From assembly GCA_030706605.1 (NCBI GenBank), contig JAUZOE010000021.1, positions 1 to 64,000 on the forward strand: DNA of 64,000 nucleotides. Direction: 5' to 3'. The notes under the pieces are model-generated. The model did no database searches and was not told the origin of the DNA. It saw only the letters and a list, made by a program, of their open reading frames with translations. Of the stretch, positions 1 to 64,000 are shown piece by piece (position 1 is the first letter of the stretch; the number at the start of each line of letters is the position of its first letter). A program made the translations under genes and the position numbers. Origin of the DNA: Bacteroidota bacterium. Lineage in GTDB: Bacteria; Bacteroidota; Bacteroidia; Chitinophagales; Chitinophagaceae.

Positions 1-337
1 AAAAAACTGCACCCCCTTTTTTCTAATCGCTTATCTTTAAAACAATTAGTATAATCAGGATTAAATAAGGATTGATAGGTCGGTATCATTATTAAAAATT
101 TGACTACAAAAATAAGGAAAGATGTGGGTACACGGTAGGTTTGCAGCGAGGACTATCTTTTCTAAATTAATAATCTTTTTTTGCAAAATAATAAATGTAT
201 AGAATTAATCCGTACTAGAAGGGCTGCTGTATTTCCATTCTTAAGACTTTGTAATAAACCCTGTTCAACGCACAGATACGCCAACACCACATTGCCTTAG
301 CTGCATATCTGCGAGAGTGGATCTTGCCTTTACGAAT
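1..337. other. Intergenic region at the left edge
   Basis: No gene was recognised here. The stretch is AT-rich, apart from one copy of a 95-bp repeat at 223-317. It lies 3' of the minus-strand hydrolase that ends at 338. No clear terminator hairpin with a U-tract is visible. Confidence 0.6.
223..317 (-). repeat. 95-bp direct repeat, copy 1
   Basis: This segment matches 2481-2575 at 88 of 95 positions with no gaps, counted by eye. It begins about 20 nt after the stop codon of the minus-strand S15 hydrolase. Copy 2 has the same orientation and a similar distance from its own upstream gene. One minus-strand frame is open through this copy, but the same frame in copy 2 has a TGA, so it is not a shared coding unit. 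It may be a dispersed intergenic repeat family or the remnant of a mobile element. Confidence 0.85.
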
Positions 338-2236
338 TCATTTCAAAACAGGCAAAATAATTTTTGAGGCATTCAATGCATCGTGGTAAATTTTTATATC
401 ACTCTTTATAAAATCTTTTATATCACAATGATAGATATCAACAAACTGCTGGGGGTTCCTGTCCACAAGAGGAAACCAACTGCTTTGTATCTGTACCATG
501 ATACGATGACCCTTTTTAAATTGATGAGCAACAGAAGGCAATTCAAATTTTACTTCCTCAATTTTCCCCGGAATAAAAGGAGCGGGCTTTTCAAAACTCT
601 TCCTGTAACGCCCACGAAAAACCTCTGCTCTTACCAGCATCTGGTAACCTCCCATTGGGTATGGATCCGGAACAATAGGATTCTCTTCTGCATAAATATT
701 TACATCATTATAACTCAAATAATCAGGATATACATCTATCACTTTAACCACAAAATCTGCATCTGTTGTTGATACGCTGGTCAATAAATCTGCAATTACA
801 TTCCCTGTAACCGTTGCATCTTTTGTCAAAGTATCTGTTTGAAAAACCAATACATCAGTCCTTTGTGATGCAAAGCGCTGGTCGTCCGTCATATAAGTTC
901 TGGTCCTGTTGAAATGCACAAAATCTTCATAAGGAACCGGTTTTGCAGGGTCGCTTATGTATTCACTAAAACTCTTTTCTGCGGCGGGTTTGGAAGTAGT
1001 CAGTTTGCCACCGGGTTGCAGGTACATGGTCTCATCTTCCTTATTTTTAGGTGGCCATTGGCTGAATGATCTCCATTCATTAGCTCCGGTAATAAAAATA
1101 TTAGCCTCTGCAATTTGCGAGATATCTCCTTTGCCCATTAAGAAATAATTAAAGAAGGGAATCTCAAAATGTTGTTGATAATATTCACTTGTATTGGAAC
1201 CAAACCGGATATTTCCGTGATGTGTTCCGTCATGATTCGCCCATTGCTCATGATACCAGGGGCCATCTACGATTTTATTAAAAGCTTTACCCAGATTATT
1301 TTGTTCTGCCGCTTTATAAGCATTCCATGCGCCCCAATCATCTTCGGCATCAAACATTCCACCAACCCACAACATGGCAGGATGCAGATTTTTTGTTGCA
1401 TTACGGGCATCACGTGCTTTCCACCACGCATCATAATTTGGATGAGCCATCAGGTCTTTCCAAAAAGCAATACTATCTCCCATGTATTTAGTAAGATTTT
1501 TTAAACTGCCTGCTTCAAGATAAAATTTGTAATTATCATGAATAGGATATCCAAGAGAGGTAGCAGGAACAGATACAGGTTTAGGATGAGGCACACCAAA
1601 GGCAAATCCTAATGCTGAATAAAAATCAAATGCATCCATTTGAAAAAACGCACCATTGTGGTGAAAGTCATCACCAATAAACCAATTGGTAACAGGGGCT
1701 TGCGGACTTACAGCTTTCAAAGCAGGATGGTTACTTGCTGCAGCCATTATAGAGTAAAAGCCCGGATATGAGATTCCAAATATCCCAACCTTTCCGTTGT
1801 TGTTTGGAATATTTTTTATAAGCCAATCTATTGCATCATAGGTATCACTTGCTTCATCTATCTCTTTTCCTTTTTTGTTAGCATTAAATGAACGCACATT
1901 TTCAAATTTACCCTCACTCATCCATCGTCCACGTACATCTTGCGTGACCATAATATAACCTTCTTTAAAATATTCTTTTTCATAGCTATCCCAGTAATCT
2001 CTAAAATTTTCCTCCCCATACGGCTGACAGGAATATGGCGTCCGGGTCATTAAAATGGGGTGTGACTCACTGTTACTCTTGGGAATATAAATAGAGGTAA
2101 ATAATCGTACGCCATCACGCATCGGAATATAGACTTCCTTTTTGGTATAGTTGTCTCTGATCCATACTGAATCCGCATTCTGTGCTATCGTGTTAACAGA
2201 GACAATGATGAAAAAGATAATAAGTAATTGTTTCAT
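338..2236 (-). CDS. Secreted CocE/NonD-type (S15 peptidase family) hydrolase
   Basis: This 632-aa alpha/beta hydrolase belongs to the X-Pro dipeptidyl-peptidase S15 / CocE group, which includes acyl esterases and alpha-amino-acid ester hydrolases. Residues 1-19 form a signal peptide ending in TIAQ, so the enzyme is exported. The nucleophile motif GISYPG places the catalytic serine near residue 156. An Asp in the FDAEDDW region and a His in GPWYHEQW fit the rest of the triad. The C-terminal third resembles the jelly-roll domain of this family. The frame is open upstream to 2263, but ATG 2236 places the signal peptide at the N terminus and is preferred. Substrate is unknown; peptide, amino-acid ester or acyl ester are all possible. 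The gene stands alone between two copies of a 95-bp repeat. Confidence 0.85.
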   Translation of the reverse strand: MKQLLIIFFIIVSVNTIAQNADSVWIRDNYTKKEVYIPMRDGVRLFTSIYIPKSNSESHPILMTRTPYSCQPYGEENFRDYWDSYEKEYFKEGYIMVTQDVRGRWMSEGKFENVRSFNANKKGKEIDEASDTYDAIDWLIKNIPNNNGKVGIFGISYPGFYSIMAAASNHPALKAVSPQAPVTNWFIGDDFHHNGAFFQMDAFDFYSALGFAFGVPHPKPVSVPATSLGYPIHDNYKFYLEAGSLKNLTKYMGDSIAFWKDLMAHPNYDAWWKARDARNATKNLHPAMLWVGGMFDAEDDWGAWNAYKAAEQNNLGKAFNKIVDGPWYHEQWANHDGTHHGNIRFGSNTSEYYQQHFEIPFFNYFLMGKGDISQIAEANIFITGANEWRSFSQWPPKNKEDETMYLQPGGKLTTSKPAAEKSFSEYISDPAKPVPYEDFVHFNRTRTYMTDDQRFASQRTDVLVFQTDTLTKDATVTGNVIADLLTSVSTTDADFVVKVIDVYPDYLSYNDVNIYAEENPIVPDPYPMGGYQMLVRAEVFRGRYRKSFEKPAPFIPGKIEEVKFELPSVAHQFKKGHRIMVQIQSSWFPLVDRNPQQFVDIYHCDIKDFIKSDIKIYHDALNASKIILPVLK

Positions 2237-2599
2237 AATCTTAAGTTGAATTGTAATATACAACTGAATCCTGTTTCTAAGTAGGGAATGCTGATTATGT
2301 CAAGCGCATTCCTAATTTGCAAAATTATTTAGCCACTTATTATTTTCAGTTTCCCCCCACTGTCGATATGTAGCAAAGCTTTTGTATGGCAGGGTATCTG
2401 TGCTTTCGAATACTTTATAAAATTAATGTGTCCGGCTTTATAATTTCTAAAAGTCCTTTACCTCCATAATAATCTATTGCGCTGCTGTATTTCCATTCTT
2501 CAGCCTTTGTAACAAACCCTATTCAATGCATAGATACTCCAACACCACATTGCCTTAGCTGCATATCTGCGAGAGGGGGTGCATATTGGCTGTAGCCAG
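2237..2599. other. Intergenic region between hydrolase and lipoprotein
   Basis: No gene is visible. It holds repeat copy 2 (2481-2575). A 7-bp inverted repeat, GGAATGC at 2285-2291 and GCATTCC at 2306-2312, lies about 50 nt upstream of the hydrolase start and could be a weak leader hairpin or a chance match. Confidence 0.5.
2481..2575 (-). repeat. 95-bp direct repeat, copy 2
   Basis: This is the second copy of the element at 223-317, with seven substitutions and no indels. It starts 24 nt after the stop codon of the minus-strand lipoprotein gene, in the same orientation relative to that gene as copy 1 is to the hydrolase. Similarity ends abruptly at both edges of the two copies. Confidence 0.85.
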
Positions 2600-3157
2600 T
2601 CAGAACGATATATCAAATAGTCCGTCAGTTATATTGATAGCTTGGGAACCTTGCGTATTTTTTAATGTCGCTTGAAAATTTCCTGAGAGAATTTTTTTAC
2701 TGAAATCATAGTAAGTCACAGTTAATGTTCCATTCAATGTGGAATCGGAATCATAATTTATCAAGTCTGGTGAATACAACAATGATATGACATTTTTTGA
2801 AGTATCATAAAAGCTACCTAGTTTATAAGTTTTATTTGTTGCTATTTGCGCTCTGTTAAATTTAATAAATACAGAACGTCCATAAGTGTAGCCCTTTTTG
2901 TCACAATCATTTATTGCAGTAATTCCTCCATCAAAATGAATTGCGTCAGAAAAGTAACTGGATGTTTGAAGTCGCCTAAGAGGTGATATTCCTCCTGTAG
3001 TTTTGCAAGGGATAAATTGAACCTTGTCAGCATACAACCCAAATGTATTTGCGCCAGTTGTTGTTGCGCTTGGAAAGCCACTTTGCTTATCTTTCTTGCA
3101 AGAATAAAATAAAATTGTAAGAATACAGGTTATCAATAAAAATGTTTTAAATTTCAT
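2600..3157 (-). CDS. Small lipoprotein of unknown function
   Basis: I do not recognise this 185-aa protein. It starts with a basic N terminus, a hydrophobic core and a lipobox ending at about Cys20 (FYSC, followed by KKDK), so it should be a lipid-anchored envelope protein. Downstream it is rich in Thr, Ser, Asn and Tyr with alternating hydrophobic residues, which suggests a beta-sandwich fold. It is followed by repeat copy 2 and has a separate 5' region; no operon partner is apparent. Confidence 0.6.
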   Translation of the reverse strand: MKFKTFLLITCILTILFYSCKKDKQSGFPSATTTGANTFGLYADKVQFIPCKTTGGISPLRRLQTSSYFSDAIHFDGGITAINDCDKKGYTYGRSVFIKFNRAQIATNKTYKLGSFYDTSKNVISLLYSPDLINYDSDSTLNGTLTVTYYDFSKKILSGNFQATLKNTQGSQAINITDGLFDISF

Positions 3158-3336
3158 AAGGTTAAATTTTGCTTACAGCCAACATTTGTATTTAATCTAA
3201 AAATACGCTATTCAATTTAGCAAAACAATTTTGTTTATCCCTTCTTTTTCAAACAATTATCAAACAAAACGCGGTTGCCTTACCAGTACACAAATACACC
3301 TTCGTAAAGCATAGCAACGCAGAAAGCGCACCCGTA

Positions 3337-3366
3337 AAATAAAAAAAGACCGCCGGGGCGGTCTTT
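3337..3366 (-). terminator. Rho-independent terminator of sucC
   Basis: Arms at 3345-3354 and 3357-3366 form a stem of about 9 bp (AAAGACCGC with GCGGTCTTT) and a 4-nt loop. On the minus strand it is followed by a run of seven T (3341-3347) and further T-rich sequence. It lies about 60 nt after the sucC stop. Confidence 0.85.
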
Positions 3367-3425
3367 ACAATAAAAAACTTTTATAGAGAATGTTAAGCGG
3401 CTATCCTACTGAAAACATCTCTTGC

Positions 3426-4637
3426 TTATGCCACAGCCTTATTCACCAGGTCTGCAGCTTCGCTCAATAAAATCGCGGATTCTACTTTCAATCCACTTTT
3501 ATCTATCAGATCTTTAGCTACTTCAGCATTGGTGCCCTGCAGGCGTACAATGATGGGAATTTCAATGTTGCCTATTGACTGGTATGCGTCTATAACACCC
3601 TGGGCTACACGATCGCAGCGAACTATGCCGCCAAAAATATTAATCAGGATCGCTTTTACTTTCGGGTCTTTTAATATAATTCTGAATCCGGCTTCCACAG
3701 TTTGTGCATTGGCAGTGCCGCCTACGTCCAAAAAGTTGGCAGGTTCGCCGCCGCTCAGTTTTATCATATCCATGGTAGCCATAGCAAGACCGGCGCCGTT
3801 TACCATGCAACCCACATTGCCGTCCAGTTTTACAAAATTCAGGTTGTGTTTAGCTGCTTCTACTTCTGTAGGATCTTCTTCACTCACGTCGCGTAGGGTA
3901 GCAATATCAGGATGGCGCATTAGGGCATTGTCATCAATATTCATTTTACAATCCACTGCAATTAATTTACTGTCGCTTGTTTTAAACATGGGATTGATCT
4001 CAAGCATGCTGCAATCTAACCCTACATAAGCGTTATATAAATTGGTGACAAACTTTACACAGCTTTTTAGAGAACTGCCGCTTAATCCGAGGTTGAAAGC
4101 AATTTTCCTGGCCTGGAAAGAAGCCAGTCCATCGCCGGGATGTACCCATTCTTTAAATATTTTTTCAGGAGTATCATGTGCTACATCTTCTATATTGACA
4201 CCGCCTTCTGTGCTGTACATGATCACATTTTTACCTTTTGACCTGTCAAGCAAAATCGATAAATAAAATTCTTTTACAGGTTCTGTACCTTCATAATATA
4301 CATCCTGCGCCACAAGAATTTTATTGACCAGTTTACCAGCTTCACCGGTTTGTATGGTTACTAATGTGCCACCCAAAATATTTTCAGCAATTGTTTTTAC
4401 TTGTTCTGCATTTTTAGCAACGGCCACACCTTTTTGTTCGGTTCCTTTTATTTTTCCTTTTCCTCTTCCTCCTGCATGTATTTGCGCCTTAATCACCGCA
4501 AACTTGCTTCCATACTGACTATTAATAAAACGATACGCTTCTTCAGCTTCTGTAACGGTGCTGCAGGCGATTCCTTCCTGCACAGGAACATTAAATCTTT
4601 TCAATAATTCTTTTGCCTGGTATTCGTGTAAATTCAT
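3426..4637 (-). CDS. sucC: Succinyl-CoA synthetase (ADP-forming) beta subunit
   Basis: SucC pairs with SucD to convert succinyl-CoA, ADP or GDP and phosphate to succinate, CoA and NTP in the TCA cycle. The 403 residues match the usual length. The N terminus MNLHEYQAK starts the ATP-grasp domain, with the HAGGRGKGK nucleotide-binding stretch near residues 55-63. LEINPM and later Asp residues bind Mg and nucleotide. The C-terminal ligase domain carries VNGAGLAMATMD, LDVGGTA and the FGGIVRCD loop. No sucD lies next to it, so the alpha subunit must be encoded elsewhere. A strong terminator follows, and the upstream gene (punA) is divergent, so this is a single-gene transcript. Confidence 0.97.
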   Translation of the reverse strand: MNLHEYQAKELLKRFNVPVQEGIACSTVTEAEEAYRFINSQYGSKFAVIKAQIHAGGRGKGKIKGTEQKGVAVAKNAEQVKTIAENILGGTLVTIQTGEAGKLVNKILVAQDVYYEGTEPVKEFYLSILLDRSKGKNVIMYSTEGGVNIEDVAHDTPEKIFKEWVHPGDGLASFQARKIAFNLGLSGSSLKSCVKFVTNLYNAYVGLDCSMLEINPMFKTSDSKLIAVDCKMNIDDNALMRHPDIATLRDVSEEDPTEVEAAKHNLNFVKLDGNVGCMVNGAGLAMATMDMIKLSGGEPANFLDVGGTANAQTVEAGFRIILKDPKVKAILINIFGGIVRCDRVAQGVIDAYQSIGNIEIPIIVRLQGTNAEVAKDLIDKSGLKVESAILLSEAADLVNKAVA

Positions 4638-4767
4638 ATAAAAAAATTTTTGCGAAGATAAAGTCTAAATCCTAAATGGAATTATGAAACCTTCCCAATT
4701 TATTTTTTGTTCCTTTTCATAGCGATCTTTTGAAGTTCTTTATAAACCTTCTAACATTATCTTCGCA

Positions 4768-4775
4768 TACCTTTG
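4768..4775 (+). promoter_or_regulatory. Putative -7 promoter element of punA
   Basis: TACCTTTG matches the Bacteroidota -7 consensus TAnnTTTG and lies 23 nt upstream of the punA ATG. No clear -33 TTG was found at the usual spacing. Confidence 0.5.
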
Positions 4776-4798
4776 GACATTATTTTTAAAATTTGCTT

Positions 4799-5611
4799 AT
4801 GCTCAAACAAATTTATGAGGCGGTTGAATTTATTAAATCTAAATATGATACCAAACCTTCCGTAGGAATTGTATTGGGCAGTGGCCTCGGAAGTTTTACC
4901 GATGAAATAGAAATTGAGTATGAAATTCCTTATGCGGCTATTTCTCATTTCCCTGTGAGTACTGTAGAGGGGCATAGTGGCAAATTAATTTTTGGAAATT
5001 TATCCGGCAAAAAAGTAGTGGTCATGTCGGGGCGTTTTCACTACTATGAAGGTTATACTGCGGAGGAAGTAGTTTTTCCGATAAGGGTTTTGAAGTTCCT
5101 GGGAATAGAAACTTTGTTGATCAGCAATGCCGCCGGTGGGATGAATACTACTTACAAAGTAGGCGATTTAATGATCATTAAAGATCATATCAGTTTGTTT
5201 ACCCATAATCCGTTGATTGGGAAAAACGAAAGCGACCTGGGTTCCAGGTTTCCAGACATGAGTGAGCCTTATAAAAATTACCTGGTCACTAAAGCCCGGC
5301 AAATAGCCGCGGAAAATAATATCAATTTAAAAGAAGGTGTTTATGTAGGGGTTACAGGGCCTTCTTTTGAAACAAGGGCTGAATATAAAATGCTGAACAT
5401 ATTGGGTGCCGATGCTGTGGGAATGAGCACAGTGCAGGAAGTAATAGCCGCAGTGCACATGGGATTGCCGGTTTTTGCCATGAGTGTCATCACTGATATT
5501 GGCATCAGGGAAGAGGATAATACGATAACTCATGAGGATGTGCTATGGGCCGCTAAAGATGCGGAACCCAAACTTACTTTATTATTTAAAAAATTAATTG
5601 CGCGGTTATAA
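4799..5611 (+). CDS. punA: Purine nucleoside phosphorylase
   Basis: This 270-aa enzyme cleaves purine nucleosides with phosphate to the base and ribose-1-phosphate (purine salvage). It is the trimeric PNP/MTAP type: GSGLGSF near residue 24 (phosphate loop), GHSGKLIFG, MSGRFHYYEGY, NAAGGMN and the purine-site segment GMSTVQEV followed by HMGLPVFAMSVITD. An in-frame TTG lies two codons upstream at 4793, but ATG 4799 gives the usual N terminus and is chosen. It is divergent from sucC. The downstream porin starts 12 nt after its stop, so the two may be co-transcribed. Confidence 0.93.
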   Translation: MLKQIYEAVEFIKSKYDTKPSVGIVLGSGLGSFTDEIEIEYEIPYAAISHFPVSTVEGHSGKLIFGNLSGKKVVVMSGRFHYYEGYTAEEVVFPIRVLKFLGIETLLISNAAGGMNTTYKVGDLMIIKDHISLFTHNPLIGKNESDLGSRFPDMSEPYKNYLVTKARQIAAENNINLKEGVYVGVTGPSFETRAEYKMLNILGADAVGMSTVQEVIAAVHMGLPVFAMSVITDIGIREEDNTITHEDVLWAAKDAEPKLTLLFKKLIARL

Positions 5612-5623
5612 GCAATCAAGTGC

Positions 5624-7714
5624 ATGGTTATCTTACAAAAAATATGTTATCGTTTACGCCTGGTCAAAAAATCAGTGCTTGTATTGATTTTAATGATTTG
5701 TGCGCATCTTTCTTATTCACAATTACCCAGGATAGGACAGGGATTAGGAAATCTTAAAAGCGCTGTAGGGTCACAGAATACCAGGGGAAGGTCAGATACT
5801 TCTTCTCCTTCTTCTTCTACTATGGGTTTTGAACATCGGGATGATGCTGCTGACTCTATAACGATTTCATACCGTTATCTTGACTCATTGAAAAGCGATT
5901 TCCTGGATTCCACGATAGACGATTTTAATAAAGTGTATACGGTTCCTCCCAATTATGTTACTTTAGGAAATAATGGCAACGCAGCTTACCCTGTTTTATT
6001 TACCCCTTTCCTGAAGGCTGGATGGGATGCGGGTTTTCATGCATTCGATGCCTATAAATATACTATTGAAAATACGGAGTTTTATAAAACAACCCGTCCA
6101 TTTACTCAATTAAGTTATTTCCTTGCATCGGGTAAAGAGCAGGTAGTGAAAGTGTTGCAAACACAAAATATAAAACCCAATTGGAATGCTGGTATTGACT
6201 ATCGCCTGATTTCCTCACCCGGATTTTTTCAAACACAAAATACCAATCATAACAACTATAGATTTTTTAGCAATTACCAGGGGAAAAGAAAAAGATATTC
6301 ATCCTACCTGGTCTTGTTAGGGAATAAATTTTCTTCATCAGAAAACGGGGGAATCATGGATGATTCACTGTTGAAGGACCCTGGCAATAAAAAAAGATTT
6401 ACTGTTCCTGTAAATCTTGGTGGCGATGTGCAAACGACTTTCAATGTTTTTTCGACCAAGTTGAATACCGGTAATCAATATAGCAATTTTACTGCTTTTT
6501 TCAGGCAGAGTTATGATTTGGGTATTAAAGATTCTATCATCATCAATGACAGTACTACTAACTATTTATTTTATCCTAAATTACGTTTTCAACATACGAT
6601 CAGCTACACCTCTTCTTCTTATAAATTTAAAGACACATTGAGCAGCCCGGTTTTTGCCCAAACTGATTCTGCATTCTTTAAGGACCGATATGATACTACA
6701 CTAAACCCGGCGAACGGATTGAATTTTTCTGTTCAGGATAAATGGAAATTTGTTTCCAATGATTTTGTCATCAGGCAATTTCCGGAGACAAAAAATCCGG
6801 GCCAATATATAGAAGCGGGATTAAGGGTTGAAAATTTTTCCGGATATTTTTATTCCGGGAAAAAGAATTTTTATAATGTGGTTTTGCATGGCGAATACAG
6901 GAATAAAACCAGGAACCAAAAATGGGATGCGCTTGTAAACGGTGAGTTTTATGCAACGGGCCTCAATGCAGCAGACTTTAATATGTATGCTAATCTTACC
7001 CGTTTTTTAAATAAAAAATTAGGAGATGTCCAGGTTTCTTTTCAGAATGTGAACCGGTCGCCATCTTATATTTATGCAGGAAATTCTTCTTTCAATTTTG
7101 ATAATAATTCAATTACCAAAAAAGAAAACATCACTGTGTTGACAGCAACGGCCAATAACCCAAAATTCAGACTAATGGCCAGGAATATTTCAATTGCTAA
7201 TTATACTTATTTTAAAAATTTTTACCAGGCCGATCAATTTAATGGATTGGTAAATATTACCCAGTTTACGGCTTCCACCAAAAATAAAATAATAGGCCAT
7301 CTTAATTTATATAGTGATTTTATAGTGCAACAAACTGCTGGAAATAATCCGGTGAAGGTACCTTTGCTTTATACCCGTCAAAGGCTTGCACTAGAAGGGT
7401 TATTTTTCAAAAACTTAAATTTAAGTACAGGTCTTGAAGTAAAATATAATACGCCTTACAAAGCCTATAATTATTCGCCTGTTATGGGTAAATTTTTCCC
7501 GCAGGACAGTATTACCATTACCAATTTACCAGAAGTGAATTTGTTTTTTAATTTCAGGATAAAATCATTTTCTGCTTTTATCAGAATGGAAAATCTCAAT
7601 ACGGTTGATGTTACTCATGGGTTTGGATTTACTAATAATAATTTTGCTGCGCCATTATATCCTACACCTGGCTTTCTTTTTAGATTTGCCATTCAATGGC
7701 GGTTTGTCAATTAA
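5624..7714 (+). CDS. Putative outer-membrane porin (Porin_10 type)
   Basis: This 696-aa protein has an N-terminal hydrophobic export signal ending near residue 32 (AHLSYSQ). Its body is dominated by alternating aromatic and polar residues, as in a large beta-barrel, and it ends in ...FAIQWRFVN. Composition and layout match the Bacteroidota putative porin family (Porin_10), which has no assigned substrate. It begins 12 nt after punA, so a role in nucleoside or small-solute passage is conceivable, but only from position. An early Ser/Thr-rich segment (about residues 50-70) precedes the barrel. Confidence 0.75.
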   Translation: MVILQKICYRLRLVKKSVLVLILMICAHLSYSQLPRIGQGLGNLKSAVGSQNTRGRSDTSSPSSSTMGFEHRDDAADSITISYRYLDSLKSDFLDSTIDDFNKVYTVPPNYVTLGNNGNAAYPVLFTPFLKAGWDAGFHAFDAYKYTIENTEFYKTTRPFTQLSYFLASGKEQVVKVLQTQNIKPNWNAGIDYRLISSPGFFQTQNTNHNNYRFFSNYQGKRKRYSSYLVLLGNKFSSSENGGIMDDSLLKDPGNKKRFTVPVNLGGDVQTTFNVFSTKLNTGNQYSNFTAFFRQSYDLGIKDSIIINDSTTNYLFYPKLRFQHTISYTSSSYKFKDTLSSPVFAQTDSAFFKDRYDTTLNPANGLNFSVQDKWKFVSNDFVIRQFPETKNPGQYIEAGLRVENFSGYFYSGKKNFYNVVLHGEYRNKTRNQKWDALVNGEFYATGLNAADFNMYANLTRFLNKKLGDVQVSFQNVNRSPSYIYAGNSSFNFDNNSITKKENITVLTATANNPKFRLMARNISIANYTYFKNFYQADQFNGLVNITQFTASTKNKIIGHLNLYSDFIVQQTAGNNPVKVPLLYTRQRLALEGLFFKNLNLSTGLEVKYNTPYKAYNYSPVMGKFFPQDSITITNLPEVNLFFNFRIKSFSAFIRMENLNTVDVTHGFGFTNNNFAAPLYPTPGFLFRFAIQWRFVN

Positions 7715-8122
7715 AAGCATAAACAATATTGTATCAACATTTATGGACAAAGAGAATTTTTTGCAATTTGCAAGGGTAAATATTTATTGAATTGAAACCG
7801 GGAAACAGGAGTTTCTCTTACTGAGGTGTGTCTACAGCATAGTACAGGACAGTTTAAAAAATGGTACAGAATAAATTTACCTCATTAAAATAATTATTTA
7901 CTAACATTGCATTTGAATTTTGCTTGAATTCTAATCAAGAGGTTTCGTGTATATTTTATGACTGCTTTACATGAAATTGAATTTTGAATAGGAAAAGTAC
8001 TTGTTTTTAAATTAAAAGATAACATTGATATTTATTTCATTTTTTTATTTACTCAATAAAAAAGTATTCTATGATAAATAATTAATGTTAAAATCGGATT
8101 TGATAACTTTTGAAAGAGACCA
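7715..8122. other. 408-nt intergenic region before the sugar cluster
   Basis: AT-rich, with no gene recognised; only tiny ORFs are present. It should contain the terminator of the porin and the promoter of the cluster that starts at 8123. No strong hairpin with a U-tract was seen. A near match to the -7 element (TAACTTTTG, one base too long) lies just before 8123 and is not claimed. Confidence 0.5.
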
Positions 8123-9271
8123 ATGAATAAGTATTGTCTATTTTTTATAATTCTTTGTTTTTTTTCTTTATTATCTTTTCAGGGAATTTCCCAATTAAGA
8201 TTCCAGAAACAAATGATTGCCGCTGAAAGCTATGAATCCGTTAATGTATTTGATGTTAATAACGATGGTAAGCCAGATATTGTTTCGGGAGCGTTTTGGT
8301 ATGAAGGCCCTGAATTTAAAGAGAAGCATTTTATCGGTATGATGAATCGAACCGGTAACGGAGAATATTGGGATGATTTTGCTACTATACCAATGGATGT
8401 GAATGGGGATGGGAAAATGGACTTTATAAGTGGTGACTGGTTTACCAAAGAAATCTGGTGGTGGGAAAATCCGGGAAATAATAAAGCATGGAAAAAACAT
8501 ATTATTGATACTACCGGAAATGTCGAAACGATCAGGGCATGGGATGTAGACGGAGATGGAACCATGGAAATTGTTCCAAACAATCCAGGTTTGCCCTTGA
8601 AATATTTTAAATTACTAAAGGACGCCCAGGGGAAACCAACAGGGAAGTTTTTAAAAGTGGTTGTTGCTCCTGTTCAGGGACATGGCTTAGGCTTTGGAGA
8701 TATTAATGGTGACGGACGTGGCGATTTTGTGGTAAGTGATGGATGGTTGGAAGCACCTGCTGATCTTGCAAAAGGGAAATGGTTGCTTCACAAGGAGTTT
8801 AATCTGGGGACAGCCAGCGTTCCTATACTGGTAGAAGATGTAAATGGTGATGGAAAAATGGATATGATAGTTGGACAGGCACATGATTACGGTCTTGATT
8901 GGTATGAACAAAAGGTAGATCAATCCGGAAACCGAATTTGGGTAAAACATTCCATTGATCCGTTTAATTCACAATATCATACCATGGAATGGTGCGATAT
9001 TGATAATGACGGGAAAATGGAGTTAATTACAGGTAAGCGTTACCGGGCACACAATGGAAGAGATCCCGGAGGTAATGATTTACTGGGACTCTATTATTAT
9101 AAATGGAACGGGGAATCATTTACTAAAAACGTTATTAGTTATGGTCCTTTGGGAGAAGGAAAAGGCACTGGTCTCTTTTTTTCTATTGCGGACTTACATA
9201 ATACCGGGAGGAAAGATATTATAGTGGCTGGAAAAGACGGGCTTTATGTTTTTTATAATGAAGGTCGATAA
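8123..9271 (+). CDS. Secreted FG-GAP/VCBS-repeat protein
   Basis: This 382-aa protein has a signal peptide (residues 1-23, ending in QGISQ). About seven FG-GAP/VCBS repeats follow, each with a calcium-binding DxNxDGxxD core: DVNNDGKPD, DVNGDGKMD, DVDGDGTME, DINGDGRGD, DVNGDGKMD, DIDNDGKME and a degenerate DLHNTGRKD. These should fold into a seven-bladed beta-propeller. Such proteins often accompany secreted dehydrogenases and glycoside-active enzymes; here it is the first gene of the 3-keto-sugar cluster, 186 nt before a haem protein with its own propeller. It may bind substrate or have an uncharacterised lyase or hydrolase role; sequence alone does not decide. Confidence 0.8.
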   Translation: MNKYCLFFIILCFFSLLSFQGISQLRFQKQMIAAESYESVNVFDVNNDGKPDIVSGAFWYEGPEFKEKHFIGMMNRTGNGEYWDDFATIPMDVNGDGKMDFISGDWFTKEIWWWENPGNNKAWKKHIIDTTGNVETIRAWDVDGDGTMEIVPNNPGLPLKYFKLLKDAQGKPTGKFLKVVVAPVQGHGLGFGDINGDGRGDFVVSDGWLEAPADLAKGKWLLHKEFNLGTASVPILVEDVNGDGKMDMIVGQAHDYGLDWYEQKVDQSGNRIWVKHSIDPFNSQYHTMEWCDIDNDGKMELITGKRYRAHNGRDPGGNDLLGLYYYKWNGESFTKNVISYGPLGEGKGTGLFFSIADLHNTGRKDIIVAGKDGLYVFYNEGR

Positions 9272-9457
9272 TTCGACTTGAAGTTTTAAAAAAAGAGGTA
9301 CCTATCTATATTATTAGAAAATTGATGACGATTGTTTGACTTCCCCTTGGAAAGGAAAATTGTTAATTCAAATTGGTTGGTAAAATGCAATGATTTTGTG
9401 CTAAGTAAAATTAGTTGAGTATTTATATTATATAATCTTTTAAACAATTATTATTAC

Positions 9458-12157
9458 ATGAATTTGTTCAAGAATAAATCTGTAAAACTACTGCTTCAAT
9501 TTTTAGTTCTTATTATTATTGTTATAGGAACTTCCTGCAATCAATCAGCTTCAGATAAAAGTGCAGTGGATCCGAAGATTGCAAAACTGAAGTTGCCGGA
9601 AGGCTTTCATGCCGAGCATTTGTATAGCCCTAAAGAACACGGTCAGGGATCATGGGTGTCTATGACATTTGATAATAAGGGCCGGATCATTGCTTCTGAT
9701 CAATATGGAAATTTATATCGTGTGACAGTTCCTCCTGTCGGATACGACACCACAAAGTCAGGGGTAAAAGTGGAAAAACTTCCAATTGAGATCCCGGGCG
9801 ACACCTCAAAAGCAAGGGTAATAGCGGGTTTCGCTCATGGCTTGCTTTATGCTTTTAACAGCCTTTATGTTATGATCAATGATGAAGGTGACGCAGATAG
9901 CATTACCAGGAGCAGCGGACTTTACAGGCTTCAGGATACTAATAATGATGATGTATATGATAAACTTACATTATTAAAATCATTGAATGGCCGGGGTGAA
10001 CATGGACCGCATAGTCCTGTATTGAGTCCTGATGGAAAATCTATTTACATTATAGCCGGGAATTTTACAGATTTACCGAAAATGGATAATTACCGGTTAC
10101 CTGATACATGGAAAAACGATAATTTATTTCCTTTAATATTAGATCCTAATGGATTCGGAAATGATCGTCAACCACCCGGAGGCTGGATAGCAAAGACAGA
10201 TTCAGCCGGAAGTTACTGGGATTTGATTAGTGCAGGATACCGGAATCCTTTTGACATGGCTTTTAATGAAGACGGTGAGCTATTTACTTTTGATTCAGAT
10301 ATGGAATGGGATATGGGTTTGCCATGGTACAGGCCAATCAGGGTATGCCATGTGACCAGTGGTAGCGAATATGGCTATCGTGAAAATGATGGCAAATGGT
10401 CACCAAATTATCCGGACAATTTACCGGCTATATTAAATGTTGGCCAGGGATCCCCTACCAACGTTATGAGTGGCATGAATGCCCGCTTCCCCGAAAAGTA
10501 CCGGAGAGGATTGTTTACATTTGACTGGAGCTATGGAATTATTTACCATATAGATCTACAACCGGAAGGTTCATCCTATAAAGGAAAAGCGGAAGAGTTT
10601 ATTTCTGGAACACCTTTGCCTTTAACTGATGGGGCCATTGGACCTGATGGGGCAATGTATTTCCTTACCGGCGGACGTAGGATTGAGTCAGACTTGTACC
10701 GCGTTTATTATGGTGACAATAGTCAAAAAAATGAACCATTAGCTTCCAATGAATCAGCTTCAGTAGTTGAAGCCCGCAAGATCAGAGAGCAACTGGAAGG
10801 ATTCCAGGGTAAGCCTGATGCTACGGCTCTGAATATTGCATGGCCTTATTTAAAAAGTAATGACCGGTTTATTAGATATGCAGCCCGTATTGCTGTAGAA
10901 CACCAGCCGGTAACTGAGTGGCAGGAAAAAGCCTTGTCTGAAAAAGATCCCATCACTTTGACGCAGGCTATGATAGCCCTGGCACGTAATGGAAATAAAA
11001 ATTTAAAAGACAGGATATTTAAATCGCTGATGTCTGTTAATTACGCACAATTATCAGATTCTCAGCAGTTAGATCTTTTAAGAGCATTTGAACTAACCCT
11101 TTCGCGGATGGGTAAACCCGCTTCAGCTCAGGAAGGACAATTGATTTCTTTCCTTGAAACAAAATACCCTGCCTCCAATAATGAATTAAACCGCATGCTT
11201 TGCAAGATTCTTGCCTTTGTAGGAGATCCCCAGGAGGTAAGTAAAACAATGGCCTTAATTGAAGTGGCAAAAGATGATACTTCTTATCAAAAAACGGCTA
11301 CTCAATCCTCAGACCTGATTCTTCGTAATCCACAGTATGGAATGGATGTAGCCAATATGCTCGCGAATAAACCACCTGAACAACAAATTTATCTGGCAAT
11401 AGTTTTAAGCGAAGTTAAAAATGGATGGACTCCTGAGATGAGGGAAAAATATTTTAAAATATTTTATACTTTTTTAAGCAAAAAAGGAGGCAATTCATAT
11501 ATCGGGTATATCAATTCAGCCAGGAAGATGGCCTTAGCGAATGTGCCTAAAGATCAATTTGCACATTATGATAGCATTTCGGGAAGTGCTTTGCTCAACG
11601 AACGAGGGAATCATTTATCAGACAATACAATAAGACCCAAAGGGCCCGGACGGGATTGGACCGTGGAAGAAGCGCTTCCTTTAGTTCAAAATTTATCAGG
11701 GAGAGATTTTGCACAAGGGGAAGGCATGTTCAAAGCATCTCTTTGTAGCTCCTGCCATAATATGAGAGGCGAAGGTGGTTCAATTGGTCCTGATCTTACT
11801 CAATTGGGAACCAGGTTTTCTGCGAAAGACATCCTTGAATCAATTATTGAGCCCAGCAAAGTGATATCTGATCAATATGCTGCTACCAAATTCTTTTTAA
11901 AAGATGGAAGTTCAGCAATGGGAAGACTAATCAAAGAGGACAACGATAATTACTATATTTCTCAGAATCCATTTGCACCTCAGACGCTCAGGGAAATTCC
12001 AAAGAAAGATGTGACTTCAAGTAAACTATCAGATGTTTCTATCATGCTCCCGGGAATGATTAACAGGTTAAATCCTGAAGAACTTAAAGATCTGATGGCC
12101 TATTTGATGTCAGGAGGTGATAAAAACAATAAGGTATTTAAAGCAAAATCTGAATAA
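9458..12157 (+). CDS. Large lipoprotein with dehydrogenase-like propeller, HEAT-like region and C-terminal c-haem domain
   Basis: This 899-aa protein has a lipobox at about Cys27 (GTSC). Residues 40-420 resemble the soluble-glucose-dehydrogenase/PVC-type membrane-bound dehydrogenase propeller. About 430-720 is helical and HEAT-like. The C-terminal domain has one c-type haem site, CSSCH near residue 763, followed by GSIGPDLTQLG, as in the PVC-type haem-binding domain. It is likely a periplasm-facing oxidase that passes electrons to its haem. With DUF1080 and Gfo/Idh/MocA genes downstream, oxidation of a sugar to a keto-sugar is a reasonable inference, but no cofactor is proven. A paralogue lies at 20540. 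DUF4432 follows 51 nt downstream. Confidence 0.8.
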   Translation: MNLFKNKSVKLLLQFLVLIIIVIGTSCNQSASDKSAVDPKIAKLKLPEGFHAEHLYSPKEHGQGSWVSMTFDNKGRIIASDQYGNLYRVTVPPVGYDTTKSGVKVEKLPIEIPGDTSKARVIAGFAHGLLYAFNSLYVMINDEGDADSITRSSGLYRLQDTNNDDVYDKLTLLKSLNGRGEHGPHSPVLSPDGKSIYIIAGNFTDLPKMDNYRLPDTWKNDNLFPLILDPNGFGNDRQPPGGWIAKTDSAGSYWDLISAGYRNPFDMAFNEDGELFTFDSDMEWDMGLPWYRPIRVCHVTSGSEYGYRENDGKWSPNYPDNLPAILNVGQGSPTNVMSGMNARFPEKYRRGLFTFDWSYGIIYHIDLQPEGSSYKGKAEEFISGTPLPLTDGAIGPDGAMYFLTGGRRIESDLYRVYYGDNSQKNEPLASNESASVVEARKIREQLEGFQGKPDATALNIAWPYLKSNDRFIRYAARIAVEHQPVTEWQEKALSEKDPITLTQAMIALARNGNKNLKDRIFKSLMSVNYAQLSDSQQLDLLRAFELTLSRMGKPASAQEGQLISFLETKYPASNNELNRMLCKILAFVGDPQEVSKTMALIEVAKDDTSYQKTATQSSDLILRNPQYGMDVANMLANKPPEQQIYLAIVLSEVKNGWTPEMREKYFKIFYTFLSKKGGNSYIGYINSARKMALANVPKDQFAHYDSISGSALLNERGNHLSDNTIRPKGPGRDWTVEEALPLVQNLSGRDFAQGEGMFKASLCSSCHNMRGEGGSIGPDLTQLGTRFSAKDILESIIEPSKVISDQYAATKFFLKDGSSAMGRLIKEDNDNYYISQNPFAPQTLREIPKKDVTSSKLSDVSIMLPGMINRLNPEELKDLMAYLMSGGDKNNKVFKAKSE

Positions 12158-12208
12158 ATTGGGTTTGGTGTGAGATCAGTGACTAACTAAATATAGGAGA
12201 ATATAAAG

Positions 12209-13267
12209 TTGAAAGATCAAAACTGGAAAGGGAAAATATCCAACCATAATCAATTAGGGGGTATAGAAACTTCTGTAATTGATAATGGTTTAGGAAAAGG
12301 ATCCCGGATAGCATGGGTCAATACGGGAACAGGATTACGATATAAAGTGGTTATTGATAGAGCTATGGATATTGCGGATGCATTTTATAACCAACATAGT
12401 CTGGCATGGTTAAGCGAATTAGGAATTAGCTCACCCCAGCCTTTTTCTGACAAAGGGCTGGGATGGCTAAAAACATTTGGGGGAGGATTGCTTGTTACCT
12501 GTGGGCTTACTCATGTGGGAGGCCCCGAATCTGATGAATCGGGGGAAAGAGGTCTCCATGGATCCATCAGTAATATTCCTGCAGAGATTGAATCAATTAT
12601 ACAACCGGATCCTCTTGCTGGCGAAATGGAAATGAGCATTACAGGAAAAGTAAGACAAACGCAGATATTTGGTCCTTCGCTTGAATTGAAACGTACGATA
12701 TCAGGGACCCTTGGAAAGTCATCTATTCGCATTCATGATGAAGTAACCAACCATGGAAATACCTCGGTCCCTCACATGATATTGTACCATTGCAATTTTG
12801 GATGGCCTTTGGTTGATGAAGGGAGTGATATAATCTGGAATGGTAAATGGGAATCTCCAAATGCGGGTAATGAAGAAAAAATATTTAGAGAATCAAACAA
12901 TTTTCATAAGTGTCCGGCACCCATGAAATCTCATAATGGCAGTGGAGAGGAAGTGGCATTCATTGATATTAAGCAGGATAGTAATAGTCTCTGCTTTTGC
13001 GGGTTACATAATGCATCGCTTGGAATTGCAATGGTGATGAAGTTTAAAAAATCCCAATTGCCATGGTTGACCAACTGGCAACATTGGGGCAATGGAGAAT
13101 ATGTTACTGGGCTGGAGCCAGGTACAAACCCTCCTATTGGACAGGCAAAAGCCAGGCAACAGGGCACCCTGATACAATTAGCCCCGGGAGAAAAGAGAAT
13201 GTACGACCTGGAAATTGAGATATTAAATAATAAAGAAGAAATCAAAGAATTTATAAAAAAGGCATAA
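12209..13267 (+). CDS. DUF4432 aldose-1-epimerase-like protein
   Basis: This 352-aa protein has no signal peptide and resembles the DUF4432 branch of the galactose-mutarotase superfamily. Supporting segments are the early VIDRAMDIADA stretch, HGSISNIPAE near residue 113 (with a His) and LYHCNFGWPL near residue 192. The fold should be a beta-supersandwich binding a sugar in the cytoplasm. It starts with TTG at 12209, preceded 8 nt upstream by AGGAGA (12195-12200). The next in-frame ATG is some 50 codons later, inside the conserved region, so the TTG start is well supported. It lies 51 nt after the first haem dehydrogenase and 31 nt before the cupin gene, so it is probably in the same transcript. 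Confidence 0.8.
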   Translation: MKDQNWKGKISNHNQLGGIETSVIDNGLGKGSRIAWVNTGTGLRYKVVIDRAMDIADAFYNQHSLAWLSELGISSPQPFSDKGLGWLKTFGGGLLVTCGLTHVGGPESDESGERGLHGSISNIPAEIESIIQPDPLAGEMEMSITGKVRQTQIFGPSLELKRTISGTLGKSSIRIHDEVTNHGNTSVPHMILYHCNFGWPLVDEGSDIIWNGKWESPNAGNEEKIFRESNNFHKCPAPMKSHNGSGEEVAFIDIKQDSNSLCFCGLHNASLGIAMVMKFKKSQLPWLTNWQHWGNGEYVTGLEPGTNPPIGQAKARQQGTLIQLAPGEKRMYDLEIEILNNKEEIKEFIKKA

Positions 13268-13298
13268 TTAGAAATTAAAAACAAATCTTTTTAAATCT

Positions 13299-14513
13299 AT
13301 GGAAAAAGGAAATTTAGCGTCACAAGCATTAGAACAGGGAAAAGGTATTTTGAGGCTTGCACCCAACTGGGTACCACGGTCTTTTTGCGTCCCGGGCCGG
13401 AGAATAAAATTGCATCCTGATGATTATTATGTGCTGGGCGGAGAACGTGGCGGCATAGATGAACGATGGTTTTCCTCCACAACTCCTGCTAAAAACGGAC
13501 CTTTAACAGGGGAACATGAAGGTTTGAGTTTTATAGTATTTAACAATGGCGATAAGGAAGAATTATTGTTATTAAAAGATGCGGTGGACGAATTAAAAGG
13601 AACATTGATCGGTCAACGCTTGTGGAACGAATATGAAAGCTGGCCGATGTATTCTAAGTTTTTTGATAACATGGGACCGCTGCCGCATCATATTCATCAC
13701 AATGATGAAAAAGCAGCTTTAATAGGACAAAAGGGTAAACCCGAGGCTTATTATTTTCCACCGCAACTCAATAACCACGGTGGTGATTTTCCTTATACCT
13801 TTTTCGGCATTGCCCCCGGCACCACCAAAGAACAAATTCGTGAATGTCTTGTAAACTTTACAAAAGGCGATAACAAGATTACCAATTTTTCACAGGCATT
13901 TCGCCTGGAGCCGGGTACTGGCTGGGATGTGCCACCGGGCATGTTGCACGCACCGGGTAGTATGTGTACCTATGAACCGCAAAAAGCTTCAGATGTGTTT
14001 GCTATGTATCAATCGCTGGTAAATGAGGCAATCATCCCTGAAGTATTATTGTGGAATGGAACGCCGGAGGATCAGAAAGGTAATTTTGATGCTCTAATGG
14101 AGGTGATAGATTGGGAACTGAATGTAAATCCGAATATCCTGGAAACCCGTTTTATGAATCCGAAGCCTGTGAAACCTATTGAAGAAATGCAAACCGAAGG
14201 ATATATAGAAAACTGGATATGTTATCGATCACATGCTTTTAGTGCGAAAGAATTGACTGTGCAACCGGGTGCAAGTGTTACGATTAAAGACAGTGCGGCC
14301 TACGGTATGATTATGATGCAGGGACACGGAACTATGGGTGTGTGGGATGTAGAAACACCAGCGCTGATCCGTTACGGACAGTTGACCCACGACGAATATT
14401 TTGTCAGCGAAACAGCAGCAAAAGAAGGCGTCAAAATTGTAAACAAATCTTCAACTGACCCTATCGTAATGCTGAAACATTTCGGTCCGGAGAATCCTGA
14501 TCTGAAATTATAA
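13299..14513 (+). CDS. Phosphomannose-isomerase-like double cupin
   Basis: This 404-aa cytoplasmic protein resembles class I mannose-6-phosphate isomerase-like cupins. A metal-site motif PHHIHHND is at residues 129-136, equivalent to the QxHPND motif of PMI. A second site, VPPGMLHAPG, lies near residue 215, and a further cupin-like segment is at the C terminus (about 330-400). The protein is longer than a simple cupin and differs from housekeeping ManA, so it likely acts on a cluster-specific sugar rather than mannose-6-phosphate. It lies between DUF4432 and the TIM-barrel gene on the same strand. By eye this gene and the next two look richer in G/C than the surrounding AT-rich genes. Confidence 0.7.
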   Translation: MEKGNLASQALEQGKGILRLAPNWVPRSFCVPGRRIKLHPDDYYVLGGERGGIDERWFSSTTPAKNGPLTGEHEGLSFIVFNNGDKEELLLLKDAVDELKGTLIGQRLWNEYESWPMYSKFFDNMGPLPHHIHHNDEKAALIGQKGKPEAYYFPPQLNNHGGDFPYTFFGIAPGTTKEQIRECLVNFTKGDNKITNFSQAFRLEPGTGWDVPPGMLHAPGSMCTYEPQKASDVFAMYQSLVNEAIIPEVLLWNGTPEDQKGNFDALMEVIDWELNVNPNILETRFMNPKPVKPIEEMQTEGYIENWICYRSHAFSAKELTVQPGASVTIKDSAAYGMIMMQGHGTMGVWDVETPALIRYGQLTHDEYFVSETAAKEGVKIVNKSSTDPIVMLKHFGPENPDLKL

Positions 14514-14606
14514 TGATTCAATAAAAGAGTGAAGATAACTAGCTCGACGATGGTGAATTTTTCTTATGGCTTGTTACTATTAACCTAATACTTAAATTAT
14601 AACGAT

Positions 14607-15653
14607 ATGCAAGAAAACAATTATCCCAAACTACACAATGCAACATGGCCTGGCATTGTTGGAAAAGGGGAAGGTTCAGAACCTGTTATCTCGTTTGATA
14701 CTATGTTGGAGATGACAGCCGCCGCAGAAGTGGACGGAATGAAATTTGATGGAATTGATGTCGGACTTTTCAACCCTCATTTTGATGTAGAAAGTTCTGA
14801 CGATGATATTAAAAAAATCGTAGACAAAGTTGCCTCTTTTGGTCTTGAAATTGGTAGCCTGGTAGCGCCAATATGGCCACCAAGTGGAGGTTCTGCCATG
14901 GGGAGTAAAGAAGAAAGAGACCGTTTTGTAGAAATGGTACGCAAGTCTTGTCGCATTGCAAAAAAATTAAAAGATTTAGGCATCCGCAAAGGCGGTGTAG
15001 TTCGTATTGATTCGGCGACAGATCCGGAAAGCTGGACTAAAGACCCGGTCAATAATACTCAACTCATTGCAGCTACTTTTCGTGAGGCCTGTGATGTAGC
15101 AGCTGATTACGGAGAGAAACTTGCGGCGGAAGGTGAGATATGCTGGGGCGGCATGCATGGCTGGAAAAAAATGATCAATACATTGGAAGCGGTTGACAGA
15201 CCCAATATCGGTTTTCAGGCAGACATGGCCCATACCTTGCTGTATCTTTTGGGGTACAACTGCCCCGAAGACAGGATACTGCCAGCCGATTTTGACTGGA
15301 ACGATAAGGCAACTTTTGAAGAAGCTTTGAAGACATTGACTAATGCCCTACGTCCATGGACTATTGATTTCCATGTTGCGCAAAATGATGCAACGGTACA
15401 TGGCTCTGGTTCGCATGATAAGACTGGCCGTCATTGTCTTGCAACAGATCCGAATGGGAAACTGGATATTGCGAAACATGCGGGTTACTGGTTACGTGAT
15501 GAACAGGGCAAACTCACCAAAGCATTTAGGCATATCTGTTGGGACGGCTGTATGTTTCCTAATGAAGTAATGACACAGGTGCAGACGTGGAACGATATTC
15601 TTTCGGCAATGGTATCAGTTCGTCGCGCACATGGCTGGTATGAAGCAGAATAA
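14607..15653 (+). CDS. Sugar phosphate isomerase/epimerase (xylose-isomerase-like TIM barrel)
   Basis: This 348-aa protein matches the AP-endonuclease-2/xylose-isomerase-like TIM-barrel family. Likely metal-site segments are the [10 protein letters not shown] stretch near residue 173 (Glu), GFQADMAHT near 200 (Asp, His), DFHVAQND near 253 and [11 protein letters not shown]. There is no signal peptide, so it should act in the cytoplasm. Members near Gfo/Idh/MocA enzymes often isomerise, epimerise or dehydrate keto-sugars or inositols. It has 93 nt upstream to the cupin gene and 45 nt to the oxidoreductase downstream, consistent with an operon. Substrate is unknown. Confidence 0.8.
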
Positions 15654-15698
15654 CAAGATTGTAATATTATTCTTCACCGTATTTAACCTGATATTATA

Positions 15699-16850
15699 AT
15701 GACAAAAAAGAAAGAACTAAGAATTGGATTAATCGGATGTGGTTTTATGGGACGTACGCATTCAAATGGTTATAATCGCGTTCCTAATTTTTTCCCGGAG
15801 CTGAAATATCATCCGGTACTAAAAGCAGTTTGTTCCCGTAACGAAGACAAAGTACGTGCCTTCGCCGAACAGTGGGGCTACGAATCTGTGGAGACAGATT
15901 GGAAAAAATTGATTGCCCGTGGTGATATAGATGCTGTAGATATTTGTACTCCCAACAATATGCATGCTGAAATAGCAATAGCAGCCGCCCAGGCAGGTAA
16001 GATGGTGTTGAGTGAAAAACCGCTGGCACGGAACCTGGCCGAAGCTCAGCAAATGGTAGATGCTGTGGAAAAGGCCGGAGTTAATAATACAGTATGGTAC
16101 AATTACAGACGTCTGCCGGCTGTTACTTTGGCTAAACAAATTATTGACTTGGGTAAGCTGGGAAAGATATTTCATTACCGCGCCAACTTCCTTCAGGACT
16201 GGACGATCAGTGCTGATCTGCCACAAGGAGGTGAAGCTCTGTGGCGTCTTGACGCAGATGCAGCTGGTTCCGGTGTTACCGGCGATTTACTGGCTCATTG
16301 CATCGATACAGCCATTTGGCTGAATGGTAGCATTAAAGATGTTTCTGCTATGACGGAAACTTTTATCAAAGAACGTGTACATCAGTTAACAGGGAAAGTG
16401 CAAAAGGTGAGTATTGATGATGCCTGTATTTTTCATTGTCATTTTGCAAACGGTTCGCTGGGATTGTTTGAGTCCACACGGTATGCACGTGGACACAAGG
16501 CTTTGTATACTTTTGAAATCAACGGAGAGCATGCTTCTATTCGCTGGGACCTGCACGACCTGAACCGTCTTGAATATTTTGATCATGCAGATGAATCGAA
16601 AGTACGTGGCTGGCGTTCCATTCATGTAACGGATGGGGATCATCCTTATATGGATAAATGGTGGGTGCCTGGTTTGGGAATTGGCTACGAACATTCATTT
16701 GTACACCAGGTAGCTGATTTTCTAAAAAGCCTCGAAACCGGAGAAATTTGTTCCCCTACTTTCAAGGAAGCTTTTGAAACACAGCAAGTCTGCGAAGCCG
16801 TTCTCGAATCAGCGGCGGCAAAAAGTTGGAAAGATACAGGCGCTGTATAA
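15699..16850 (+). CDS. Gfo/Idh/MocA-family NAD(P)-dependent oxidoreductase
   Basis: This 383-aa enzyme has the N-terminal Rossmann motif GLIGCGFMG (about residues 9-17) and the family catalytic-lysine motif SEKPLA near residue 107. A C-terminal alpha/beta domain carries [19 protein letters not shown], including the Asp/His pair typical of the substrate pocket. It lacks a signal peptide, so it is cytoplasmic; some relatives in Bacteroidota are Tat-exported, and this one is not. It probably oxidises or reduces a sugar or keto-sugar at C3 with NAD(P), working with the TIM-barrel isomerase 45 nt upstream and the DUF1080 hydrolase 95 nt downstream. Confidence 0.9.
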
Positions 16851-16945
16851 AGTTGATCAGAGTTGAGAATATGTTTATAACCAAGATCGGGATTTTTTCT
16901 ATAATAAAATTTAAATAAAAATTGTTTAACTAATCAATTACCATC

Positions 16946-17743
16946 ATGTACAAATCAGTAAAATCTTTCTGGAACATATGTTCTATTTCAATGCTATTGG
17001 CAGTCCTGATCTTAAGCAGTTGCCAATCCTCAGACAATCATCAGGACGGCCAAGCAAAAGTAGCCACAACAGATTCTGCAGGCTTTGTGCCAATATTTGA
17101 TGGAACAACGCTTACGGGCTGGGAAGGAGACACTGCCGTGTGGCACGTAAAAGACGGCGCAATTGTAGGCCAGGTGACTGCTACGTCCACGCCACTTAAA
17201 GCGAATTCTTTCCTGATATGGAAAGGTGGTACACCATCTGATTTTGAACTTACCGGAGAATATGAAATTTCACCAGAAGGTAATAGCGGTATTCAGTATC
17301 GCAGTGAAGAAGTAGAAGGTGTTCCATATGGTTTAAGAGGCTATCAATTTGACATTGATGGAGCCAATACCTATACTGGTCAAAACTATGAAGAGCGTGG
17401 AAGAGACATTATTGCATTTCGTGGGCAGAAAGTAACTCTTCCGGCAGTAACGGAACCCATAGATTCGCTTGCAAAACGTAATGTTTGGTCGGCTTCAGTT
17501 GTAACAGGTTCTTTTGGTAGTGCAGATTCTTTAAAAACATTGATCCATGATGGTTGGAACAACTTCCGCATTGTAGCAAATGGTAATCATTTGCAACATT
17601 ACGTCAATGGTATATTGATGTGTGAAATTACGGATAATGATACTGCCAATCGTAAAGCATCAGGTTTGATTGGTTTGCAAATACATGCAGGCCATATTAT
17701 GAGAGTAGCTTATCGGAATCTTCAGTTTAAAGAAATAAAATAG
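16946..17743 (+). CDS. DUF1080 lipoprotein, 3-keto-disaccharide hydrolase family
   Basis: This 265-aa lipoprotein has a lipobox near Cys26 (LILSSC). One DUF1080 domain (about residues 48-263) starts with FVPIFDGTTLTGWEG and ends in HAGHIMRVAYRNLQF. DUF1080 proteins adopt a concanavalin-like beta-sandwich, and characterised members cleave 3-keto-glycosides. The family motif around GNSGIQYRSE (near residue 112) is present. Lipid anchoring implies action outside the cytoplasm, so its substrate would have to be oxidised there, probably by one of the haem dehydrogenases of this cluster. It is the last gene before a 392-nt gap, so it may end the first transcript of the cluster. Confidence 0.9.
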   Translation: MYKSVKSFWNICSISMLLAVLILSSCQSSDNHQDGQAKVATTDSAGFVPIFDGTTLTGWEGDTAVWHVKDGAIVGQVTATSTPLKANSFLIWKGGTPSDFELTGEYEISPEGNSGIQYRSEEVEGVPYGLRGYQFDIDGANTYTGQNYEERGRDIIAFRGQKVTLPAVTEPIDSLAKRNVWSASVVTGSFGSADSLKTLIHDGWNNFRIVANGNHLQHYVNGILMCEITDNDTANRKASGLIGLQIHAGHIMRVAYRNLQFKEIK

Positions 17744-18135
17744 TATTTCTCTTTGGAAGAAAATTTAAAAATCAATAAACAAAAGTCTAAGTTTTGTTTT
17801 TGTTATAGATTTTGCCTTCATGAATAATACAAAATGGAATGGATTAGATGGTTATAAATAATTTATAAAATTTATTGAGCTTTCATTAAAAAATACATGA
17901 TATATTTGTGTGAACGAATTGCTTTTATCACAACTTTATACAAAAATAAGTAGCCAAAAATGTTTTATGCGGCAGCAGACAATTTACTGACTTCTAAATG
18001 GTCAATAGCCGTCTGTATGTGTCGTCCTTGTGTTTCAGAAAATCTGATTAGGTGCAGTTTGAAAATGAAATAGGAAATTAAAATATAGAAATATTTTATT
18101 CAATTACCATTTTAAATAGTTTTAATAAAACAGTT
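17744..18135. other. 392-nt intergenic region, possible gene remnant
   Basis: No intact gene. A patch at about 17965-18070 is less AT-rich than its surroundings. Its minus strand reads as a plausible C-terminal peptide containing SETQGRHIQTAIDHLEV and ending in KLSAAA at a TAA (17965-17967). It may be a decayed gene end. A -7 promoter match lies at 17901-17908 on the plus strand. Confidence 0.4.
17901..17908 (+). promoter_or_regulatory. Putative -7 promoter element upstream of the MFS gene
   Basis: TATATTTG matches TAnnTTTG. A TTG lies at 17875-17877, 23 nt upstream, slightly wider than usual. If used, it gives a leader of about 220 nt before the MFS start at 18136. Confidence 0.35.
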
Positions 18136-19410
18136 ATGGAAAAAACGATCAAGCCAAACAAATTATTTGTAGCAAGTTGCCTTGCATTATTAGTTACCTC
18201 ATTATCATTTGGGATACGAGCAGGAACAATGAATAACCTGATGGTTCAGTTTCATTTGGACGCAAAACAAATGGGATTAATAGCGGGTACTGCTTTTTGG
18301 GGATTCCCATTGGCAATCATCATCGGAGGGATGATTGTGGATGTTGTGGGAATGAAACGGCTGTTATTGCTGGCTTTTATTCTCCATTTGATTGGGATCA
18401 TATTCACGGTTTTCTCAACAGGTTTTTTCAGTTTGTATATTTCTACACTATTTATAGGTGTAGCCAACGGACTGGTGGAAGCAGCTTGTAATCCCCTGGT
18501 AACCTCTATTTATCCAGAAAATAAAACAACGAAATTAAACCATTTTCATTTTTGGTTTCCGGCCGGGATTGTTATAGGGACGTTGGTTTCATTTGGATTT
18601 GCGAATATAGGTTGGGGCTGGGAATTGCAGGTGGCTACGATGCTGATTCCAACAGTTATCTATGGTTACTTATTTTTTAGACTTGATTTTCCTGTTACAG
18701 AAAGGGTATCTTCAGGAGTATCGACAAAAGAAATGTATAAGGCGATATTAAAGCCACTGTATATATTTTTATTTATCTGTATGTTGGGTACAGCTATTAC
18801 AGAACTTTTTACCAACCAGTGGGTAGGGGTATTACTGCAAAACGTCACCAAAAGTGCCATACTGGTTTTGGCGCTGGTATCTGCGGTACAGGCATTAGCC
18901 CGAAGCGTAGCAGGTCCAGTAGTACACCGGGTATCACCTTCAGGGTTATTATTAATGTCAGCAATTATTTCCACTATTGGAATCTACCTGTTAGGTACTT
19001 TAACGGGCGGGGCTATATTTATTGGAGCAATTATTTTTGGTATTGGCGTAGCCTATTTCTAGCCTACGATGCTTGGTTTTGTATCAGAAAATATTCCCAA
19101 ATCCGGAGCCTTAGGTATTAATTTACTGGGAGGGGCTGGTATGTTTGCTGTATCAATATATATGTTTTTTATGGGCGGGTATTACGATAGTCTCATAGCT
19201 GCGGTTTTGCCAAGCGGGGCTAATATTGACGCTTACCGTTCTGCGGCTCCGGGCACAAGTGAAGCAGCAGCTTATTCTCAAGCGCAACTGGCTGCAGGTC
19301 CACAAGTAATTATGGCTACCAATATCATTCCGTTAGTATTGGTATTTGCCTTTCTTTTTCTATATATTTATCAAAGATCAAGAAAGAAAAAGAGATTGGA
19401 AGTTGCATAA
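18136..19410 (+). pseudogene. MFS sugar transporter interrupted by an in-frame amber codon
   Basis: Two ORFs, 18136-19062 and 19063-19410, lie in one frame and together encode a normal-length (about 424 residues) 12-helix major-facilitator protein. They are separated only by a TAG at 19060-19062 (codon 309). The surrounding peptide reads VAYF-stop-PTMLGFVSEN, where related transporters usually have a Trp, so TGG to TAG is the simplest change. Helices before and after look undamaged, including an N-terminal MFS signature-like segment (GMIVDVVGMKRLLL). TAG also ends other genes here (DUF1080, eboF, T9SS protein), which argues against general recoding. It is the only transporter of the sugar cluster. 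It may be a true pseudogene, a strain polymorphism, a suppressed codon or a sequence error. Confidence 0.88.
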
Positions 19411-19712
19411 TGTGAGTCTATTATAAAAGGATAATCTAATGGACGGATTAAATATCGATTGGGATTGTTAGTAATATTTATGTAAAAAAAAGGATTGTAT
19501 ATACAGGACTTACCAAAATGGATTACTTTGCTAAAGCTAATTATTCTTGTAGAGTATAATAATTTGGTTTTATTTGCCATCGATGTAAATATCGTACCTG
19601 AACAATACTAACGAATTATATAATAAGAGTTCAGGAGCATATAGAATATGCTCCTGAACTGGTTTTTAAGATTGCTGAGTTTACTTAATAAATTAATACT
19701 AAATAATAAACA
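19411..19712. other. 302-nt intergenic region after the MFS gene
   Basis: No gene is seen. It contains the strong terminator at 19628-19667, which separates the MFS transcript from the ThuA and second dehydrogenase genes. Those two genes must therefore have their own promoter or rely on read-through; no TAnnTTTG match lies between 19667 and 19713. Confidence 0.6.
19628..19667 (+). terminator. Rho-independent terminator after the MFS gene
   Basis: A perfect 15-bp stem (arms 19628-19642 and 19646-19660, core TTCAGGAGCAT) with a 3-nt loop is followed by GGTTTTT. It lies 218 nt after the MFS stop. Confidence 0.85.
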
Positions 19713-20498
19713 ATGAGAAATAAAACAAAAAACAACAGTTTTCATAATTTTCCCCTGTTATTAACACTTGTGGCTTTATTTTCCTTCTGTGTAAGTCCTG
19801 TTTTGGCAAAACCAAAACCTAAAGTACTGGTCTTTTCCAAAACTGCCGGCTATCATCACCAGTCAATTGCTAACGGTATAGTAGCCATACAAAAATTGGG
19901 GGCTGAAAATAATTTTGAAGTAGACACGACTATTGATGCTGAAAAATTTACTTATGAAAATTTGAAACAATATAAAGCAGTAATATTTTTAAGTACCACA
20001 GGAGATGTATTAAACGATGAACAGGAAAAGGCATTCAAAAAATATATTGAATCAGGAGGCGGCTTCATGGGAATTCATGCTGCTACAGATTGTGAATATA
20101 ATTGGCCATGGTATGGCAACCTGGTAGGGGCTTATTTTGGAGGGCATCCTGCACAACAGGTTGCTAAATTAAATATTGTGGATCAAAAAAATATTTCTAC
20201 CAAACATTTACCAAACCCATGGATACGGAAAGATGAATGGTATAGTTTCAAATGGATGGCAAAAGGTCTTCATGTGTTGATTACCATTGATGAAAAGAGC
20301 TATGATCTTGGAACACATCCTCCAATGGGGTATCATCCAATGGCCTGGTATCATGAATATGACGGAGGCAGGGCATTTTATACAGAATTAGGTCATGTAG
20401 AAGAATCTTTTTCGGATCCTCTTTACCTGAGACATATCCTTGGGGGGATAGAATATGCTATGGGAACAAAGCATTATGGAAAGCTTAAAGTTAATTAA
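19713..20498 (+). CDS. Secreted ThuA-domain protein
   Basis: This 261-aa protein has an N-terminal signal peptide (hydrophobic core LLLTLVALFSFCV, cut near residue 32 after VLA). A single ThuA domain follows: KVLVFSKTAGYHH, VIFLSTTGD, GGGFMGIHAATD near residue 123, GGHP, and late HPMAWYHEY and GHVEESF. ThuA is a class-I glutamine-amidotransferase-like fold named from trehalose utilisation; its reaction is not settled, though links to keto-sugar metabolism recur. Secretion here puts it in the same compartment as DUF1080 and the haem proteins. The next gene starts 41 nt downstream, so they are probably co-transcribed. Confidence 0.88.
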   Translation: MRNKTKNNSFHNFPLLLTLVALFSFCVSPVLAKPKPKVLVFSKTAGYHHQSIANGIVAIQKLGAENNFEVDTTIDAEKFTYENLKQYKAVIFLSTTGDVLNDEQEKAFKKYIESGGGFMGIHAATDCEYNWPWYGNLVGAYFGGHPAQQVAKLNIVDQKNISTKHLPNPWIRKDEWYSFKWMAKGLHVLITIDEKSYDLGTHPPMGYHPMAWYHEYDGGRAFYTELGHVEESFSDPLYLRHILGGIEYAMGTKHYGKLKVN

Positions 20499-20539
20499 GG
20501 TAAAAAAATAACTACATACACAATCGATAATTAATTCAA

Positions 20540-22780
20540 ATGAAACTTAAATTGAATGTTATAATTCTGGTGACTTTAACAATGGTGATCTTTTCATGTG
20601 TTAACCAGGAGAATAGCCAAAAACCAGAATTTAATCCACATCCATCCCCAGCTTATTTATCGCCTGAAGAAAGCCTGAAAACTATGTACCTTCCTAAAGG
20701 CTATCATATGGAATTAGTGGCAAGCGAACCTATGATTAAAGATCCGGTAGCTATTACATGGGATGGTAATGGAAGAATGTATGTGGCTGAAATGCTTACT
20801 TACATGGAAGATGCTGATGCAACTGGCGAACGACTCCCATGGAGCCGGATTATGCTACTTGAAGATACTAATAATGATGGCAAAATGGACAAGAGCTCGG
20901 TATTCGTTGATAGTCTTTTATTGCCAAGAATGATGCAAAGTGTAGGGAATGAATTATTAGTAAATGAAACCAATTCAATAACGATAACCAGTTATTCTGA
21001 TACAAACGGTGATGGTAAAGCAGATTTAAAAAAGATCCTTTATAAGGATGACAAATACGTTCCCAGCGATGAGAATATGGAACATCAGCGAAGTGGGCTC
21101 GATTGGAACCTGGACAACTGGATGTATATGACTTATGAACCAGTGCGTTTCAGGTATACTAACGGGATCATGCAGGTAGATACTATTCCCAGTGGAGTTG
21201 GTGGTCAGTGGGGTTTAACGCATGATAATTACGGACGTTTATTTTTTTCCAGCGCTGGTGGCGAGACGCCGGTATTAGGTTTTCAGATTAATCCCATTTA
21301 TGGGAGACTTGATTTTGATGATGAATTCAATCCTGAGTTTCAGCAGGTGTGGCCTATCATTGCAACTCCAGATGTTCAGGGAGGTAATGCCAGGTTAAGG
21401 CCCAATAATACACTAAATCATTTTACCGCTTCATGTGGGCAGTCCATATACAGGGGTGATGGATTTCCAAAGGATTTTGTTGGCGATTACCTCGTGTGTG
21501 AACCTGTAGGAAGAATAGTCCGAAGGGCAAAAGTCTTTGATGTTAACGGAAAAACTTTTCTTAAAAACGCCTACGACAGTTCAGAGTTTATATCTTCTTC
21601 AGATATGAATTTTCGCCCTATAAATAGTGCCACGGGGCCAGATGGCGATCTATATATTGTGGACATGTACCATGGAATTATTCAACAAGGTAATTGGACA
21701 AAACCTGGGTCTTTTCTCCGAAATAAAATAGATAGTCTGGGTCTTGCTAAAAATATAGGACGTGGCCGCATCTACCGGGTTGTTTACGACGGAATTAAGA
21801 GAGGACCTAAGCCTAATATGCTAAACGAACCTACTACAACCCTTCTGAATTATCTGGGGCACCCTAATGGCTGGTGGCGGGATAATGCACAAAAACTGAT
21901 TATTACCCGTGGAGACCAATCGGTAGTTCCTGCACTGAAATCAATTGCTACGGGACAAAAAGGAGTTTCAGGAAATGATACCAGTCACCTGGCACGCATA
22001 CACGCTTTGTGGACATTAGAGGGATTGAATTCGATTGATAAAGGAACTCTTTTACATGCATTGAATGATCCGAATCCACAGGTAAGAAGAACTGCCGTGT
22101 GGATCAGTGAGGCATTCCTAAAGAAAAATGATAGCCAGATGGTAGATGAGGTTGCAAAACTTAAAGATGATCCAAGTTATGATGTTCGTGTACAGGTGCT
22201 ACTATCGATGTATAGCAGCAAATCAGACAAGGCTAAAGCTATCGTTAATGAAATAGTAAATGAAAATAAGAATAATGAAATGTTGGTAGCTACCAAGGAA
22301 GCTCTTGATAAAAACGAAATGGTAAGGGAACTTTCTGGCAGACTGGGAAGCATGGATCAGAAGGACAGAAGAACGATCCTTGGCGGAGCTATGATATTCA
22401 GATCACTATGTGCTAATTGCCATGGCGTGGATGGAAAGGGATTAGCAATTGGTAGCACGGGCATGGCTGCTCCACCACTTGTTGGAGCCAATCCATTACA
22501 ATTTTCAGAAAAAAATACAGCAATCAGGATACTATTGGGTGGGTTAACCGGCCCCGTAGAAGGAAAAAAATACCCAAGTGAGATGCCTTCGATGGCCGCA
22601 AATAGTAATGGCTGGATTGCTAATGTGCTAAGTTATGCCCGATATGAATTTGGCAATAAGTCCGGGCAAAAAAGTACTCTTTCTCCCGTTGTAAAATCGG
22701 ATGAGATAAAAATGATAAGGGAAGAAATTAAAGATAGGAATAAGCCATGGACGTTAGATGAACTTAAAAAAGTAAAGTAA
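20540..22780 (+). CDS. Second lipoprotein dehydrogenase-like propeller with HEAT-like repeats and c-haem domain
   Basis: This 746-aa protein is a shorter paralogue of 9458-12157. The lipobox is near Cys21 (VIFSC). The PVC-type dehydrogenase propeller spans about residues 45-420, with DTNNDGKMD and DTNGDGKAD loops that may bind calcium. HEAT-like repeats (about 430-600, for example DPNPQVRRTAVW) follow, then a single c-type haem site, LCANCHGVDGKG, near residue 624 with a downstream Met-containing segment. It should sit on the periplasmic side or cell surface and pass electrons from substrate oxidation. Pairing with ThuA is common for this architecture. A 21-bp palindrome about 80 nt downstream ends the cluster. 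Confidence 0.82.
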   Translation: MKLKLNVIILVTLTMVIFSCVNQENSQKPEFNPHPSPAYLSPEESLKTMYLPKGYHMELVASEPMIKDPVAITWDGNGRMYVAEMLTYMEDADATGERLPWSRIMLLEDTNNDGKMDKSSVFVDSLLLPRMMQSVGNELLVNETNSITITSYSDTNGDGKADLKKILYKDDKYVPSDENMEHQRSGLDWNLDNWMYMTYEPVRFRYTNGIMQVDTIPSGVGGQWGLTHDNYGRLFFSSAGGETPVLGFQINPIYGRLDFDDEFNPEFQQVWPIIATPDVQGGNARLRPNNTLNHFTASCGQSIYRGDGFPKDFVGDYLVCEPVGRIVRRAKVFDVNGKTFLKNAYDSSEFISSSDMNFRPINSATGPDGDLYIVDMYHGIIQQGNWTKPGSFLRNKIDSLGLAKNIGRGRIYRVVYDGIKRGPKPNMLNEPTTTLLNYLGHPNGWWRDNAQKLIITRGDQSVVPALKSIATGQKGVSGNDTSHLARIHALWTLEGLNSIDKGTLLHALNDPNPQVRRTAVWISEAFLKKNDSQMVDEVAKLKDDPSYDVRVQVLLSMYSSKSDKAKAIVNEIVNENKNNEMLVATKEALDKNEMVRELSGRLGSMDQKDRRTILGGAMIFRSLCANCHGVDGKGLAIGSTGMAAPPLVGANPLQFSEKNTAIRILLGGLTGPVEGKKYPSEMPSMAANSNGWIANVLSYARYEFGNKSGQKSTLSPVVKSDEIKMIREEIKDRNKPWTLDELKKVK

Positions 22781-22860
22781 AATAGAACTTATTTGATTTT
22801 ATTTTCAGTAACATCTCATAAACCCAGTTTATATTCAAAAAACTAATAGATTATCGTCGT

Positions 22861-22906
22861 AATTAATAAAAAGAATTGAGTAAACACTCAATTCTTTTTA
22901 TTAATT
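22861..22906 (+). terminator. Perfect 21-bp palindromic hairpin, probable bidirectional terminator
   Basis: Arms 22861-22881 and 22886-22906 are perfect reverse complements (core AAAAAGAATTGAGT) around a 4-nt loop. The right arm carries TTTTTATTAATT and the left arm is A-rich, so it can work on either strand. It sits 80 nt after the second dehydrogenase and just before the ebo promoter. Confidence 0.75.
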
Positions 22907-22924
22907 CTTTAACCTGATTTTTAA

Positions 22925-22932
22925 TAACTTTG
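22925..22932 (+). promoter_or_regulatory. Putative -7 promoter element of the TMEM220-ebo operon
   Basis: TAACTTTG matches TAnnTTTG exactly and lies 16 nt before the ATG of the first operon gene, right after the palindromic terminator. No clear -33 TTG is seen. Confidence 0.55.
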
Positions 22933-22948
22933 TTAATTACAAAAGAAT

Positions 22949-23314
22949 ATGTTACTAATTATTTTAAATGCTTTTTTTTGTCTTGCATTTGCAGCATTTG
23001 CTTATGTGAATTTAAATGATAAAGATGCCTGGCTATGGGTCAGTATTTATATGGTGGCTTCGGTTTGCTGTGGCCTGGTAGTTTTTGGGAAATATTATCC
23101 AGTTGTATACCTTATCGCCATTGCCTTTTATCTTATATATGCAATCATATTATTTTTTACAAAAGATGGTGTTTGGGATTGGATAACAAAGTATAAAAAA
23201 GAAAGTATTGTACAAAGTATGCAGGCAACTAAGCCTTATATAGAGCAGACGAGAGAATTTTTTGGATTGCTTATTATCAGTGCTGCTTTGGCAATTAATT
23301 ATTTTGCAGCTTAA
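22949..23314 (+). CDS. TMEM220-family small membrane protein
   Basis: This 121-aa, strongly hydrophobic protein has four predicted membrane helices (about residues 1-18, 26-45, 47-67 and 100-120) and a polar loop between helices 3 and 4. The segment AYVNLNDKDAWLWVSIYM resembles the TMEM220 family, which has no known function. It lies directly behind the putative ebo promoter, and eboA begins 11 nt after its stop. It is therefore probably the first gene of the ebo transcript and a candidate extra component. Assignment to TMEM220 rests on pattern recognition. Confidence 0.7.
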   Translation: MLLIILNAFFCLAFAAFAYVNLNDKDAWLWVSIYMVASVCCGLVVFGKYYPVVYLIAIAFYLIYAIILFFTKDGVWDWITKYKKESIVQSMQATKPYIEQTREFFGLLIISAALAINYFAA

Positions 23315-23325
23315 TAATTGTTGTA

Positions 23326-24210
23326 GTGAAAAATGAAATTTATTCATATGATATAGAGGAGTTAAAAAAATTATTATTAGCTCTTATAAAGCAAAACCTT
23401 GAACAGGCTAATTATTTTTGGCTTGAAGAAAAATCAGGTATTGTTAGTTCAGAAAATAATAGTTCTCAATTGAATCTCTCTTTTGTAGCTATTCCCCGAA
23501 AAACCGGGAAACAAATAATTACTTTAACTCCTGTTCAAAAGGAACATGTCAACTCTATTCTTCCTGGATTTTCTGTTAATAACTGGCCTTTGCACAGGCT
23601 ATGCAGGATTTGGATATTACTCCATGTGAATGCCGGCGAAAAAGATAAATATTATAATAAAATTGACGCCCTTTTTAAAAACGCGGAGATGAATGAATTA
23701 GCAGATCTTTATTCTGCTTTACCATTATTTGCTTATCCGGAAATATGGACAAAACGTTGTGCGGAAGGTATAAGAAGTAATATAGGCATAGTGCTCGACG
23801 CAATTATGTATGATAATCCTTATCCCTCAAAATACCTAGTCGAGTCAGCCTGGAACCAACTGGTATTGAAAGCTTTTTTTACAGAAAAAGATGTTAATCG
23901 CATTTTTGGATTAGATGAAAGATCAAATCCAAAATTAGCATCAACACTTATTGATTACGCCCATGAGCGTTGGGCTGCTAACCGTATTGTTAATGTTCAG
24001 CTTTGGAGACTAGTGGGTAAGTTCATTGATGAAACTAATTTCCCTGACATTCAAAAAGTATTTGCTTCCGGTGATATTAAATCAAGGAAAGCCATAGCGC
24101 TAACCTGTGCCCAAAGCGATTATGAACAAGCTAAAAATTTATTGGATACCGTGCAAGAACTTAAAACTGAAATAAGAGAAAATAAATTAAATTGGATAAA
24201 TCTAAACTAA
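23326..24210 (+). CDS. eboA: EboA-domain protein
   Basis: This 294-aa soluble protein matches EboA, the first protein of ebo clusters. The gene order behind it (TatD hydrolase, UbiA, dehydroquinate-synthase-like, TIM barrel, phosphodiesterase) fixes the identity. It is mostly helical, with conserved-looking patches DLYSALPLFAYPE, RCAEGIRSNIG and DNPYPSKYL; the catalytic role is unknown. The GTG start at 23326 lies 11 nt after the TMEM220 stop. No signal peptide is present. Ebo proteins are linked to export or processing of secondary metabolites; in cyanobacteria they help a scytonemin precursor reach the periplasm. Confidence 0.85.
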   Translation: MKNEIYSYDIEELKKLLLALIKQNLEQANYFWLEEKSGIVSSENNSSQLNLSFVAIPRKTGKQIITLTPVQKEHVNSILPGFSVNNWPLHRLCRIWILLHVNAGEKDKYYNKIDALFKNAEMNELADLYSALPLFAYPEIWTKRCAEGIRSNIGIVLDAIMYDNPYPSKYLVESAWNQLVLKAFFTEKDVNRIFGLDERSNPKLASTLIDYAHERWAANRIVNVQLWRLVGKFIDETNFPDIQKVFASGDIKSRKAIALTCAQSDYEQAKNLLDTVQELKTEIRENKLNWINLN

Positions 24211-24301
24211 TGAATGGATAATTTTTTTAGCATAACCATTAAGTACAATATTTATTTTTTAAGATAATATCTGCAATAATTATTAATCCAGAATCGAATA
24301 T

Positions 24302-25288
24302 ATGTGCTGCAATAACCTTATAAATGAAAATGAGAACCATTTGAAAGAGGCCATTCCTGTTGATCTCCAAAATATTCGTGGAATGAAATTTTTTGACCCT
24401 CATGTTCACATGACAAGTCGAACCACCGATGATTACCAGGCAATGGCGGATGCGGGAGTAATAGCACTTATTGAACCTGCTTTTTGGCTCGGACAACCAC
24501 GTACCGGACTTGACACTTTCAGAGATTACTACAGCAGTTTAATTGGATGGGAGCGTTTTCGTTCTTCGCAATTTGGCATTAAACATTACTGTACTATCGG
24601 CTTAAATTCAAGGGAAGCTAATAATGAATCACTTGCTGAACAGGTGATGGAAATACTTCCCATGTTTATTTATAAAGAAGGTGTCGTAGGAGTAGGCGAA
24701 ATTGGTTTTGATGACCAAACAGCGCTTGAAGAGAAATATTATCGCCAGCAGTTGATTCTTGCAAAGGAAGCTGGTTTGCCGGTTCAGATTCATACCCCTC
24801 ATCGTGATAAGAAAAAAGGCACTCAATTAAGTATGGATATTGCTTTGGAACATGGGCTCGATCCATATATGGTGATTGTTGATCACAATAATGAGGAAAC
24901 AGTTAAAGATGTATTAGATAAAGGCTTTTGGGCAGCATTTACTATTTATCCTTTTACCAAAATGGGGAACGAACGCATGGTGGAAATTGTTAAACAATAT
25001 GGAACTGAAAGGATAATGATCAATTCCGCGGCAGACTGGGGAATTAGCGATCCCTTGGCTGTACCAAAAACTGCGTCTCTTATGAAGCTACGTGGTATTA
25101 GTGACGAGGATATACAATTAGTCACCTATAGGAATGCTATTACAGCTTTTGGGCAGAGTGGGCAAATAAATGAGACAGATTTCGGTAATTCCAAAAATAT
25201 AGATCAGTCTGAAAAATTTGAAGGCAATACCATACTTCGTGGTGGCCAGCAACCACGGATCGACTCATCTTCTATCATCATCAGTTAA
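24302..25288 (+). CDS. eboB: EboB, TatD-like metal-dependent hydrolase
   Basis: This 328-aa amidohydrolase-fold protein has the TatD metal-site order: DPHVHM (His34, His36), GEIGFD near residue 138 (Glu), QIHTPH near 162 (His) and VDHNNE near 197 (His), with NSAADWG near 241 carrying the late Asp. It likely hydrolyses a small metabolite in the ebo pathway rather than DNA. The first 27 residues before MKFFDPHVHM are poorly conserved in appearance, and a later start at Met28 is possible. There is a 91-nt gap after eboA and 9 nt to the next gene. Confidence 0.88.
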   Translation: MCCNNLINENENHLKEAIPVDLQNIRGMKFFDPHVHMTSRTTDDYQAMADAGVIALIEPAFWLGQPRTGLDTFRDYYSSLIGWERFRSSQFGIKHYCTIGLNSREANNESLAEQVMEILPMFIYKEGVVGVGEIGFDDQTALEEKYYRQQLILAKEAGLPVQIHTPHRDKKKGTQLSMDIALEHGLDPYMVIVDHNNEETVKDVLDKGFWAAFTIYPFTKMGNERMVEIVKQYGTERIMINSAADWGISDPLAVPKTASLMKLRGISDEDIQLVTYRNAITAFGQSGQINETDFGNSKNIDQSEKFEGNTILRGGQQPRIDSSSIIIS

Positions 25289-25297
25289 TGAATCCTC

Positions 25298-26188
25298 TTG
25301 AAAAAAACTATTGCGTATTTCAAATTGATGAGGCCGGCAAATATTGTAACCTCAATAGCTGATGTACTTGCCGGAGTTGCAATTTCAGGATTTTTTATGA
25401 AGTCAGGTTTATTGGTTGATCAGATTTTATCAATTATTTTGTTGTGCATTTCAACAATAGGGCTTTATGGTGGAGGTGTGGTCTTTAATGATGTGTTTGA
25501 TGCAGAGTTAGATAAAATAGAAAGACCTGAGCGGCCCATTCCTATGGGAATTATTACTGTAAAAGAAGGTACTTTATTTGCGATTTTCTTATTGCTTTTG
25601 GGTATCGCGGCTGCCTTTATAGTAAACCCGGTTTCCGGTATTTTGTCAATTAGTATTGCTATTTCTGCAATTGTTTATGATAAATGGGGAAAACACCATC
25701 CTTTTCTAGGACCGGTGAATATGGGATTGTGTCGTGGCCTTAATCTTCTATTGGGTATAAGTATTTTAGCTATTCAACTTAATCAATATTGGTATGTGGC
25801 TATTATTCCTATAATTTATATAGCTTCTATTACAATGGTTAGCAGGGGAGAAGTGCATGGGGGGAAAAGTAAAACACTTTATTTTGCGGGGTTTCTTTAT
25901 ATTCTGGTTGCTGGTTCTATTTTTATTATTTCCTTTTATAATAAAAACAAAATACTCACTTTGATCTTCTTATTACCTTTTTTATGGATGATTTTTACTC
26001 CTTTATTTAAAGCAATTCATCAACCGATAGGAAAAAATATTGGTAAAGCGGTTAAAGCCGGAGTTATTGCTTTAATATTACTTAATGCTTCATGGGCAGC
26101 AGCATTCGGTTCAATGTGGGTAGCTTTATTAATAGTGCTTTTATTGCCTTTATCTTTGTACCTGGCAAAGAAATTTGCTGTAACATGA
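25298..26188 (+). CDS. eboC: EboC, UbiA-family prenyltransferase
   Basis: This 296-aa integral membrane protein has about eight to nine helices and the first UbiA Asp-rich motif NDVFDAELD at residues 64-72. A second, less canonical region lies around YDKWGKHHPFLG near residue 127. It should transfer a prenyl or related isoprenoid chain to an unknown acceptor made by the ebo enzymes. The start is TTG at 25298, 9 nt after the eboB stop; the next in-frame ATG (25328) would begin at MRPANIV and remove the residues that normally precede this motif. The ATG at 25288 is in another frame and soon hits a stop. Confidence 0.88.
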   Translation: MKKTIAYFKLMRPANIVTSIADVLAGVAISGFFMKSGLLVDQILSIILLCISTIGLYGGGVVFNDVFDAELDKIERPERPIPMGIITVKEGTLFAIFLLLLGIAAAFIVNPVSGILSISIAISAIVYDKWGKHHPFLGPVNMGLCRGLNLLLGISILAIQLNQYWYVAIIPIIYIASITMVSRGEVHGGKSKTLYFAGFLYILVAGSIFIISFYNKNKILTLIFLLPFLWMIFTPLFKAIHQPIGKNIGKAVKAGVIALILLNASWAAAFGSMWVALLIVLLLPLSLYLAKKFAVT

Positions 26189-26240
26189 AGAAGGAATCAA
26201 GTTGGTTTAAAAATTATCAGCCAGCTTTAAAATTATATTT

Positions 26241-27392
26241 ATGGATTATATAGAACAGGAATTTAGTGTAAAGTTTGATTACAGAGTTTATTTCACTACC
26301 GCACTTTTTAATCTTTCAAATACAATTTTAGATGATTTTTTTTGTAAAAAAAAATCATCATCGTCTCAAAAAATATTTTTTGTAATCGATCAGAATGTTG
26401 TTGAGACTCATCCTTATCTAATCGAAGAAATTTCTTCTTATTTTAAAAAATATCAAACGGTTCATTTAATTGAAGACATATTAATAATGCCTGGTGGGGA
26501 AGTGGCAAAAAATGATCTTACCTTATTTAATAAAATTCTAAATGCAGTCAATTTTTATAATATTGACAGGCATTCTTACATAGCTGGAATTGGCGGAGGT
26601 TCAGTGCTCGATGTTGTAGGATATGCTGCTGCGGTATCTCACAGAGGTATCAGGCATATCAGAATTCCTACTACTACTTTATCTCAAAATGACTCAGGGG
26701 TAGGGGTAAAGAATAGTATTAATTACTTTAATAAAAAAAATTTTTTAGGCACATTTGCGCCTCCTGTTGCTGTAATTAATGATGAGCAGTTTTTGAAAAC
26801 ACTATCTGATCGCGATTGGCGTTCAGGGATTGCAGAAGCGGTTAAAGTAGCTTTAATAAAGGATGCTACATTTTTTGATTGGATTGAAAATAATGCAGAT
26901 CAATTAGTCGCCCGAAATATGAATTCCATGAATTTTCTTGTAAGGCGATGTGCTGAACTTCATCTTGAGCATATCGCCGGTGGAGATCCTTTTGAAATGG
27001 GTTCTTCACGACCGTTGGACTTTGGCCATTGGAGTGCTCATAAATTAGAACAACTTACTAATTTTGAAATATTGCATGGCGAGGCAGTAGCAATGGGTAT
27101 TGCACTAGATAGCATGTATTCATTTCTTTCCGGCAGATTAACTGAAGAGAAAGCAGAAAGAATTATTAAATTACTGGTTCAGTTAGGCTTTGAAATTTCT
27201 CATCCTTTTATGGAAATTAAAGAAGGTAGTGATATTTTATTGGGATTAGATGAATTCAGGGAACACCTTGGTGGCAATTTAACTATTATGCTGTTGCGCG
27301 ATATAGGAATTGGAGAAGAAGTGCACGAAATAGATATTCCATTACTGATCAAAGCATCACAACAACTAAAGACTTATTCAGAGAAAAAATAA
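26241..27392 (+). CDS. eboD: EboD, 3-dehydroquinate-synthase-like sugar phosphate cyclase
   Basis: This 383-aa protein has the sugar-phosphate-cyclase fold. The NAD site GGGSVLDVVGY lies near residue 118 and is followed by RIPTTTLSQNDSGVGVKNS. The three metal ligands expected for dehydroquinate synthases are all present: Glu199 (GIAEAVK), His263 (FGHWSAH) and His279 (HGEAVAMG). The catalytic core therefore looks intact, although the substrate is probably not DAHP because ebo members form a separate branch. The surrounding NFLGTFAPP segment differs from shikimate-pathway enzymes. It starts 52 nt after eboC and ends 17 nt before eboE. Confidence 0.9.
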   Translation: MDYIEQEFSVKFDYRVYFTTALFNLSNTILDDFFCKKKSSSSQKIFFVIDQNVVETHPYLIEEISSYFKKYQTVHLIEDILIMPGGEVAKNDLTLFNKILNAVNFYNIDRHSYIAGIGGGSVLDVVGYAAAVSHRGIRHIRIPTTTLSQNDSGVGVKNSINYFNKKNFLGTFAPPVAVINDEQFLKTLSDRDWRSGIAEAVKVALIKDATFFDWIENNADQLVARNMNSMNFLVRRCAELHLEHIAGGDPFEMGSSRPLDFGHWSAHKLEQLTNFEILHGEAVAMGIALDSMYSFLSGRLTEEKAERIIKLLVQLGFEISHPFMEIKEGSDILLGLDEFREHLGGNLTIMLLRDIGIGEEVHEIDIPLLIKASQQLKTYSEKK

Positions 27393-27409
27393 ATTTATAA
27401 TTAGATAAT

Positions 27410-28615
27410 ATGCTCACTAATTCCGGTCATTTAACTTACTGTACAAATATTCACAGCGGTGAAAACTGGAAAGATCATTTCAATGAAATAAAAATAAATT
27501 TTCCAGGAATAAAACAAAAACTTTCGCCTGGTAAATCCATGGGAATAGGTTTGCGCTTATCAAATATTGCAAGTGTTGACCTTCTTGAAGAAGAAAATTT
27601 GGAAGTGTTTAAAAACTGGCTTCATGAAAACGATGCTTATGTATTTACAATGAATGGGTTTCCATATGGCAGTTTTCATGATGCTCGTGTAAAAGACCAG
27701 GTACATGCTCCCGACTGGACTACCCAGGAAAGAGTAGCATATACTATTAGATTATTTCAAATTTTAAAAGACCTTATACCGGCAGATTCAGAAGGGAGTA
27801 TTTCCACTTCACCATTGACTTACAGGCATTGGTTTAAACAAGGGGGTGGTTTAAAAAATGCAAGGGAATTAGCGACTGATAATATGGTGCTTGTTGTAGA
27901 AAATCTTATAGAAATTCATCAATCAACCGGGAAAGTTTTACATCTTGATATTGAACCAGAACCTGACGGAATGCTTGAAACTGGAAACGAATTTATTCAT
28001 TGGTTTAAGAATGATTTGCTTGTTAGGGGAGCAAAAAAAATAGCTGCTAAATTTGATGTAACTCTATCAAAGGCAGAAGAATTATTGAAAGAGCATGTAA
28101 GATTGTGTTATGATGTATGCCACTTTGCTATTGGCTATGAGCCTCACGAGGAAATTATCCATGAGGTTTTAGAATCGGGGATAAAGATTGGTAAATTACA
28201 AATAAGCGCAGCACTTAAAGGAGCAATGGACAAAGACATTTTGTTGAGGCAAAATATAAAAGAAAGCTTTTCGGGGTATAATGAACCAACTTACCTGCAC
28301 CAGGTAGTTGCCAAAAAAAATAATGGTGAATTATTGAGGTATCCGGATCTTCCGGAAGCTTTGTCGGATTATGATAATCTTGAGGTAAATGAATGGCGTG
28401 CCCATTTTCATGTGCCTATTTTTGAAGAAATATTTGGATCATTGCAATCGACACAAAAAGATATTGAAGAAGTACTACGGTTACAAAAGAAATTTAATTT
28501 TACCAATCATCTTGAAGTGGAAACATATACCTGGGAAGTTCTTCCCGATTATATGAAATTACCAATCCAGGAGTCTGTTATAAGGGAGTTGCAATGGGTA
28601 GTGCCGCATTTATAA
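27410..28615 (+). CDS. eboE: EboE, metabolite traffic TIM-barrel protein
   Basis: This 401-aa cytoplasmic protein is recognised as EboE from its position and from the xylose-isomerase-like TIM-barrel layout: HLDIEPEPDGMLE near residue 184, CYDVCHFAIGYE near 237 and the C-terminal HLEVETYTWEVLPDYM segment. These Glu, Asp and His residues fit a divalent metal site. The exact reaction is unknown. It lies 17 nt after eboD and 25 nt before eboF on the same strand, so translation is probably linked. Confidence 0.87.
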   Translation: MLTNSGHLTYCTNIHSGENWKDHFNEIKINFPGIKQKLSPGKSMGIGLRLSNIASVDLLEEENLEVFKNWLHENDAYVFTMNGFPYGSFHDARVKDQVHAPDWTTQERVAYTIRLFQILKDLIPADSEGSISTSPLTYRHWFKQGGGLKNARELATDNMVLVVENLIEIHQSTGKVLHLDIEPEPDGMLETGNEFIHWFKNDLLVRGAKKIAAKFDVTLSKAEELLKEHVRLCYDVCHFAIGYEPHEEIIHEVLESGIKIGKLQISAALKGAMDKDILLRQNIKESFSGYNEPTYLHQVVAKKNNGELLRYPDLPEALSDYDNLEVNEWRAHFHVPIFEEIFGSLQSTQKDIEEVLRLQKKFNFTNHLEVETYTWEVLPDYMKLPIQESVIRELQWVVPHL

Positions 28616-28640
28616 AGAACAATAAACAGAATTAACGTTC

Positions 28641-29990
28641 ATGAATAAAACAGTTGTAATTGATGTAGTGGCACTTTCTTCTTTTTTGACTGGAGAAATG
28701 CCCTTTCTGACAAATTATATTGCCAAAAATAATTTGTCTTCGATTGACCCAATGCTTCCTGCAGTAACTACGGCCGTTCAGTCAACCTATCTTACAGGGA
28801 AATGGCCTTCTGAACATGGCATCGTAGGTAATGGATGGTATGATAGGGAAGATTGTGAAGTGAAATTCTGGAAGCAATCGAATCATTTGGTATTAGCCGA
28901 AAAAATATGGGAGAAAGCAAAAAAACAAGATGCTTCGTTCACCTGTTCGCAAATGTTTTGGTGGTACAATATGTATTCTTCTGCAGATTATTCTGTGACG
29001 CCAAGGCCGCAATATCTGGCCGATGGTCGCAAACTTCCTGATTGCTATTCACACCCGGCAGAATTACGCGATGAATTGCAAAATAAATTGGGCCAATTTC
29101 CTTTGTTTCAATTTTGGGGACCAGGTGCCAATATAAAATCTACTCAATGGATTGCGGCCGCTTCTATGCTAACGGATGATCGTTATGATCCCACACTCAC
29201 ATTAATATATTTACCTCATCTGGATTATTGTCTCCAAAAATTTGGCCCTGATTTTTCGAAAATCAAACCTGAATTGCTGGAAATTGATAAAGTTATTGAG
29301 CAACTGGTTACTTTTTATGAAAAGAAAAATGCAAAAATTATTATTCTTTCTGAATATGGTATTGCACCCGTTAGTAAACCTATTCATCTAAATAGATTAT
29401 TAAGAGAAGAAGGGTTGTTACAGGTGCGCGTTGAACGTGGATTAGAATTATTAGATGCAGGTGCTTCCAAAGCTTTTGCAGTTGCTGATCATCAGGTAGC
29501 TCACGTATATGTAAATGACGTTTCAGTAATGTCCCAGGTAAGAAGTTTGCTGGAGAAAGTTCCAGGTGTAGAATTAATTCTTGATAAAAACGCCCAGGCG
29601 AAATATCATATTGACCATACAAGAAGTGGAGATTTTGTATTGATGGCTGATTCAGAAAGCTGGTTCACTTATTATTTCTGGCTGGATGATGCAAAAGCTC
29701 CCGATTATGCAAGATGCGTTGACATTCATAAAAAGCCAGGTTATGATCCGGTTGAGATGTTTATGACTTCAAAGTTGCGTGCAGGATATAAACTGTTACG
29801 AAAAAAAGCAGGCTTTAGATATGTGATGGATGTGATACCTCTTGATGCTACCTTGATCAAAGGTTCTCATGGAAGAATTGGCGTTTCTTCAGAATTTTCT
29901 CCTATCCTAATTACTGATCATAAACTTCAACAAAATAGCATAAATGCTATTGATGTTTTTGATATAATCTATGACCAAATCTTTCAGTAG
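28641..29990 (+). CDS. eboF: EboF, alkaline-phosphatase-family phosphodiesterase/nucleotide pyrophosphatase
   Basis: This 449-aa protein belongs to the type I phosphodiesterase/nucleotide pyrophosphatase fold. The probable nucleophile Thr is in VTTAVQSTYLTG near residue 48. Metal-ligand candidates are LPHLDY near residue 193, LSEYG near 236, AVADHQVAHV near 281 and SHGRIG near 414. There is no signal peptide, which is typical of Ebo members and implies cytoplasmic action. It is the last ebo gene and ends in TAG. The next gene is convergent 78 nt away, with only a weak hairpin between them. Confidence 0.85.
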   Translation: MNKTVVIDVVALSSFLTGEMPFLTNYIAKNNLSSIDPMLPAVTTAVQSTYLTGKWPSEHGIVGNGWYDREDCEVKFWKQSNHLVLAEKIWEKAKKQDASFTCSQMFWWYNMYSSADYSVTPRPQYLADGRKLPDCYSHPAELRDELQNKLGQFPLFQFWGPGANIKSTQWIAAASMLTDDRYDPTLTLIYLPHLDYCLQKFGPDFSKIKPELLEIDKVIEQLVTFYEKKNAKIIILSEYGIAPVSKPIHLNRLLREEGLLQVRVERGLELLDAGASKAFAVADHQVAHVYVNDVSVMSQVRSLLEKVPGVELILDKNAQAKYHIDHTRSGDFVLMADSESWFTYYFWLDDAKAPDYARCVDIHKKPGYDPVEMFMTSKLRAGYKLLRKKAGFRYVMDVIPLDATLIKGSHGRIGVSSEFSPILITDHKLQQNSINAIDVFDIIYDQIFQ

Positions 29991-30068
29991 GGTAATATTT
30001 ATTTTAATTGGTTAATCAAAAAGACAAACTACCAGGAATTTTGCTTTTTCTATAATCTCCTATATGAA

Positions 30069-31631
30069 TCACTTAAACCGATCCCTATCTTTCTTTATTT
30101 TTTCACGAAACATTTCCTGCATTTTTTCATTGGCTCCTTTAAGAAGGATGATGAGAGTACCTCTTTCCCTTGCATACACATTGGTAACACTATCAAATAA
30201 AACAGCGGAAGAAAAATCCTTTATAAAGGAGTGTTCCATTTCCTGCTTATCATCGGTTATCATAACAACATTTACAAGATGAATGCTGTCCGGTAGCCAA
30301 TATAAAAAACTTGCATTATCACTGTATGCTTCCGGGAGATGATATTTTTTACTGTAAAAATTGACTGCGCCTGCTTCTCCATAATTATCACAAAATATAA
30401 TGGAATTCTTTTTTTCTTCTTCCGTAAGTGTTGAATATGCTTGAGCTGTTTTTTGAGTCATTTCTTTCCAGCCCAGCATGTCTCCAAAATCCTGGGGCAA
30501 AGCGTGGTACTTCTGATCTTCCCACTTTAAAAATCCTACTTTTTCAACATGGACTGCTTTGTAATAAGCTGCTAATGATTCAGGTTTTGCAACCGGTAAT
30601 AACAATTGAATCAGTGGAATGCCCAAGGCAAATGGGATAATAATAAATACAAATTTCCAGATTCTTGAATATGATTTTACAAACTGTTCCAGGTGGAAAG
30701 CTCCAAAGGCAAATAACACAGGGTATATTCCCAGTGAATAATAATTTTTACCATGGAAATAAAGTAGCAATAATATTACAAACAAATATGCCCAGGCAAA
30801 GGACTTGTATTTTTGCCCGGCCTTTTTAAAAACGATAAAATATAAACCGGCAATCCAGGTAAAAACGCAAGGTAAATTCATTAATAACTGGTCTGCTAAA
30901 AAACTAACAGGATTTATATATTTTAATTGTGTTCGTTGCAATTCTTTCATGTGTACCATTACGGGGAAATGATGATTATATTCCCATAATAATGTGGGTA
31001 GAAAAATTGAAAATGCAATAATAGCGGCAAAATATAAATGCTTATTAAAAAATACTTTTCTTTGAGGGGTAAGTAATAATCCCAATAGCAGACTTACTAT
31101 AAAAAATGCTGTCGAATATTTACTTATCATTCCTAAACCTGCACTTACTCCTAAAACATACAGCCATGAATTTTTTTCTGTTTGAATATACCTGACAATA
31201 CTGGATGCAATCATAGTCCAGAAAAATACTTCCAGAAAATTAGGTTGAAATAAAAATTGAAGACGTAAGTAAGAGCCAAAAATAAATGGCAGTACGCCCA
31301 GAAACAACGCAAAGGTTTTTCCACCTAAAGAAATAATAATTTTTCCAATAACAATATAAGTGAACGCACCAAATAATGCAGGCCAGAATTTTATCCAGAA
31401 AATACCTGTACCGAATAAGTTGGAAAACCAGGCAAAAACGGATAAGAGTGGAGGAATTTCCATATACCCCCATGCCATGTGATGCGCCTCAGCCAGGTAT
31501 AAAAATTCATCGCGATGAGGTTCATAAATATGGTTTTGTAAAATAAAGGGAAGAATAAATTTTATCAATGCCAGAAAATATAGAATAGATAAATTCTTCT
31601 TCAGAAGCAGATTTTTGGGAAATTGTAACAA
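30069..31631 (-). CDS. Glycosyltransferase family 39 (ArnT/PMT-like) membrane protein
   Basis: This 520-aa protein has about ten to eleven membrane helices, then a soluble C-terminal domain of about 160 residues. The N-terminal loop EPHRDEFLYL (Asp41, Glu42) matches the DE motif that binds the polyprenyl-phosphate sugar donor in GT39/GT83 enzymes. WGYMEIPPLLS follows as in ArnT-like proteins. It probably moves a sugar from a lipid carrier to lipid A, protein or polysaccharide in the envelope. It is a single gene, convergent with eboF and divergent from tgt. Confidence 0.85.
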   Translation of the reverse strand: MLQFPKNLLLKKNLSILYFLALIKFILPFILQNHIYEPHRDEFLYLAEAHHMAWGYMEIPPLLSVFAWFSNLFGTGIFWIKFWPALFGAFTYIVIGKIIISLGGKTFALFLGVLPFIFGSYLRLQFLFQPNFLEVFFWTMIASSIVRYIQTEKNSWLYVLGVSAGLGMISKYSTAFFIVSLLLGLLLTPQRKVFFNKHLYFAAIIAFSIFLPTLLWEYNHHFPVMVHMKELQRTQLKYINPVSFLADQLLMNLPCVFTWIAGLYFIVFKKAGQKYKSFAWAYLFVILLLLYFHGKNYYSLGIYPVLFAFGAFHLEQFVKSYSRIWKFVFIIIPFALGIPLIQLLLPVAKPESLAAYYKAVHVEKVGFLKWEDQKYHALPQDFGDMLGWKEMTQKTAQAYSTLTEEEKKNSIIFCDNYGEAGAVNFYSKKYHLPEAYSDNASFLYWLPDSIHLVNVVMITDDKQEMEHSFIKDFSSAVLFDSVTNVYARERGTLIILLKGANEKMQEMFREKIKKDRDRFK

Positions 31632-31793
31632 GGATAAATTACGGGATAAAAGTTTAGAAAATAAGTCTTTGAAAAAATGATTATTATTGATTATAATTTT
31701 ATTGGAAATAAAATTAATGTTTTTTAAATTATAAAAACCTGCCTGATCCTCATCAAAATTTGTAATTCAATCATTCAAGAATCATTTCGCCTG

Positions 31794-31801
31794 TATCTTT
31801 G
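31794..31801 (+). promoter_or_regulatory. Putative -7 promoter element of tgt
   Basis: TATCTTTG matches TAnnTTTG and lies 27 nt before the tgt ATG at 31829. The -33 region has no clear TTG at the usual distance. Confidence 0.5.
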
Positions 31802-31828
31802 CAGCCATTTTAAAAATATTTTCCCCCA

Positions 31829-32968
31829 ATGGCCGCATTACAATTTGATCTTCTGCATACCGACAATAATTCTAAAGCCAGGGTAGGAAAAATCACTACC
31901 GATCATGGAGAAATCAATACGCCTATCTTTATGCCTGTGGGAACTGTAGGAAGTGTAAAAGCAGTTAGCCAGCAACAATTATACAAAGATGTAAAAGCGC
32001 AGATCATTCTTGGGAATACTTATCATCTGTATTTACGACCCGGACTGGAAGTGTTGGAAGCAGCAGGAGGATTACACCGTTATATGAACTGGGAAAAGCC
32101 CATATTGACCGACAGTGGCGGTTTCCAGGTTTTTTCATTAAGCGGCGTACGTAAATTAACTGAAGAAGGTGCATTGTTTCAGAGTCATATTGATGGAAGC
32201 AAACATTTATTTACCCCGGAAAAAGTGATGGATATTCAAAGAATAATTGGTGGAGATATCATTATGGCTTTTGATGAATGCCCGCCGGGAGCAAGTGAAT
32301 ATAATTATGCCAAAACTTCTTTGGGATTAACACATCGCTGGCTCGACAGGTGTTTTGAACGATTTAATGAGACTGAAAACAAATATGGTTATTCGCAAAA
32401 TTTATTTCCTATTGTTCAGGGTGGGGTGCATCACGATCTTAGGAAATTCTCATGCGAATATATTTCTTCCAAAGAAGCTGCCGGTAATGCTATTGGCGGT
32501 TTAAGTGTGGGCGAACCTACCGAAAAAATGTATGAAATCTGTGAACTTTGTTGCGATCACTTGCCGACAAACAAACCACGGTATTTAATGGGCGTAGGTA
32601 CACCGTGGAATATTCTTGAGTGTATTTCTCTCGGCATAGATATGTTTGATTGTGTGATGCCTACGCGAAATGGCCGCAATGCTATGCTGTTTACAAGTAA
32701 CGGGATTATTAATATTGACAATAAGAAATGGGAAAAAGATTTTTCTCCTATTGATAGTGGTATTGAATGTGAAATCAGTAATTTTTACAGCAAAGCTTAT
32801 CTTCGTCATCTGATAAAAGCAAAGGAAATATTGGGATTGCAGATAGCCAGTATTCATAATCTTGCATTTTACCTGGATATCGTTACCAAAGCAAGAGCGC
32901 ATATCATTGACGGGACTTTTTCGTCGTGGAAGAATGAAATGACCATTCGCTGGCAGCAACGTTTATAA
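31829..32968 (+). CDS. tgt: tRNA-guanine transglycosylase
   Basis: This 379-aa enzyme swaps guanine-34 for preQ1 in tRNAs with GUN anticodons, a step of queuosine synthesis. The general acid/base Asp95 is in LTDSGGFQ, and the nucleophile Asp274 is in FDCVMPTRNGR. The C-terminal zinc site looks degraded: where E. coli has CxCxxC before YSRAYL, this protein has I312, C314 and S317, and only the later His (IHNL) remains. The fold and both catalytic Asp are kept. QueG, a later step of the same pathway, is encoded at 43840. tgt stands alone with a -7 element upstream. Confidence 0.95.
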   Translation: MAALQFDLLHTDNNSKARVGKITTDHGEINTPIFMPVGTVGSVKAVSQQQLYKDVKAQIILGNTYHLYLRPGLEVLEAAGGLHRYMNWEKPILTDSGGFQVFSLSGVRKLTEEGALFQSHIDGSKHLFTPEKVMDIQRIIGGDIIMAFDECPPGASEYNYAKTSLGLTHRWLDRCFERFNETENKYGYSQNLFPIVQGGVHHDLRKFSCEYISSKEAAGNAIGGLSVGEPTEKMYEICELCCDHLPTNKPRYLMGVGTPWNILECISLGIDMFDCVMPTRNGRNAMLFTSNGIINIDNKKWEKDFSPIDSGIECEISNFYSKAYLRHLIKAKEILGLQIASIHNLAFYLDIVTKARAHIIDGTFSSWKNEMTIRWQQRL

Positions 32969-33192
32969 TGGCCATTCACAACTGAAGAACAAAAAGAAAA
33001 ATTGAGCTTAAAATCGTGTTGATTTATATGCCGAATGTGAATTTTCTGATGTCGGGAAAATGATTTGTGAAAATTTACAGAATCTGGTATGGAAAATTTA
33101 TAATAATTAATTTTACCCATCTTTGCAGAGAGGCACTAATTGATGTAATCAATGGGAAATCATATTTAAGAATTTGTAAACTATTTTTTATT

Positions 33193-34170
33193 ATGGCAAG
33201 ATGGTTCATGGCTGTGCTTTTTACAATTGTTACAAGTAATTGTTTATTGGCGCAACAAAACAACCTTGAAATCAGGGGAAAAGAGACTTCTTTATTTATA
33301 GAGCATAAGGTAGCTCCTAAGGAAAGTTTCTATAGTGTCGGACGCTTATACAATGTGCAGCCTAAAGCACTTGCATCTTATAATAATTTGCAATTTGGAA
33401 GTGGATTAAGTATTGGGCAGGAGCTAAAAATTCCCTTAGATGAAAATAATTTTACGCAGACAGAATCCAAAACAAATGAAGAAGTGTTGGTGCCGGTTTA
33501 TCATGAAGTTGAACCCAAAGAAACACTTTATCGTTTAAGTATCAATTATAATAAAGTGCCACTTGCCTCTTTAAAAAAATGGAATCATCTTCAATCTGAT
33601 GAACTAGGTGTAGGTTCGCAAATGATTGTTGGCTACCTGAAAGTGGATAGAAGTCAATCCTCTTTAGCCGACCAATCGATAATACCTGTAAAAGAAGTTG
33701 CTGAAGTACATGAACAGAAGCCTGTAGAAAAAAAATCAGATATAATTGCGGATCCAACGCCGGTTGCAAAAAGTTCTGAACCGGAAATAGCTAAAAAAGA
33801 TGAAATAGTTACGCCGCAAATCAACGTAAATAATAAAAGCACCATTAACTATTCTGGAGGATATTTTAAGAAGATATATGACCAGCAAATCGAAATTGAA
33901 TCACCGGTAAGCAATAATGGTAGCGCAGGTGTTTTTAAATCTACGAGTGGATGGCAAGATGGTAAATATTATTGTTTTAATAATACTGTTCCGCCGGGAA
34001 CCGTTTTAAAGATTACTGTAAATACAACTGGCAAAAGCGTTTATGCCAAGGTGCTGGATGCTATTCCTGATATAAAACAAAATGAAGGCTTATCTGTGGT
34101 AATAAGCAATGCAGCTGCTGAAGAGTTGGGAGTAGGTGAAAGTAAATTCGATTGTGTACTGAGTTATTAA
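33193..34170 (+). CDS. Secreted LysM protein with C-terminal double-psi beta-barrel-like domain
   Basis: This 325-aa protein has a signal peptide (FTIVTSNCLLAQ, about residues 1-22). Two LysM peptidoglycan-binding repeats follow: HKVAPKESFYSVGRLYNVQPKAL near 35-80, then YHEVEPKETLYRLSINYNKVP near 105-150. A charged Lys/Glu/Pro linker (about 170-235) precedes a C-terminal domain with PPGTVLKITVNTTGKSVYAKVLD, resembling the double-psi barrel of RlpA-like proteins. A role in cell-wall binding or remodelling is likely. The frame extends upstream to 33067, but ATG 33193 gives the proper signal peptide. Confidence 0.8.
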   Translation: MARWFMAVLFTIVTSNCLLAQQNNLEIRGKETSLFIEHKVAPKESFYSVGRLYNVQPKALASYNNLQFGSGLSIGQELKIPLDENNFTQTESKTNEEVLVPVYHEVEPKETLYRLSINYNKVPLASLKKWNHLQSDELGVGSQMIVGYLKVDRSQSSLADQSIIPVKEVAEVHEQKPVEKKSDIIADPTPVAKSSEPEIAKKDEIVTPQINVNNKSTINYSGGYFKKIYDQQIEIESPVSNNGSAGVFKSTSGWQDGKYYCFNNTVPPGTVLKITVNTTGKSVYAKVLDAIPDIKQNEGLSVVISNAAAEELGVGESKFDCVLSY

Positions 34171-34180
34171 ACGCTGTGTA

Positions 34181-35113
34181 TTAATTTCCTCTCCATCCAC
34201 GTAAAAAGTCTTCGATACTCATTTTTTTCTTTCCTTCCAGTTGGATTTCTTTTAACGAAATAAAACCATCGTTGGTTGAGAATCTCAAAAATGTTTTATT
34301 ATCGGTAAATATTTCACCTGGATTATTTTTTGCATTATTTATTTCTTTTTCGGCAGAAAATATTTTTAATTTCTTTTCTTGCAAAAAAGTGAATGCAGCC
34401 GGGTAGGGCGATAGTCCCCTGATTAGGTTGTGTATTTTATCTGTATTATTTTTCCAGTCTATTTCACAGGTTTGAGTAAATATTTTGGGGGCATGCTGTA
34501 AAGTTTCATCCCCGGAGCCTTTAGACGAAGATTGAACGATTTCTTTTATTTTTCCATTTGCCAATCCATTGATGGCTTTTAAAAGTAATTTGGCACCTGT
34601 ATTCATCATTTTATCATGTAAGGTGCCGGCAGTTTCATTTTCAGCAATAGCTATTTTATCCTGTAATAAAATATTTCCGGTATCAATATCATGTTTCAAT
34701 TTAAAGGTAGTAAGACCAGTTTCCTTTTCTCCATTGATGATGACCCAATTGATGGGTGCTGCGCCACGGTACTGTGGTAGCAGAGAGGCATGCAGGTTGA
34801 TGGTTCCCATGGGAGGCATATTCCAGACGACCTCTGGGAGCATACGGAATGCAACTACTACCTGTACATCTGCTTTTAGTGATTTTAATTCTTCTATAAA
34901 ACCAGGAGCTTTTAATTTTTCAGGCTGAAGGATTTTTAGATTTTTTTCTACGGCATATTTTTTTACGGCACTTTCTGTTAATTGCATGCCTCGCCCTGCA
35001 GGCTTATCGGGTGCTGTTATTACTGCAACAATATCAAATCCCGCTTCATATAATAGGGCTAATGAAGGCACTGCAAATTGCGGGGTTCCCATAAAAATTA
35101 TTCTCAGGCTCAA
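34181..35113 (-). CDS. fmt: Methionyl-tRNA formyltransferase
   Basis: This 310-aa enzyme formylates initiator Met-tRNA using 10-formyl-THF. Family motifs are clear: IFMGTPQFAVPSL at the N terminus, the catalytic segment HASLLPQYRGAAPINW near residue 108 and HDIDTGNILLQ near 140. The C-terminal OB-fold domain includes RGLSPYPAAFTFL near 228. It starts 24 nt after the NamZ-like gene on the minus strand and is convergent with the LysM gene 10 nt away. Confidence 0.97.
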   Translation of the reverse strand: MSLRIIFMGTPQFAVPSLALLYEAGFDIVAVITAPDKPAGRGMQLTESAVKKYAVEKNLKILQPEKLKAPGFIEELKSLKADVQVVVAFRMLPEVVWNMPPMGTINLHASLLPQYRGAAPINWVIINGEKETGLTTFKLKHDIDTGNILLQDKIAIAENETAGTLHDKMMNTGAKLLLKAINGLANGKIKEIVQSSSKGSGDETLQHAPKIFTQTCEIDWKNNTDKIHNLIRGLSPYPAAFTFLQEKKLKIFSAEKEINNAKNNPGEIFTDNKTFLRFSTNDGFISLKEIQLEGKKKMSIEDFLRGWRGN

Positions 35114-35137
35114 TTGACTTATTTTGTTGGAAGAAAA

Positions 35138-36388
35138 TTAATTGAAATCTTTATACAATAAATATTTCTTTCTTATTTTTTTATAATTAGTTAATGCAGG
35201 TTCCCAGCTTTTCCTGATGTCTTCTTCTGATACACCATCTTTTATTTGTTGCCATAGTTCGTCATTGCCTGCTAGTCTGTCAAAAGAGGATTTTTCCATA
35301 TTTCCTGATTTGGGTAAAATGAAAAATCCGTCTTTATCAGGAAATGAGCGATATGCTCCTATCAACCATTTTAATTGGAGGTGCTTATTTATTTTTTTCA
35401 ACACTTCGGCAGGCGTTCCTGAGATATTCCATCCGTAACACACTTCACCATAATGTTTGCTGTGTTTTGCTCCTTCAGTCGGATTAGGAGTAAATGAATA
35501 CAGGTTTTTGGGTAAAGATGGCGCCCCGAAAACCTGGAAGGGTTTGTCTGTTCCCCGTCCTTCACTTAATGTAGTTCCCTCAAAAAAACAAGTGGATGGG
35601 TAGCAATAAACAGATTGCATATCCGGCAGGTTAGGTGAAGGTTTTACGGGTAATACATATTTACTGTTATGATCGTAATTCAGATTTTTTATTACTAAGA
35701 AATGGAATGGTGTATCAACTGTTGGCTTAACATGCTGAAAGTAGGCATATTTTTTATTGGCAGAATCGCTCAGCCATTTTTCACCTGCCATCATCAAAGC
35801 ATATTCCCCTAAGGTAAGCCCATAAACAATTGGTATCGGCTGCATTCCTACAAAGCTTCTATATTTTACATCTAAAACAGGGCCATCCACATAAAAGCCA
35901 TTAGGGTTTGGCCGGTCTAATATGATCAATGGAATGGAATTTTCAAAAGCGGCTTCCATATATCTTTGCATAGAAGAGATAAAAGTATAAAATCTTACTC
36001 CTACGTCCTGGATGTCAAACAACATTACATCTACTCCTTTTAAATCTTCCTCAGAAGGTTTGTCATGTTTGCCATAAAGGCTTATTACCTCTACCCCGGT
36101 TTTTTTATCTATGGCATTCCCAACTTTTTCTCCGGCATCTGCATCACCCCTGAAACCATGTTCAGGACCAAATATTTTCACGACCTTGATTCCTCTTTTT
36201 ATTAAAGTATCTACCAGTTGAGCATTGCCAACCATGGAAGTTTGATTGGCAAAGACAGCTACAGACTTTCCCTGCAAAAACGGGAGATAGGTTTCCATTC
36301 TTTCTGCGCCGGGAATGATTCTCTTTTGAGCATAACCGGTTGAAGTAATTGTCATCAGGCATAAAACAATAATATTTTTCAAATTCAT
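35138..36388 (-). CDS. DUF1343 secreted exo-beta-N-acetylmuramidase (NamZ-like)
   Basis: This 416-aa protein has an export signal (TITSTGYAQ, about residues 1-20) and one DUF1343 domain. Family members act as exo-beta-N-acetylmuramidases that remove MurNAc from the non-reducing end of peptidoglycan fragments. Characteristic segments are FANQTSM, KIFGPEHGFRGDADAGEKV near 72-90, FDIQDVGVRFYTFISSM near 125-141, and LDRPNPNGFYVDGPVLD. It probably works in cell-wall recycling outside the cytoplasm. It is the upstream gene of a likely two-gene unit with fmt. Confidence 0.9.
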   Translation of the reverse strand: MNLKNIIVLCLMTITSTGYAQKRIIPGAERMETYLPFLQGKSVAVFANQTSMVGNAQLVDTLIKRGIKVVKIFGPEHGFRGDADAGEKVGNAIDKKTGVEVISLYGKHDKPSEEDLKGVDVMLFDIQDVGVRFYTFISSMQRYMEAAFENSIPLIILDRPNPNGFYVDGPVLDVKYRSFVGMQPIPIVYGLTLGEYALMMAGEKWLSDSANKKYAYFQHVKPTVDTPFHFLVIKNLNYDHNSKYVLPVKPSPNLPDMQSVYCYPSTCFFEGTTLSEGRGTDKPFQVFGAPSLPKNLYSFTPNPTEGAKHSKHYGEVCYGWNISGTPAEVLKKINKHLQLKWLIGAYRSFPDKDGFFILPKSGNMEKSSFDRLAGNDELWQQIKDGVSEEDIRKSWEPALTNYKKIRKKYLLYKDFN

Positions 36389-36588
36389 ATTTTATTAAAA
36401 ATCTAATATAATGCATTGTAAAATAAAGGGAATAAGAATTAATAACTCCATAAAATTATTGTAAAAATCAATCAATAATATTTTTCACATCTCTAAATAA
36501 AATATTATTAGTTACTTTACTCAACAGGTAATTACATTTTCTTAATGAATAAAATAATCAATTTTTTTAAAAAATTAAATTTACAATT

Positions 36589-37023
36589 ATGAGCAAAGCA
36601 AAAAAAGGTGATAAAGTGAAAGTGCACTATAATGGTAAACTTACTTCCGGTGAACAATTTGATTCAAGCGAGGGAAGAGAGCCTCTTGCCTTTACAGTAG
36701 GTGCAGGTCAAATGATCAAAGGTTTTGATGAAGCGATACCGGGAATGGTAGTGGGAGAAAAGAAGACAATTAATATTGCTCCAGAAAATGCTTACGGCGA
36801 AAAAAATATGGAAGCAATTATTGAATTCCCAAAATCAAATATACCTCCAGATATGAAACTGGAAGCAGGTATGAAGTTGCAGTTGCAAAACCAGGCAGGC
36901 CAGCCCATACCCGTTGTTGTTACAGAAGTAAAGGATGAAGTGGTCATCCTTGATGCTAACCATGAACTGGCAGGCAAAGATTTGATCTTTGATATTGAAT
37001 TGGTAGAGATTACTGCATCATGA
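36589..37023 (+). CDS. SlyD-like FKBP peptidyl-prolyl isomerase
   Basis: This 144-aa cytoplasmic protein starts with an FKBP domain (KVHYNGKLTSGEQFDSS, then GAGQMIKGFDEAI near residues 38-50 and APENAYGE near 64-71). An insert-in-flap chaperone domain (about 71-125) follows, and the FKBP strand returns at the end (NHELAGKDLIFDIELVEI). It lacks the His-rich tail of E. coli SlyD. It should help protein folding and proline isomerisation. It is a single gene with a strong terminator 150 nt downstream. Confidence 0.93.
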   Translation: MSKAKKGDKVKVHYNGKLTSGEQFDSSEGREPLAFTVGAGQMIKGFDEAIPGMVVGEKKTINIAPENAYGEKNMEAIIEFPKSNIPPDMKLEAGMKLQLQNQAGQPIPVVVTEVKDEVVILDANHELAGKDLIFDIELVEITAS

Positions 37024-37361
37024 TTTCAGCATTAAAAGGTTAATCAAAAATGAATTATTAAGATACCTGTAATGGTCATCTTGTGGTTTTTTGCGGGTGC
37101 TTCTTTTTGGTTCTATAATTTTCATATTTCTCGATTAGCTTGGAAAAAGTATTTTTAGAAATTAAAAGCGTTAGGTTCTGCTTCAAAATATTTGAAGCAG
37201 AACCTTTTTTATTAAGCAAAATATTTTTTTAAAAGTGGTTTCAAAAATTGGAATAAGAAGACTTTTAAATATATAATTGATGATATTCTTCTGCAAATTA
37301 TTATCAGAAATATTGAATGGTAAAAAGATGATATTTTAAAATATCTGGTTTAATAAAATTG
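37024..37361. other. 338-nt intergenic region after the SlyD-like gene
   Basis: It contains the terminator at 37173-37210. Nothing else was recognised; the remainder is AT-rich, with no ORF of note. The 150 nt before the terminator would form an unusually long 3' UTR for the SlyD-like gene. Confidence 0.6.
37173..37210 (+). terminator. Rho-independent terminator
   Basis: A perfect 15-bp stem (arms 37173-37187 and 37191-37205, core GGTTCTGCTTC) with a 3-nt loop is followed by T at 37205-37210. It is strongly directional for plus-strand transcripts. Confidence 0.9.
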
Positions 37362-38600
37362 CTAATATTTCATTCTTCGTAAAGATGGAGCTTTAATCCA
37401 TGTAAAGATAACCACCAATAATGTCATGCTGCCGCCAAAAATAACTGAGGTGACAGTGCCCATTAGTTTAGCAGCAATACCGCTTTCAAACTGGCCGAGT
37501 TCATTGCTGGAATTAATAAACATAGAGTTAACGCTCATTACACGTCCACGCATGTTGTCTGGAGTTATTAATTGAGTTATTGTTCCTCTTACTACAACGC
37601 TGATGCCATCAAGCATACCTGATATCATTAATGCAAAAAAGGACAACAAAAATATTTTTGAAATCCCGAAAATAATGATACAGGTGCCAAATCCTGCCAC
37701 CGCAATCAATAATATTTTTCCCTGGTTCTTTTTTGGGGGGAACAAGGTTAAAATAATAACTATGAAAATAGAGCCTAAATCAGATGCTCCATTTAGAATT
37801 CCAAAACCTTCAGAACCCACCTTCAAGATATCTCTTGCATAAATTGGAATTAATGCCACTGCCCCCCCAAACAAAACAGCAAACAGATCCAGCGAAAGTG
37901 CCCCCAATAATTCTTTCGTTTTATAAACAAAACGCAAACCTTCTTTTACACTTTCCCAGGTACGTACAGTTCCTTTTATATTGGATGCTGGTTTGGGGCC
38001 TAATCTGAATAAAAAAGAAAAGGCAATCATGATTAAACAACTAACCGAAATTAAGGTTCCGGTAATTCCCACAATAGCGATTAAAAATCCACCGACGGCG
38101 TGGCCTGTAACTGAAGCTGAAAGCCAGGTGCCCTGGCTCCAGGTGGTGGCGTTCTGCAGATCTTTCCGTGGTACAATATAGGCTATCATAGCACTAAAAA
38201 CCGGACCTGTAAATGCGCGGAAAACACCTGTACAGAAGATTACAGAATAAATGCAAACTGCGATCCAGTGATTACTTAAATGAGCGGAGGTGTATTTGCT
38301 GGAAATTAAAATTAAGGCAAGCACAGCAAGGAAATAAAAAATGACCCCTTTTAATAATAATTTTCTTTTTTCACTTTGGTCTATTACATGCCCGGCATAT
38401 AAGGCTAATGAAAGTGCAGGGATTACTTCAGATAAACCGACTAATCCTATAGCAAATGGATCGTTTGTAAGGAGATAGATCCACCATCCGATAAGGGTAG
38501 CCATCATTCTTAATCCCATGATAAAAGAAAATCTTCCCAACATTAAATTGCGGTATTCAGGAACTCTTATAGAAGAAAAAGGATCAATCTTATCGGGCAT
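37362..38600 (-). CDS. MFS transporter (EntS-like drug/siderophore exporter type)
   Basis: This 412-aa protein has about 12 membrane helices. The loop after helix 2 reads GHVIDQSEKRKLLL, resembling the MFS motif A. The order of helices and the IRVPEYRNLMLGRF N terminus fit the EntS/DHA3-like exporter group. Substrate is unknown. It starts 13 nt after the deoxynucleoside kinase gene on the minus strand and so may be co-transcribed with it; no functional link is obvious. Confidence 0.85.
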   Translation of the reverse strand: MPDKIDPFSSIRVPEYRNLMLGRFSFIMGLRMMATLIGWWIYLLTNDPFAIGLVGLSEVIPALSLALYAGHVIDQSEKRKLLLKGVIFYFLAVLALILISSKYTSAHLSNHWIAVCIYSVIFCTGVFRAFTGPVFSAMIAYIVPRKDLQNATTWSQGTWLSASVTGHAVGGFLIAIVGITGTLISVSCLIMIAFSFLFRLGPKPASNIKGTVRTWESVKEGLRFVYKTKELLGALSLDLFAVLFGGAVALIPIYARDILKVGSEGFGILNGASDLGSIFIVIILTLFPPKKNQGKILLIAVAGFGTCIIIFGISKIFLLSFFALMISGMLDGISVVVRGTITQLITPDNMRGRVMSVNSMFINSSNELGQFESGIAAKLMGTVTSVIFGGSMTLLVVIFTWIKAPSLRRMKY

Positions 38601-38613
38601 TCATTTCTTTAAT

Positions 38614-39246
38614 TTATGGAAGCATTAAATAATTTTGGCCATATTCATAATCCTTATCCAGTGCATCTATTACTGCTTTAAAATGACTTTCATTACCTAA
38701 AAAATCAGCAGTGGAAGCATCAATGAATAATGTTTTGATATTGTGTTGCTTTATATACTGTGTGTAAGTTTCCTGCAAAGAAAAAAGATAGTCTGATTCA
38801 ATGGATTGTTCATAAGACCGGTTTCTTTTTTTGATATTTTCTTTTAATCTTGTTACCGGTGCATGTAAATAAATCATCAGGTCGGGCTGTACCAATTGTG
38901 GATTGATAATTTCAAATAACTTCTGGTATAACAAAAATTCTTCTTCGGGTAAGTTAACTTTTGCAAACAAAAGGCATTTGGTAAACAGGTAGTCGGAAAT
39001 AGTAATTTTCTGAAACATGTCTTTTGTCTGCAATAATTCTTTTAATTGCTTATACCTTTCGGCCATGAAAAAAAGTTCCAAAGGGAAAGCATATTGTTGT
39101 TTATTTTCATAAAACTTTGGGAGGAATGGATTGTCAGCAAATTCTTCAAGTATAAGCCTTGCGTTATAATGTTTGCTCAATAAATGAGCAAGTGTGGTTT
39201 TACCTGCTCCGATATTCCCCTCAATAGTGATGAAATTATATTTCAT
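38614..39246 (-). CDS. Deoxynucleoside kinase
   Basis: This 210-aa kinase of the dCK/dGK/TK2-like family phosphorylates deoxynucleosides for salvage. The P-loop GNIGAGKTT is at residues 10-18, EEFADNPFL near 34 holds the catalytic acid, ERYKQL lies near 68, and the LID-like Arg-rich KKRNRSYEQSIE is near 133-145. Base specificity cannot be read reliably. It lies upstream of the MFS gene (13 nt), with folK 135 nt further upstream. Confidence 0.9.
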   Translation of the reverse strand: MKYNFITIEGNIGAGKTTLAHLLSKHYNARLILEEFADNPFLPKFYENKQQYAFPLELFFMAERYKQLKELLQTKDMFQKITISDYLFTKCLLFAKVNLPEEEFLLYQKLFEIINPQLVQPDLMIYLHAPVTRLKENIKKRNRSYEQSIESDYLFSLQETYTQYIKQHNIKTLFIDASTADFLGNESHFKAVIDALDKDYEYGQNYLMLP

Positions 39247-39381
39247 TCTTTCGTGTTTCCTGTAAATTTATTTACAGTTTTTTTGACATTGGTTTATAAA
39301 AGTATTATTCAAAAATAACAACTGAAACCTGAATTAATATATTTCGATTCAATAATTGCTTTAATAATGTTGATATCATTT

Positions 39382-39873
39382 TTATGAAGAAGGTAAGGGT
39401 ATTACTTTCAGGGGATCTTTGCATGTGGATAACAATTCTGTAATGTTTTTATGTAAAGCCGGGTGAATCCATTTTGGGGCTATTTCATTTAAGGGCAGTA
39501 AAACAAACCGCCGGTTACTTATTTCTATATGCGGCACTATCAGATCAGGCTTATTAATAATTTCCGTATTAAAAAATAAAATGTCAATATCAATAATCCT
39601 GGCAGCATTTTTTATGGTTCTTATTCTACCCATTTGTTTTTCAATCTGCAAAATTTGGTTCATTATATTTGCAGCCGACAGATTGCTTTTTATAATATGC
39701 ACCTGGTTATAAAATGAGGGTTGATCTGTATTGCCCCATGCTTCTGTTTCATATATAGAAGAACTGATAGTGATTTCTCCGATTTTCTGATTGATTAAAG
39801 TTGCAGCAGTTTGCAGGTTTTTTTGTCGATCACCTAAATTACCTCCCGTTATCAAAAAAATAGTATTCATCAT
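39382..39873 (-). CDS. folK: 2-amino-4-hydroxy-6-hydroxymethyldihydropteridine pyrophosphokinase
   Basis: This 163-aa enzyme transfers pyrophosphate from ATP to 6-hydroxymethyl-dihydropterin in folate synthesis. Signatures are ITGGNLGDRQKNL at the N terminus, YETEAWG near residue 43, and the ATP-site stretch RIIDIDILFF near 92, followed by VPHIEISNRRFVLLPLNEIAP. Length is normal. The first two codons are both ATG, so the start is uncertain by one residue. It begins 15 nt after the RES toxin stop on the minus strand, so toxin-antitoxin transcripts may read into it. Confidence 0.95.
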   Translation of the reverse strand: MMNTIFLITGGNLGDRQKNLQTAATLINQKIGEITISSSIYETEAWGNTDQPSFYNQVHIIKSNLSAANIMNQILQIEKQMGRIRTIKNAARIIDIDILFFNTEIINKPDLIVPHIEISNRRFVLLPLNEIAPKWIHPALHKNITELLSTCKDPLKVIPLPSS

Positions 39874-39888
39874 TATTTAATATTCGGT

Positions 39889-40332
39889 TTATCTTTTATC
39901 TAATTCTAATAATTCTGTTTTAATAATTTTTACTTTTTTAAAATTAGGGTGAAGTGGATTTAATAGAAAATTATTTTCCTGGAGCACAATGGCAGAAGGA
40001 ACTTTTAGAATTAAAAAATCGTTATTTTGGACAAACTGGTCACCAATCCATTGAGTATAATCTAATTGATGATGCCAGTCCTTTCTTATTTTTTTGTATG
40101 ATAGCTCAGAGATTTCTTTTTCTTCGGGTAGTTCTATATGGAGAAGATATTGCGAATCAGGGATATATTGTCTCTTTAGATGAACCAGCGACTCAAGGAT
40201 GCATAAAGATATAAATTGTGAAGTGTATAAAAGACGCACACCCATAGAATTCCACCTGGAACCAAAAATGGCAGCGCCATTTCCCGTTATGTCGTTTTTA
40301 TATTTTTCGTTAGTAATCCGGTAAACTATCAT
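39889..40332 (-). CDS. RES-domain toxin of a type II toxin-antitoxin system
   Basis: This 147-aa protein matches the RES family, whose studied members degrade or consume NAD+ and slow growth. The expected active-site residues are present: Arg in VYRITN (R5), Arg26 in GSRWNSMG, Tyr36 in LLYTS and Glu47 in CILESLVHL. Its ATG overlaps the stop of the upstream antitoxin by 4 bp, the usual arrangement with antitoxin first. Length is that of a complete RES toxin. It should be cytoplasmic and held inactive by the antitoxin. Confidence 0.92.
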   Translation of the reverse strand: MIVYRITNEKYKNDITGNGAAIFGSRWNSMGVRLLYTSQFISLCILESLVHLKRQYIPDSQYLLHIELPEEKEISELSYKKIRKDWHHQLDYTQWIGDQFVQNNDFLILKVPSAIVLQENNFLLNPLHPNFKKVKIIKTELLELDKR

Positions 40333-40754
40333 GCAAAAATTCCATGTTCTATTCTTCCCAATTGAATAAGTATATTATTAATCCCTTCAAAACTTGCCAG
40401 CGAGTGTAAAGATAGTCTTCCTTCAAGTTGATAGGGGTTATCTCTGATCCAAAGTAGAAATTTTTCGTAGCTGCCAAAAACTTCATGACCCCGGTTGAGT
40501 ACTTTGTCAATGAGAAGAATCCGGTCAGTAACGCTAAAACTGAATATGTTGTTATCTTTTGCATATCGTTGTAATGTTCTTTCGGAAATGTGGAGTATAT
40601 CTGACCATTCTTTTTGTGTAAAATCAGTTTTAGCAGCAACCTTTTTAAAATCCGAATAAGTGAAATCTTTGACAATGGGTAAAGATTTTGGCTGGTCTTC
40701 TTTTGGCTTATTCAAAGAAGATTCAGAAGGGTTATAATTTTTTTTACTTTTCAT
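40329..40754 (-). CDS. Xre/MbcA/ParS-type antitoxin paired with RES toxin
   Basis: This 141-aa protein has an N-terminal helix-turn-helix-like part (TQKEWSDILHISERTLQRYAK, about residues 46-66). A C-terminal toxin-binding domain of the MbcA/ParS/Xre type (IDKVLNRGHEVFGS, WIRDNPYQLEGRLSLHSLASFEG) follows. The frame runs up to 40802, but ATG 40754 is preferred. It gives the usual length and leaves the inverted repeat at 40761-40788 upstream as a candidate operator rather than coding sequence. It should neutralise the RES toxin and repress its own operon. Confidence 0.9.
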   Translation of the reverse strand: MKSKKNYNPSESSLNKPKEDQPKSLPIVKDFTYSDFKKVAAKTDFTQKEWSDILHISERTLQRYAKDNNIFSFSVTDRILLIDKVLNRGHEVFGSYEKFLLWIRDNPYQLEGRLSLHSLASFEGINNILIQLGRIEHGIFA

Positions 40755-40760
40755 ACCTGT

Positions 40761-40788
40761 CAAATGTCTTTTAAATATACGACATTTG
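40761..40788 (-). promoter_or_regulatory. Inverted repeat upstream of the antitoxin, candidate autoregulatory operator
   Basis: CAAATGTC (40761-40768) and GACATTTG (40781-40788) are perfect 8-nt reverse complements with a 12-nt spacer. They sit 6 nt upstream of the preferred antitoxin start. Type II antitoxins commonly bind such sites to repress their operon. Confidence 0.6.
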
Positions 40789-40832
40789 TCTATTAATTTC
40801 AAATTATTTCGGTAATTTATTTTTTCTCCAAT

Positions 40833-40840
40833 AGTTTTGC
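40833..40840 (+). promoter_or_regulatory. Putative -7 promoter element of the ABC-2 permease gene
   Basis: TAGTTTTG matches TAnnTTTG and is 23 nt before the ATG at 40864. Confidence 0.45.
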
Positions 40841-40863
40841 ACCTTTAAATTTAGACCTTTCCA

Positions 40864-41976
40864 ATGAAATCATATAGTCAGATACAGGCCATGATGGCAA
40901 TTACAAAAGCTAGTTTGCATGCTATTTTGAGAAGCCCTTCTTCAGTAATTTTTGGATTTGCTTTCCCGTTTATATTTATTCTTGTTTTTGGTTTTATGGG
41001 AAATGGGACCTCACTGAAAAGTTACAAAGTGGCTGTAGATAATAATGCAGATACCACTAATGAACTTTATAAGGTATTTGAGAACACCCCGGGAGTAATT
41101 TTAAAATGGTATTCTGATAAAAAATCGTTGGATGAAGATTTACAGTATGGAAAAATTGCCGGAGTTATTAACATACAAAAAAATACTTCAGATAATCCTC
41201 CGTATATATTTTCTTTCAGAAGTACAACTTCAAGTAATGATAAATGGCCACAATTCAAAGCGTTGGCAGAAAGTGTTATTAATGGATTAAGCAACCAGCA
41301 TTACCCGGGAAGGCCCGTTTATGCGTCATTTGATTTTAATTATAAAAAAGATATTTCTGAAATACGTGAATATAAAACCATTGATTTTATTTTGCCGGGC
41401 CAACTGGGTTTTTCGCTGTTAGCATCAGGAGTTTTTGGTATTGCATTTATGTTTTTCAATTTAAGAAATACATTGGTTTTAAAACGTTTTTTTGCAACAC
41501 CAATCAGCCGCACCTATATCATTATGGGTGAAATGTTCAGCAGGGTTATTTTTCAAATGTTAACTGCTTTTGTGATTATTCTCGCAGGCAGGTTTTTATT
41601 TGGATTTACTCTAATTCATGGATTTGAAACTTTTATAGAATTACTCGTTTTAAGTTTTATCGGGTTGGTGGTATTTATGGGTTTTGGGTTTATTGTGAGT
41701 GGAGTTGCCAAAAACGACAATACCATTCCACCTTTTGCCAACCTGATTACATTACCACAATTTTTAATAGGCGGCACTTTTTTTTCACTTGACGTATTTC
41801 CAAAATGGCTTCGCTGGATTGCTGAGCTAATGCCGTTAACTCACTTAAACAATGCCTTGCGCGACGTAGCTTTTGAAGGTAAAAATCTATGGGATGTAAG
41901 ATGGGAAATAGGGATATTATTACTCTGGGGGGTCATTGTATATGCGATATCAATCAAAGTATTTAAATGGGAATAA
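40864..41976 (+). CDS. ABC-2 type transporter permease
   Basis: This 370-aa membrane protein has an N-terminal helix near residues 27-45 (FGFAFPFIFILVFGF), a soluble extracytoplasmic domain of about 120 residues, then five to six helices (about 180-370), the usual ABC-2 permease layout (YhgE/DrrB-like). FFATPISRTYIIMGEMFSR and the late LPLTHLNNALRDV-type segment are typical. No ATP-binding subunit is adjacent, so the ATPase must come from elsewhere. Export of a drug, lipid or polysaccharide is possible. It is followed 11 nt later by an SRPBCC protein. Confidence 0.85.
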   Translation: MKSYSQIQAMMAITKASLHAILRSPSSVIFGFAFPFIFILVFGFMGNGTSLKSYKVAVDNNADTTNELYKVFENTPGVILKWYSDKKSLDEDLQYGKIAGVINIQKNTSDNPPYIFSFRSTTSSNDKWPQFKALAESVINGLSNQHYPGRPVYASFDFNYKKDISEIREYKTIDFILPGQLGFSLLASGVFGIAFMFFNLRNTLVLKRFFATPISRTYIIMGEMFSRVIFQMLTAFVIILAGRFLFGFTLIHGFETFIELLVLSFIGLVVFMGFGFIVSGVAKNDNTIPPFANLITLPQFLIGGTFFSLDVFPKWLRWIAELMPLTHLNNALRDVAFEGKNLWDVRWEIGILLLWGVIVYAISIKVFKWE

Positions 41977-41987
41977 ATTAAAATTCT

Positions 41988-42506
41988 ATGCGATTTCTAA
42001 GATTTATTTTTAGCATTTTTATTCTCTTGGTTGTAATACTCTTGTTGAGTATGCTATTGCCGTCAAAGGTTACAGTAATTAAATCCGTTTTGATAAATGC
42101 AACCCAAACCCAGGTGAATAGAGAGATTCGTGATTTTAATAACTGGAAAAACTGGTATCCTGCATTCCAAAATGAAAATGTTGGGGTAATCCATAATCCT
42201 GCTAAACCCGGCATCATTAATTCGGTTTCCCTGAAATATGAAAATGGGAAACAAATTAATCTTAATTTAATAGAATCAAAAACAGATACATTAGTAGTAG
42301 CTGTGGAGTCCTTATCTTCAACAAAAGTGAATTACCAGTTTATACTTACAGATTTCCCTAATGGACAAACGCAATTAATATGGAAAGTAAATGCTTCGCT
42401 GGGATGGTATCCATGGAGCAAATTAAAGGGAATTTTTTTAGATAAAATTTCGGGACCGCAATATGAAGAAGCATTAAAAAATCTAAAACAGGATGCTGAA
42501 AAATAA
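41988..42506 (+). CDS. Membrane-anchored SRPBCC (polyketide cyclase/START-like) protein
   Basis: This 172-aa protein begins with one hydrophobic helix (RFIFSIFILLVVILLLSML, about residues 5-23). One SRPBCC fold follows: VIKSVLINATQTQVNREI, FNNWKNWYPAF, then WKVNASLGWYPWSKLKGIFLDKI near the end. These domains bind hydrophobic ligands, but no ligand is evident. Its start lies 11 nt after the permease stop, so the two genes are probably co-expressed; a lipid-handling link to the permease is speculation. Confidence 0.75.
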   Translation: MRFLRFIFSIFILLVVILLLSMLLPSKVTVIKSVLINATQTQVNREIRDFNNWKNWYPAFQNENVGVIHNPAKPGIINSVSLKYENGKQINLNLIESKTDTLVVAVESLSSTKVNYQFILTDFPNGQTQLIWKVNASLGWYPWSKLKGIFLDKISGPQYEEALKNLKQDAEK

Positions 42507-42522
42507 AAGCAACGATAGCTTT

Positions 42523-43800
42523 TTATCCTCCTTCTAAAAATTCTAAAATTACTCCGTAAATTTTTTTCAATTCTTTACTGGTGATACAATACGGGGGCAT
42601 AATGTAAATCGTATTTCCCATAGAACGAAGATATACGCCACGCTTCATGCAAAACGGAGTAAAAGAGTTGCTTATATTGTTCAGGTAATCATCCTTTTCT
42701 GAAGTACAGATTTCAAAAGCAATAATAGTTCCGGTTTTACGAATATTTTTGATAATATTGTTCTCTTTAAATGTAAGGAGTTGTTTATGAAATTTTTGGT
42801 GATGCAGCATGATGTTTTCAATACTTTTCAGGCACTTGTCTTTTTTTATTAATTCAAGACTTGCCAAAGCCGCAGTGCAGGCCAATGGATTCGCTGTAAA
42901 AGAATGGCCATGAAATAAGGTTTTGGTTTTATCATCACTTACAAAGGCATCGTAAATTTCTTGAGTACATGCAGTAACGCCCAAAGCCATTGTTCCTCCG
43001 GTTAATGCTTTACTGAGGCAAATGATGTCGGATTTTTCTTTCATGTAATTGCCTGCAAAAAATTTTCCAACCCGGTAAAACCCGGTAAGCACTTCATCCG
43101 CAATACAAATGATTTTTTCTTCTTTCAGAAAATGTAAAAGTTCATTTAAATCTTCGGGCTGGTACATCAACATGCCGCCAGCACCCTGCAATAATGGTTC
43201 ATAAATAATACAGGCGATTTCATTTTTGTATTTTTCAATTTCATCTTTTAGCTGCCCCAGGTTTTCTCCGGTTGGCGTATCTATAAATATTACTTCAAAT
43301 AATTTATCCTGGAAAGCAAAAGTGTAAATTCCACGCTCACTAACACTCATTGCACCGAAGGTGTCGCCGTGATAGGAATTGTGGAAAGCCAATATTTTAT
43401 TTCTTTTTAAATCTCCAACATTTGACCAATACTGGATGGCAATTTTGAGCGCTACTTCTGTAGCTGTAGATCCGTTATCGCTATAAAATATTTTTGAAAA
43501 ATTGCCTGGTAGCACTTTTAATAATTTCTCTGCGAGCTCCACTGCCGGGGCATGAGTAAATCCTGTGAAAATTACCTGCTGCAATTTTTTTGCCTGTTCA
43601 TATATTTTTTTGGCAATAAATTTATTTCCGTGTCCATGGATATTTACCCACCAACTACTTACCGCATCAATATATTGATTTCCATTTTCATCTATAAGTG
43701 TTGATTTTTCTCCTCTCACGATCGGAATAGCAGGTAGCCTGTTTTTCTGATGCGTGTAAGGATGCCAGATATATTTTTCATCTTTTTTCTGTAAGTCCAT
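42523..43800 (-). CDS. bioA: Adenosylmethionine-8-amino-7-oxononanoate aminotransferase
   Basis: This 425-aa PLP enzyme uses SAM as amino donor to make 7,8-diaminopelargonate in biotin synthesis. Signatures are the N-terminal YIWHPYTHQK, SSWWVNIHGHG near residue 48, SDNGSTATEVALKIA near 107, AFHNSYHGDTFGAMS near 137, CIADEVLTGFYRVG near 233 and the PLP lysine in CLSKALTGG near 268. No other bio genes are adjacent. It starts 39 nt after queG on the minus strand. Confidence 0.95.
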   Translation of the reverse strand: MDLQKKDEKYIWHPYTHQKNRLPAIPIVRGEKSTLIDENGNQYIDAVSSWWVNIHGHGNKFIAKKIYEQAKKLQQVIFTGFTHAPAVELAEKLLKVLPGNFSKIFYSDNGSTATEVALKIAIQYWSNVGDLKRNKILAFHNSYHGDTFGAMSVSERGIYTFAFQDKLFEVIFIDTPTGENLGQLKDEIEKYKNEIACIIYEPLLQGAGGMLMYQPEDLNELLHFLKEEKIICIADEVLTGFYRVGKFFAGNYMKEKSDIICLSKALTGGTMALGVTACTQEIYDAFVSDDKTKTLFHGHSFTANPLACTAALASLELIKKDKCLKSIENIMLHHQKFHKQLLTFKENNIIKNIRKTGTIIAFEICTSEKDDYLNNISNSFTPFCMKRGVYLRSMGNTIYIMPPYCITSKELKKIYGVILEFLEGG

Positions 43801-43839
43801 GATTTATCTATATTAGTAATTGCAAACTTGGTTTCTAAT

Positions 43840-44766
43840 CTATGAAATGAATTTTAAATTCCTTTTTATTCCCTGGTATTTTGCTCTTTTCAAAGGTGAT
43901 TTTTCAAAGATAATTCTAAATGATTCTTCAGTTAATGCTTCCCAATCATTTTTACTAAAATTTAGAATTTCATTTAAAGGAGTAAATTCAATTTCATTGG
44001 TTGGTTTTGAAAACCGGTTCCATGGACATACATCCTGGCATATATCACAGCCAAACATTTTGTTCTCAAATTGGCCCTTCATTTCCGGGGGGATCAGCAT
44101 CTCTTTTAGTTCTATTGTGAAGTAAGAAATACATCTGCTTCCGTCTATAACTTTATCGGGTAAAATGGCTTCGGTTGGGCATTGGTCAATACATTTAGTG
44201 CAGGTGCCGCAAAAATCTTTGGCAAATGGATTATCTGCTTCTAATTCCAGATCAGTTATTAAAGTGGCAATGAAGAAATAGGAACCATTTTCTTTAGTAA
44301 TCAAATTTCCATTTTTCCCAATCCATCCCAGGCCACTTTTGTGTGCCCAGCTTCTTTCTAGCACAGGAGCACTGTCAGTAAATCCTCTCCCGTGTATTTC
44401 GCCAATTGTATTTTTAATTTTTTGTAAAAAAAAATTCAGTTTATCCCTAATTACTTCGTGGTAATCCTTGCCATAAGCATATTTAGATACCTGGGGCGCT
44501 TCAGAATTTTGTTGTTGTGCGGGATAATAATTTAGCAATAAGGTGATAACAGATTTTGCGCCCGGAACTAATTTCGTTGGGTCAATTCTTAGGTCAAAAT
44601 AGTTATTCATATATTGCATACTTCCCTGGAACCCTTTATTTAACCAGCTCTCGAGTCTGTAGGCATCTTCATTAAGTAACTGGGCTTTGGCAATTCCGCA
44701 ATAGTCGAATCCCAAAGATTTAGCGGTTGCCTTAATGAATTCAGTATGTTTTTCTTTTGCGGACAT
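43840..44766 (-). CDS. queG: Epoxyqueuosine reductase
   Basis: This 308-aa cobalamin- and iron-sulfur-dependent enzyme reduces epoxyqueuosine to queuosine in t[14 protein letters not shown] lies at the N terminus. Two 4Fe-4S clusters are indicated by [16 protein letters not shown] near residue 189 and [11 protein letters not shown] near 241. [13 protein letters not shown] near 144 belongs to the conserved core. It is shorter than E. coli QueG, which has a C-terminal HEAT region absent here; this short form is usual in many bacteria. A -7 match lies just upstream, and bioA follows. Confidence 0.95.
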
Positions 44767-44775
44767 CTAAGAATA

Positions 44776-44783
44776 CAAATGTA
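44776..44783 (-). promoter_or_regulatory. Putative -7 promoter element of queG-bioA
   Basis: On the minus strand this reads TACATTTG, matching TAnnTTTG, 9 nt before the queG ATG. If used, the leader would be very short. Confidence 0.4.
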
Positions 44784-44826
44784 CTTTTCTTTTTTGCTCT
44801 TATAGTCTTACAACTTGGATTTGATT

Positions 44827-45939
44827 TTATAATCGGTCTATTTCTTTGTCAATAATTTCTTTCAGGTCTGTATAATTTTTCTCACGATCTCTTTGTTTTA
44901 GGTTGACAACAAATAGGAATCCGGCATAATGCCTCTTGTTGTCTACCCAGGGGAAACTACCAAACAGTCCGGGGCTTGTTACGACACCAGCTCTTAATTT
45001 GTCATCTTCCATTATCCATTCTCCTAAGCCATATCCCATGTTACCTGCCTGTTCCGGGGAATAGGAAACTTTCGCATTTTTAATATAATCCTGTTCCATT
45101 TTAAATACAGATTCTTTTGAAAGGATTTGTTTGCCATTAAAGTTGCCATCCTGCAAAATCATTTGAAGAAAATGGATATAATCTTCAGGAGTGCTAAATG
45201 CTCCGCCTGCTGCTAATGGTACTTTTTCATTGCCAAAATCCGTATTGATCATATTGCAGGGTTTTGCAATTCTTTCACTGAATAATAATTTAAAATCTTT
45301 TCCGCTTATTTTTTGAATAATTGCTGCTGCAATCTGTAATCCAATACTGCTATAATGAAACACTTTGCCGGGGGCGCCTTCCATAGGTAGCTGCGCGATT
45401 TTATTAATTGTTTCCTCCATAGAATTACTTTTATTAATAATTTCCCTGGACTGTTTTAAATTTCCTCCATCAATCGCTGTCATGTGCGAGAGACAATCTA
45501 AAATGGTGATATTTCCTTTTTGATGTTGAGTAAATACAGGGAAAAACTTTCCAATTGTATCATTCAGATTTAATTTACCTTTATCCACAAAGGTCATTAC
45601 CAGAGCAGCGGATAACCATTTGCTGCAACTTGCAATTCTTGCACGGGTATTTATGTTATAATCTTTTAGTGCTTCTTTGGGGTTAATTCCTTCTTTTTTG
45701 GCAATAAATTTTATGGCCATTTTTTGCCCTGGGGATAAATTATTATCAGATTTTTGGTGAACGATTTCCCCATTTTTTAAAATTATAAGAACAGCCCTTC
45801 CTCCTAATTGATGAAGATGTCCTTGTAACCATATATCTGATTTCTCAAAACTAAGTTGGGCTCTCGTAACCTGAAAGATTAACAGGAAAGTAATAATAAG
45901 ACTGCATTTGCGGCAGATTCCACAATGGTTGTAAGACAT
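44827..45939 (-). CDS. Secreted serine hydrolase (class C beta-lactamase/esterase family)
   Basis: This 370-aa protein has an N-terminal export signal (SLIITFLLIFQVTRAQ). The SxxK motif is S104-C-S-K107 in ASCSKWLSAAL, and the YxN-like motif is YSS in VFHYSSIGLQ. The C terminus has a variant HxG region. Such beta-lactamase-like proteins are usually esterases, D-aminopeptidases or transpeptidase relatives, not necessarily antibiotic-resistance enzymes. The frame is open to 45990, but ATG 45939 places the signal at the N terminus. It is divergent from clpB. Confidence 0.85.
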   Translation of the reverse strand: MSYNHCGICRKCSLIITFLLIFQVTRAQLSFEKSDIWLQGHLHQLGGRAVLIILKNGEIVHQKSDNNLSPGQKMAIKFIAKKEGINPKEALKDYNINTRARIASCSKWLSAALVMTFVDKGKLNLNDTIGKFFPVFTQHQKGNITILDCLSHMTAIDGGNLKQSREIINKSNSMEETINKIAQLPMEGAPGKVFHYSSIGLQIAAAIIQKISGKDFKLLFSERIAKPCNMINTDFGNEKVPLAAGGAFSTPEDYIHFLQMILQDGNFNGKQILSKESVFKMEQDYIKNAKVSYSPEQAGNMGYGLGEWIMEDDKLRAGVVTSPGLFGSFPWVDNKRHYAGFLFVVNLKQRDREKNYTDLKEIIDKEIDRL

Positions 45940-46004
45940 TATTACTGTAATTTTAGTTGGATTAATATTTGTGATTAAAGTTAAACTCAATCAAACAATT
46001 ATAT

Positions 46005-48626
46005 ATGAATCAAAGTAATTTAACGATAAAATCCCAGGAAATATTTCAGAAAGCACAACAAGTCGCATTTAATGAAAAGAACCCTAATATAGAAGTGGAA
46101 CATCTTTTGAAAGCTTTGCTAACCGATGAAGATAGTCCCGTCGATTTTCTCTTGAAAAAAAATAATGTAAATGTCAAATTTGTAGAAAGCAAAGTTGATG
46201 AAAGTCTTGAAAAACTTCCTAAAATGGGAGAAGGGGAACCTGCACAGGTTATTAGCCGTGATATGAATAATGTGTTATTACGGGCTTCCTCATCTTTGAA
46301 AACTTTCGGTGATGACTTTGTAAGTGTAGAGCATTTACTGCTGGCGATTCTCCAGGGGAAAGACGATGCTTCTAAAATTTTAAAGGATGCAGGCTTAACT
46401 GAAAAAGGGTTGATAGCTGCAATAAAAGATCTTAAAAAAGGATCTACAGTTTCTTCACAAACTTCAGAAACCCAGTTCAATGCATTAAATAAATATGCTA
46501 AAAATTTGAATGAGTTAGCAAGAAGTAATAAACTAGATCCTGTGATTGGCCGTGATGAAGAGATAAGAAGAACGTTGCATATTTTATCGAGAAGAACTAA
46601 GAATAATCCAATCCTGGTTGGTGAACCGGGTGTGGGTAAAACTGCTATAGTAGAAGGTTTGGCAATCAGGATTATCAGCGGGGACGTGCCTGAAAACTTA
46701 AAATCAAAAATCATATTTGCCCTGGATATGGGGCAATTGATTGCAGGTGCAAAATATAAAGGAGAATTTGAAGAAAGATTAAAATCTGTAATCAAGGAAG
46801 TCGGAGATAGTGATGGGGAAATTATTATGTTCATAGATGAAATACATACTTTAGTAGGAGCTGGTGGAGGAGAAGGTGCTATGGATGCTGCAAATATTTT
46901 AAAGCCTGCTTTGGCACGTGGTGAACTGAGAGCAATTGGCGCAACCACGCTCAATGAATATCAAAAATTCTTTGAAAAAGATAAAGCGCTGGAAAGGAGA
47001 TTTCAAAAAGTATTGGTGGATGAGCCAAGTGTGGAAGATGCTATTTCAATATTAAGAGGGTTAAAAGACAGGTATGAAACGCATCATCATGTTCGCATAA
47101 AAGACGAAGCCATTATTGCTGCGGTAGAATTATCGCATCGATACATTACGGATCGGTTTTTACCCGATAAAGCTATTGATCTTATTGATGAAAGCGCTGC
47201 AAAGCTCAGGCTTGAAATGAATTCAATGCCGGAAGAACTTGATAAGTTGGAAAGAGCAATCAGACAATTGGAAATAGAAAGAGAAGCCATCAAAAGGGAA
47301 AAAGATGAATCGAAATTAAAGGAATTGAATACTGAAATTTCTAACCTTTCAGTAGAAAGAGACACATTTAAAGCAAAGTGGCAACAGGAAAAAGAATTAG
47401 TGGAAAAAGTGCAGAATGCAAAGGCTGAAATGGAAAATTTAAAAATGGCAGCCGAAAAAGCAGAACGTGAGGGTGATTATGGAAAAGTAGCAGAAATACG
47501 GTATGGCAAATTGCAGAACCAGGAAAAATTGATTGGTGAATATACTTTGGAACTTGACGCAATTAGCGAGAAGAGGTTACTAAAAGAAGAAGTTGATGCG
47601 GAAGATATTGCTGAAAGTATTGCTAAAGCTACCGGAATACCTGTCAATAAGATGCTGCAAAGCGAAAAAGATAAATTATTAAATCTTGAAGACGAGTTGC
47701 ATAAACGTGTGGTAGGTCAGGATGAGGCTATTGAAGCAGTAGCAGATGCGGTACGCAGGAGTGGCGCAGGTTTGCACGATCCAAAGAAGCCCATAGGTTC
47801 GTTTATTTTCCTTGGCACTACTGGTGTTGGGAAAACAGAATTAGCGAAAGCCCTGGCAGAATATCTTTTTGATGATGATAGCATGATGACCAGGATAGAT
47901 ATGAGTGAATACCAGGAAAAGCACTCAGTAAGCAGGTTAGTGGGTGCGCCTCCGGGATATGTTGGCTATGATGAAGGAGGACAACTAACTGAAGCCGTTA
48001 GACGTAAACCATATAGTGTTATTTTGTTAGATGAAATTGAAAAAGCTCATCCAGATGTTTTTAATATCCTGTTGCAGGTATTGGATGATGGCCGGTTAAC
48101 AGATAATAAAGGCCGGGTTGTAAATTTTAAAAATACAATCATTATTATGACCAGTAATATGGGAAGCCAGATTATTCAGGTAAACTTTGAGAACGTAAAT
48201 AAAAAAAATAAAGAGGAAGTAGTAGAAAATACCAAGCGGGAAGTACTTGATTTATTGAGGCAAACAATTCGTCCGGAGTTTTTGAACAGGATTGATGATG
48301 TAATTATGTTTCAGCCGTTGTTACGTGAGGATATCAGAGAAATTGTAAAAATCCAACTTAATGACCTTAAACGGCAATTGAATAAAAATGGTGTTGATCT
48401 TGAGTTTACAGATTATGCACTTGATTATTTGGCTGATAATGGCTTTGACCCTCAATTTGGTGCACGACCTTTGAAGCGTTTGATTCAAAAACAAATTGTA
48501 AATGAGTTAAGTAAAAAACTACTGAGTGGAACGATAGATAAAACAAAACCGGTTTTAGTAGATGTATTTGATAAAACGGTAGTTTTTAGAAATGAGAATG
48601 TCTCTCCGGAAGTGAATAAGATTTGA
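46005..48626 (+). CDS. clpB: ATP-dependent chaperone ClpB
   Basis: This 873-aa AAA+ disaggregase works with DnaK to rescue aggregated proteins. Its layout is complete: Clp N domain (about 1-145), NBD1 with Walker A GEPGVGKTA near residue 206, the coiled-coil middle domain (about 400-520, Glu/Lys-rich), NBD2 with GTTGVGKTELAK near 606, and the C-terminal D2-small domain GFDPQFGARPLKR. No heat-shock operator was recognised upstream. It is monocistronic, with a large hairpin 38 nt after the stop. Confidence 0.97.
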   Translation: MNQSNLTIKSQEIFQKAQQVAFNEKNPNIEVEHLLKALLTDEDSPVDFLLKKNNVNVKFVESKVDESLEKLPKMGEGEPAQVISRDMNNVLLRASSSLKTFGDDFVSVEHLLLAILQGKDDASKILKDAGLTEKGLIAAIKDLKKGSTVSSQTSETQFNALNKYAKNLNELARSNKLDPVIGRDEEIRRTLHILSRRTKNNPILVGEPGVGKTAIVEGLAIRIISGDVPENLKSKIIFALDMGQLIAGAKYKGEFEERLKSVIKEVGDSDGEIIMFIDEIHTLVGAGGGEGAMDAANILKPALARGELRAIGATTLNEYQKFFEKDKALERRFQKVLVDEPSVEDAISILRGLKDRYETHHHVRIKDEAIIAAVELSHRYITDRFLPDKAIDLIDESAAKLRLEMNSMPEELDKLERAIRQLEIEREAIKREKDESKLKELNTEISNLSVERDTFKAKWQQEKELVEKVQNAKAEMENLKMAAEKAEREGDYGKVAEIRYGKLQNQEKLIGEYTLELDAISEKRLLKEEVDAEDIAESIAKATGIPVNKMLQSEKDKLLNLEDELHKRVVGQDEAIEAVADAVRRSGAGLHDPKKPIGSFIFLGTTGVGKTELAKALAEYLFDDDSMMTRIDMSEYQEKHSVSRLVGAPPGYVGYDEGGQLTEAVRRKPYSVILLDEIEKAHPDVFNILLQVLDDGRLTDNKGRVVNFKNTIIIMTSNMGSQIIQVNFENVNKKNKEEVVENTKREVLDLLRQTIRPEFLNRIDDVIMFQPLLREDIREIVKIQLNDLKRQLNKNGVDLEFTDYALDYLADNGFDPQFGARPLKRLIQKQIVNELSKKLLSGTIDKTKPVLVDVFDKTVVFRNENVSPEVNKI

Positions 48627-48663
48627 GTCAAATTCTTTTAGACAATTGTTTGGACAAATAATG

Positions 48664-48709
48664 TGCCCATGCATAAGTGCTCAAAGTATTGAGTAGTTTT
48701 GCATGGGCA
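48664..48709. terminator. Two-tier stem-loop between convergent clpB and helicase genes
   Basis: TGCCCATGCA (48664-48673) pairs with TGCATGGGCA (48700-48709). Inside, CTCAA (48680-48684) pairs with TTGAG (48689-48693) around an AGTA loop. It lacks a clear U-tract on either strand, so it may be an imperfect terminator or 3' stabiliser. A 60-codon minus-strand ORF across it (48628-48810) mirrors the palindrome (YAHAK and YAWAHY) and is probably not a gene. Confidence 0.5.
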
Positions 48710-48799
48710 TATTGTGATTTTATTTCCAAAGGATGATAGTAATAGTATATGTATTTACAGGTGCTGTAAAGTTCAATGTTTCTCACTAAGGAGTGATAA

Positions 48800-50125
48800 T
48801 CATTTTGCAACTTCCATCTTTACTTTTTTATTCTTAATCTTTTCATTCTTAATCAGGTGAAGCGTATTATTCATTTTTGATTTGCGGATGGCTACAAAGG
48901 AGAAAAAGTCTTTCACTTCTATCAGGCCAATGTCTTCTTTCTTAAGTTGTCCTTTATTGGTTAAAAATCCAACGATGTCCACTTTATTTACTTTATCTTT
49001 TTTGCCGGCAGCAATAAAAAGGGTAGTCCATTTTGGTTTTTCGGGTAAGATATCTTCTTCAGGAAGTAAGATATTTTCCACTTCTTCATTGATATATGCG
49101 GGTAATTTTTCTTCTTCACTTAGGATCAGAATAGCGGTCCCACTAGCTTCCATCCGGGCGGTGCGACCGTTGCGATGTGTAAAAGCATCTTCGGTATGTG
49201 GCAAATGGTAATGAATGATATAACGGATATGGGGAATGTCAAGACCCCGGGAAGCAAGGTCAGTAGTTACTAAAACACTGGTAGTTCCGTTCCTGTATTT
49301 AGATAAGGCGCTATCTCTTTGCTGCTGTTCCATACCGCCATGGTAAAATTCATTATAAATCCCTTTCTCAGAAAGTAAACTGCTGGTGCGTTCTACGGCT
49401 TCCCGGTGATTGCAAAATACAATGGTGGAACGATTACCTAAATAACAGAGTAATTTAAAAAGCGTTTGGAACTTGTCTTTATCTTCCGACAATACAGTTT
49501 TAATAGCAAGTCCCTTCTTTTCATCATCATCAGGTAAAAAGTTGATCCTGACAGGGTTTTTTAGACCAATGAATTCAGGTATCTCGACTGCATCTGTAGC
49601 AGAGGTCAGAATCTTTTTCTGTACGTTTTTTAATGAATTGATGATGAAATTCATTTCTTCTAAAAAACCTAATTCCAATGATTTGTCAAATTCGTCTAAA
49701 ACCAATGTGGTAATGGCATCTACGGTAATATTTCCACGACGTATGTGATCGCACAATCTTCCTGATGTGCCAACAATTACTGCTGGCGGCTGCACCAGGT
49801 TATTTTCTTCTGTTTCTCTTTTATGACCTCCATAGCAGGAAGTGATCTTATTTCCTGTGCCCATTGTTTTAAATACCTGCTCTATCTGAATGGCCAATTC
49901 CCGTGAAGGAACTACTATCAGCGCCTGGGTATTTTTATTATGTTCTTCGATATTTTCGAGAACAGGTAATAGAAATGCAAGGGTCTTTCCCGAACCGGTT
50001 GCTGAAAGCAAAATGATATCTTCATTTTTTTTGCTGGCTTCTACTGAAGCCAATTGCATTTCATTCAGCGCTTCAATATTTAAGTTGGAAAGTATATTTT
50101 CTAAGGAATATTTTTTTTGTTTCAT
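48800..50125 (-). CDS. DEAD-box-family RNA helicase with DEFD variant motif II
   Basis: This 441-aa RNA helicase has motif I ATGSGKT (residues 42-48), motif Ia PSRELA (73-78), motif Ib TSGR (120-123), motif II DEFD (144-147), motif III TSAT, motif V TTDLASRGLD and motif VI HRNGRTAR. A C-terminal extension of about 80 residues, including VDIVGFLTNKGQLKKEDIGLIEVKD, resembles the RNA-binding domain of DbpA-type helicases, so a ribosome-assembly role is likely. ATG 50125 is preferred over 50149 because a -7 promoter element ends only 5 nt upstream of it. Confidence 0.92.
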   Translation of the reverse strand: MKQKKYSLENILSNLNIEALNEMQLASVEASKKNEDIILLSATGSGKTLAFLLPVLENIEEHNKNTQALIVVPSRELAIQIEQVFKTMGTGNKITSCYGGHKRETEENNLVQPPAVIVGTSGRLCDHIRRGNITVDAITTLVLDEFDKSLELGFLEEMNFIINSLKNVQKKILTSATDAVEIPEFIGLKNPVRINFLPDDDEKKGLAIKTVLSEDKDKFQTLFKLLCYLGNRSTIVFCNHREAVERTSSLLSEKGIYNEFYHGGMEQQQRDSALSKYRNGTTSVLVTTDLASRGLDIPHIRYIIHYHLPHTEDAFTHRNGRTARMEASGTAILILSEEEKLPAYINEEVENILLPEEDILPEKPKWTTLFIAAGKKDKVNKVDIVGFLTNKGQLKKEDIGLIEVKDFFSFVAIRKSKMNNTLHLIKNEKIKNKKVKMEVAK

Positions 50126-50130
50126 GGCTG

Positions 50131-50138
50131 CAAAAGTA
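50131..50138 (-). promoter_or_regulatory. Putative -7 promoter element of the helicase gene
   Basis: On the minus strand this reads TACTTTTG, matching TAnnTTTG. Its last base is 6 nt before the A of ATG 50125, so the transcript would be leaderless or nearly so. Confidence 0.4.
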
Positions 50139-50289
50139 AGCAAACCCAATGGTTAGCCGTTTTTTAAGTTGTTGAGCTGGATTTAATAAAATGATAGCTT
50201 TTTGATGCTTTTTACTTGCAAGTTGATGGGCTGCCCGACAGAAGCTGATACCCGCTAAAGGTTTTGGCTTTGTTAATGAAAAACTTCCT

Positions 50290-51048
50290 TTAAACAACAT
50301 CAAGCGCAAATATTTCAAGCTGATATTTTTTGGGCAGAATTAATCTTTTAATAAAGTTATCCAAATGGATTAACCTGCTTAATTTGTAAAAAGGTAGAAT
50401 TAATGAAAGTGCTGATGTTTTTTTGAAATGCAATAGTTCTCTCACTCTTTCTGGAATGATTAATTTTTGTCCTTCAATTAACAGGAAATATCTGATGCGG
50501 CCCAGGTGTTTTTTGTATTGCTTAAAAAGATCAATTGTGTAGTCGCTTTCGATCAGGTCATTTTCCATATCTTCTTTCCTTTGTTCAATCCATTTTGAAT
50601 AGGTTGCAGGCAGTTTAATTATATTCATCCTGATGCCAAATCGATAGAACACATCAAAAATTTCTTCCTTTTCTTTCAGCGTAAGTTTTCTTTCCAATAC
50701 CTCATAAGAAGACATGGTATAATGAATTAACATGTAGAGTACATCTTTATAAGCCCAGTCAGGTATTGCTTTCTGTCGATTAGTTTCTACGACTTTATGG
50801 ATAGAAGTAATGGAATCAATAATTTGTAAAGCTTTTTCCTTTTCTGAAAAAATTATTTTTCGGGCATAGCTAACTGTAGAAAATAACCTGTCTAAAGGCT
50901 GTGCCGGAAGACGACCTGTAAAATAAAGCCAGTCGACTGCTTTGTTTAAAGCAAATTCTGCTGCTGCCCCGGCAAAAACAAAAAGTATAGTATCGCTCTT
51001 TCCCCAGATGGTGCGTACGATAGAGTCTTTTTCTACAAAATAATCCAT
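50290..51048 (-). CDS. MpaB/rubber-oxygenase-like (DUF2236) protein
   Basis: This 252-aa, mostly helical protein resembles the oxygenase MpaB family (ER-bound oxygenase/Lcp rubber oxygenase catalytic domain, formerly DUF2236), some members of which bind haem b. Supporting segments are the N-terminal SIVRTIWGKSDTILFVFAGAAAEFALN, with RLFSTVSYARKIIF near residue 79 and HKVVETNRQKAIPDWAYKDVLYMLIHY near 104, including a candidate haem-ligand His. No export signal was seen. It starts 10 nt after DUF2905 in a three-gene minus-strand unit with DUF4251. Substrate is unknown. Confidence 0.75.
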   Translation of the reverse strand: MDYFVEKDSIVRTIWGKSDTILFVFAGAAAEFALNKAVDWLYFTGRLPAQPLDRLFSTVSYARKIIFSEKEKALQIIDSITSIHKVVETNRQKAIPDWAYKDVLYMLIHYTMSSYEVLERKLTLKEKEEIFDVFYRFGIRMNIIKLPATYSKWIEQRKEDMENDLIESDYTIDLFKQYKKHLGRIRYFLLIEGQKLIIPERVRELLHFKKTSALSLILPFYKLSRLIHLDNFIKRLILPKKYQLEIFALDVV

Positions 51049-51057
51049 TGTGAATGG

Positions 51058-51282
51058 TTAGAAAATTTTTTTTAAAATATTGATAAGAATGGAGATGAGA
51101 ACACTAACAATAATCATAGTTGTCAAAGGGAAATAAAAACGGAAATTTTCTTTTTCAATTCTTATGTCGCCAGGAAGTTTCCCGACCCATTTAAAATAAT
51201 CATGAAAAAAATAGATCAATAACCCAGCTATTACTATTAATATACCTGCTATCAATAGATACTTTCCGGTTTGTTGATCCAT
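51058..51282 (-). CDS. DUF2905 small membrane protein
   Basis: This 74-aa protein has two membrane helices (about residues 8-25 and 50-70). They flank the conserved loop KWVGKLPGDIRIEKENFRFYFPL that defines DUF2905. The family is widespread and has no known function. It lies 3 nt after DUF4251 and 10 nt before the MpaB-like gene, so it is clearly co-transcribed. Confidence 0.9.
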   Translation of the reverse strand: MDQQTGKYLLIAGILIVIAGLLIYFFHDYFKWVGKLPGDIRIEKENFRFYFPLTTMIIVSVLISILINILKKIF

Positions 51283-51285
51283 TAT

Positions 51286-51804
51286 TTATTCTTTTATTTT
51301 TTTTATATACCCATTAAATGAAATTGGGCTTTTACTAGTACTGTTAACATTAAGAGAGGCACTTCCATTCTCAAAAATTCTGAACAAGAACTGCTGTATT
51401 TGTTGATAATCTTTGGGTACTATAGTCACTAGCCAACTGCCTTTTTTATCAGTATTTACTTTGTAAGTAAAATTAGTGGAAGTAAATTGAATTCCTCCCT
51501 CAGAAGGATTAATGGGAGCCTGGTAAGCTCTCCCAAAAAAGGGAAGGTAACTTTTCAAAGTATCCTTTTTTACCGTAACATCATATTCAGAAGTAAGAAC
51601 CTGGCTCCTGATTCTCATGGGGTTTGCCCGTTGAGCCACAAAGATAAAAGTCTTATTATTTACCATATTGCTTATATCCTCGGTATTTAGTTTCGCATTT
51701 TGGTCTCCGCTTTTTTGGGAAGAAGAGCATTGAATGAAAAGTAATGAAAAGGCAATAGCAAATGCAGATAATCTTAACATTGAACAACTATATTTTATTT
51801 TCAT
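51286..51804 (-). CDS. DUF4251 lipoprotein
   Basis: This 172-aa protein has a lipobox at about Cys26 (LLFIQC) and a single DUF4251 domain typical of Bacteroidota. Segments include FVAQRANPMRIRSQ near residue 55, YLPFFGRAYQAP near 85 and GGIQFTSTNFTY near 103. Its function is unknown; it should be lipid-anchored in the envelope. Met1 and Met9 are both possible starts. It heads the operon with DUF2905 and the MpaB-like gene. Confidence 0.9.
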   Translation of the reverse strand: MKIKYSCSMLRLSAFAIAFSLLFIQCSSSQKSGDQNAKLNTEDISNMVNNKTFIFVAQRANPMRIRSQVLTSEYDVTVKKDTLKSYLPFFGRAYQAPINPSEGGIQFTSTNFTYKVNTDKKGSWLVTIVPKDYQQIQQFLFRIFENGSASLNVNSTSKSPISFNGYIKKIKE

Positions 51805-52020
51805 GATCTCTAATTTAATAAAGAAAATGATGCAAATATTACACCGTTAATTTCAAGAAAATGTAAAATTTATATCTGGTTTGATATTGAGAGACTAAAA
51901 TGTTAATTGTATAAAAATGAACTGTTTTTAAGCAATTAATTAGAATTAGGTTAATAAGTGAGGGAAATATAAAAGTGTTTAGGGAAATATTTCTACAGTA
52001 TTGTCCTCATATTTGACCCG

Positions 52021-52461
52021 CTAACTTTTGTTGGGATTTGTAGTGATAGCGCCAGCACCATAATCGTTCTTTTTGTAAGTATTATATAATGGAGAACTAC
52101 TTCCTAACCGGGTATCCCTGTAAATGGGTGAGTTTGAGACTGAATTAGCCGGGGAGGGCATTTTTTTATAAGCGCTTCCACTTTGTAATTTATTGTCATT
52201 TGTTGTGATTGAGCCAGCGCCATCATCATTTTTTTTATAAGAATTATATAGTGGGGAACTAGTACCTGTTCTTGTATCGCTATAAATTGGTTGGACGGTA
52301 TCTGCATGCTCTTTTCGTGTGAGAATAGCTGTTGAATAAACTGATAAGTATTGATCTGAATTTACTTTATTTTCAGTGAGAGGTAATCTATTGGAGAATA
52401 AATTGAATGAGGTAAAGGAAATCAGTGCGACTGAGATAGTTAATGCAAATTCTATTTTCAT
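52021..52461 (-). CDS. Small exported protein with two 34-residue repeats
   Basis: I do not recognise a family for this 146-aa protein. It has an N-terminal hydrophobic export signal (about residues 4-22). Two near-identical repeats, residues 58-91 and 112-145, agree at 27 of 34 positions. Each unit runs PIYxDTRxGxSSPLYNxYKK and then NDxGAGxITTNxNK, and the second unit ends the protein. The linker is Ser/Ala/Pro-rich. Gly, Asn, Ser and Tyr content suggests an extended or surface-exposed structure. The DNA repeats are similar too, so it arose by duplication. The gene is isolated. Confidence 0.6.
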   Translation of the reverse strand: MKIEFALTISVALISFTSFNLFSNRLPLTENKVNSDQYLSVYSTAILTRKEHADTVQPIYSDTRTGTSSPLYNSYKKNDDGAGSITTNDNKLQSGSAYKKMPSPANSVSNSPIYRDTRLGSSSPLYNTYKKNDYGAGAITTNPNKS

Positions 52462-52811
52462 AATAAATTTTTTACTGAATTTAAAATGAGAAAATTATGT
52501 GCCAGCGTTTCTTGTAAAATTGGTAATTTTTTAGATTACATTTCTATTCCGTGAAGTTGGACACCAGGATTGCTTATAATTATAACTGCGATTTTTTTTG
52601 AGTATTTAAAAAAAAAGTTGCTTATTCTTTTGAAAATTAGTTTTTTTATGTAAGTTTGTTATCCCTTTTCATCGGGTATCAATCCTTATCCCTTTTACAA
52701 ACCGGCCTCTACATCCTTTTATTGCTTTAGGCAATTTCCTGAGAAGCTTCTTTTTTTCATATCCTTAGAAATTCAACTCATTTATTTATTTAACCACTTT
52801 AATTTTTTTTT
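52462..52811. other. 350-nt region with promoter and long leader of the T9SS gene
   Basis: No gene. It holds the promoter at 52630-52658 and then a leader of about 150 nt that is T/C-rich. A small hairpin is possible (ATTGC 52721-52725 with GCAAT 52731-52735). The leader has few long purine runs, unlike most other intergenic stretches here. Confidence 0.5.
52630..52658 (+). promoter_or_regulatory. Promoter with -33 TTG and -7 TAAGTTTG upstream of the T9SS gene
   Basis: TTG at 52630-52632, an 18-nt spacer and TAAGTTTG at 52651-52658 form the best full Bacteroidota promoter match in the window. It lies 153 nt before the ATG of the T9SS cargo gene. Confidence 0.6.
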
Positions 52812-54086
52812 ATGGAAAAGAAAGCTACTTACTATTTTCGAAATTTACTGAACACATTTTTTATTTTGATAGCTTTGATGTTTGTTTCTTCATCTATCAA
52901 TGCGCAAATTAGTTGTGCTAATGAAAATGTATTCTGGCTTGAAAATTTTGGAGCAGGAACAACTGCTTCAAGCGATTCTGATGTTTTGACTTCCGGATTA
53001 ACTTACCAAGCTCTTGGCCCTCTCGCAAATGAGGGAGTTTACCGGACAATTAATAATACTCAACAAAAACCAGAATGGCATGTTTCGGCAGACCATACAG
53101 GAAATGGGGCCGACGGAAAAATGCTTGTTGTAAATGGGCAGGCAGAAACATTCTTTCAACATCAAATTGTTGCTCAAGGATTTGCTGAAGGCAGCTATAC
53201 TGCTAGTTTGTATTTGATGAACGTTGACACCATGGGTATCTGCGGACCTAATGCTTTATTGCCGGCTATTACATTTAATGTTGAATATCTTTCCCAGGCA
53301 GGAACATGGATGCCTCTTAATGGTTCGCCATTTACAGCAGCTCCGGTCGCACAGAGCCAAGCAGCAACATGGGTTAACCTTGGTTCAACTTTTACCTTGC
53401 CACCAACAGGTAATTTTGTTGTGACTAAAATCAGAGTAACCCTTTCTGATGGCACAACCGGCGGATGTGGAAATGATTTTGCTATGGATGATGTCAAATT
53501 TGCCTTTTGCCCAGAAGGTGGACCTACTCCGGTAACATTCTTAGGAATTACTGCCAATCAAAAGGGTAGTGGTGTAAGTGTAGATTGGTCCACTTCACAG
53601 GAAATTAACAGCGGTTATTTTGAAGTTCAAAAAAGCGCAGATGGTAACTCAAATTGGGGCGTTGTATCCACTGTCAATGCTGCTGGCAATAGCCAGGTAG
53701 TTAAAAAATATAACGCATACGATGCCAACCCGCTTTCAGGAATAAATTACTATCGAATCAAAGAGGTGGATAAAGATGGTAATTTTAATTATTCTAAAAC
53801 TGTGAATGTTAAATTGGATATAGCTAAAACGGGCATTTCTGTTCTTGCCAACCCATTCCATAGTAGCCTTACGGTTGATTTCCAAAGTTCTACTAACCAG
53901 ATAGTTTCTGCAAGGTTGATCGATATTACGGGAAAGCAAATAGCCATAGAAAAATGGTCAATTACTGCAGGAAATACCAGAAAAGATTTTTCTAATGTGG
54001 GTGGATTGCAATCAGGTATTTATATACTTTCTGTTTCTAATAATATGGGAGAAATACTTTTCAATAGTAAAGTCATCAAACAATAG
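52812..54086 (+). CDS. T9SS type A sorting-domain protein
   Basis: This 424-aa protein has a signal peptide (VSSSINAQ, about residues 1-33). A beta-rich region (about 36-235) follows, with FWLENFGAGTTAS, GNDFAMDDVKF and regularly spaced Thr/Asn. A fibronectin-like linker (PVTFLGITANQKGSGVSVDW, about 239-340) leads to a C-terminal type IX secretion domain (about 345-424: LANPFHSSLTVDF, GGLQSGIYILSVSN, KVIKQ). It should be secreted across the outer membrane and may stay on the surface. Its activity is unknown. It has its own strong promoter and a long leader. Confidence 0.9.
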   Translation: MEKKATYYFRNLLNTFFILIALMFVSSSINAQISCANENVFWLENFGAGTTASSDSDVLTSGLTYQALGPLANEGVYRTINNTQQKPEWHVSADHTGNGADGKMLVVNGQAETFFQHQIVAQGFAEGSYTASLYLMNVDTMGICGPNALLPAITFNVEYLSQAGTWMPLNGSPFTAAPVAQSQAATWVNLGSTFTLPPTGNFVVTKIRVTLSDGTTGGCGNDFAMDDVKFAFCPEGGPTPVTFLGITANQKGSGVSVDWSTSQEINSGYFEVQKSADGNSNWGVVSTVNAAGNSQVVKKYNAYDANPLSGINYYRIKEVDKDGNFNYSKTVNVKLDIAKTGISVLANPFHSSLTVDFQSSTNQIVSARLIDITGKQIAIEKWSITAGNTRKDFSNVGGLQSGIYILSVSNNMGEILFNSKVIKQ

Positions 54087-54111
54087 GATAAATTATTCAC
54101 ATGTATAAGCC

Positions 54112-54146
54112 AGGGGGAGGATCATTTATGGTTTTCCCCTTTTTTG
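54112..54146 (+). terminator. Weak candidate terminator after the T9SS gene
   Basis: AGGGGGA (54112-54118) can pair with TTCCCCT (54134-54140), including one G-T pair and a 15-nt loop. A run of T follows at 54140-54145. Confidence 0.35.
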
Positions 54147-54223
54147 TGCGATGAAGATGGATTAATTTGAAATTTTCTCTCAGATGATGATTTGTAAAAA
54201 AGATATTGTGATATTTACCAAAT

Positions 54224-54691
54224 ATGAAATCTGCATCTGTTAATGAAATTAAGAAGAGCCTGGAGACGAGCAATTCCCGGGAACTTCTTTCATATTGTCT
54301 CAGGCTGGCAAAATTTAAAAAAGAAAATAAAGAGCTCCTGGGTTTTTTATTATTTGAAGCCAACAACTTGTCTGGCTATATTGAAAATGTGAAACAGGAA
54401 ACGGATAATTTGTTTGAGGAAATTAATACGACCAATATCTATTTTATAAAAAAAAGCATCCGAAAAATTTTACGCAATGTGAATAAACATATCCGGTTTG
54501 CATTATCAAAACAAGTAGAAGCTGAATTACTAATTCATTTTTGCAATTGCATATCAGAATATTCTATCCCGGTAAATGAGAGTCGTCAATTGCTTAATTT
54601 ATATGAAAATCAATTAAAAAAAATTGAGCAAATAATAACTACACTGCATCCAGATCTACAATATGATTTAAAAAGGCTGCTCGAAAAATGA
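54224..54691 (+). CDS. Conserved-looking helical protein of unknown function
   Basis: This 155-aa cytoplasmic protein has no signal peptide and is almost wholly helical, with many Lys, Glu and Leu. The N terminus MKSASVNEIKKSLETSNSRE and the LRLAKFKKENKELLGFLLFEA stretch look like a small conserved family in Bacteroidota, but I cannot name a domain. Ile/Leu heptads in the middle and C-terminal regions suggest coiled coils. It stands alone between the T9SS gene and a small exported protein. Confidence 0.65.
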   Translation: MKSASVNEIKKSLETSNSRELLSYCLRLAKFKKENKELLGFLLFEANNLSGYIENVKQETDNLFEEINTTNIYFIKKSIRKILRNVNKHIRFALSKQVEAELLIHFCNCISEYSIPVNESRQLLNLYENQLKKIEQIITTLHPDLQYDLKRLLEK

Positions 54692-54860
54692 TTCAAATTT
54701 TTATTTTTTTCCGAACTACGGATTATAAAATTACAGTCAATAAAAAAATTGATTTATCGTTTTGACTTATACGTTATATTTTTAATAACAGGAATGATTA
54801 TTGTTAATAGTAATAGGTTATATTTATATAAATATTTTATTAAACTTAAAACAATTCACT

Positions 54861-55166
54861 ATGAGCCCGAAAAAAATTATTCCGGTTTTATTTATGTCAA
54901 TGTGTATTACACTTTTTACGCCTGTATTTGCAGGAACTGAAAATCCCTTAAATACAACTGAAGTGCCAAAAGATGTGCGTGCACAACAGATTGAAGTTCG
55001 ATTGATCCAAATTCGAAATATGGATAAAACGAATTTAACCAGTACTGAAAAAAAAGAATTAAGAAAAGAAGTTAAAGGCTTAAGAAAAGAAGCGCGGAGC
55101 GGTGGTATCTATTTATCTGTGGGTGCTATTATCATTATCATTTTATTATTAATTCTTCTTTTATAA
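54861..55166 (+). CDS. Small exported protein with charged helix and C-terminal membrane anchor
   Basis: This 101-aa protein has an N-terminal export signal ending in TPVFAG (residues 1-25). A charged helical segment (about 45-78, rich in Lys, Arg and Glu) follows, then a very hydrophobic tail of Ile/Leu (about 82-101) with no charged residue after it. It is probably periplasmic and anchored by its C terminus. ATG 54861 is chosen over the in-frame 54801 because it gives a proper signal. No family was recognised. A strong hairpin follows. Confidence 0.65.
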   Translation: MSPKKIIPVLFMSMCITLFTPVFAGTENPLNTTEVPKDVRAQQIEVRLIQIRNMDKTNLTSTEKKELRKEVKGLRKEARSGGIYLSVGAIIIIILLLILLL

Positions 55167-55182
55167 GATGCGAACTATTTTT

Positions 55183-55216
55183 AAAATGCCCGTTGAATTC
55201 AGCGGGCATTTTTTGT
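55183..55216. terminator. Bidirectional rho-independent terminator
   Basis: Arms AAAATGCCCG (55183-55192) and CGGGCATTTT (55203-55212) extend into TTGAATTCAG, giving a nearly perfect long stem, followed by TTTT. It sits between the convergent small exported protein gene and the DUF255 gene. The A-run on its left side lets it also serve the minus strand. Confidence 0.85.
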
Positions 55217-55261
55217 TGAATTAATGCATAAAACATAAATAATTTCAATCTCAATATCTTC

Positions 55262-57373
55262 TTACTTTATTTGTTTTAAAGCGTCTTCTACATCCTCCAC
55301 AGGTCTTTGGCAAGTTTGGTTTTCACAAACGTAAATCATTGTTTTTCCTTTTACCAGTTTATTTTCTAAAAGTGAAAAATTGCCTTCAGTCTTTCCTCCC
55401 ACAAAAATTGAGTTGGGTAAATAATGCTCGTGAAATTGCAATAGCTTTTCTTTCCAATTGTTTCCTACAACGGCTATTTCATACGGATATTTTATTTGTA
55501 AAGCCATTACTTGGGCCCAATTACTGTAATAAGCTACATTTTTTTTGATGTCCTCAATTACATTTTTTACAAACTGTCGTGATTGGGTTTCGTATGTTTT
55601 ATTTTCAAAATAAAGACCAAGTAGCAATAAGTTTTTGGCCATTTCACTGTTAGAAGATGGAATCACATTATCGCTAACTTCCATTTTTCGGGCAATTAAA
55701 TTGCTATACTGATCATCTGTATAAAAAAACATGCCTGATGCTTTATCAAAAAAATGATCTTCAACATATTGGGTAAGTTCATTAGCCTTTTTCAAATATT
55801 TTTCATCAAAATTTACCTGGTAATAATCAATAAGGGCACTTATAGTAAAAGCGTAATCATCCAGGAATGCAGGGATAGTAGCTTTGCCATTCTTGTAATT
55901 CCGAAACAATCCATTTTCTTTAGAAGAGATATGATTTAGTATAAAGTTAATATTGGCATTAGCCATTTCCATGAAATTGCTATCTCCAAAAGCTTCATAA
56001 GCATCAATCAATCCTTTTGACATTAAAGCATTCCATGAGGTTAAAATTTTATCATCGGTGTGAGGCCGAATGCGTTTTTCTCTTGCATGGAATAATTTTA
56101 ATTTTAGTTCGTTAATTTTTTTCTGAAGTTGATCATCGGTGAGATGATATTTTTTAGCAGTATTTTTATCCCCCATATTTATGTCAGGAATATTTTGGTG
56201 GTCTTCCCAGTTTCCTGCCTCTGTAATGCTAAAATACTCAGAGAAAATACCAGCATCATTTCCAAGAATATCTTTTATTTCCTGGTAGCTCCATACATAA
56301 AATTTTCCTTCTTTCCCTTCGCTATCTGCATCAAGGGAGGAATAAAAACCGCCTTGGGGTGATGTAAGTTCCCGCCTGACGAATGAAATAGTTTCATAAA
56401 CGATTCTTTTATATAATGGGTTTTTAGTTACCTGGAAAGCATGACTGTAGAGGCTTACCAGCTGCGCATTATCATAAAGCATTTTTTCAAAATGTGGCGC
56501 ATGCCAATTAGCATCGGTAGCATATCGGGAAAAGCCTCCGCCAACCTGGTCGTAAATCCCCCCTCCGGCCATTTGGTTTAGTGTGGTTTCGACAGCTTGG
56601 AGTGCTTCTTTATTTCCACTTAAATAATGATACCCCAGTAAATATTCCCACATAGAAGGCATAGGAAATTTCATTGCTCCTTTTGTGCCTCCTTTTATTT
56701 TATCAATCTTTTGGTCAAGGGTAGAAAACATATCATTCAGGGTATCCATATTGAATTCCACATGACCTTTGTTTAAAGGAACATTCTCAATATCCCGGAT
56801 TCCCTTTGCAAGGTTATTGGCCTCATCATCCAGTTTCTTTCTATCCGTTTTGTATAAATCTGCAAAGTAATCAAGCACTTTTATCCAGGTATCTTTGGGG
56901 TAATAAGTGCCTGCAAAAAATGGTTTGCCATCCGGCATGGCAAGGGCATTTAACGGCCAACCTCCATTTCCATTGATCAGGTAGGCAGCATTCATATATA
57001 CCTGGTCTACATCAGGTCTCTCTTCACGATCTACTTTAATACATACAAAATTTTTGTTCATGATGTTGGCCACTGTAGTATCCTCATAACTTTCATGTTC
57101 CATTACGTGGCACCAGTGACATGCAGCATAGCCCACACTAATGAGTAACATTTTATTTTCTTTTTTAGCCTTGTCAAGTGCTTCCTTGCCCCATGGATAC
57201 CAGTCCACCGGGTTGTGGGCGTGTTGTAAAAGGTAAGGACTTGTTTCATTTATAAGAGCATTAGTATACATAAATGTTTTATTTTCTTTATTCACATGAG
57301 GATTTTGACCACAAGAAGAAAATCCTATCAAAAGAATTATAAAAGGGAGGAAATTTATTTTCGCATGATCCAT
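55262..57373 (-). CDS. DUF255 thioredoxin-fold lipoprotein (YyaL/SSP411-like)
   Basis: This 703-aa protein has a lipobox at Cys21 (GFSSC). An N-terminal thioredoxin-like domain (about 38-190) carries the motif C85-H-W-C88 in [17 protein letters not shown] large (alpha/alpha)6-barrel-like region (about 220-620) contains [12 protein letters not shown] and [10 protein letters not shown]. This is the YyaL/spermatogenesis-associated-20 family, whose reaction is unproven; redox or sugar-epimerase-like roles have been suggested from structure. Most relatives are cytoplasmic, so a lipid-anchored form is less usual. It stands alone. Confidence 0.9.
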
Positions 57374-57566
57374 TTTCTATAAAGGTAAGTCAACCAGTAT
57401 AAATCCATTATTATTACCGAGGCCACTATCGATCTTTGTATTATTTTTAAAAGCTGTCAATTCTCTTTCTTACCTTTCTTTTTTCTTTTGAAAATAATTT
57501 ACCTGGTATACTATTGTTTTATTTAAATTAAATGAAATTCTTTAATAAAAACTTATACATTTATTT

Positions 57567-58622
57567 ATGCTTGCAAACTTTAAAAGATACGATAAAACGG
57601 ACATTTTTTCGCTTACACATTTACGCAAATTTGAAACCAAACTGGGAGAAACCATTCTGTGCGATAACTCAAATGATTTTGAGAAAGTTATTTCAGAAAC
57701 ACCCGCAAAGTATATTCTTTTTGGAATACCTGAAGATATTGGGGTAAAAGCTAACCAGGGAAGGGGAGGAGCAGATTCATGCTGGTTTTCATTCCTGGAT
57801 TCATTTCTGAATGTTCAAAGCAATGATTTTCTGAGTGGTGAAAATATTTTTATTGCAGGTCATTTTGACTTTAGCAATGCTCAAAAATTAATAAATGTAA
57901 ATGCACCCACAGAAGAAGAAAAGATAATTGCCTACCGGTATTTTGTAAATAAAATAGATGAAGCTGTAGAAGAAATGGTGAAAATAATTACCCAATGCAA
58001 TAAAATACCCCTCATTATCGGCGGTGGCCATAACAATGCATATCCTGCTATTAAAGGTGCTGCTAAAGGGTTGTACAAGGCTGAACTGATCCAGCTTGCA
58101 CAAATTAACTGTGTCAATCTTGATGCACATACTGACTATGGCCCGATAGAAGGCAGGCATTCAGGGAATCCTTTTAGATACGCAGATGAAGACGGGTATT
58201 TAAATAAATATTGCGTGGTTGGGATCCATGAAAACTATCTTCAACAAAATGTGTGGATAGACATGGTGAACAATCCGTTTATTGATTGTATTACTTATGA
58301 AGATATTTTTATTCATGAAAAAAGAAATTTTATCCAGGCAATTGCTCATGCTACCGGTTTTACAGAAGATAATTATACAGGGATAGAACTCGATCTTGAT
58401 GTTATTGAAAATATATTAACCAGCGATTCTACCCCGAGCGGAATAAGTACTCTTCATGCAAGGCAGTATATGAATTTTGTAGCAGCAGATGCGAAGGTAG
58501 CGTATGTACATATTTGCGAGGGAGCTACTAAATTAGATACCGGGGAAACTAATTTTTCTATTGGAAAATTGATAAGCTTTCTTATAAGTGATTTTCTAAA
58601 GTCTCACTTGAAAATGAAATAA
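57567..58622 (+). CDS. Arginase-fold formimidoylglutamase-like hydrolase
   Basis: This 351-aa ureohydrolase-family protein has all six manganese ligands expected for the fold: His155 in GGGHNNAYP, Asp186, His188 and Asp190 in LDAHTDYG, and Asp276 and Asp278 in ELDLDVIE. Within the family it looks closest to formimidoylglutamase (HutG) of Bacteroidota, which would hydrolyse N-formimidoyl-glutamate in histidine degradation, but no other hut genes are near. Arginase or agmatinase activity is less likely. Its stop is only 7 nt from the convergent SDR gene, and no terminator fits between them. Confidence 0.8.
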   Translation: MLANFKRYDKTDIFSLTHLRKFETKLGETILCDNSNDFEKVISETPAKYILFGIPEDIGVKANQGRGGADSCWFSFLDSFLNVQSNDFLSGENIFIAGHFDFSNAQKLINVNAPTEEEKIIAYRYFVNKIDEAVEEMVKIITQCNKIPLIIGGGHNNAYPAIKGAAKGLYKAELIQLAQINCVNLDAHTDYGPIEGRHSGNPFRYADEDGYLNKYCVVGIHENYLQQNVWIDMVNNPFIDCITYEDIFIHEKRNFIQAIAHATGFTEDNYTGIELDLDVIENILTSDSTPSGISTLHARQYMNFVAADAKVAYVHICEGATKLDTGETNFSIGKLISFLISDFLKSHLKMK

Positions 58623-58629
58623 AATTCTA

Positions 58630-59418
58630 TCAAAGACATGCAAGCCTTCCTCTATCCACGGGTAAATTAATTCCCGTAATGTAGGATGCTGCAGGTGAGC
58701 AAAGAAAAGCAACTGCTGCTCCAAATTCTGCCGGATCTCCGATTTTATTTAAGGGGATACCAGATAGAAAGCCCGTTTCAATTTCCTCTTTACTTTTTCC
58801 TGTAGTTTCCAATTTATCTTCAAGTAAAGAATCATACCTCGCTGTTCGGGTATATCCGGGAAGCACATTGTTTACTGTGATTCCAAATTGTCCCAATTCA
58901 TTCGCTAATGTTTTTGACCAGTTTGCTACAGCCCCCCTGATGGTGTTGGAAACTCCGAGACCTGGAATGGGTTGTTTTACTGAAATGGAAATAATATTGA
59001 CTATCCGCCCATAACCACTGGCTTTCATGGAGGGCAAAACCACTTGCAATAAAACCTGGTTGCAAATAATATGACTGTTAAATGCATTTATAAATTCTTC
59101 AGGTATCGTATCAGAAAGATTTCCGGCTTTGGGCCCGCCTGTGTTATTCACTAAAATATTTACTGTATTATTTTTATTGATATAATTAGTAATGGCTCTT
59201 TTTACACTTTCAGGATCTATAAAATCGGCAACTAAATATTGATGCTTTTGATTTTTTGAAATATCTAATTTCTTTACGGCTTCTTTCAGCTTATTTTCAT
59301 TTCGGGCCATTAAAGTTACCTCAGCGCCTAATAATGAAAGCTCAATAGCTGTAGCCAGCCCCAGCCCTTGTGAACTTCCACACACAATAGCTGTTTTCCC
59401 TGTAAGGTCAAGATTCAT
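58630..59418 (-). CDS. Atypical SDR-family protein lacking the YxxxK catalytic motif
   Basis: This 262-aa protein has the short-chain dehydrogenase fold. The cofactor loop is GSSQGLG (residues 14-20), NNTGG is at 91-95, and the catalytic Ser region is NIISIS (141-146). Where a Tyr-x-x-x-Lys is expected it has Ser157-N-T-I-Arg161 (VSNTIRGAV). The C-terminal VNNVLPGYTRTARY and NLPVDRG fit a BKR-like subgroup. Without Tyr and Lys it cannot use the usual SDR mechanism, so it may be a binding protein or use another chemistry. It is convergent with the formimidoylglutamase-like gene. Confidence 0.85.
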   Translation of the reverse strand: MNLDLTGKTAIVCGSSQGLGLATAIELSLLGAEVTLMARNENKLKEAVKKLDISKNQKHQYLVADFIDPESVKRAITNYINKNNTVNILVNNTGGPKAGNLSDTIPEEFINAFNSHIICNQVLLQVVLPSMKASGYGRIVNIISISVKQPIPGLGVSNTIRGAVANWSKTLANELGQFGITVNNVLPGYTRTARYDSLLEDKLETTGKSKEEIETGFLSGIPLNKIGDPAEFGAAVAFLCSPAASYITGINLPVDRGRLACL

Positions 59419-59543
59419 GATTTATAAATTTATGGTTGGTATATTATTTTGATTTATTGTTATTTGTCCATTTTTAATTCTTAATTGATTACTTCTGCAC
59501 AGCCTGTTTACAACATTCGTAATTATTTACTTTTCGCTTTAAG

Positions 59544-59551
59544 TATATTTG
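59544..59551 (+). promoter_or_regulatory. Putative -7 promoter element of the parE unit
   Basis: TATATTTG matches TAnnTTTG, 123 nt before the parE ATG. This would leave a leader of about 115 nt. Confidence 0.4.
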
Positions 59552-59674
59552 GCAGAATTGTTTTTGCAGAAATTCGAATTGTTTCAAAATAGTTGGTTTG
59601 AAAATAAAAAGGCAATAGCTGCAAAAAAAATTGTTTAAAATTTCTTTCTTTTGCCCAAAATTGATAAAAAATAA

Positions 59675-61582
59675 ATGGCTGATAAAAACTTATTTGATTA
59701 CAACGAGGAATCTATTAAAAGTCTTGACTGGAAAGAGCATATACGTCTTCGTCCGGGTATGTATATTGGTAAATTAGGTGATGGTAGCAGTCCTGATGAT
59801 GGCATTTATGTTTTGCTTAAAGAAGTGTTGGACAATTGTATTGATGAACATACCATGGGCTTTGGGAAAAATGTGGATGTATCCATAAAAAATAAAATAG
59901 TTACTATTCGTGATTATGGCCGGGGTATTCCGCTAGGAAAGGTGGTAGATGTGGTAAGTAAAATAAATACCGGCGCCAAATATGATAGCAAAGCATTTCA
60001 GAAAAGTGTGGGTCTGAATGGAGTAGGAACAAAAGCCGTTAATGCTTTAAGCGAATTTTTTAAAGTGACTTCTATAAGGGAAGGCAGACAAAAAACAGCC
60101 GAGTTTGAACGGGGTAAACTAGTAAAAGACGACAAAGAAGGAAAAACATCTGAACAAAACGGAACAGAAGTAGTTTTCATTCCTGATGAAAAAATATTTA
60201 AGAATTATCATTACATCAATGAGTTTCTTGACAACCAATTTTGGAATTATTGTTTCCTGAATGCGGGATTGGTTATTAATTACAATGGTAAGAGATATAT
60301 AAGTAAAAATGGATTGCTCGACCTGTTGCAAAGAAAAACCAATGAAGATGAACTTCGCTACCCGATTATTCATATAAAAGAAGAAGATATAGAAGTTGCG
60401 ATCACACACAACAATCAATATGGTGAAGAATATTACAGTTTTGTAAATGGGCAATTTACCACGCAAGGTGGTACGCACCTGGCAGGATTCAGGGAAGGAT
60501 ACGTAAAAACTATCCGTGATTTTTATAAAAAAGATTATGATGCTGCCGATATACGCGGAAGCATTTGCGCAGCCATCAGTATAAGAGTGCAGGAGCCTGT
60601 TTTTGAAAGCCAGACAAAGACAAAATTAGGGTCAAGTGTCATGTATGAAAAAGGTCCGGCGGTTAAGAGCTTTATTAACGATTTTTTAGGCCGCGAATTA
60701 AATAATTTTCTTCATAAAAATCCTGAAACTGCCGATGCTTTGAAGAGGAGAATTGAGCAAAATGAAAGAGAACGTAAAGATTTGGCCGGCATTAAAAAGC
60801 TGGCAAATGAAAGGGCTAAAAAAGCGAATCTTCATAATAAGAAACTGCGCGATTGTCGTTATCATTTTAATGATACTACTGAAGGAAAAAATAAAGAAGA
60901 GATCAATGCCAAAAGGATGGAAACTACCTTATTTATTACAGAAGGTGATAGTGCCAGCGGTTCCATCACTAAATCGAGAAATGTAGAAACGCAGGCTGTT
61001 TTTAGTTTACGGGGAAAACCCCTGAACTGTTTTGGCCTAACTAAAAAAATTGTTTACGAAAATGAAGAGTTCAACCTGTTGCAACATGCATTGAATATTG
61101 AAGCAGGGTATGAAGATCTTCGTTATAATAATATTGTAATCGCTACGGATGCTGATGTGGATGGAATGCATATTCGTCTTTTACTGATGACTTTTTTCCT
61201 GCAATTTTTCCCTGATCTTGTCAAAAACGGCCATGTCTATATTTTAGAAACTCCCTTATTCAGGGTGCGTACTATGCCAGGAAAAAACAAGGAAAAACAG
61301 GAAACCATCTATTGTTATAATGATACCGAAAGACAAAAGGCAATAGAGAAATTGGGAAGTAAACCGGAAATTACCAGGTTTAAAGGATTAGGTGAAATTT
61401 CACCTGACGAATTCGGGAAATTTATTGGCGAAGATATCAGGTTGCAGCCTGTAATGCTTTTGCCGGAAATACATATTCAACAATTATTAGAATATTATAT
61501 GGGGAAAAATTCTCCTTCACGACAGGATTTTATTATTGATAATCTGAAAGTGGAAATGGATATTGTTTCAATAGAAAATTGA
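59675..61582 (+). CDS. parE: DNA topoisomerase IV subunit B
   Basis: This 635-aa GHKL ATPase subunit of topoisomerase IV unlinks daughter chromosomes together with ParC. It shows the ATP-binding Asn/Asp in DNCIDEH, the G1 and G2 boxes in [10 protein letters not shown] and [14 protein letters not shown] near residue 112, and the TOPRIM Glu in TEGDSASGS near 424. The DADVDGMH metal site lies near 491. The C-terminal segment [13 protein letters not shown] is present. Pairing with parC two genes downstream supports ParE rather than GyrB. The order parE, DUF1835, parC suggests one transcript. Confidence 0.93.
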
Positions 61583-61655
61583 CAGTAAAGCGTTTTCAAT
61601 TGTCGAATAAATAAAAGAATTCAAATTATCAATCGTTAATTATCAATTAAATAAA

Positions 61656-62477
61656 ATGCATATAGTTTTTCAACAGGAAGATGTAAAAACACTTTCTAAA
61701 AGTTTTGACCTGGATGAATCATTGCGGGATGAAATTTTTGAAATAAAAGATGATTTTGCTGTAGGCCCTTTACATGGAATTTACACTGCTGAAGGAATAG
61801 AGAATAGAAAGGAATGGTGGCGAAAAGTATTGCAGGGTGGCGATTATAGCGGATCGGTAGATACGGGTGAGGTAGATGATAATAAAACATTCCTGAAAAT
61901 AAAAGAGAAACTCAATTCAGATCAGGGAGAAACAGTGAAGATTTGGATTGCTCCCAATAAGCATGATGTTAGTGGTTATTACTGGCTTATATCTCAATTA
62001 AAAGAATTTGCAGGCAGGGTTTATGTTCTTTGGATGAATAATCTTCCATTTATTAATGATAAAGGAAATATTTTTTATCCTGATAATTTACATGAGATTC
62101 CTCCCCGCGAATTTTTAAAAGCTAAGAAACTTGCCCGCCCGGTTACCACATCAGAGTTCGAAATAGATCCTGATGAATGGGAAAGAATTTGTAATGAAGA
62201 TAAAGGAGTACGTATCCTGGAAGGTGCAAAAAAATTATCACTGCATGGTGAAGATTATTTTGACCAGTTTCTTCTTGGGTATATAACTCCCAACTGGCAA
62301 AAAGCAAATAAAGTGATTCACCAGTTTTTAACTAAATCAAAGCAAATTACCGGCGATGCGTATTTACTTTGGCGAATCAAAGAGTCGATTTCAAAAGAAA
62401 TCATTGATGTCCAGGGAGAGGTTAAAAATATGAAAGATTTTGAAGTAAAAAGCAAGCCTGTATCAGTGGAAAGTTGA
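61656..62477 (+). CDS. DUF1835-domain protein
   Basis: This 273-aa cytoplasmic protein starts with a DUF1835 domain (MHIVFQQEDVKTLSKSFDLDES, then IKDDFAVGPLHGI near residue 30 and EWWRKVL near 51). A C-terminal DUF3658-like region follows (about 165-245, ISKE and LLWRIKE). Its function is unknown. It lies 73 nt after parE and 58 nt before parC. This placement between the two topoisomerase IV genes recurs in relatives as far as I can recall, but a role in topology is not shown. Confidence 0.85.
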   Translation: MHIVFQQEDVKTLSKSFDLDESLRDEIFEIKDDFAVGPLHGIYTAEGIENRKEWWRKVLQGGDYSGSVDTGEVDDNKTFLKIKEKLNSDQGETVKIWIAPNKHDVSGYYWLISQLKEFAGRVYVLWMNNLPFINDKGNIFYPDNLHEIPPREFLKAKKLARPVTTSEFEIDPDEWERICNEDKGVRILEGAKKLSLHGEDYFDQFLLGYITPNWQKANKVIHQFLTKSKQITGDAYLLWRIKESISKEIIDVQGEVKNMKDFEVKSKPVSVES

Positions 62478-62535
62478 ACTAAAAGTGTGCAATAAAAAAA
62501 CTATAAAAATATCATAGAATAATTTCTTAAACAGA

Positions 62536-64000
62536 ATGTCAAAAGCAAAAAAAGAAGAATACAAACATAGTGATTCCGGCATTTCGGGGCAGTATAAAAC
62601 GTGGTTCCTGGATTATGCCAGTTATGTAATTCTTGAACGTGCAGTTCCGGCAATTGAAGATGGATTGAAACCCGTGCAGCGCAGGATTCTACATGCAATG
62701 AAAGAAATGGATGATGGACGGTTTAATAAAGTGGCCAACATTATAGGGCAAAGTATGCAGTATCATCCTCATGGCGATGCCAGTATTGGGGATGCTTTGG
62801 TGAATCTTGGGCAAAAAGATTTGCTTATAGAAACCCAGGGAAACTGGGGAGATGTACGTACGGGCGATGATGCTGCAGCTCCAAGATATATTGAAGCCCG
62901 CCCAAGCAAATTTGCACTGGAAGTAGCGTTTAATAATAAAACCACCCAGTGGCAACTTAGTTATGATGGCAGAAAAAATGAACCGGTAACACTTCCTATG
63001 AAGTTCCCGCTTTTGCTGTCGCAGGGAGCAGAAGGCATTGCTGTGGGGTTGGCTACAAAAATTCTTCCTCATAATTTCTGTGAACTGATTGAAGCTTCTG
63101 TAAAATATTATAAAGGGAAAAAATTTGAATTGTTTCCTGATTTTATCACCGGTGGAATGATAGATGTTACCAATTATAATGATGGTATTCGAGGTGGCAA
63201 AGTGCGTGTGAGGGCCAGAATTGAAGAGTTGGATAAAAAAACTTTAATTATAAAAGATGTTCCTTATGGTACCACTACTACACAATTGATTGATAGCATC
63301 ATCAGGGCCAATGATTCAGGGAAAATAAAGATTAAAAAAGTTACCGATAATACTGCCGCAGAAGTAGAAATCAGCATTGACCTGGCACCGGGTATTTCTC
63401 CTGATATTACCATTGATGCTCTCTATGCTTTTACTGATTGCGAAATTTCCATTTCTCCCAATGCCTGCGTTATTGAAGGGCAGAAACCTACTTTTCCGGG
63501 TGTGGCAGAATTGTTGAAGTTTTCTGCTGATCATACCCGTGATTTATTAAAGCAGGAATTGGAGATCAAACTTCGTGAGCTCTTGGAAAAATGGCATTAC
63601 ACTTCTCTCGAAAAAATATTTTTTGAAGAAAAAATTTATAAAGAGTTAGAGAAAAAACATGAAACATGGGATAAAGTAATCATTGCAATAGATAAAGCGT
63701 TTGCTCCTTTTAAGGTTCAGTTAAAAAGAGAAATCACCCGGGAAGATATTCTGAAACTAACGGAAAAACCTGTACGAAGAATTTATAAACTGGATATTGA
63801 TGATTTAAACGAACAGATTAAATCTCTCGAAAATGAAATTGCGCAAGTGAGGCATCATCTTGAATTTCTTACAGACTACGCTATTGCTTATTATGAAGAA
63901 TTATTAAAAAAGTTTGGGAAAGGACGGGAGCGTAAAACCGAAATCAAACTTTTTGATACGATACAGGCTAAATCCGTGGCTATCGCAAATGCCAAAATCT
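62536..64000 (+). CDS. parC: DNA topoisomerase IV subunit A, truncated by the window edge
   Basis: The reading frame from ATG 62536 is open for 488 codons to the end of the window, so only the N-terminal part is seen. It encodes the DNA-breakage domain: WFLDYASYVILERAVP and DGLKPVQRRILHAM near residues 23-55, HPHGDASIGD near 77, and the active-site Tyr in AAPRYIEARPSK near residue 117. This is followed by the tower domain up to the coiled coil. Motifs fit ParC/GyrA; pairing with parE upstream favours ParC. The C-terminal part lies beyond 64000. Confidence 0.93.
   Translation, partial: MSKAKKEEYKHSDSGISGQYKTWFLDYASYVILERAVPAIEDGLKPVQRRILHAMKEMDDGRFNKVANIIGQSMQYHPHGDASIGDALVNLGQKDLLIETQGNWGDVRTGDDAAAPRYIEARPSKFALEVAFNNKTTQWQLSYDGRKNEPVTLPMKFPLLLSQGAEGIAVGLATKILPHNFCELIEASVKYYKGKKFELFPDFITGGMIDVTNYNDGIRGGKVRVRARIEELDKKTLIIKDVPYGTTTTQLIDSIIRANDSGKIKIKKVTDNTAAEVEISIDLAPGISPDITIDALYAFTDCEISISPNACVIEGQKPTFPGVAELLKFSADHTRDLLKQELEIKLRELLEKWHYTSLEKIFFEEKIYKELEKKHETWDKVIIAIDKAFAPFKVQLKREITREDILKLTEKPVRRIYKLDIDDLNEQIKSLENEIAQVRHHLEFLTDYAIAYYEELLKKFGKGRERKTEIKLFDTIQAKSVAIANAKI

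What the first reader, a model, noticed from the sequence alone, without database searches (positions are those of the whole stretch)
23326..29990. Complete ebo operon of unknown product
Six genes in the order eboA, TatD-like, UbiA, dehydroquinate-synthase-like, TIM barrel and phosphodiesterase match the ebo cluster known from cyanobacteria (where it aids scytonemin), Bacteroidota and eustigmatophyte plastids. All reading frames look intact, with key motifs in at least four enzymes. The metabolite made here, probably a prenylated cyclitol-like compound judging from UbiA plus sugar-phosphate cyclase, is unidentified.
Basis: partly seen in the sequence, partly recalled or inferred. Interest (0 to 1): 0.8.

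Follow-up and report, generated by a model that had tools for sequence, protein, structure and literature searches.

The report
Known ebo operon with membrane-protein partner
This is an intact copy of a gene cluster already known from many bacteria and some algal chloroplasts, whose product is still unknown; the useful addition is that in this phylum the cluster is often accompanied by one small membrane-protein gene that could help explain what it does.

Summary
eboA-F lie at 23326-29990, six open frames in the canonical ABCDEF order, in a Ferruginibacter-like Bacteroidota genome. The cluster, this order and the isoprenoid-cyclitol guess were published in 2016 (PMC5133447). It is a new member of a known kind.

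Added here: (1) A small membrane-protein gene (TMEM220 family, PF15071) ends 11 bp before eboA. The family is present in 39 of 114 ebo loci, within 600 bp of an ebo gene in 38 of them, and in 24 of 31 ebo-positive against 25 of 364 ebo-negative Bacteroidota genomes. Of 25 ebo-positive Bacteroidota without a linked copy that were searched, 23 have it elsewhere. (2) EboF lacks three canonical phosphodiesterase metal ligands in 102 of 102 sequences. (3) EboD's pocket residues differ from dehydroquinate synthase and from two sedoheptulose-7-phosphate cyclases. (4) EboC keeps one of two Asp-rich motifs. (5) EboA is all-helical with no significant PDB match.

Most likely the operon makes a membrane-associated prenylated cyclitol that helps a small molecule cross the membrane; this is inferred. 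Substrate and product remain unknown.

The parts
22862..22905 (+). terminator-like hairpin (20 pairs, AT-rich) between the upstream ThuA/PVC-cytochrome genes and the ebo transcription unit
   Evidence: sequence; fold -20.7 kcal/mol, z -10.06, 0 of 200 shuffles as good. The pattern scan did not list it, and I did not find out why
22949..23314 (+). TMEM220-family (PF15071) small membrane protein, 121 aa; proposed first gene of the operon
   Evidence: Pfam 94.1 bits, cut-off 27; ends 11 bp before eboA; recurrent near ebo; co-occurrence; hydropathy segments consistent with about four helices
23326..24210 (+). eboA (GTG start), EboA-domain protein, all-helical
   Evidence: NF035938 166.5 bits, cut-off 50; AlphaFold pLDDT 95.5; best PDB match E 0.44
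24302..25288 (+). eboB, TatD-like metal-dependent hydrolase with six ligand positions intact
   Evidence: PF01026 60 bits; nearest solved structure AF_1765, 3guw, E 6e-20; H34 H36 E133 H164 H195 D245 in 103 of 103
25298..26188 (+). eboC (TTG start), UbiA-superfamily membrane prenyltransferase
   Evidence: NF035940 409 bits; NDxxDxxxD in 106 of 106; nearest solved structure by sequence DGGGP synthase 6m31
26241..27392 (+). eboD, sugar-phosphate-cyclase superfamily, not AroB
   Evidence: NF004852 568 bits; AroB model TIGR01357 219, below its cut-off 305; residue fingerprint; a separate AroB-like gene at G000:C71
27410..28615 (+). eboE, xylose-isomerase-like TIM barrel
   Evidence: NF035939 489 bits; AlphaFold pLDDT 93; Foldseek best E 6.4e-7, sugar isomerases and epimerases
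28641..29990 (+). eboF, alkaline-phosphatase-like fold protein with an altered metal site
   Evidence: PF01663 204 bits; DYxxQ and SEYG in place of DYxxH and ADHG

Best explanation
The locus is an intact ebo operon of Bacteroidota type, led by a TMEM220 membrane-protein gene and probably transcribed as one seven-gene unit. Shown by sequence: gene identity, order, conserved residues, a terminator-like hairpin in front, and a strong recurring link between TMEM220 and ebo in this phylum. Inferred: EboD closes a sugar phosphate into a cyclitol by the chemistry of its superfamily, on a substrate that is neither that of dehydroquinate synthase nor clearly sedoheptulose 7-phosphate; EboE (sugar isomerase/epimerase/dehydratase type) and EboB (metal hydrolase type) modify it; EboC prenylates it at the membrane; EboA is a helical scaffold; EboF binds a phosphorylated compound but is not an ordinary two-metal phosphodiesterase; TMEM220 is a membrane partner. 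The prenylated product acts as an accessory lipid that lets a small molecule cross the inner membrane, as ebo mutants of Nostoc suggest.
For: Identity and order. TMEM220: in 39 of 114 ebo loci, within 600 bp of an ebo gene in 38 of these, in several arrangements; the most widespread flanking cluster in 80 named loci, 31 loci and 17 genus labels against 10 loci and 6 labels for the next; 24 of 31 ebo+ against 25 of 364 ebo- genomes, Fisher p 6e-19, Mantel-Haenszel by family p 2e-9 from hand-made counts; 23 of 25 searched ebo+ Bacteroidota genomes without a linked copy have one elsewhere. Residues. Folds. Export role: in Nostoc each of five in-frame ebo deletions (eboD not among them) leaves the scytonemin monomer in the cytoplasm (PMC6282210, discussion part 1 and passages).
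Against: No product is known. The only enzyme assay of EboC orthologues I found shows farnesylation of 8-hydroxyquinoline-2-carboxylic acid, an aromatic (PMC9235831). TMEM220 is absent from the two cyanobacterial ebo genomes searched, from 7 of 31 ebo+ genomes of the phylum sample and from two Flavobacterium, so it is not obligatory; it also occurs in 25 ebo-negative genomes. Genome size was not modelled. Transcription as one unit is inferred from spacing and the hairpin only; no promoter was established (26 matches against 31.7 expected).
Confidence: 0.5

Rival explanations
1. The ebo operon makes a free secondary metabolite (antimicrobial, repellent or protectant), not a transport helper; EboC prenylates a small aromatic or cyclitol that is itself the active compound.
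For: EboC orthologues farnesylate quinolines in vitro (PMC9235831); the EDB cluster of Pseudomonas fluorescens NZI7 contains ebo genes and its mutants are eaten by C. elegans (as told in PMC6282210); the 2016 proposal.
Against: In Nostoc the five tested deletions all pile up one and the same scytonemin intermediate, in the cytoplasm. The Pseudomonas repellent was not found in supernatant.
Confidence: 0.3
2. TMEM220 is only a lineage marker of large-genome Bacteroidota and has no functional tie to ebo.
For: 17 of the 24 ebo+ TMEM220+ genomes of the phylum sample carry it away from ebo; neighbours of TMEM220 away from ebo vary (18 places).
Against: The association survives stratifying by family. 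Linkage recurs in different arrangements: before eboA, divergent from eboA, beside eboF and before eboE.
Confidence: 0.2
3. EboD is a redundant dehydroquinate synthase that feeds aromatic synthesis, so the operon is aromatic metabolism rather than a cyclitol pathway.
For: Nearest solved structures by sequence are dehydroquinate synthases; NCBIfam NF004852 and annotators use that name.
Against: The AroB model is not reached (219 against 305); the positions matching the dehydroquinate-synthase Lys250 and Asn268 (numbering recalled) are His and Asp in 93 of 93, while the genome's other AroB-like gene has Lys and Asn there.
Confidence: 0.05

Closest known systems
ebo operon (eustigmatophyte and bacterial operon), ABCDEF type of Bacteroidota, Cyanobacteria and Leptospira (PMC5133447)
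   Same: all six genes, same order, same strand, same families
   Different: led by a TMEM220 gene that the main text does not mention (supplements not seen); the EboF and EboD residue features are shared by the other orthologues examined here, so they belong to the family, not to this copy
ebo cluster of Nostoc punctiforme (scytonemin monomer export, PMC6282210)
   Same: EboA, B, C, E and F families
   Different: no TMEM220 in the two other cyanobacterial ebo genomes searched; scytonemin genes were not searched for in this genome
Ubi-297 prenyltransferases of Maribacter, Zobellia and Algoriphagus (PMC9235831)
   Same: described there as homologues of the ebo-cluster UbiA protein, EboC
   Different: assayed on test acceptors; the natural acceptor is not known for either
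SCO3242 family prenyltransferase (NCBIfam NF045897)
   Same: UbiA superfamily, second-best family match of EboC
   Different: 135 bits against a cut-off of 260, not a member

Membership tests
ebo operon, ABCDEF type | eboA to eboF in this order on one strand | tested here: met
ebo operon, ABCDEF type | EboC and EboE pass their curated family cut-offs | tested here: met
   409 against 250 and 489 against 250 bits
ebo operon, ABCDEF type | EboA passes curated models | tested here: inconclusive
   domain model passed (166.5 against 50), narrower family model not (224 against 320)
ebo operon, ABCDEF type | makes or moves a metabolite | not testable with these tools
   needs mutants and mass spectrometry
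dehydroquinate synthase (AroB) | AroB equivalog model reached | tested here: not met
   TIGR01357 219 against 305 bits
sugar phosphate cyclase superfamily | zinc ligands and catalytic Asp, Lys, Asn, Glu, Lys (identities recalled) | tested here: met
   E199, H263, H279, K157, N167 and K202 in 93 of 93, D151 in 92 of 93
sedoheptulose 7-phosphate cyclases (EEVS, DDGS) | Pro in place of the second His of GHxxxH, as in the two annotated comparators | tested here: not met
   H267 in 93 of 93; comparators L165 and L166 have P; only two comparators, annotated rather than assayed, L166 read as DDGS from its methyltransferase neighbour
UbiA superfamily | first Asp-rich motif NDxxDxxxD | tested here: met
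   106 of 106
UbiA superfamily | second Asp-rich motif | tested here: not met
   D-F-E-D-M-E-G-D of 6m31 aligns with the profile residues r-g-E-v-h-G-g-s; E185 in 106 of 106; one comparator
type I phosphodiesterase PF01663 | Pfam gathering score | tested here: met
   204 against 23 bits
type I phosphodiesterase PF01663 | metal ligands DxxxH and DH (identities recalled) | tested here: not met
   Q199 in 102 of 102, E238 in 101 of 102, Y239 in 102 of 102; three own-genome paralogues keep DxxxH and ADHG
TatD-type metallohydrolases | six metal ligand positions (identities recalled) | tested here: met
   103 of 103; the TatD subfamily model is not reached, 39.5 against 206
TMEM220 (PF15071) | Pfam gathering score | tested here: met
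   94.1 against 27 bits

The most novel reading that the evidence does not exclude
In Bacteroidota the ebo system has a seventh component, the TMEM220 protein: a small membrane partner that works with EboC in making or moving the ebo lipid. EboF is a phosphodiesterase-fold protein rebuilt for a different reaction or for binding. If so, the function of a membrane-protein family that also exists in humans, where TMEM220 is reported at the Golgi in glycoprotein secretion (PMC6979480, passages), becomes testable in a bacterium.
Probability: 0.5. Interest if true: 0.6.

Novelty: new member of a known kind. Interest (0 to 1): 0.42.

Why it matters
ebo genes are spread over many phyla and some plastids, and nothing I saw in the papers names their product. 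A co-inherited membrane partner, a short list of family-wide residue changes (EboF metal site, EboD pocket, EboC second motif) and an alternative partner pair in other bacteria turn a vague 'unknown metabolite' into gene-by-gene tests.

Tried and rejected
ThuA/PVC-cytochrome genes as ebo partners: they lie just upstream in the window, but only 12 of 114 ebo loci have a BLAST match above 55 bits to either, ThuA is not general in relatives (9 of 25 genomes), and a terminator-like hairpin separates them in the window. Their overlap with TMEM220-bearing loci (8 of the 12; p 0.02, uncorrected) is weak.

EboD as an EEVS-type cyclase by a C-terminal 'FREHLGG' motif: I expected this from memory; the comparison showed that neither S7P cyclase comparator has it, so the idea was dropped. 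A search with the C-terminal 100 residues against PDB sequences found nothing useful. I could not print the alignment to ValA (4p53), which ranked sixth.

Empty-site test: the gene downstream of eboF (PMT_2) was found in 11 of 20 genomes of the genus, the window's own included; in the other ten neither tgt nor eboF matched within the fetched locus of about 1.5 kb on each side, less at contig ends, so no empty site could be named.

EboA fold: 367 Foldseek matches with E up to 10, best 0.44; the hits are assorted, mostly helical-repeat proteins and were not used.

First attempt to extract the own AroB-like gene read the wrong strand; redone. The pattern scan for terminators did not list the hairpin at 22862-22905; I rest on its fold.
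Full report
Observation. The window holds six intact ORFs at 23326-29990 on the + strand. Family scans name them EboA, a TatD-like protein (EboB), EboC, a sugar-phosphate cyclase (EboD), EboE and a PF01663 protein (EboF). The window lies in an assembly of 4.27 Mb, 99.67% complete. The order ABCDEF is the ancestral one in Bacteroidetes and Cyanobacteria according to PMC5133447 (section 3.2, part 1 of 2 read).

Distribution. EboC passes its cut-off in 4 of 59 relatives (2 of the 20 genomes of the genus, the window's own included) and in 31 of 395 genomes drawn from the phylum. The operon is thus patchy even within the genus. In the other ebo-bearing genome of the genus (G006, L052) the same seven genes were found, but of seven window proteins searched, six of them from the flanks, only eboF matched that locus, so the flanks differ. 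ebo genes also occur on plasmids of Aureibacter, Deinococcus, Roseivivax, Azospirillum and Mycetohabitans.

A seventh gene. An ORF of 121 aa at 22949-23314 ends 11 bp before eboA and belongs to the TMEM220 family (94.1 bits against a cut-off of 27). A hairpin of 20 pairs with a 4-base loop (22862-22905), AT-rich and with a run of T in its 3' arm, lies between it and the upstream PVC-type cytochrome gene (-20.7 kcal/mol, z -10). The simple terminator scan did not list it. So the ebo unit most likely starts with TMEM220. No promoter was established (26 matches against 31.7 expected).

In 80 named ebo loci the TMEM220 cluster is the most widespread flanking cluster, with 31 loci and 17 genus labels; the next has 10 loci and 6 labels. 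With a profile built from the BLAST-found members, 39 of 114 ebo loci (window, 33 unnamed, 80 named) have one. Arrangement of the 39, tallied by me: 24 before eboA on the same strand, 5 divergent from eboA, 8 beside eboF (7 same strand, 1 opposite), 1 before eboE, 1 at 2.2 kb from eboF.

Genome-wide, TMEM220 occurs over its cut-off in 49 of 395 phylum genomes: 24 of 31 ebo+ and 25 of 364 ebo- (overlap tallied by hand; Fisher p 6e-19). Stratified over ten families with hand-made counts, the Mantel-Haenszel odds ratio is 61 and p is 2e-9; three families in which every genome has both genes drop out, and 26 genomes without a match were not listed, so the ebo-/TMEM220- counts may be slightly low. 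In 17 of the 24 the gene is not beside ebo. In relatives all 4 ebo+ genomes have it, among 9 of 59. Of 49 named ebo loci without a copy in the fetched stretch I gave 27 to a whole-genome search: 23 of 25 Bacteroidota have one elsewhere (some may lie just outside the fetched stretch), the exceptions being two Flavobacterium; both cyanobacteria lack it. Away from ebo its neighbours vary (18 places read, 20 neighbouring proteins scanned). Genome size was not modelled.

Residues. EboB keeps six metal ligand positions in 103 of 103 sequences. EboC keeps NDxxDxxxD in 106 of 106, but where DGGGP synthase 6m31 has DFEDMEGD the EboC profile has rgEvhGgs, with only the Glu shared. EboD keeps the superfamily's catalytic residues; the positions aligned with the AroB Lys and Asn of the substrate site are His241 and Asp260, and His267 stays where the two S7P cyclases (Streptomyces clavuligerus L165, Nostoc HK-01 L166) have Pro, in 93 of 93. 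Residue numbers and roles of dehydroquinate synthase are recalled. This weakens, but does not exclude, the published guess of sedoheptulose 7-phosphate: only two comparators were used and they are annotated or inferred, not assayed. EboF: the PhnA alignment places Q199 on the His of DxxxH and E238-Y239 on Asp-His. Three full-length paralogues in the same genome keep DxxxH and ADHG (L174-L176); four further, more distant ones aligned there could not be judged, and one more (L180) gave no ORF. Q199 is in 102 of 102, E238 in 101, Y239 in 102; the first Asp is D in 72, N in 29, S in 1. The text on EboF in PMC5133447 (section 3.4.3) calls it a putative hydrolase and does not discuss these residues. 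The counts include the window and the twice-seen genomes, and leave out proteins outside the score and length limits set there.

Folds. EboA is predicted with pLDDT 95.5 as an all-helical protein; its best PDB match has E 0.44. EboE is a TIM barrel (pLDDT 93) matching sugar isomerases and epimerases, among them UlaE, IolI and the dehydroshikimate dehydratase AsbF (86 matches at E up to 0.001). VIA-align was not available.

Function. From papers: each of five in-frame ebo deletions in Nostoc (eboD not among them) leaves the scytonemin monomer in the cytoplasm (PMC6282210, discussion part 1 and passages). ebo genes lie in the EDB cluster of Pseudomonas fluorescens NZI7, whose mutants are eaten by C. 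elegans (same paper; the original is not held). EboC orthologues farnesylate quinolines (PMC9235831, results part 1 and passages). I therefore favour an accessory prenylated cyclitol that helps a small molecule cross the membrane, with TMEM220 as a membrane partner in this phylum. All of this beyond gene identity and association is inference.

Another partner set. A PF12902 ferritin-like gene plus a roughly 600-aa gene of no known Pfam family stands upstream of eboA in two Flavobacterium loci, in G221 (3 of the 114 loci) and on the Aureibacter plasmid, and upstream of eboD on the Mycetohabitans megaplasmid. The two Flavobacterium genomes and G221 lack TMEM220; the other two genomes were not searched. 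The ferritin-like family is common on plasmids without reference to ebo (169 records). From memory, VioB of violacein synthesis carries a similar domain; this was not tested. It hints that different modules plug into ebo.

Literature. Searches for ebo terms gave listings in which I saw no paper naming an ebo product; I opened parts of four ebo papers. 100 papers hold TMEM220, 15 were listed; none holds both TMEM220 and 'operon'. The main texts of three ebo papers hold no TMEM220. The library covers only open licences and supplements were not seen, so this is not proof of absence.

Noticed in passing
window 9458-22780: A run of sugar or cyclitol catabolism genes lies upstream: cytochrome c protein, DUF4432, a protein with no Pfam match, xylose-isomerase-like TIM barrel, Gfo/Idh/MocA dehydrogenase, 3-keto-disaccharide hydrolase, MFS, ThuA and a PVC-type heme protein.
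   Followed up: partly
L146:2798-5639, L158:3162-6128, L063:12264-15361, L168:2227-5287, L172:4421-7439: A ferritin-like PF12902 gene plus a roughly 600-aa unknown gene sits next to ebo genes in five records of four genera; three of these genomes were searched and lack TMEM220. Mycetohabitans also has a tryptophan 7-halogenase nearby.
   Followed up: partly
L205:658-4526, L206:400-4198, L208:270-4141, L114:952-5143, L117:1034-5229: TMEM220 lies next to a large ThuA protein (1138 aa in L205, L206 and L208; the L206 copy scanned as ThuA plus glucose/sorbosone dehydrogenase plus cytochrome c) in some Chitinophagaceae and Fibrella; possibly a second role of TMEM220.
   Followed up: partly
L077:10473-13628: In G382 a 1051-aa ThuA-like protein is inserted between eboB and eboC.
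   Followed up: no
L055, L067, L068, L069, L083: eboC without the full set: L055 shows only eboA-C in about 20 kb, and four genomes of one family (f71) show eboC alone in about 20 kb.
   Followed up: no
L066, L070, L072, L079, L080, L082, L084: In family f43 the cluster is split into divergent eboABC and eboDEF arms.
   Followed up: no
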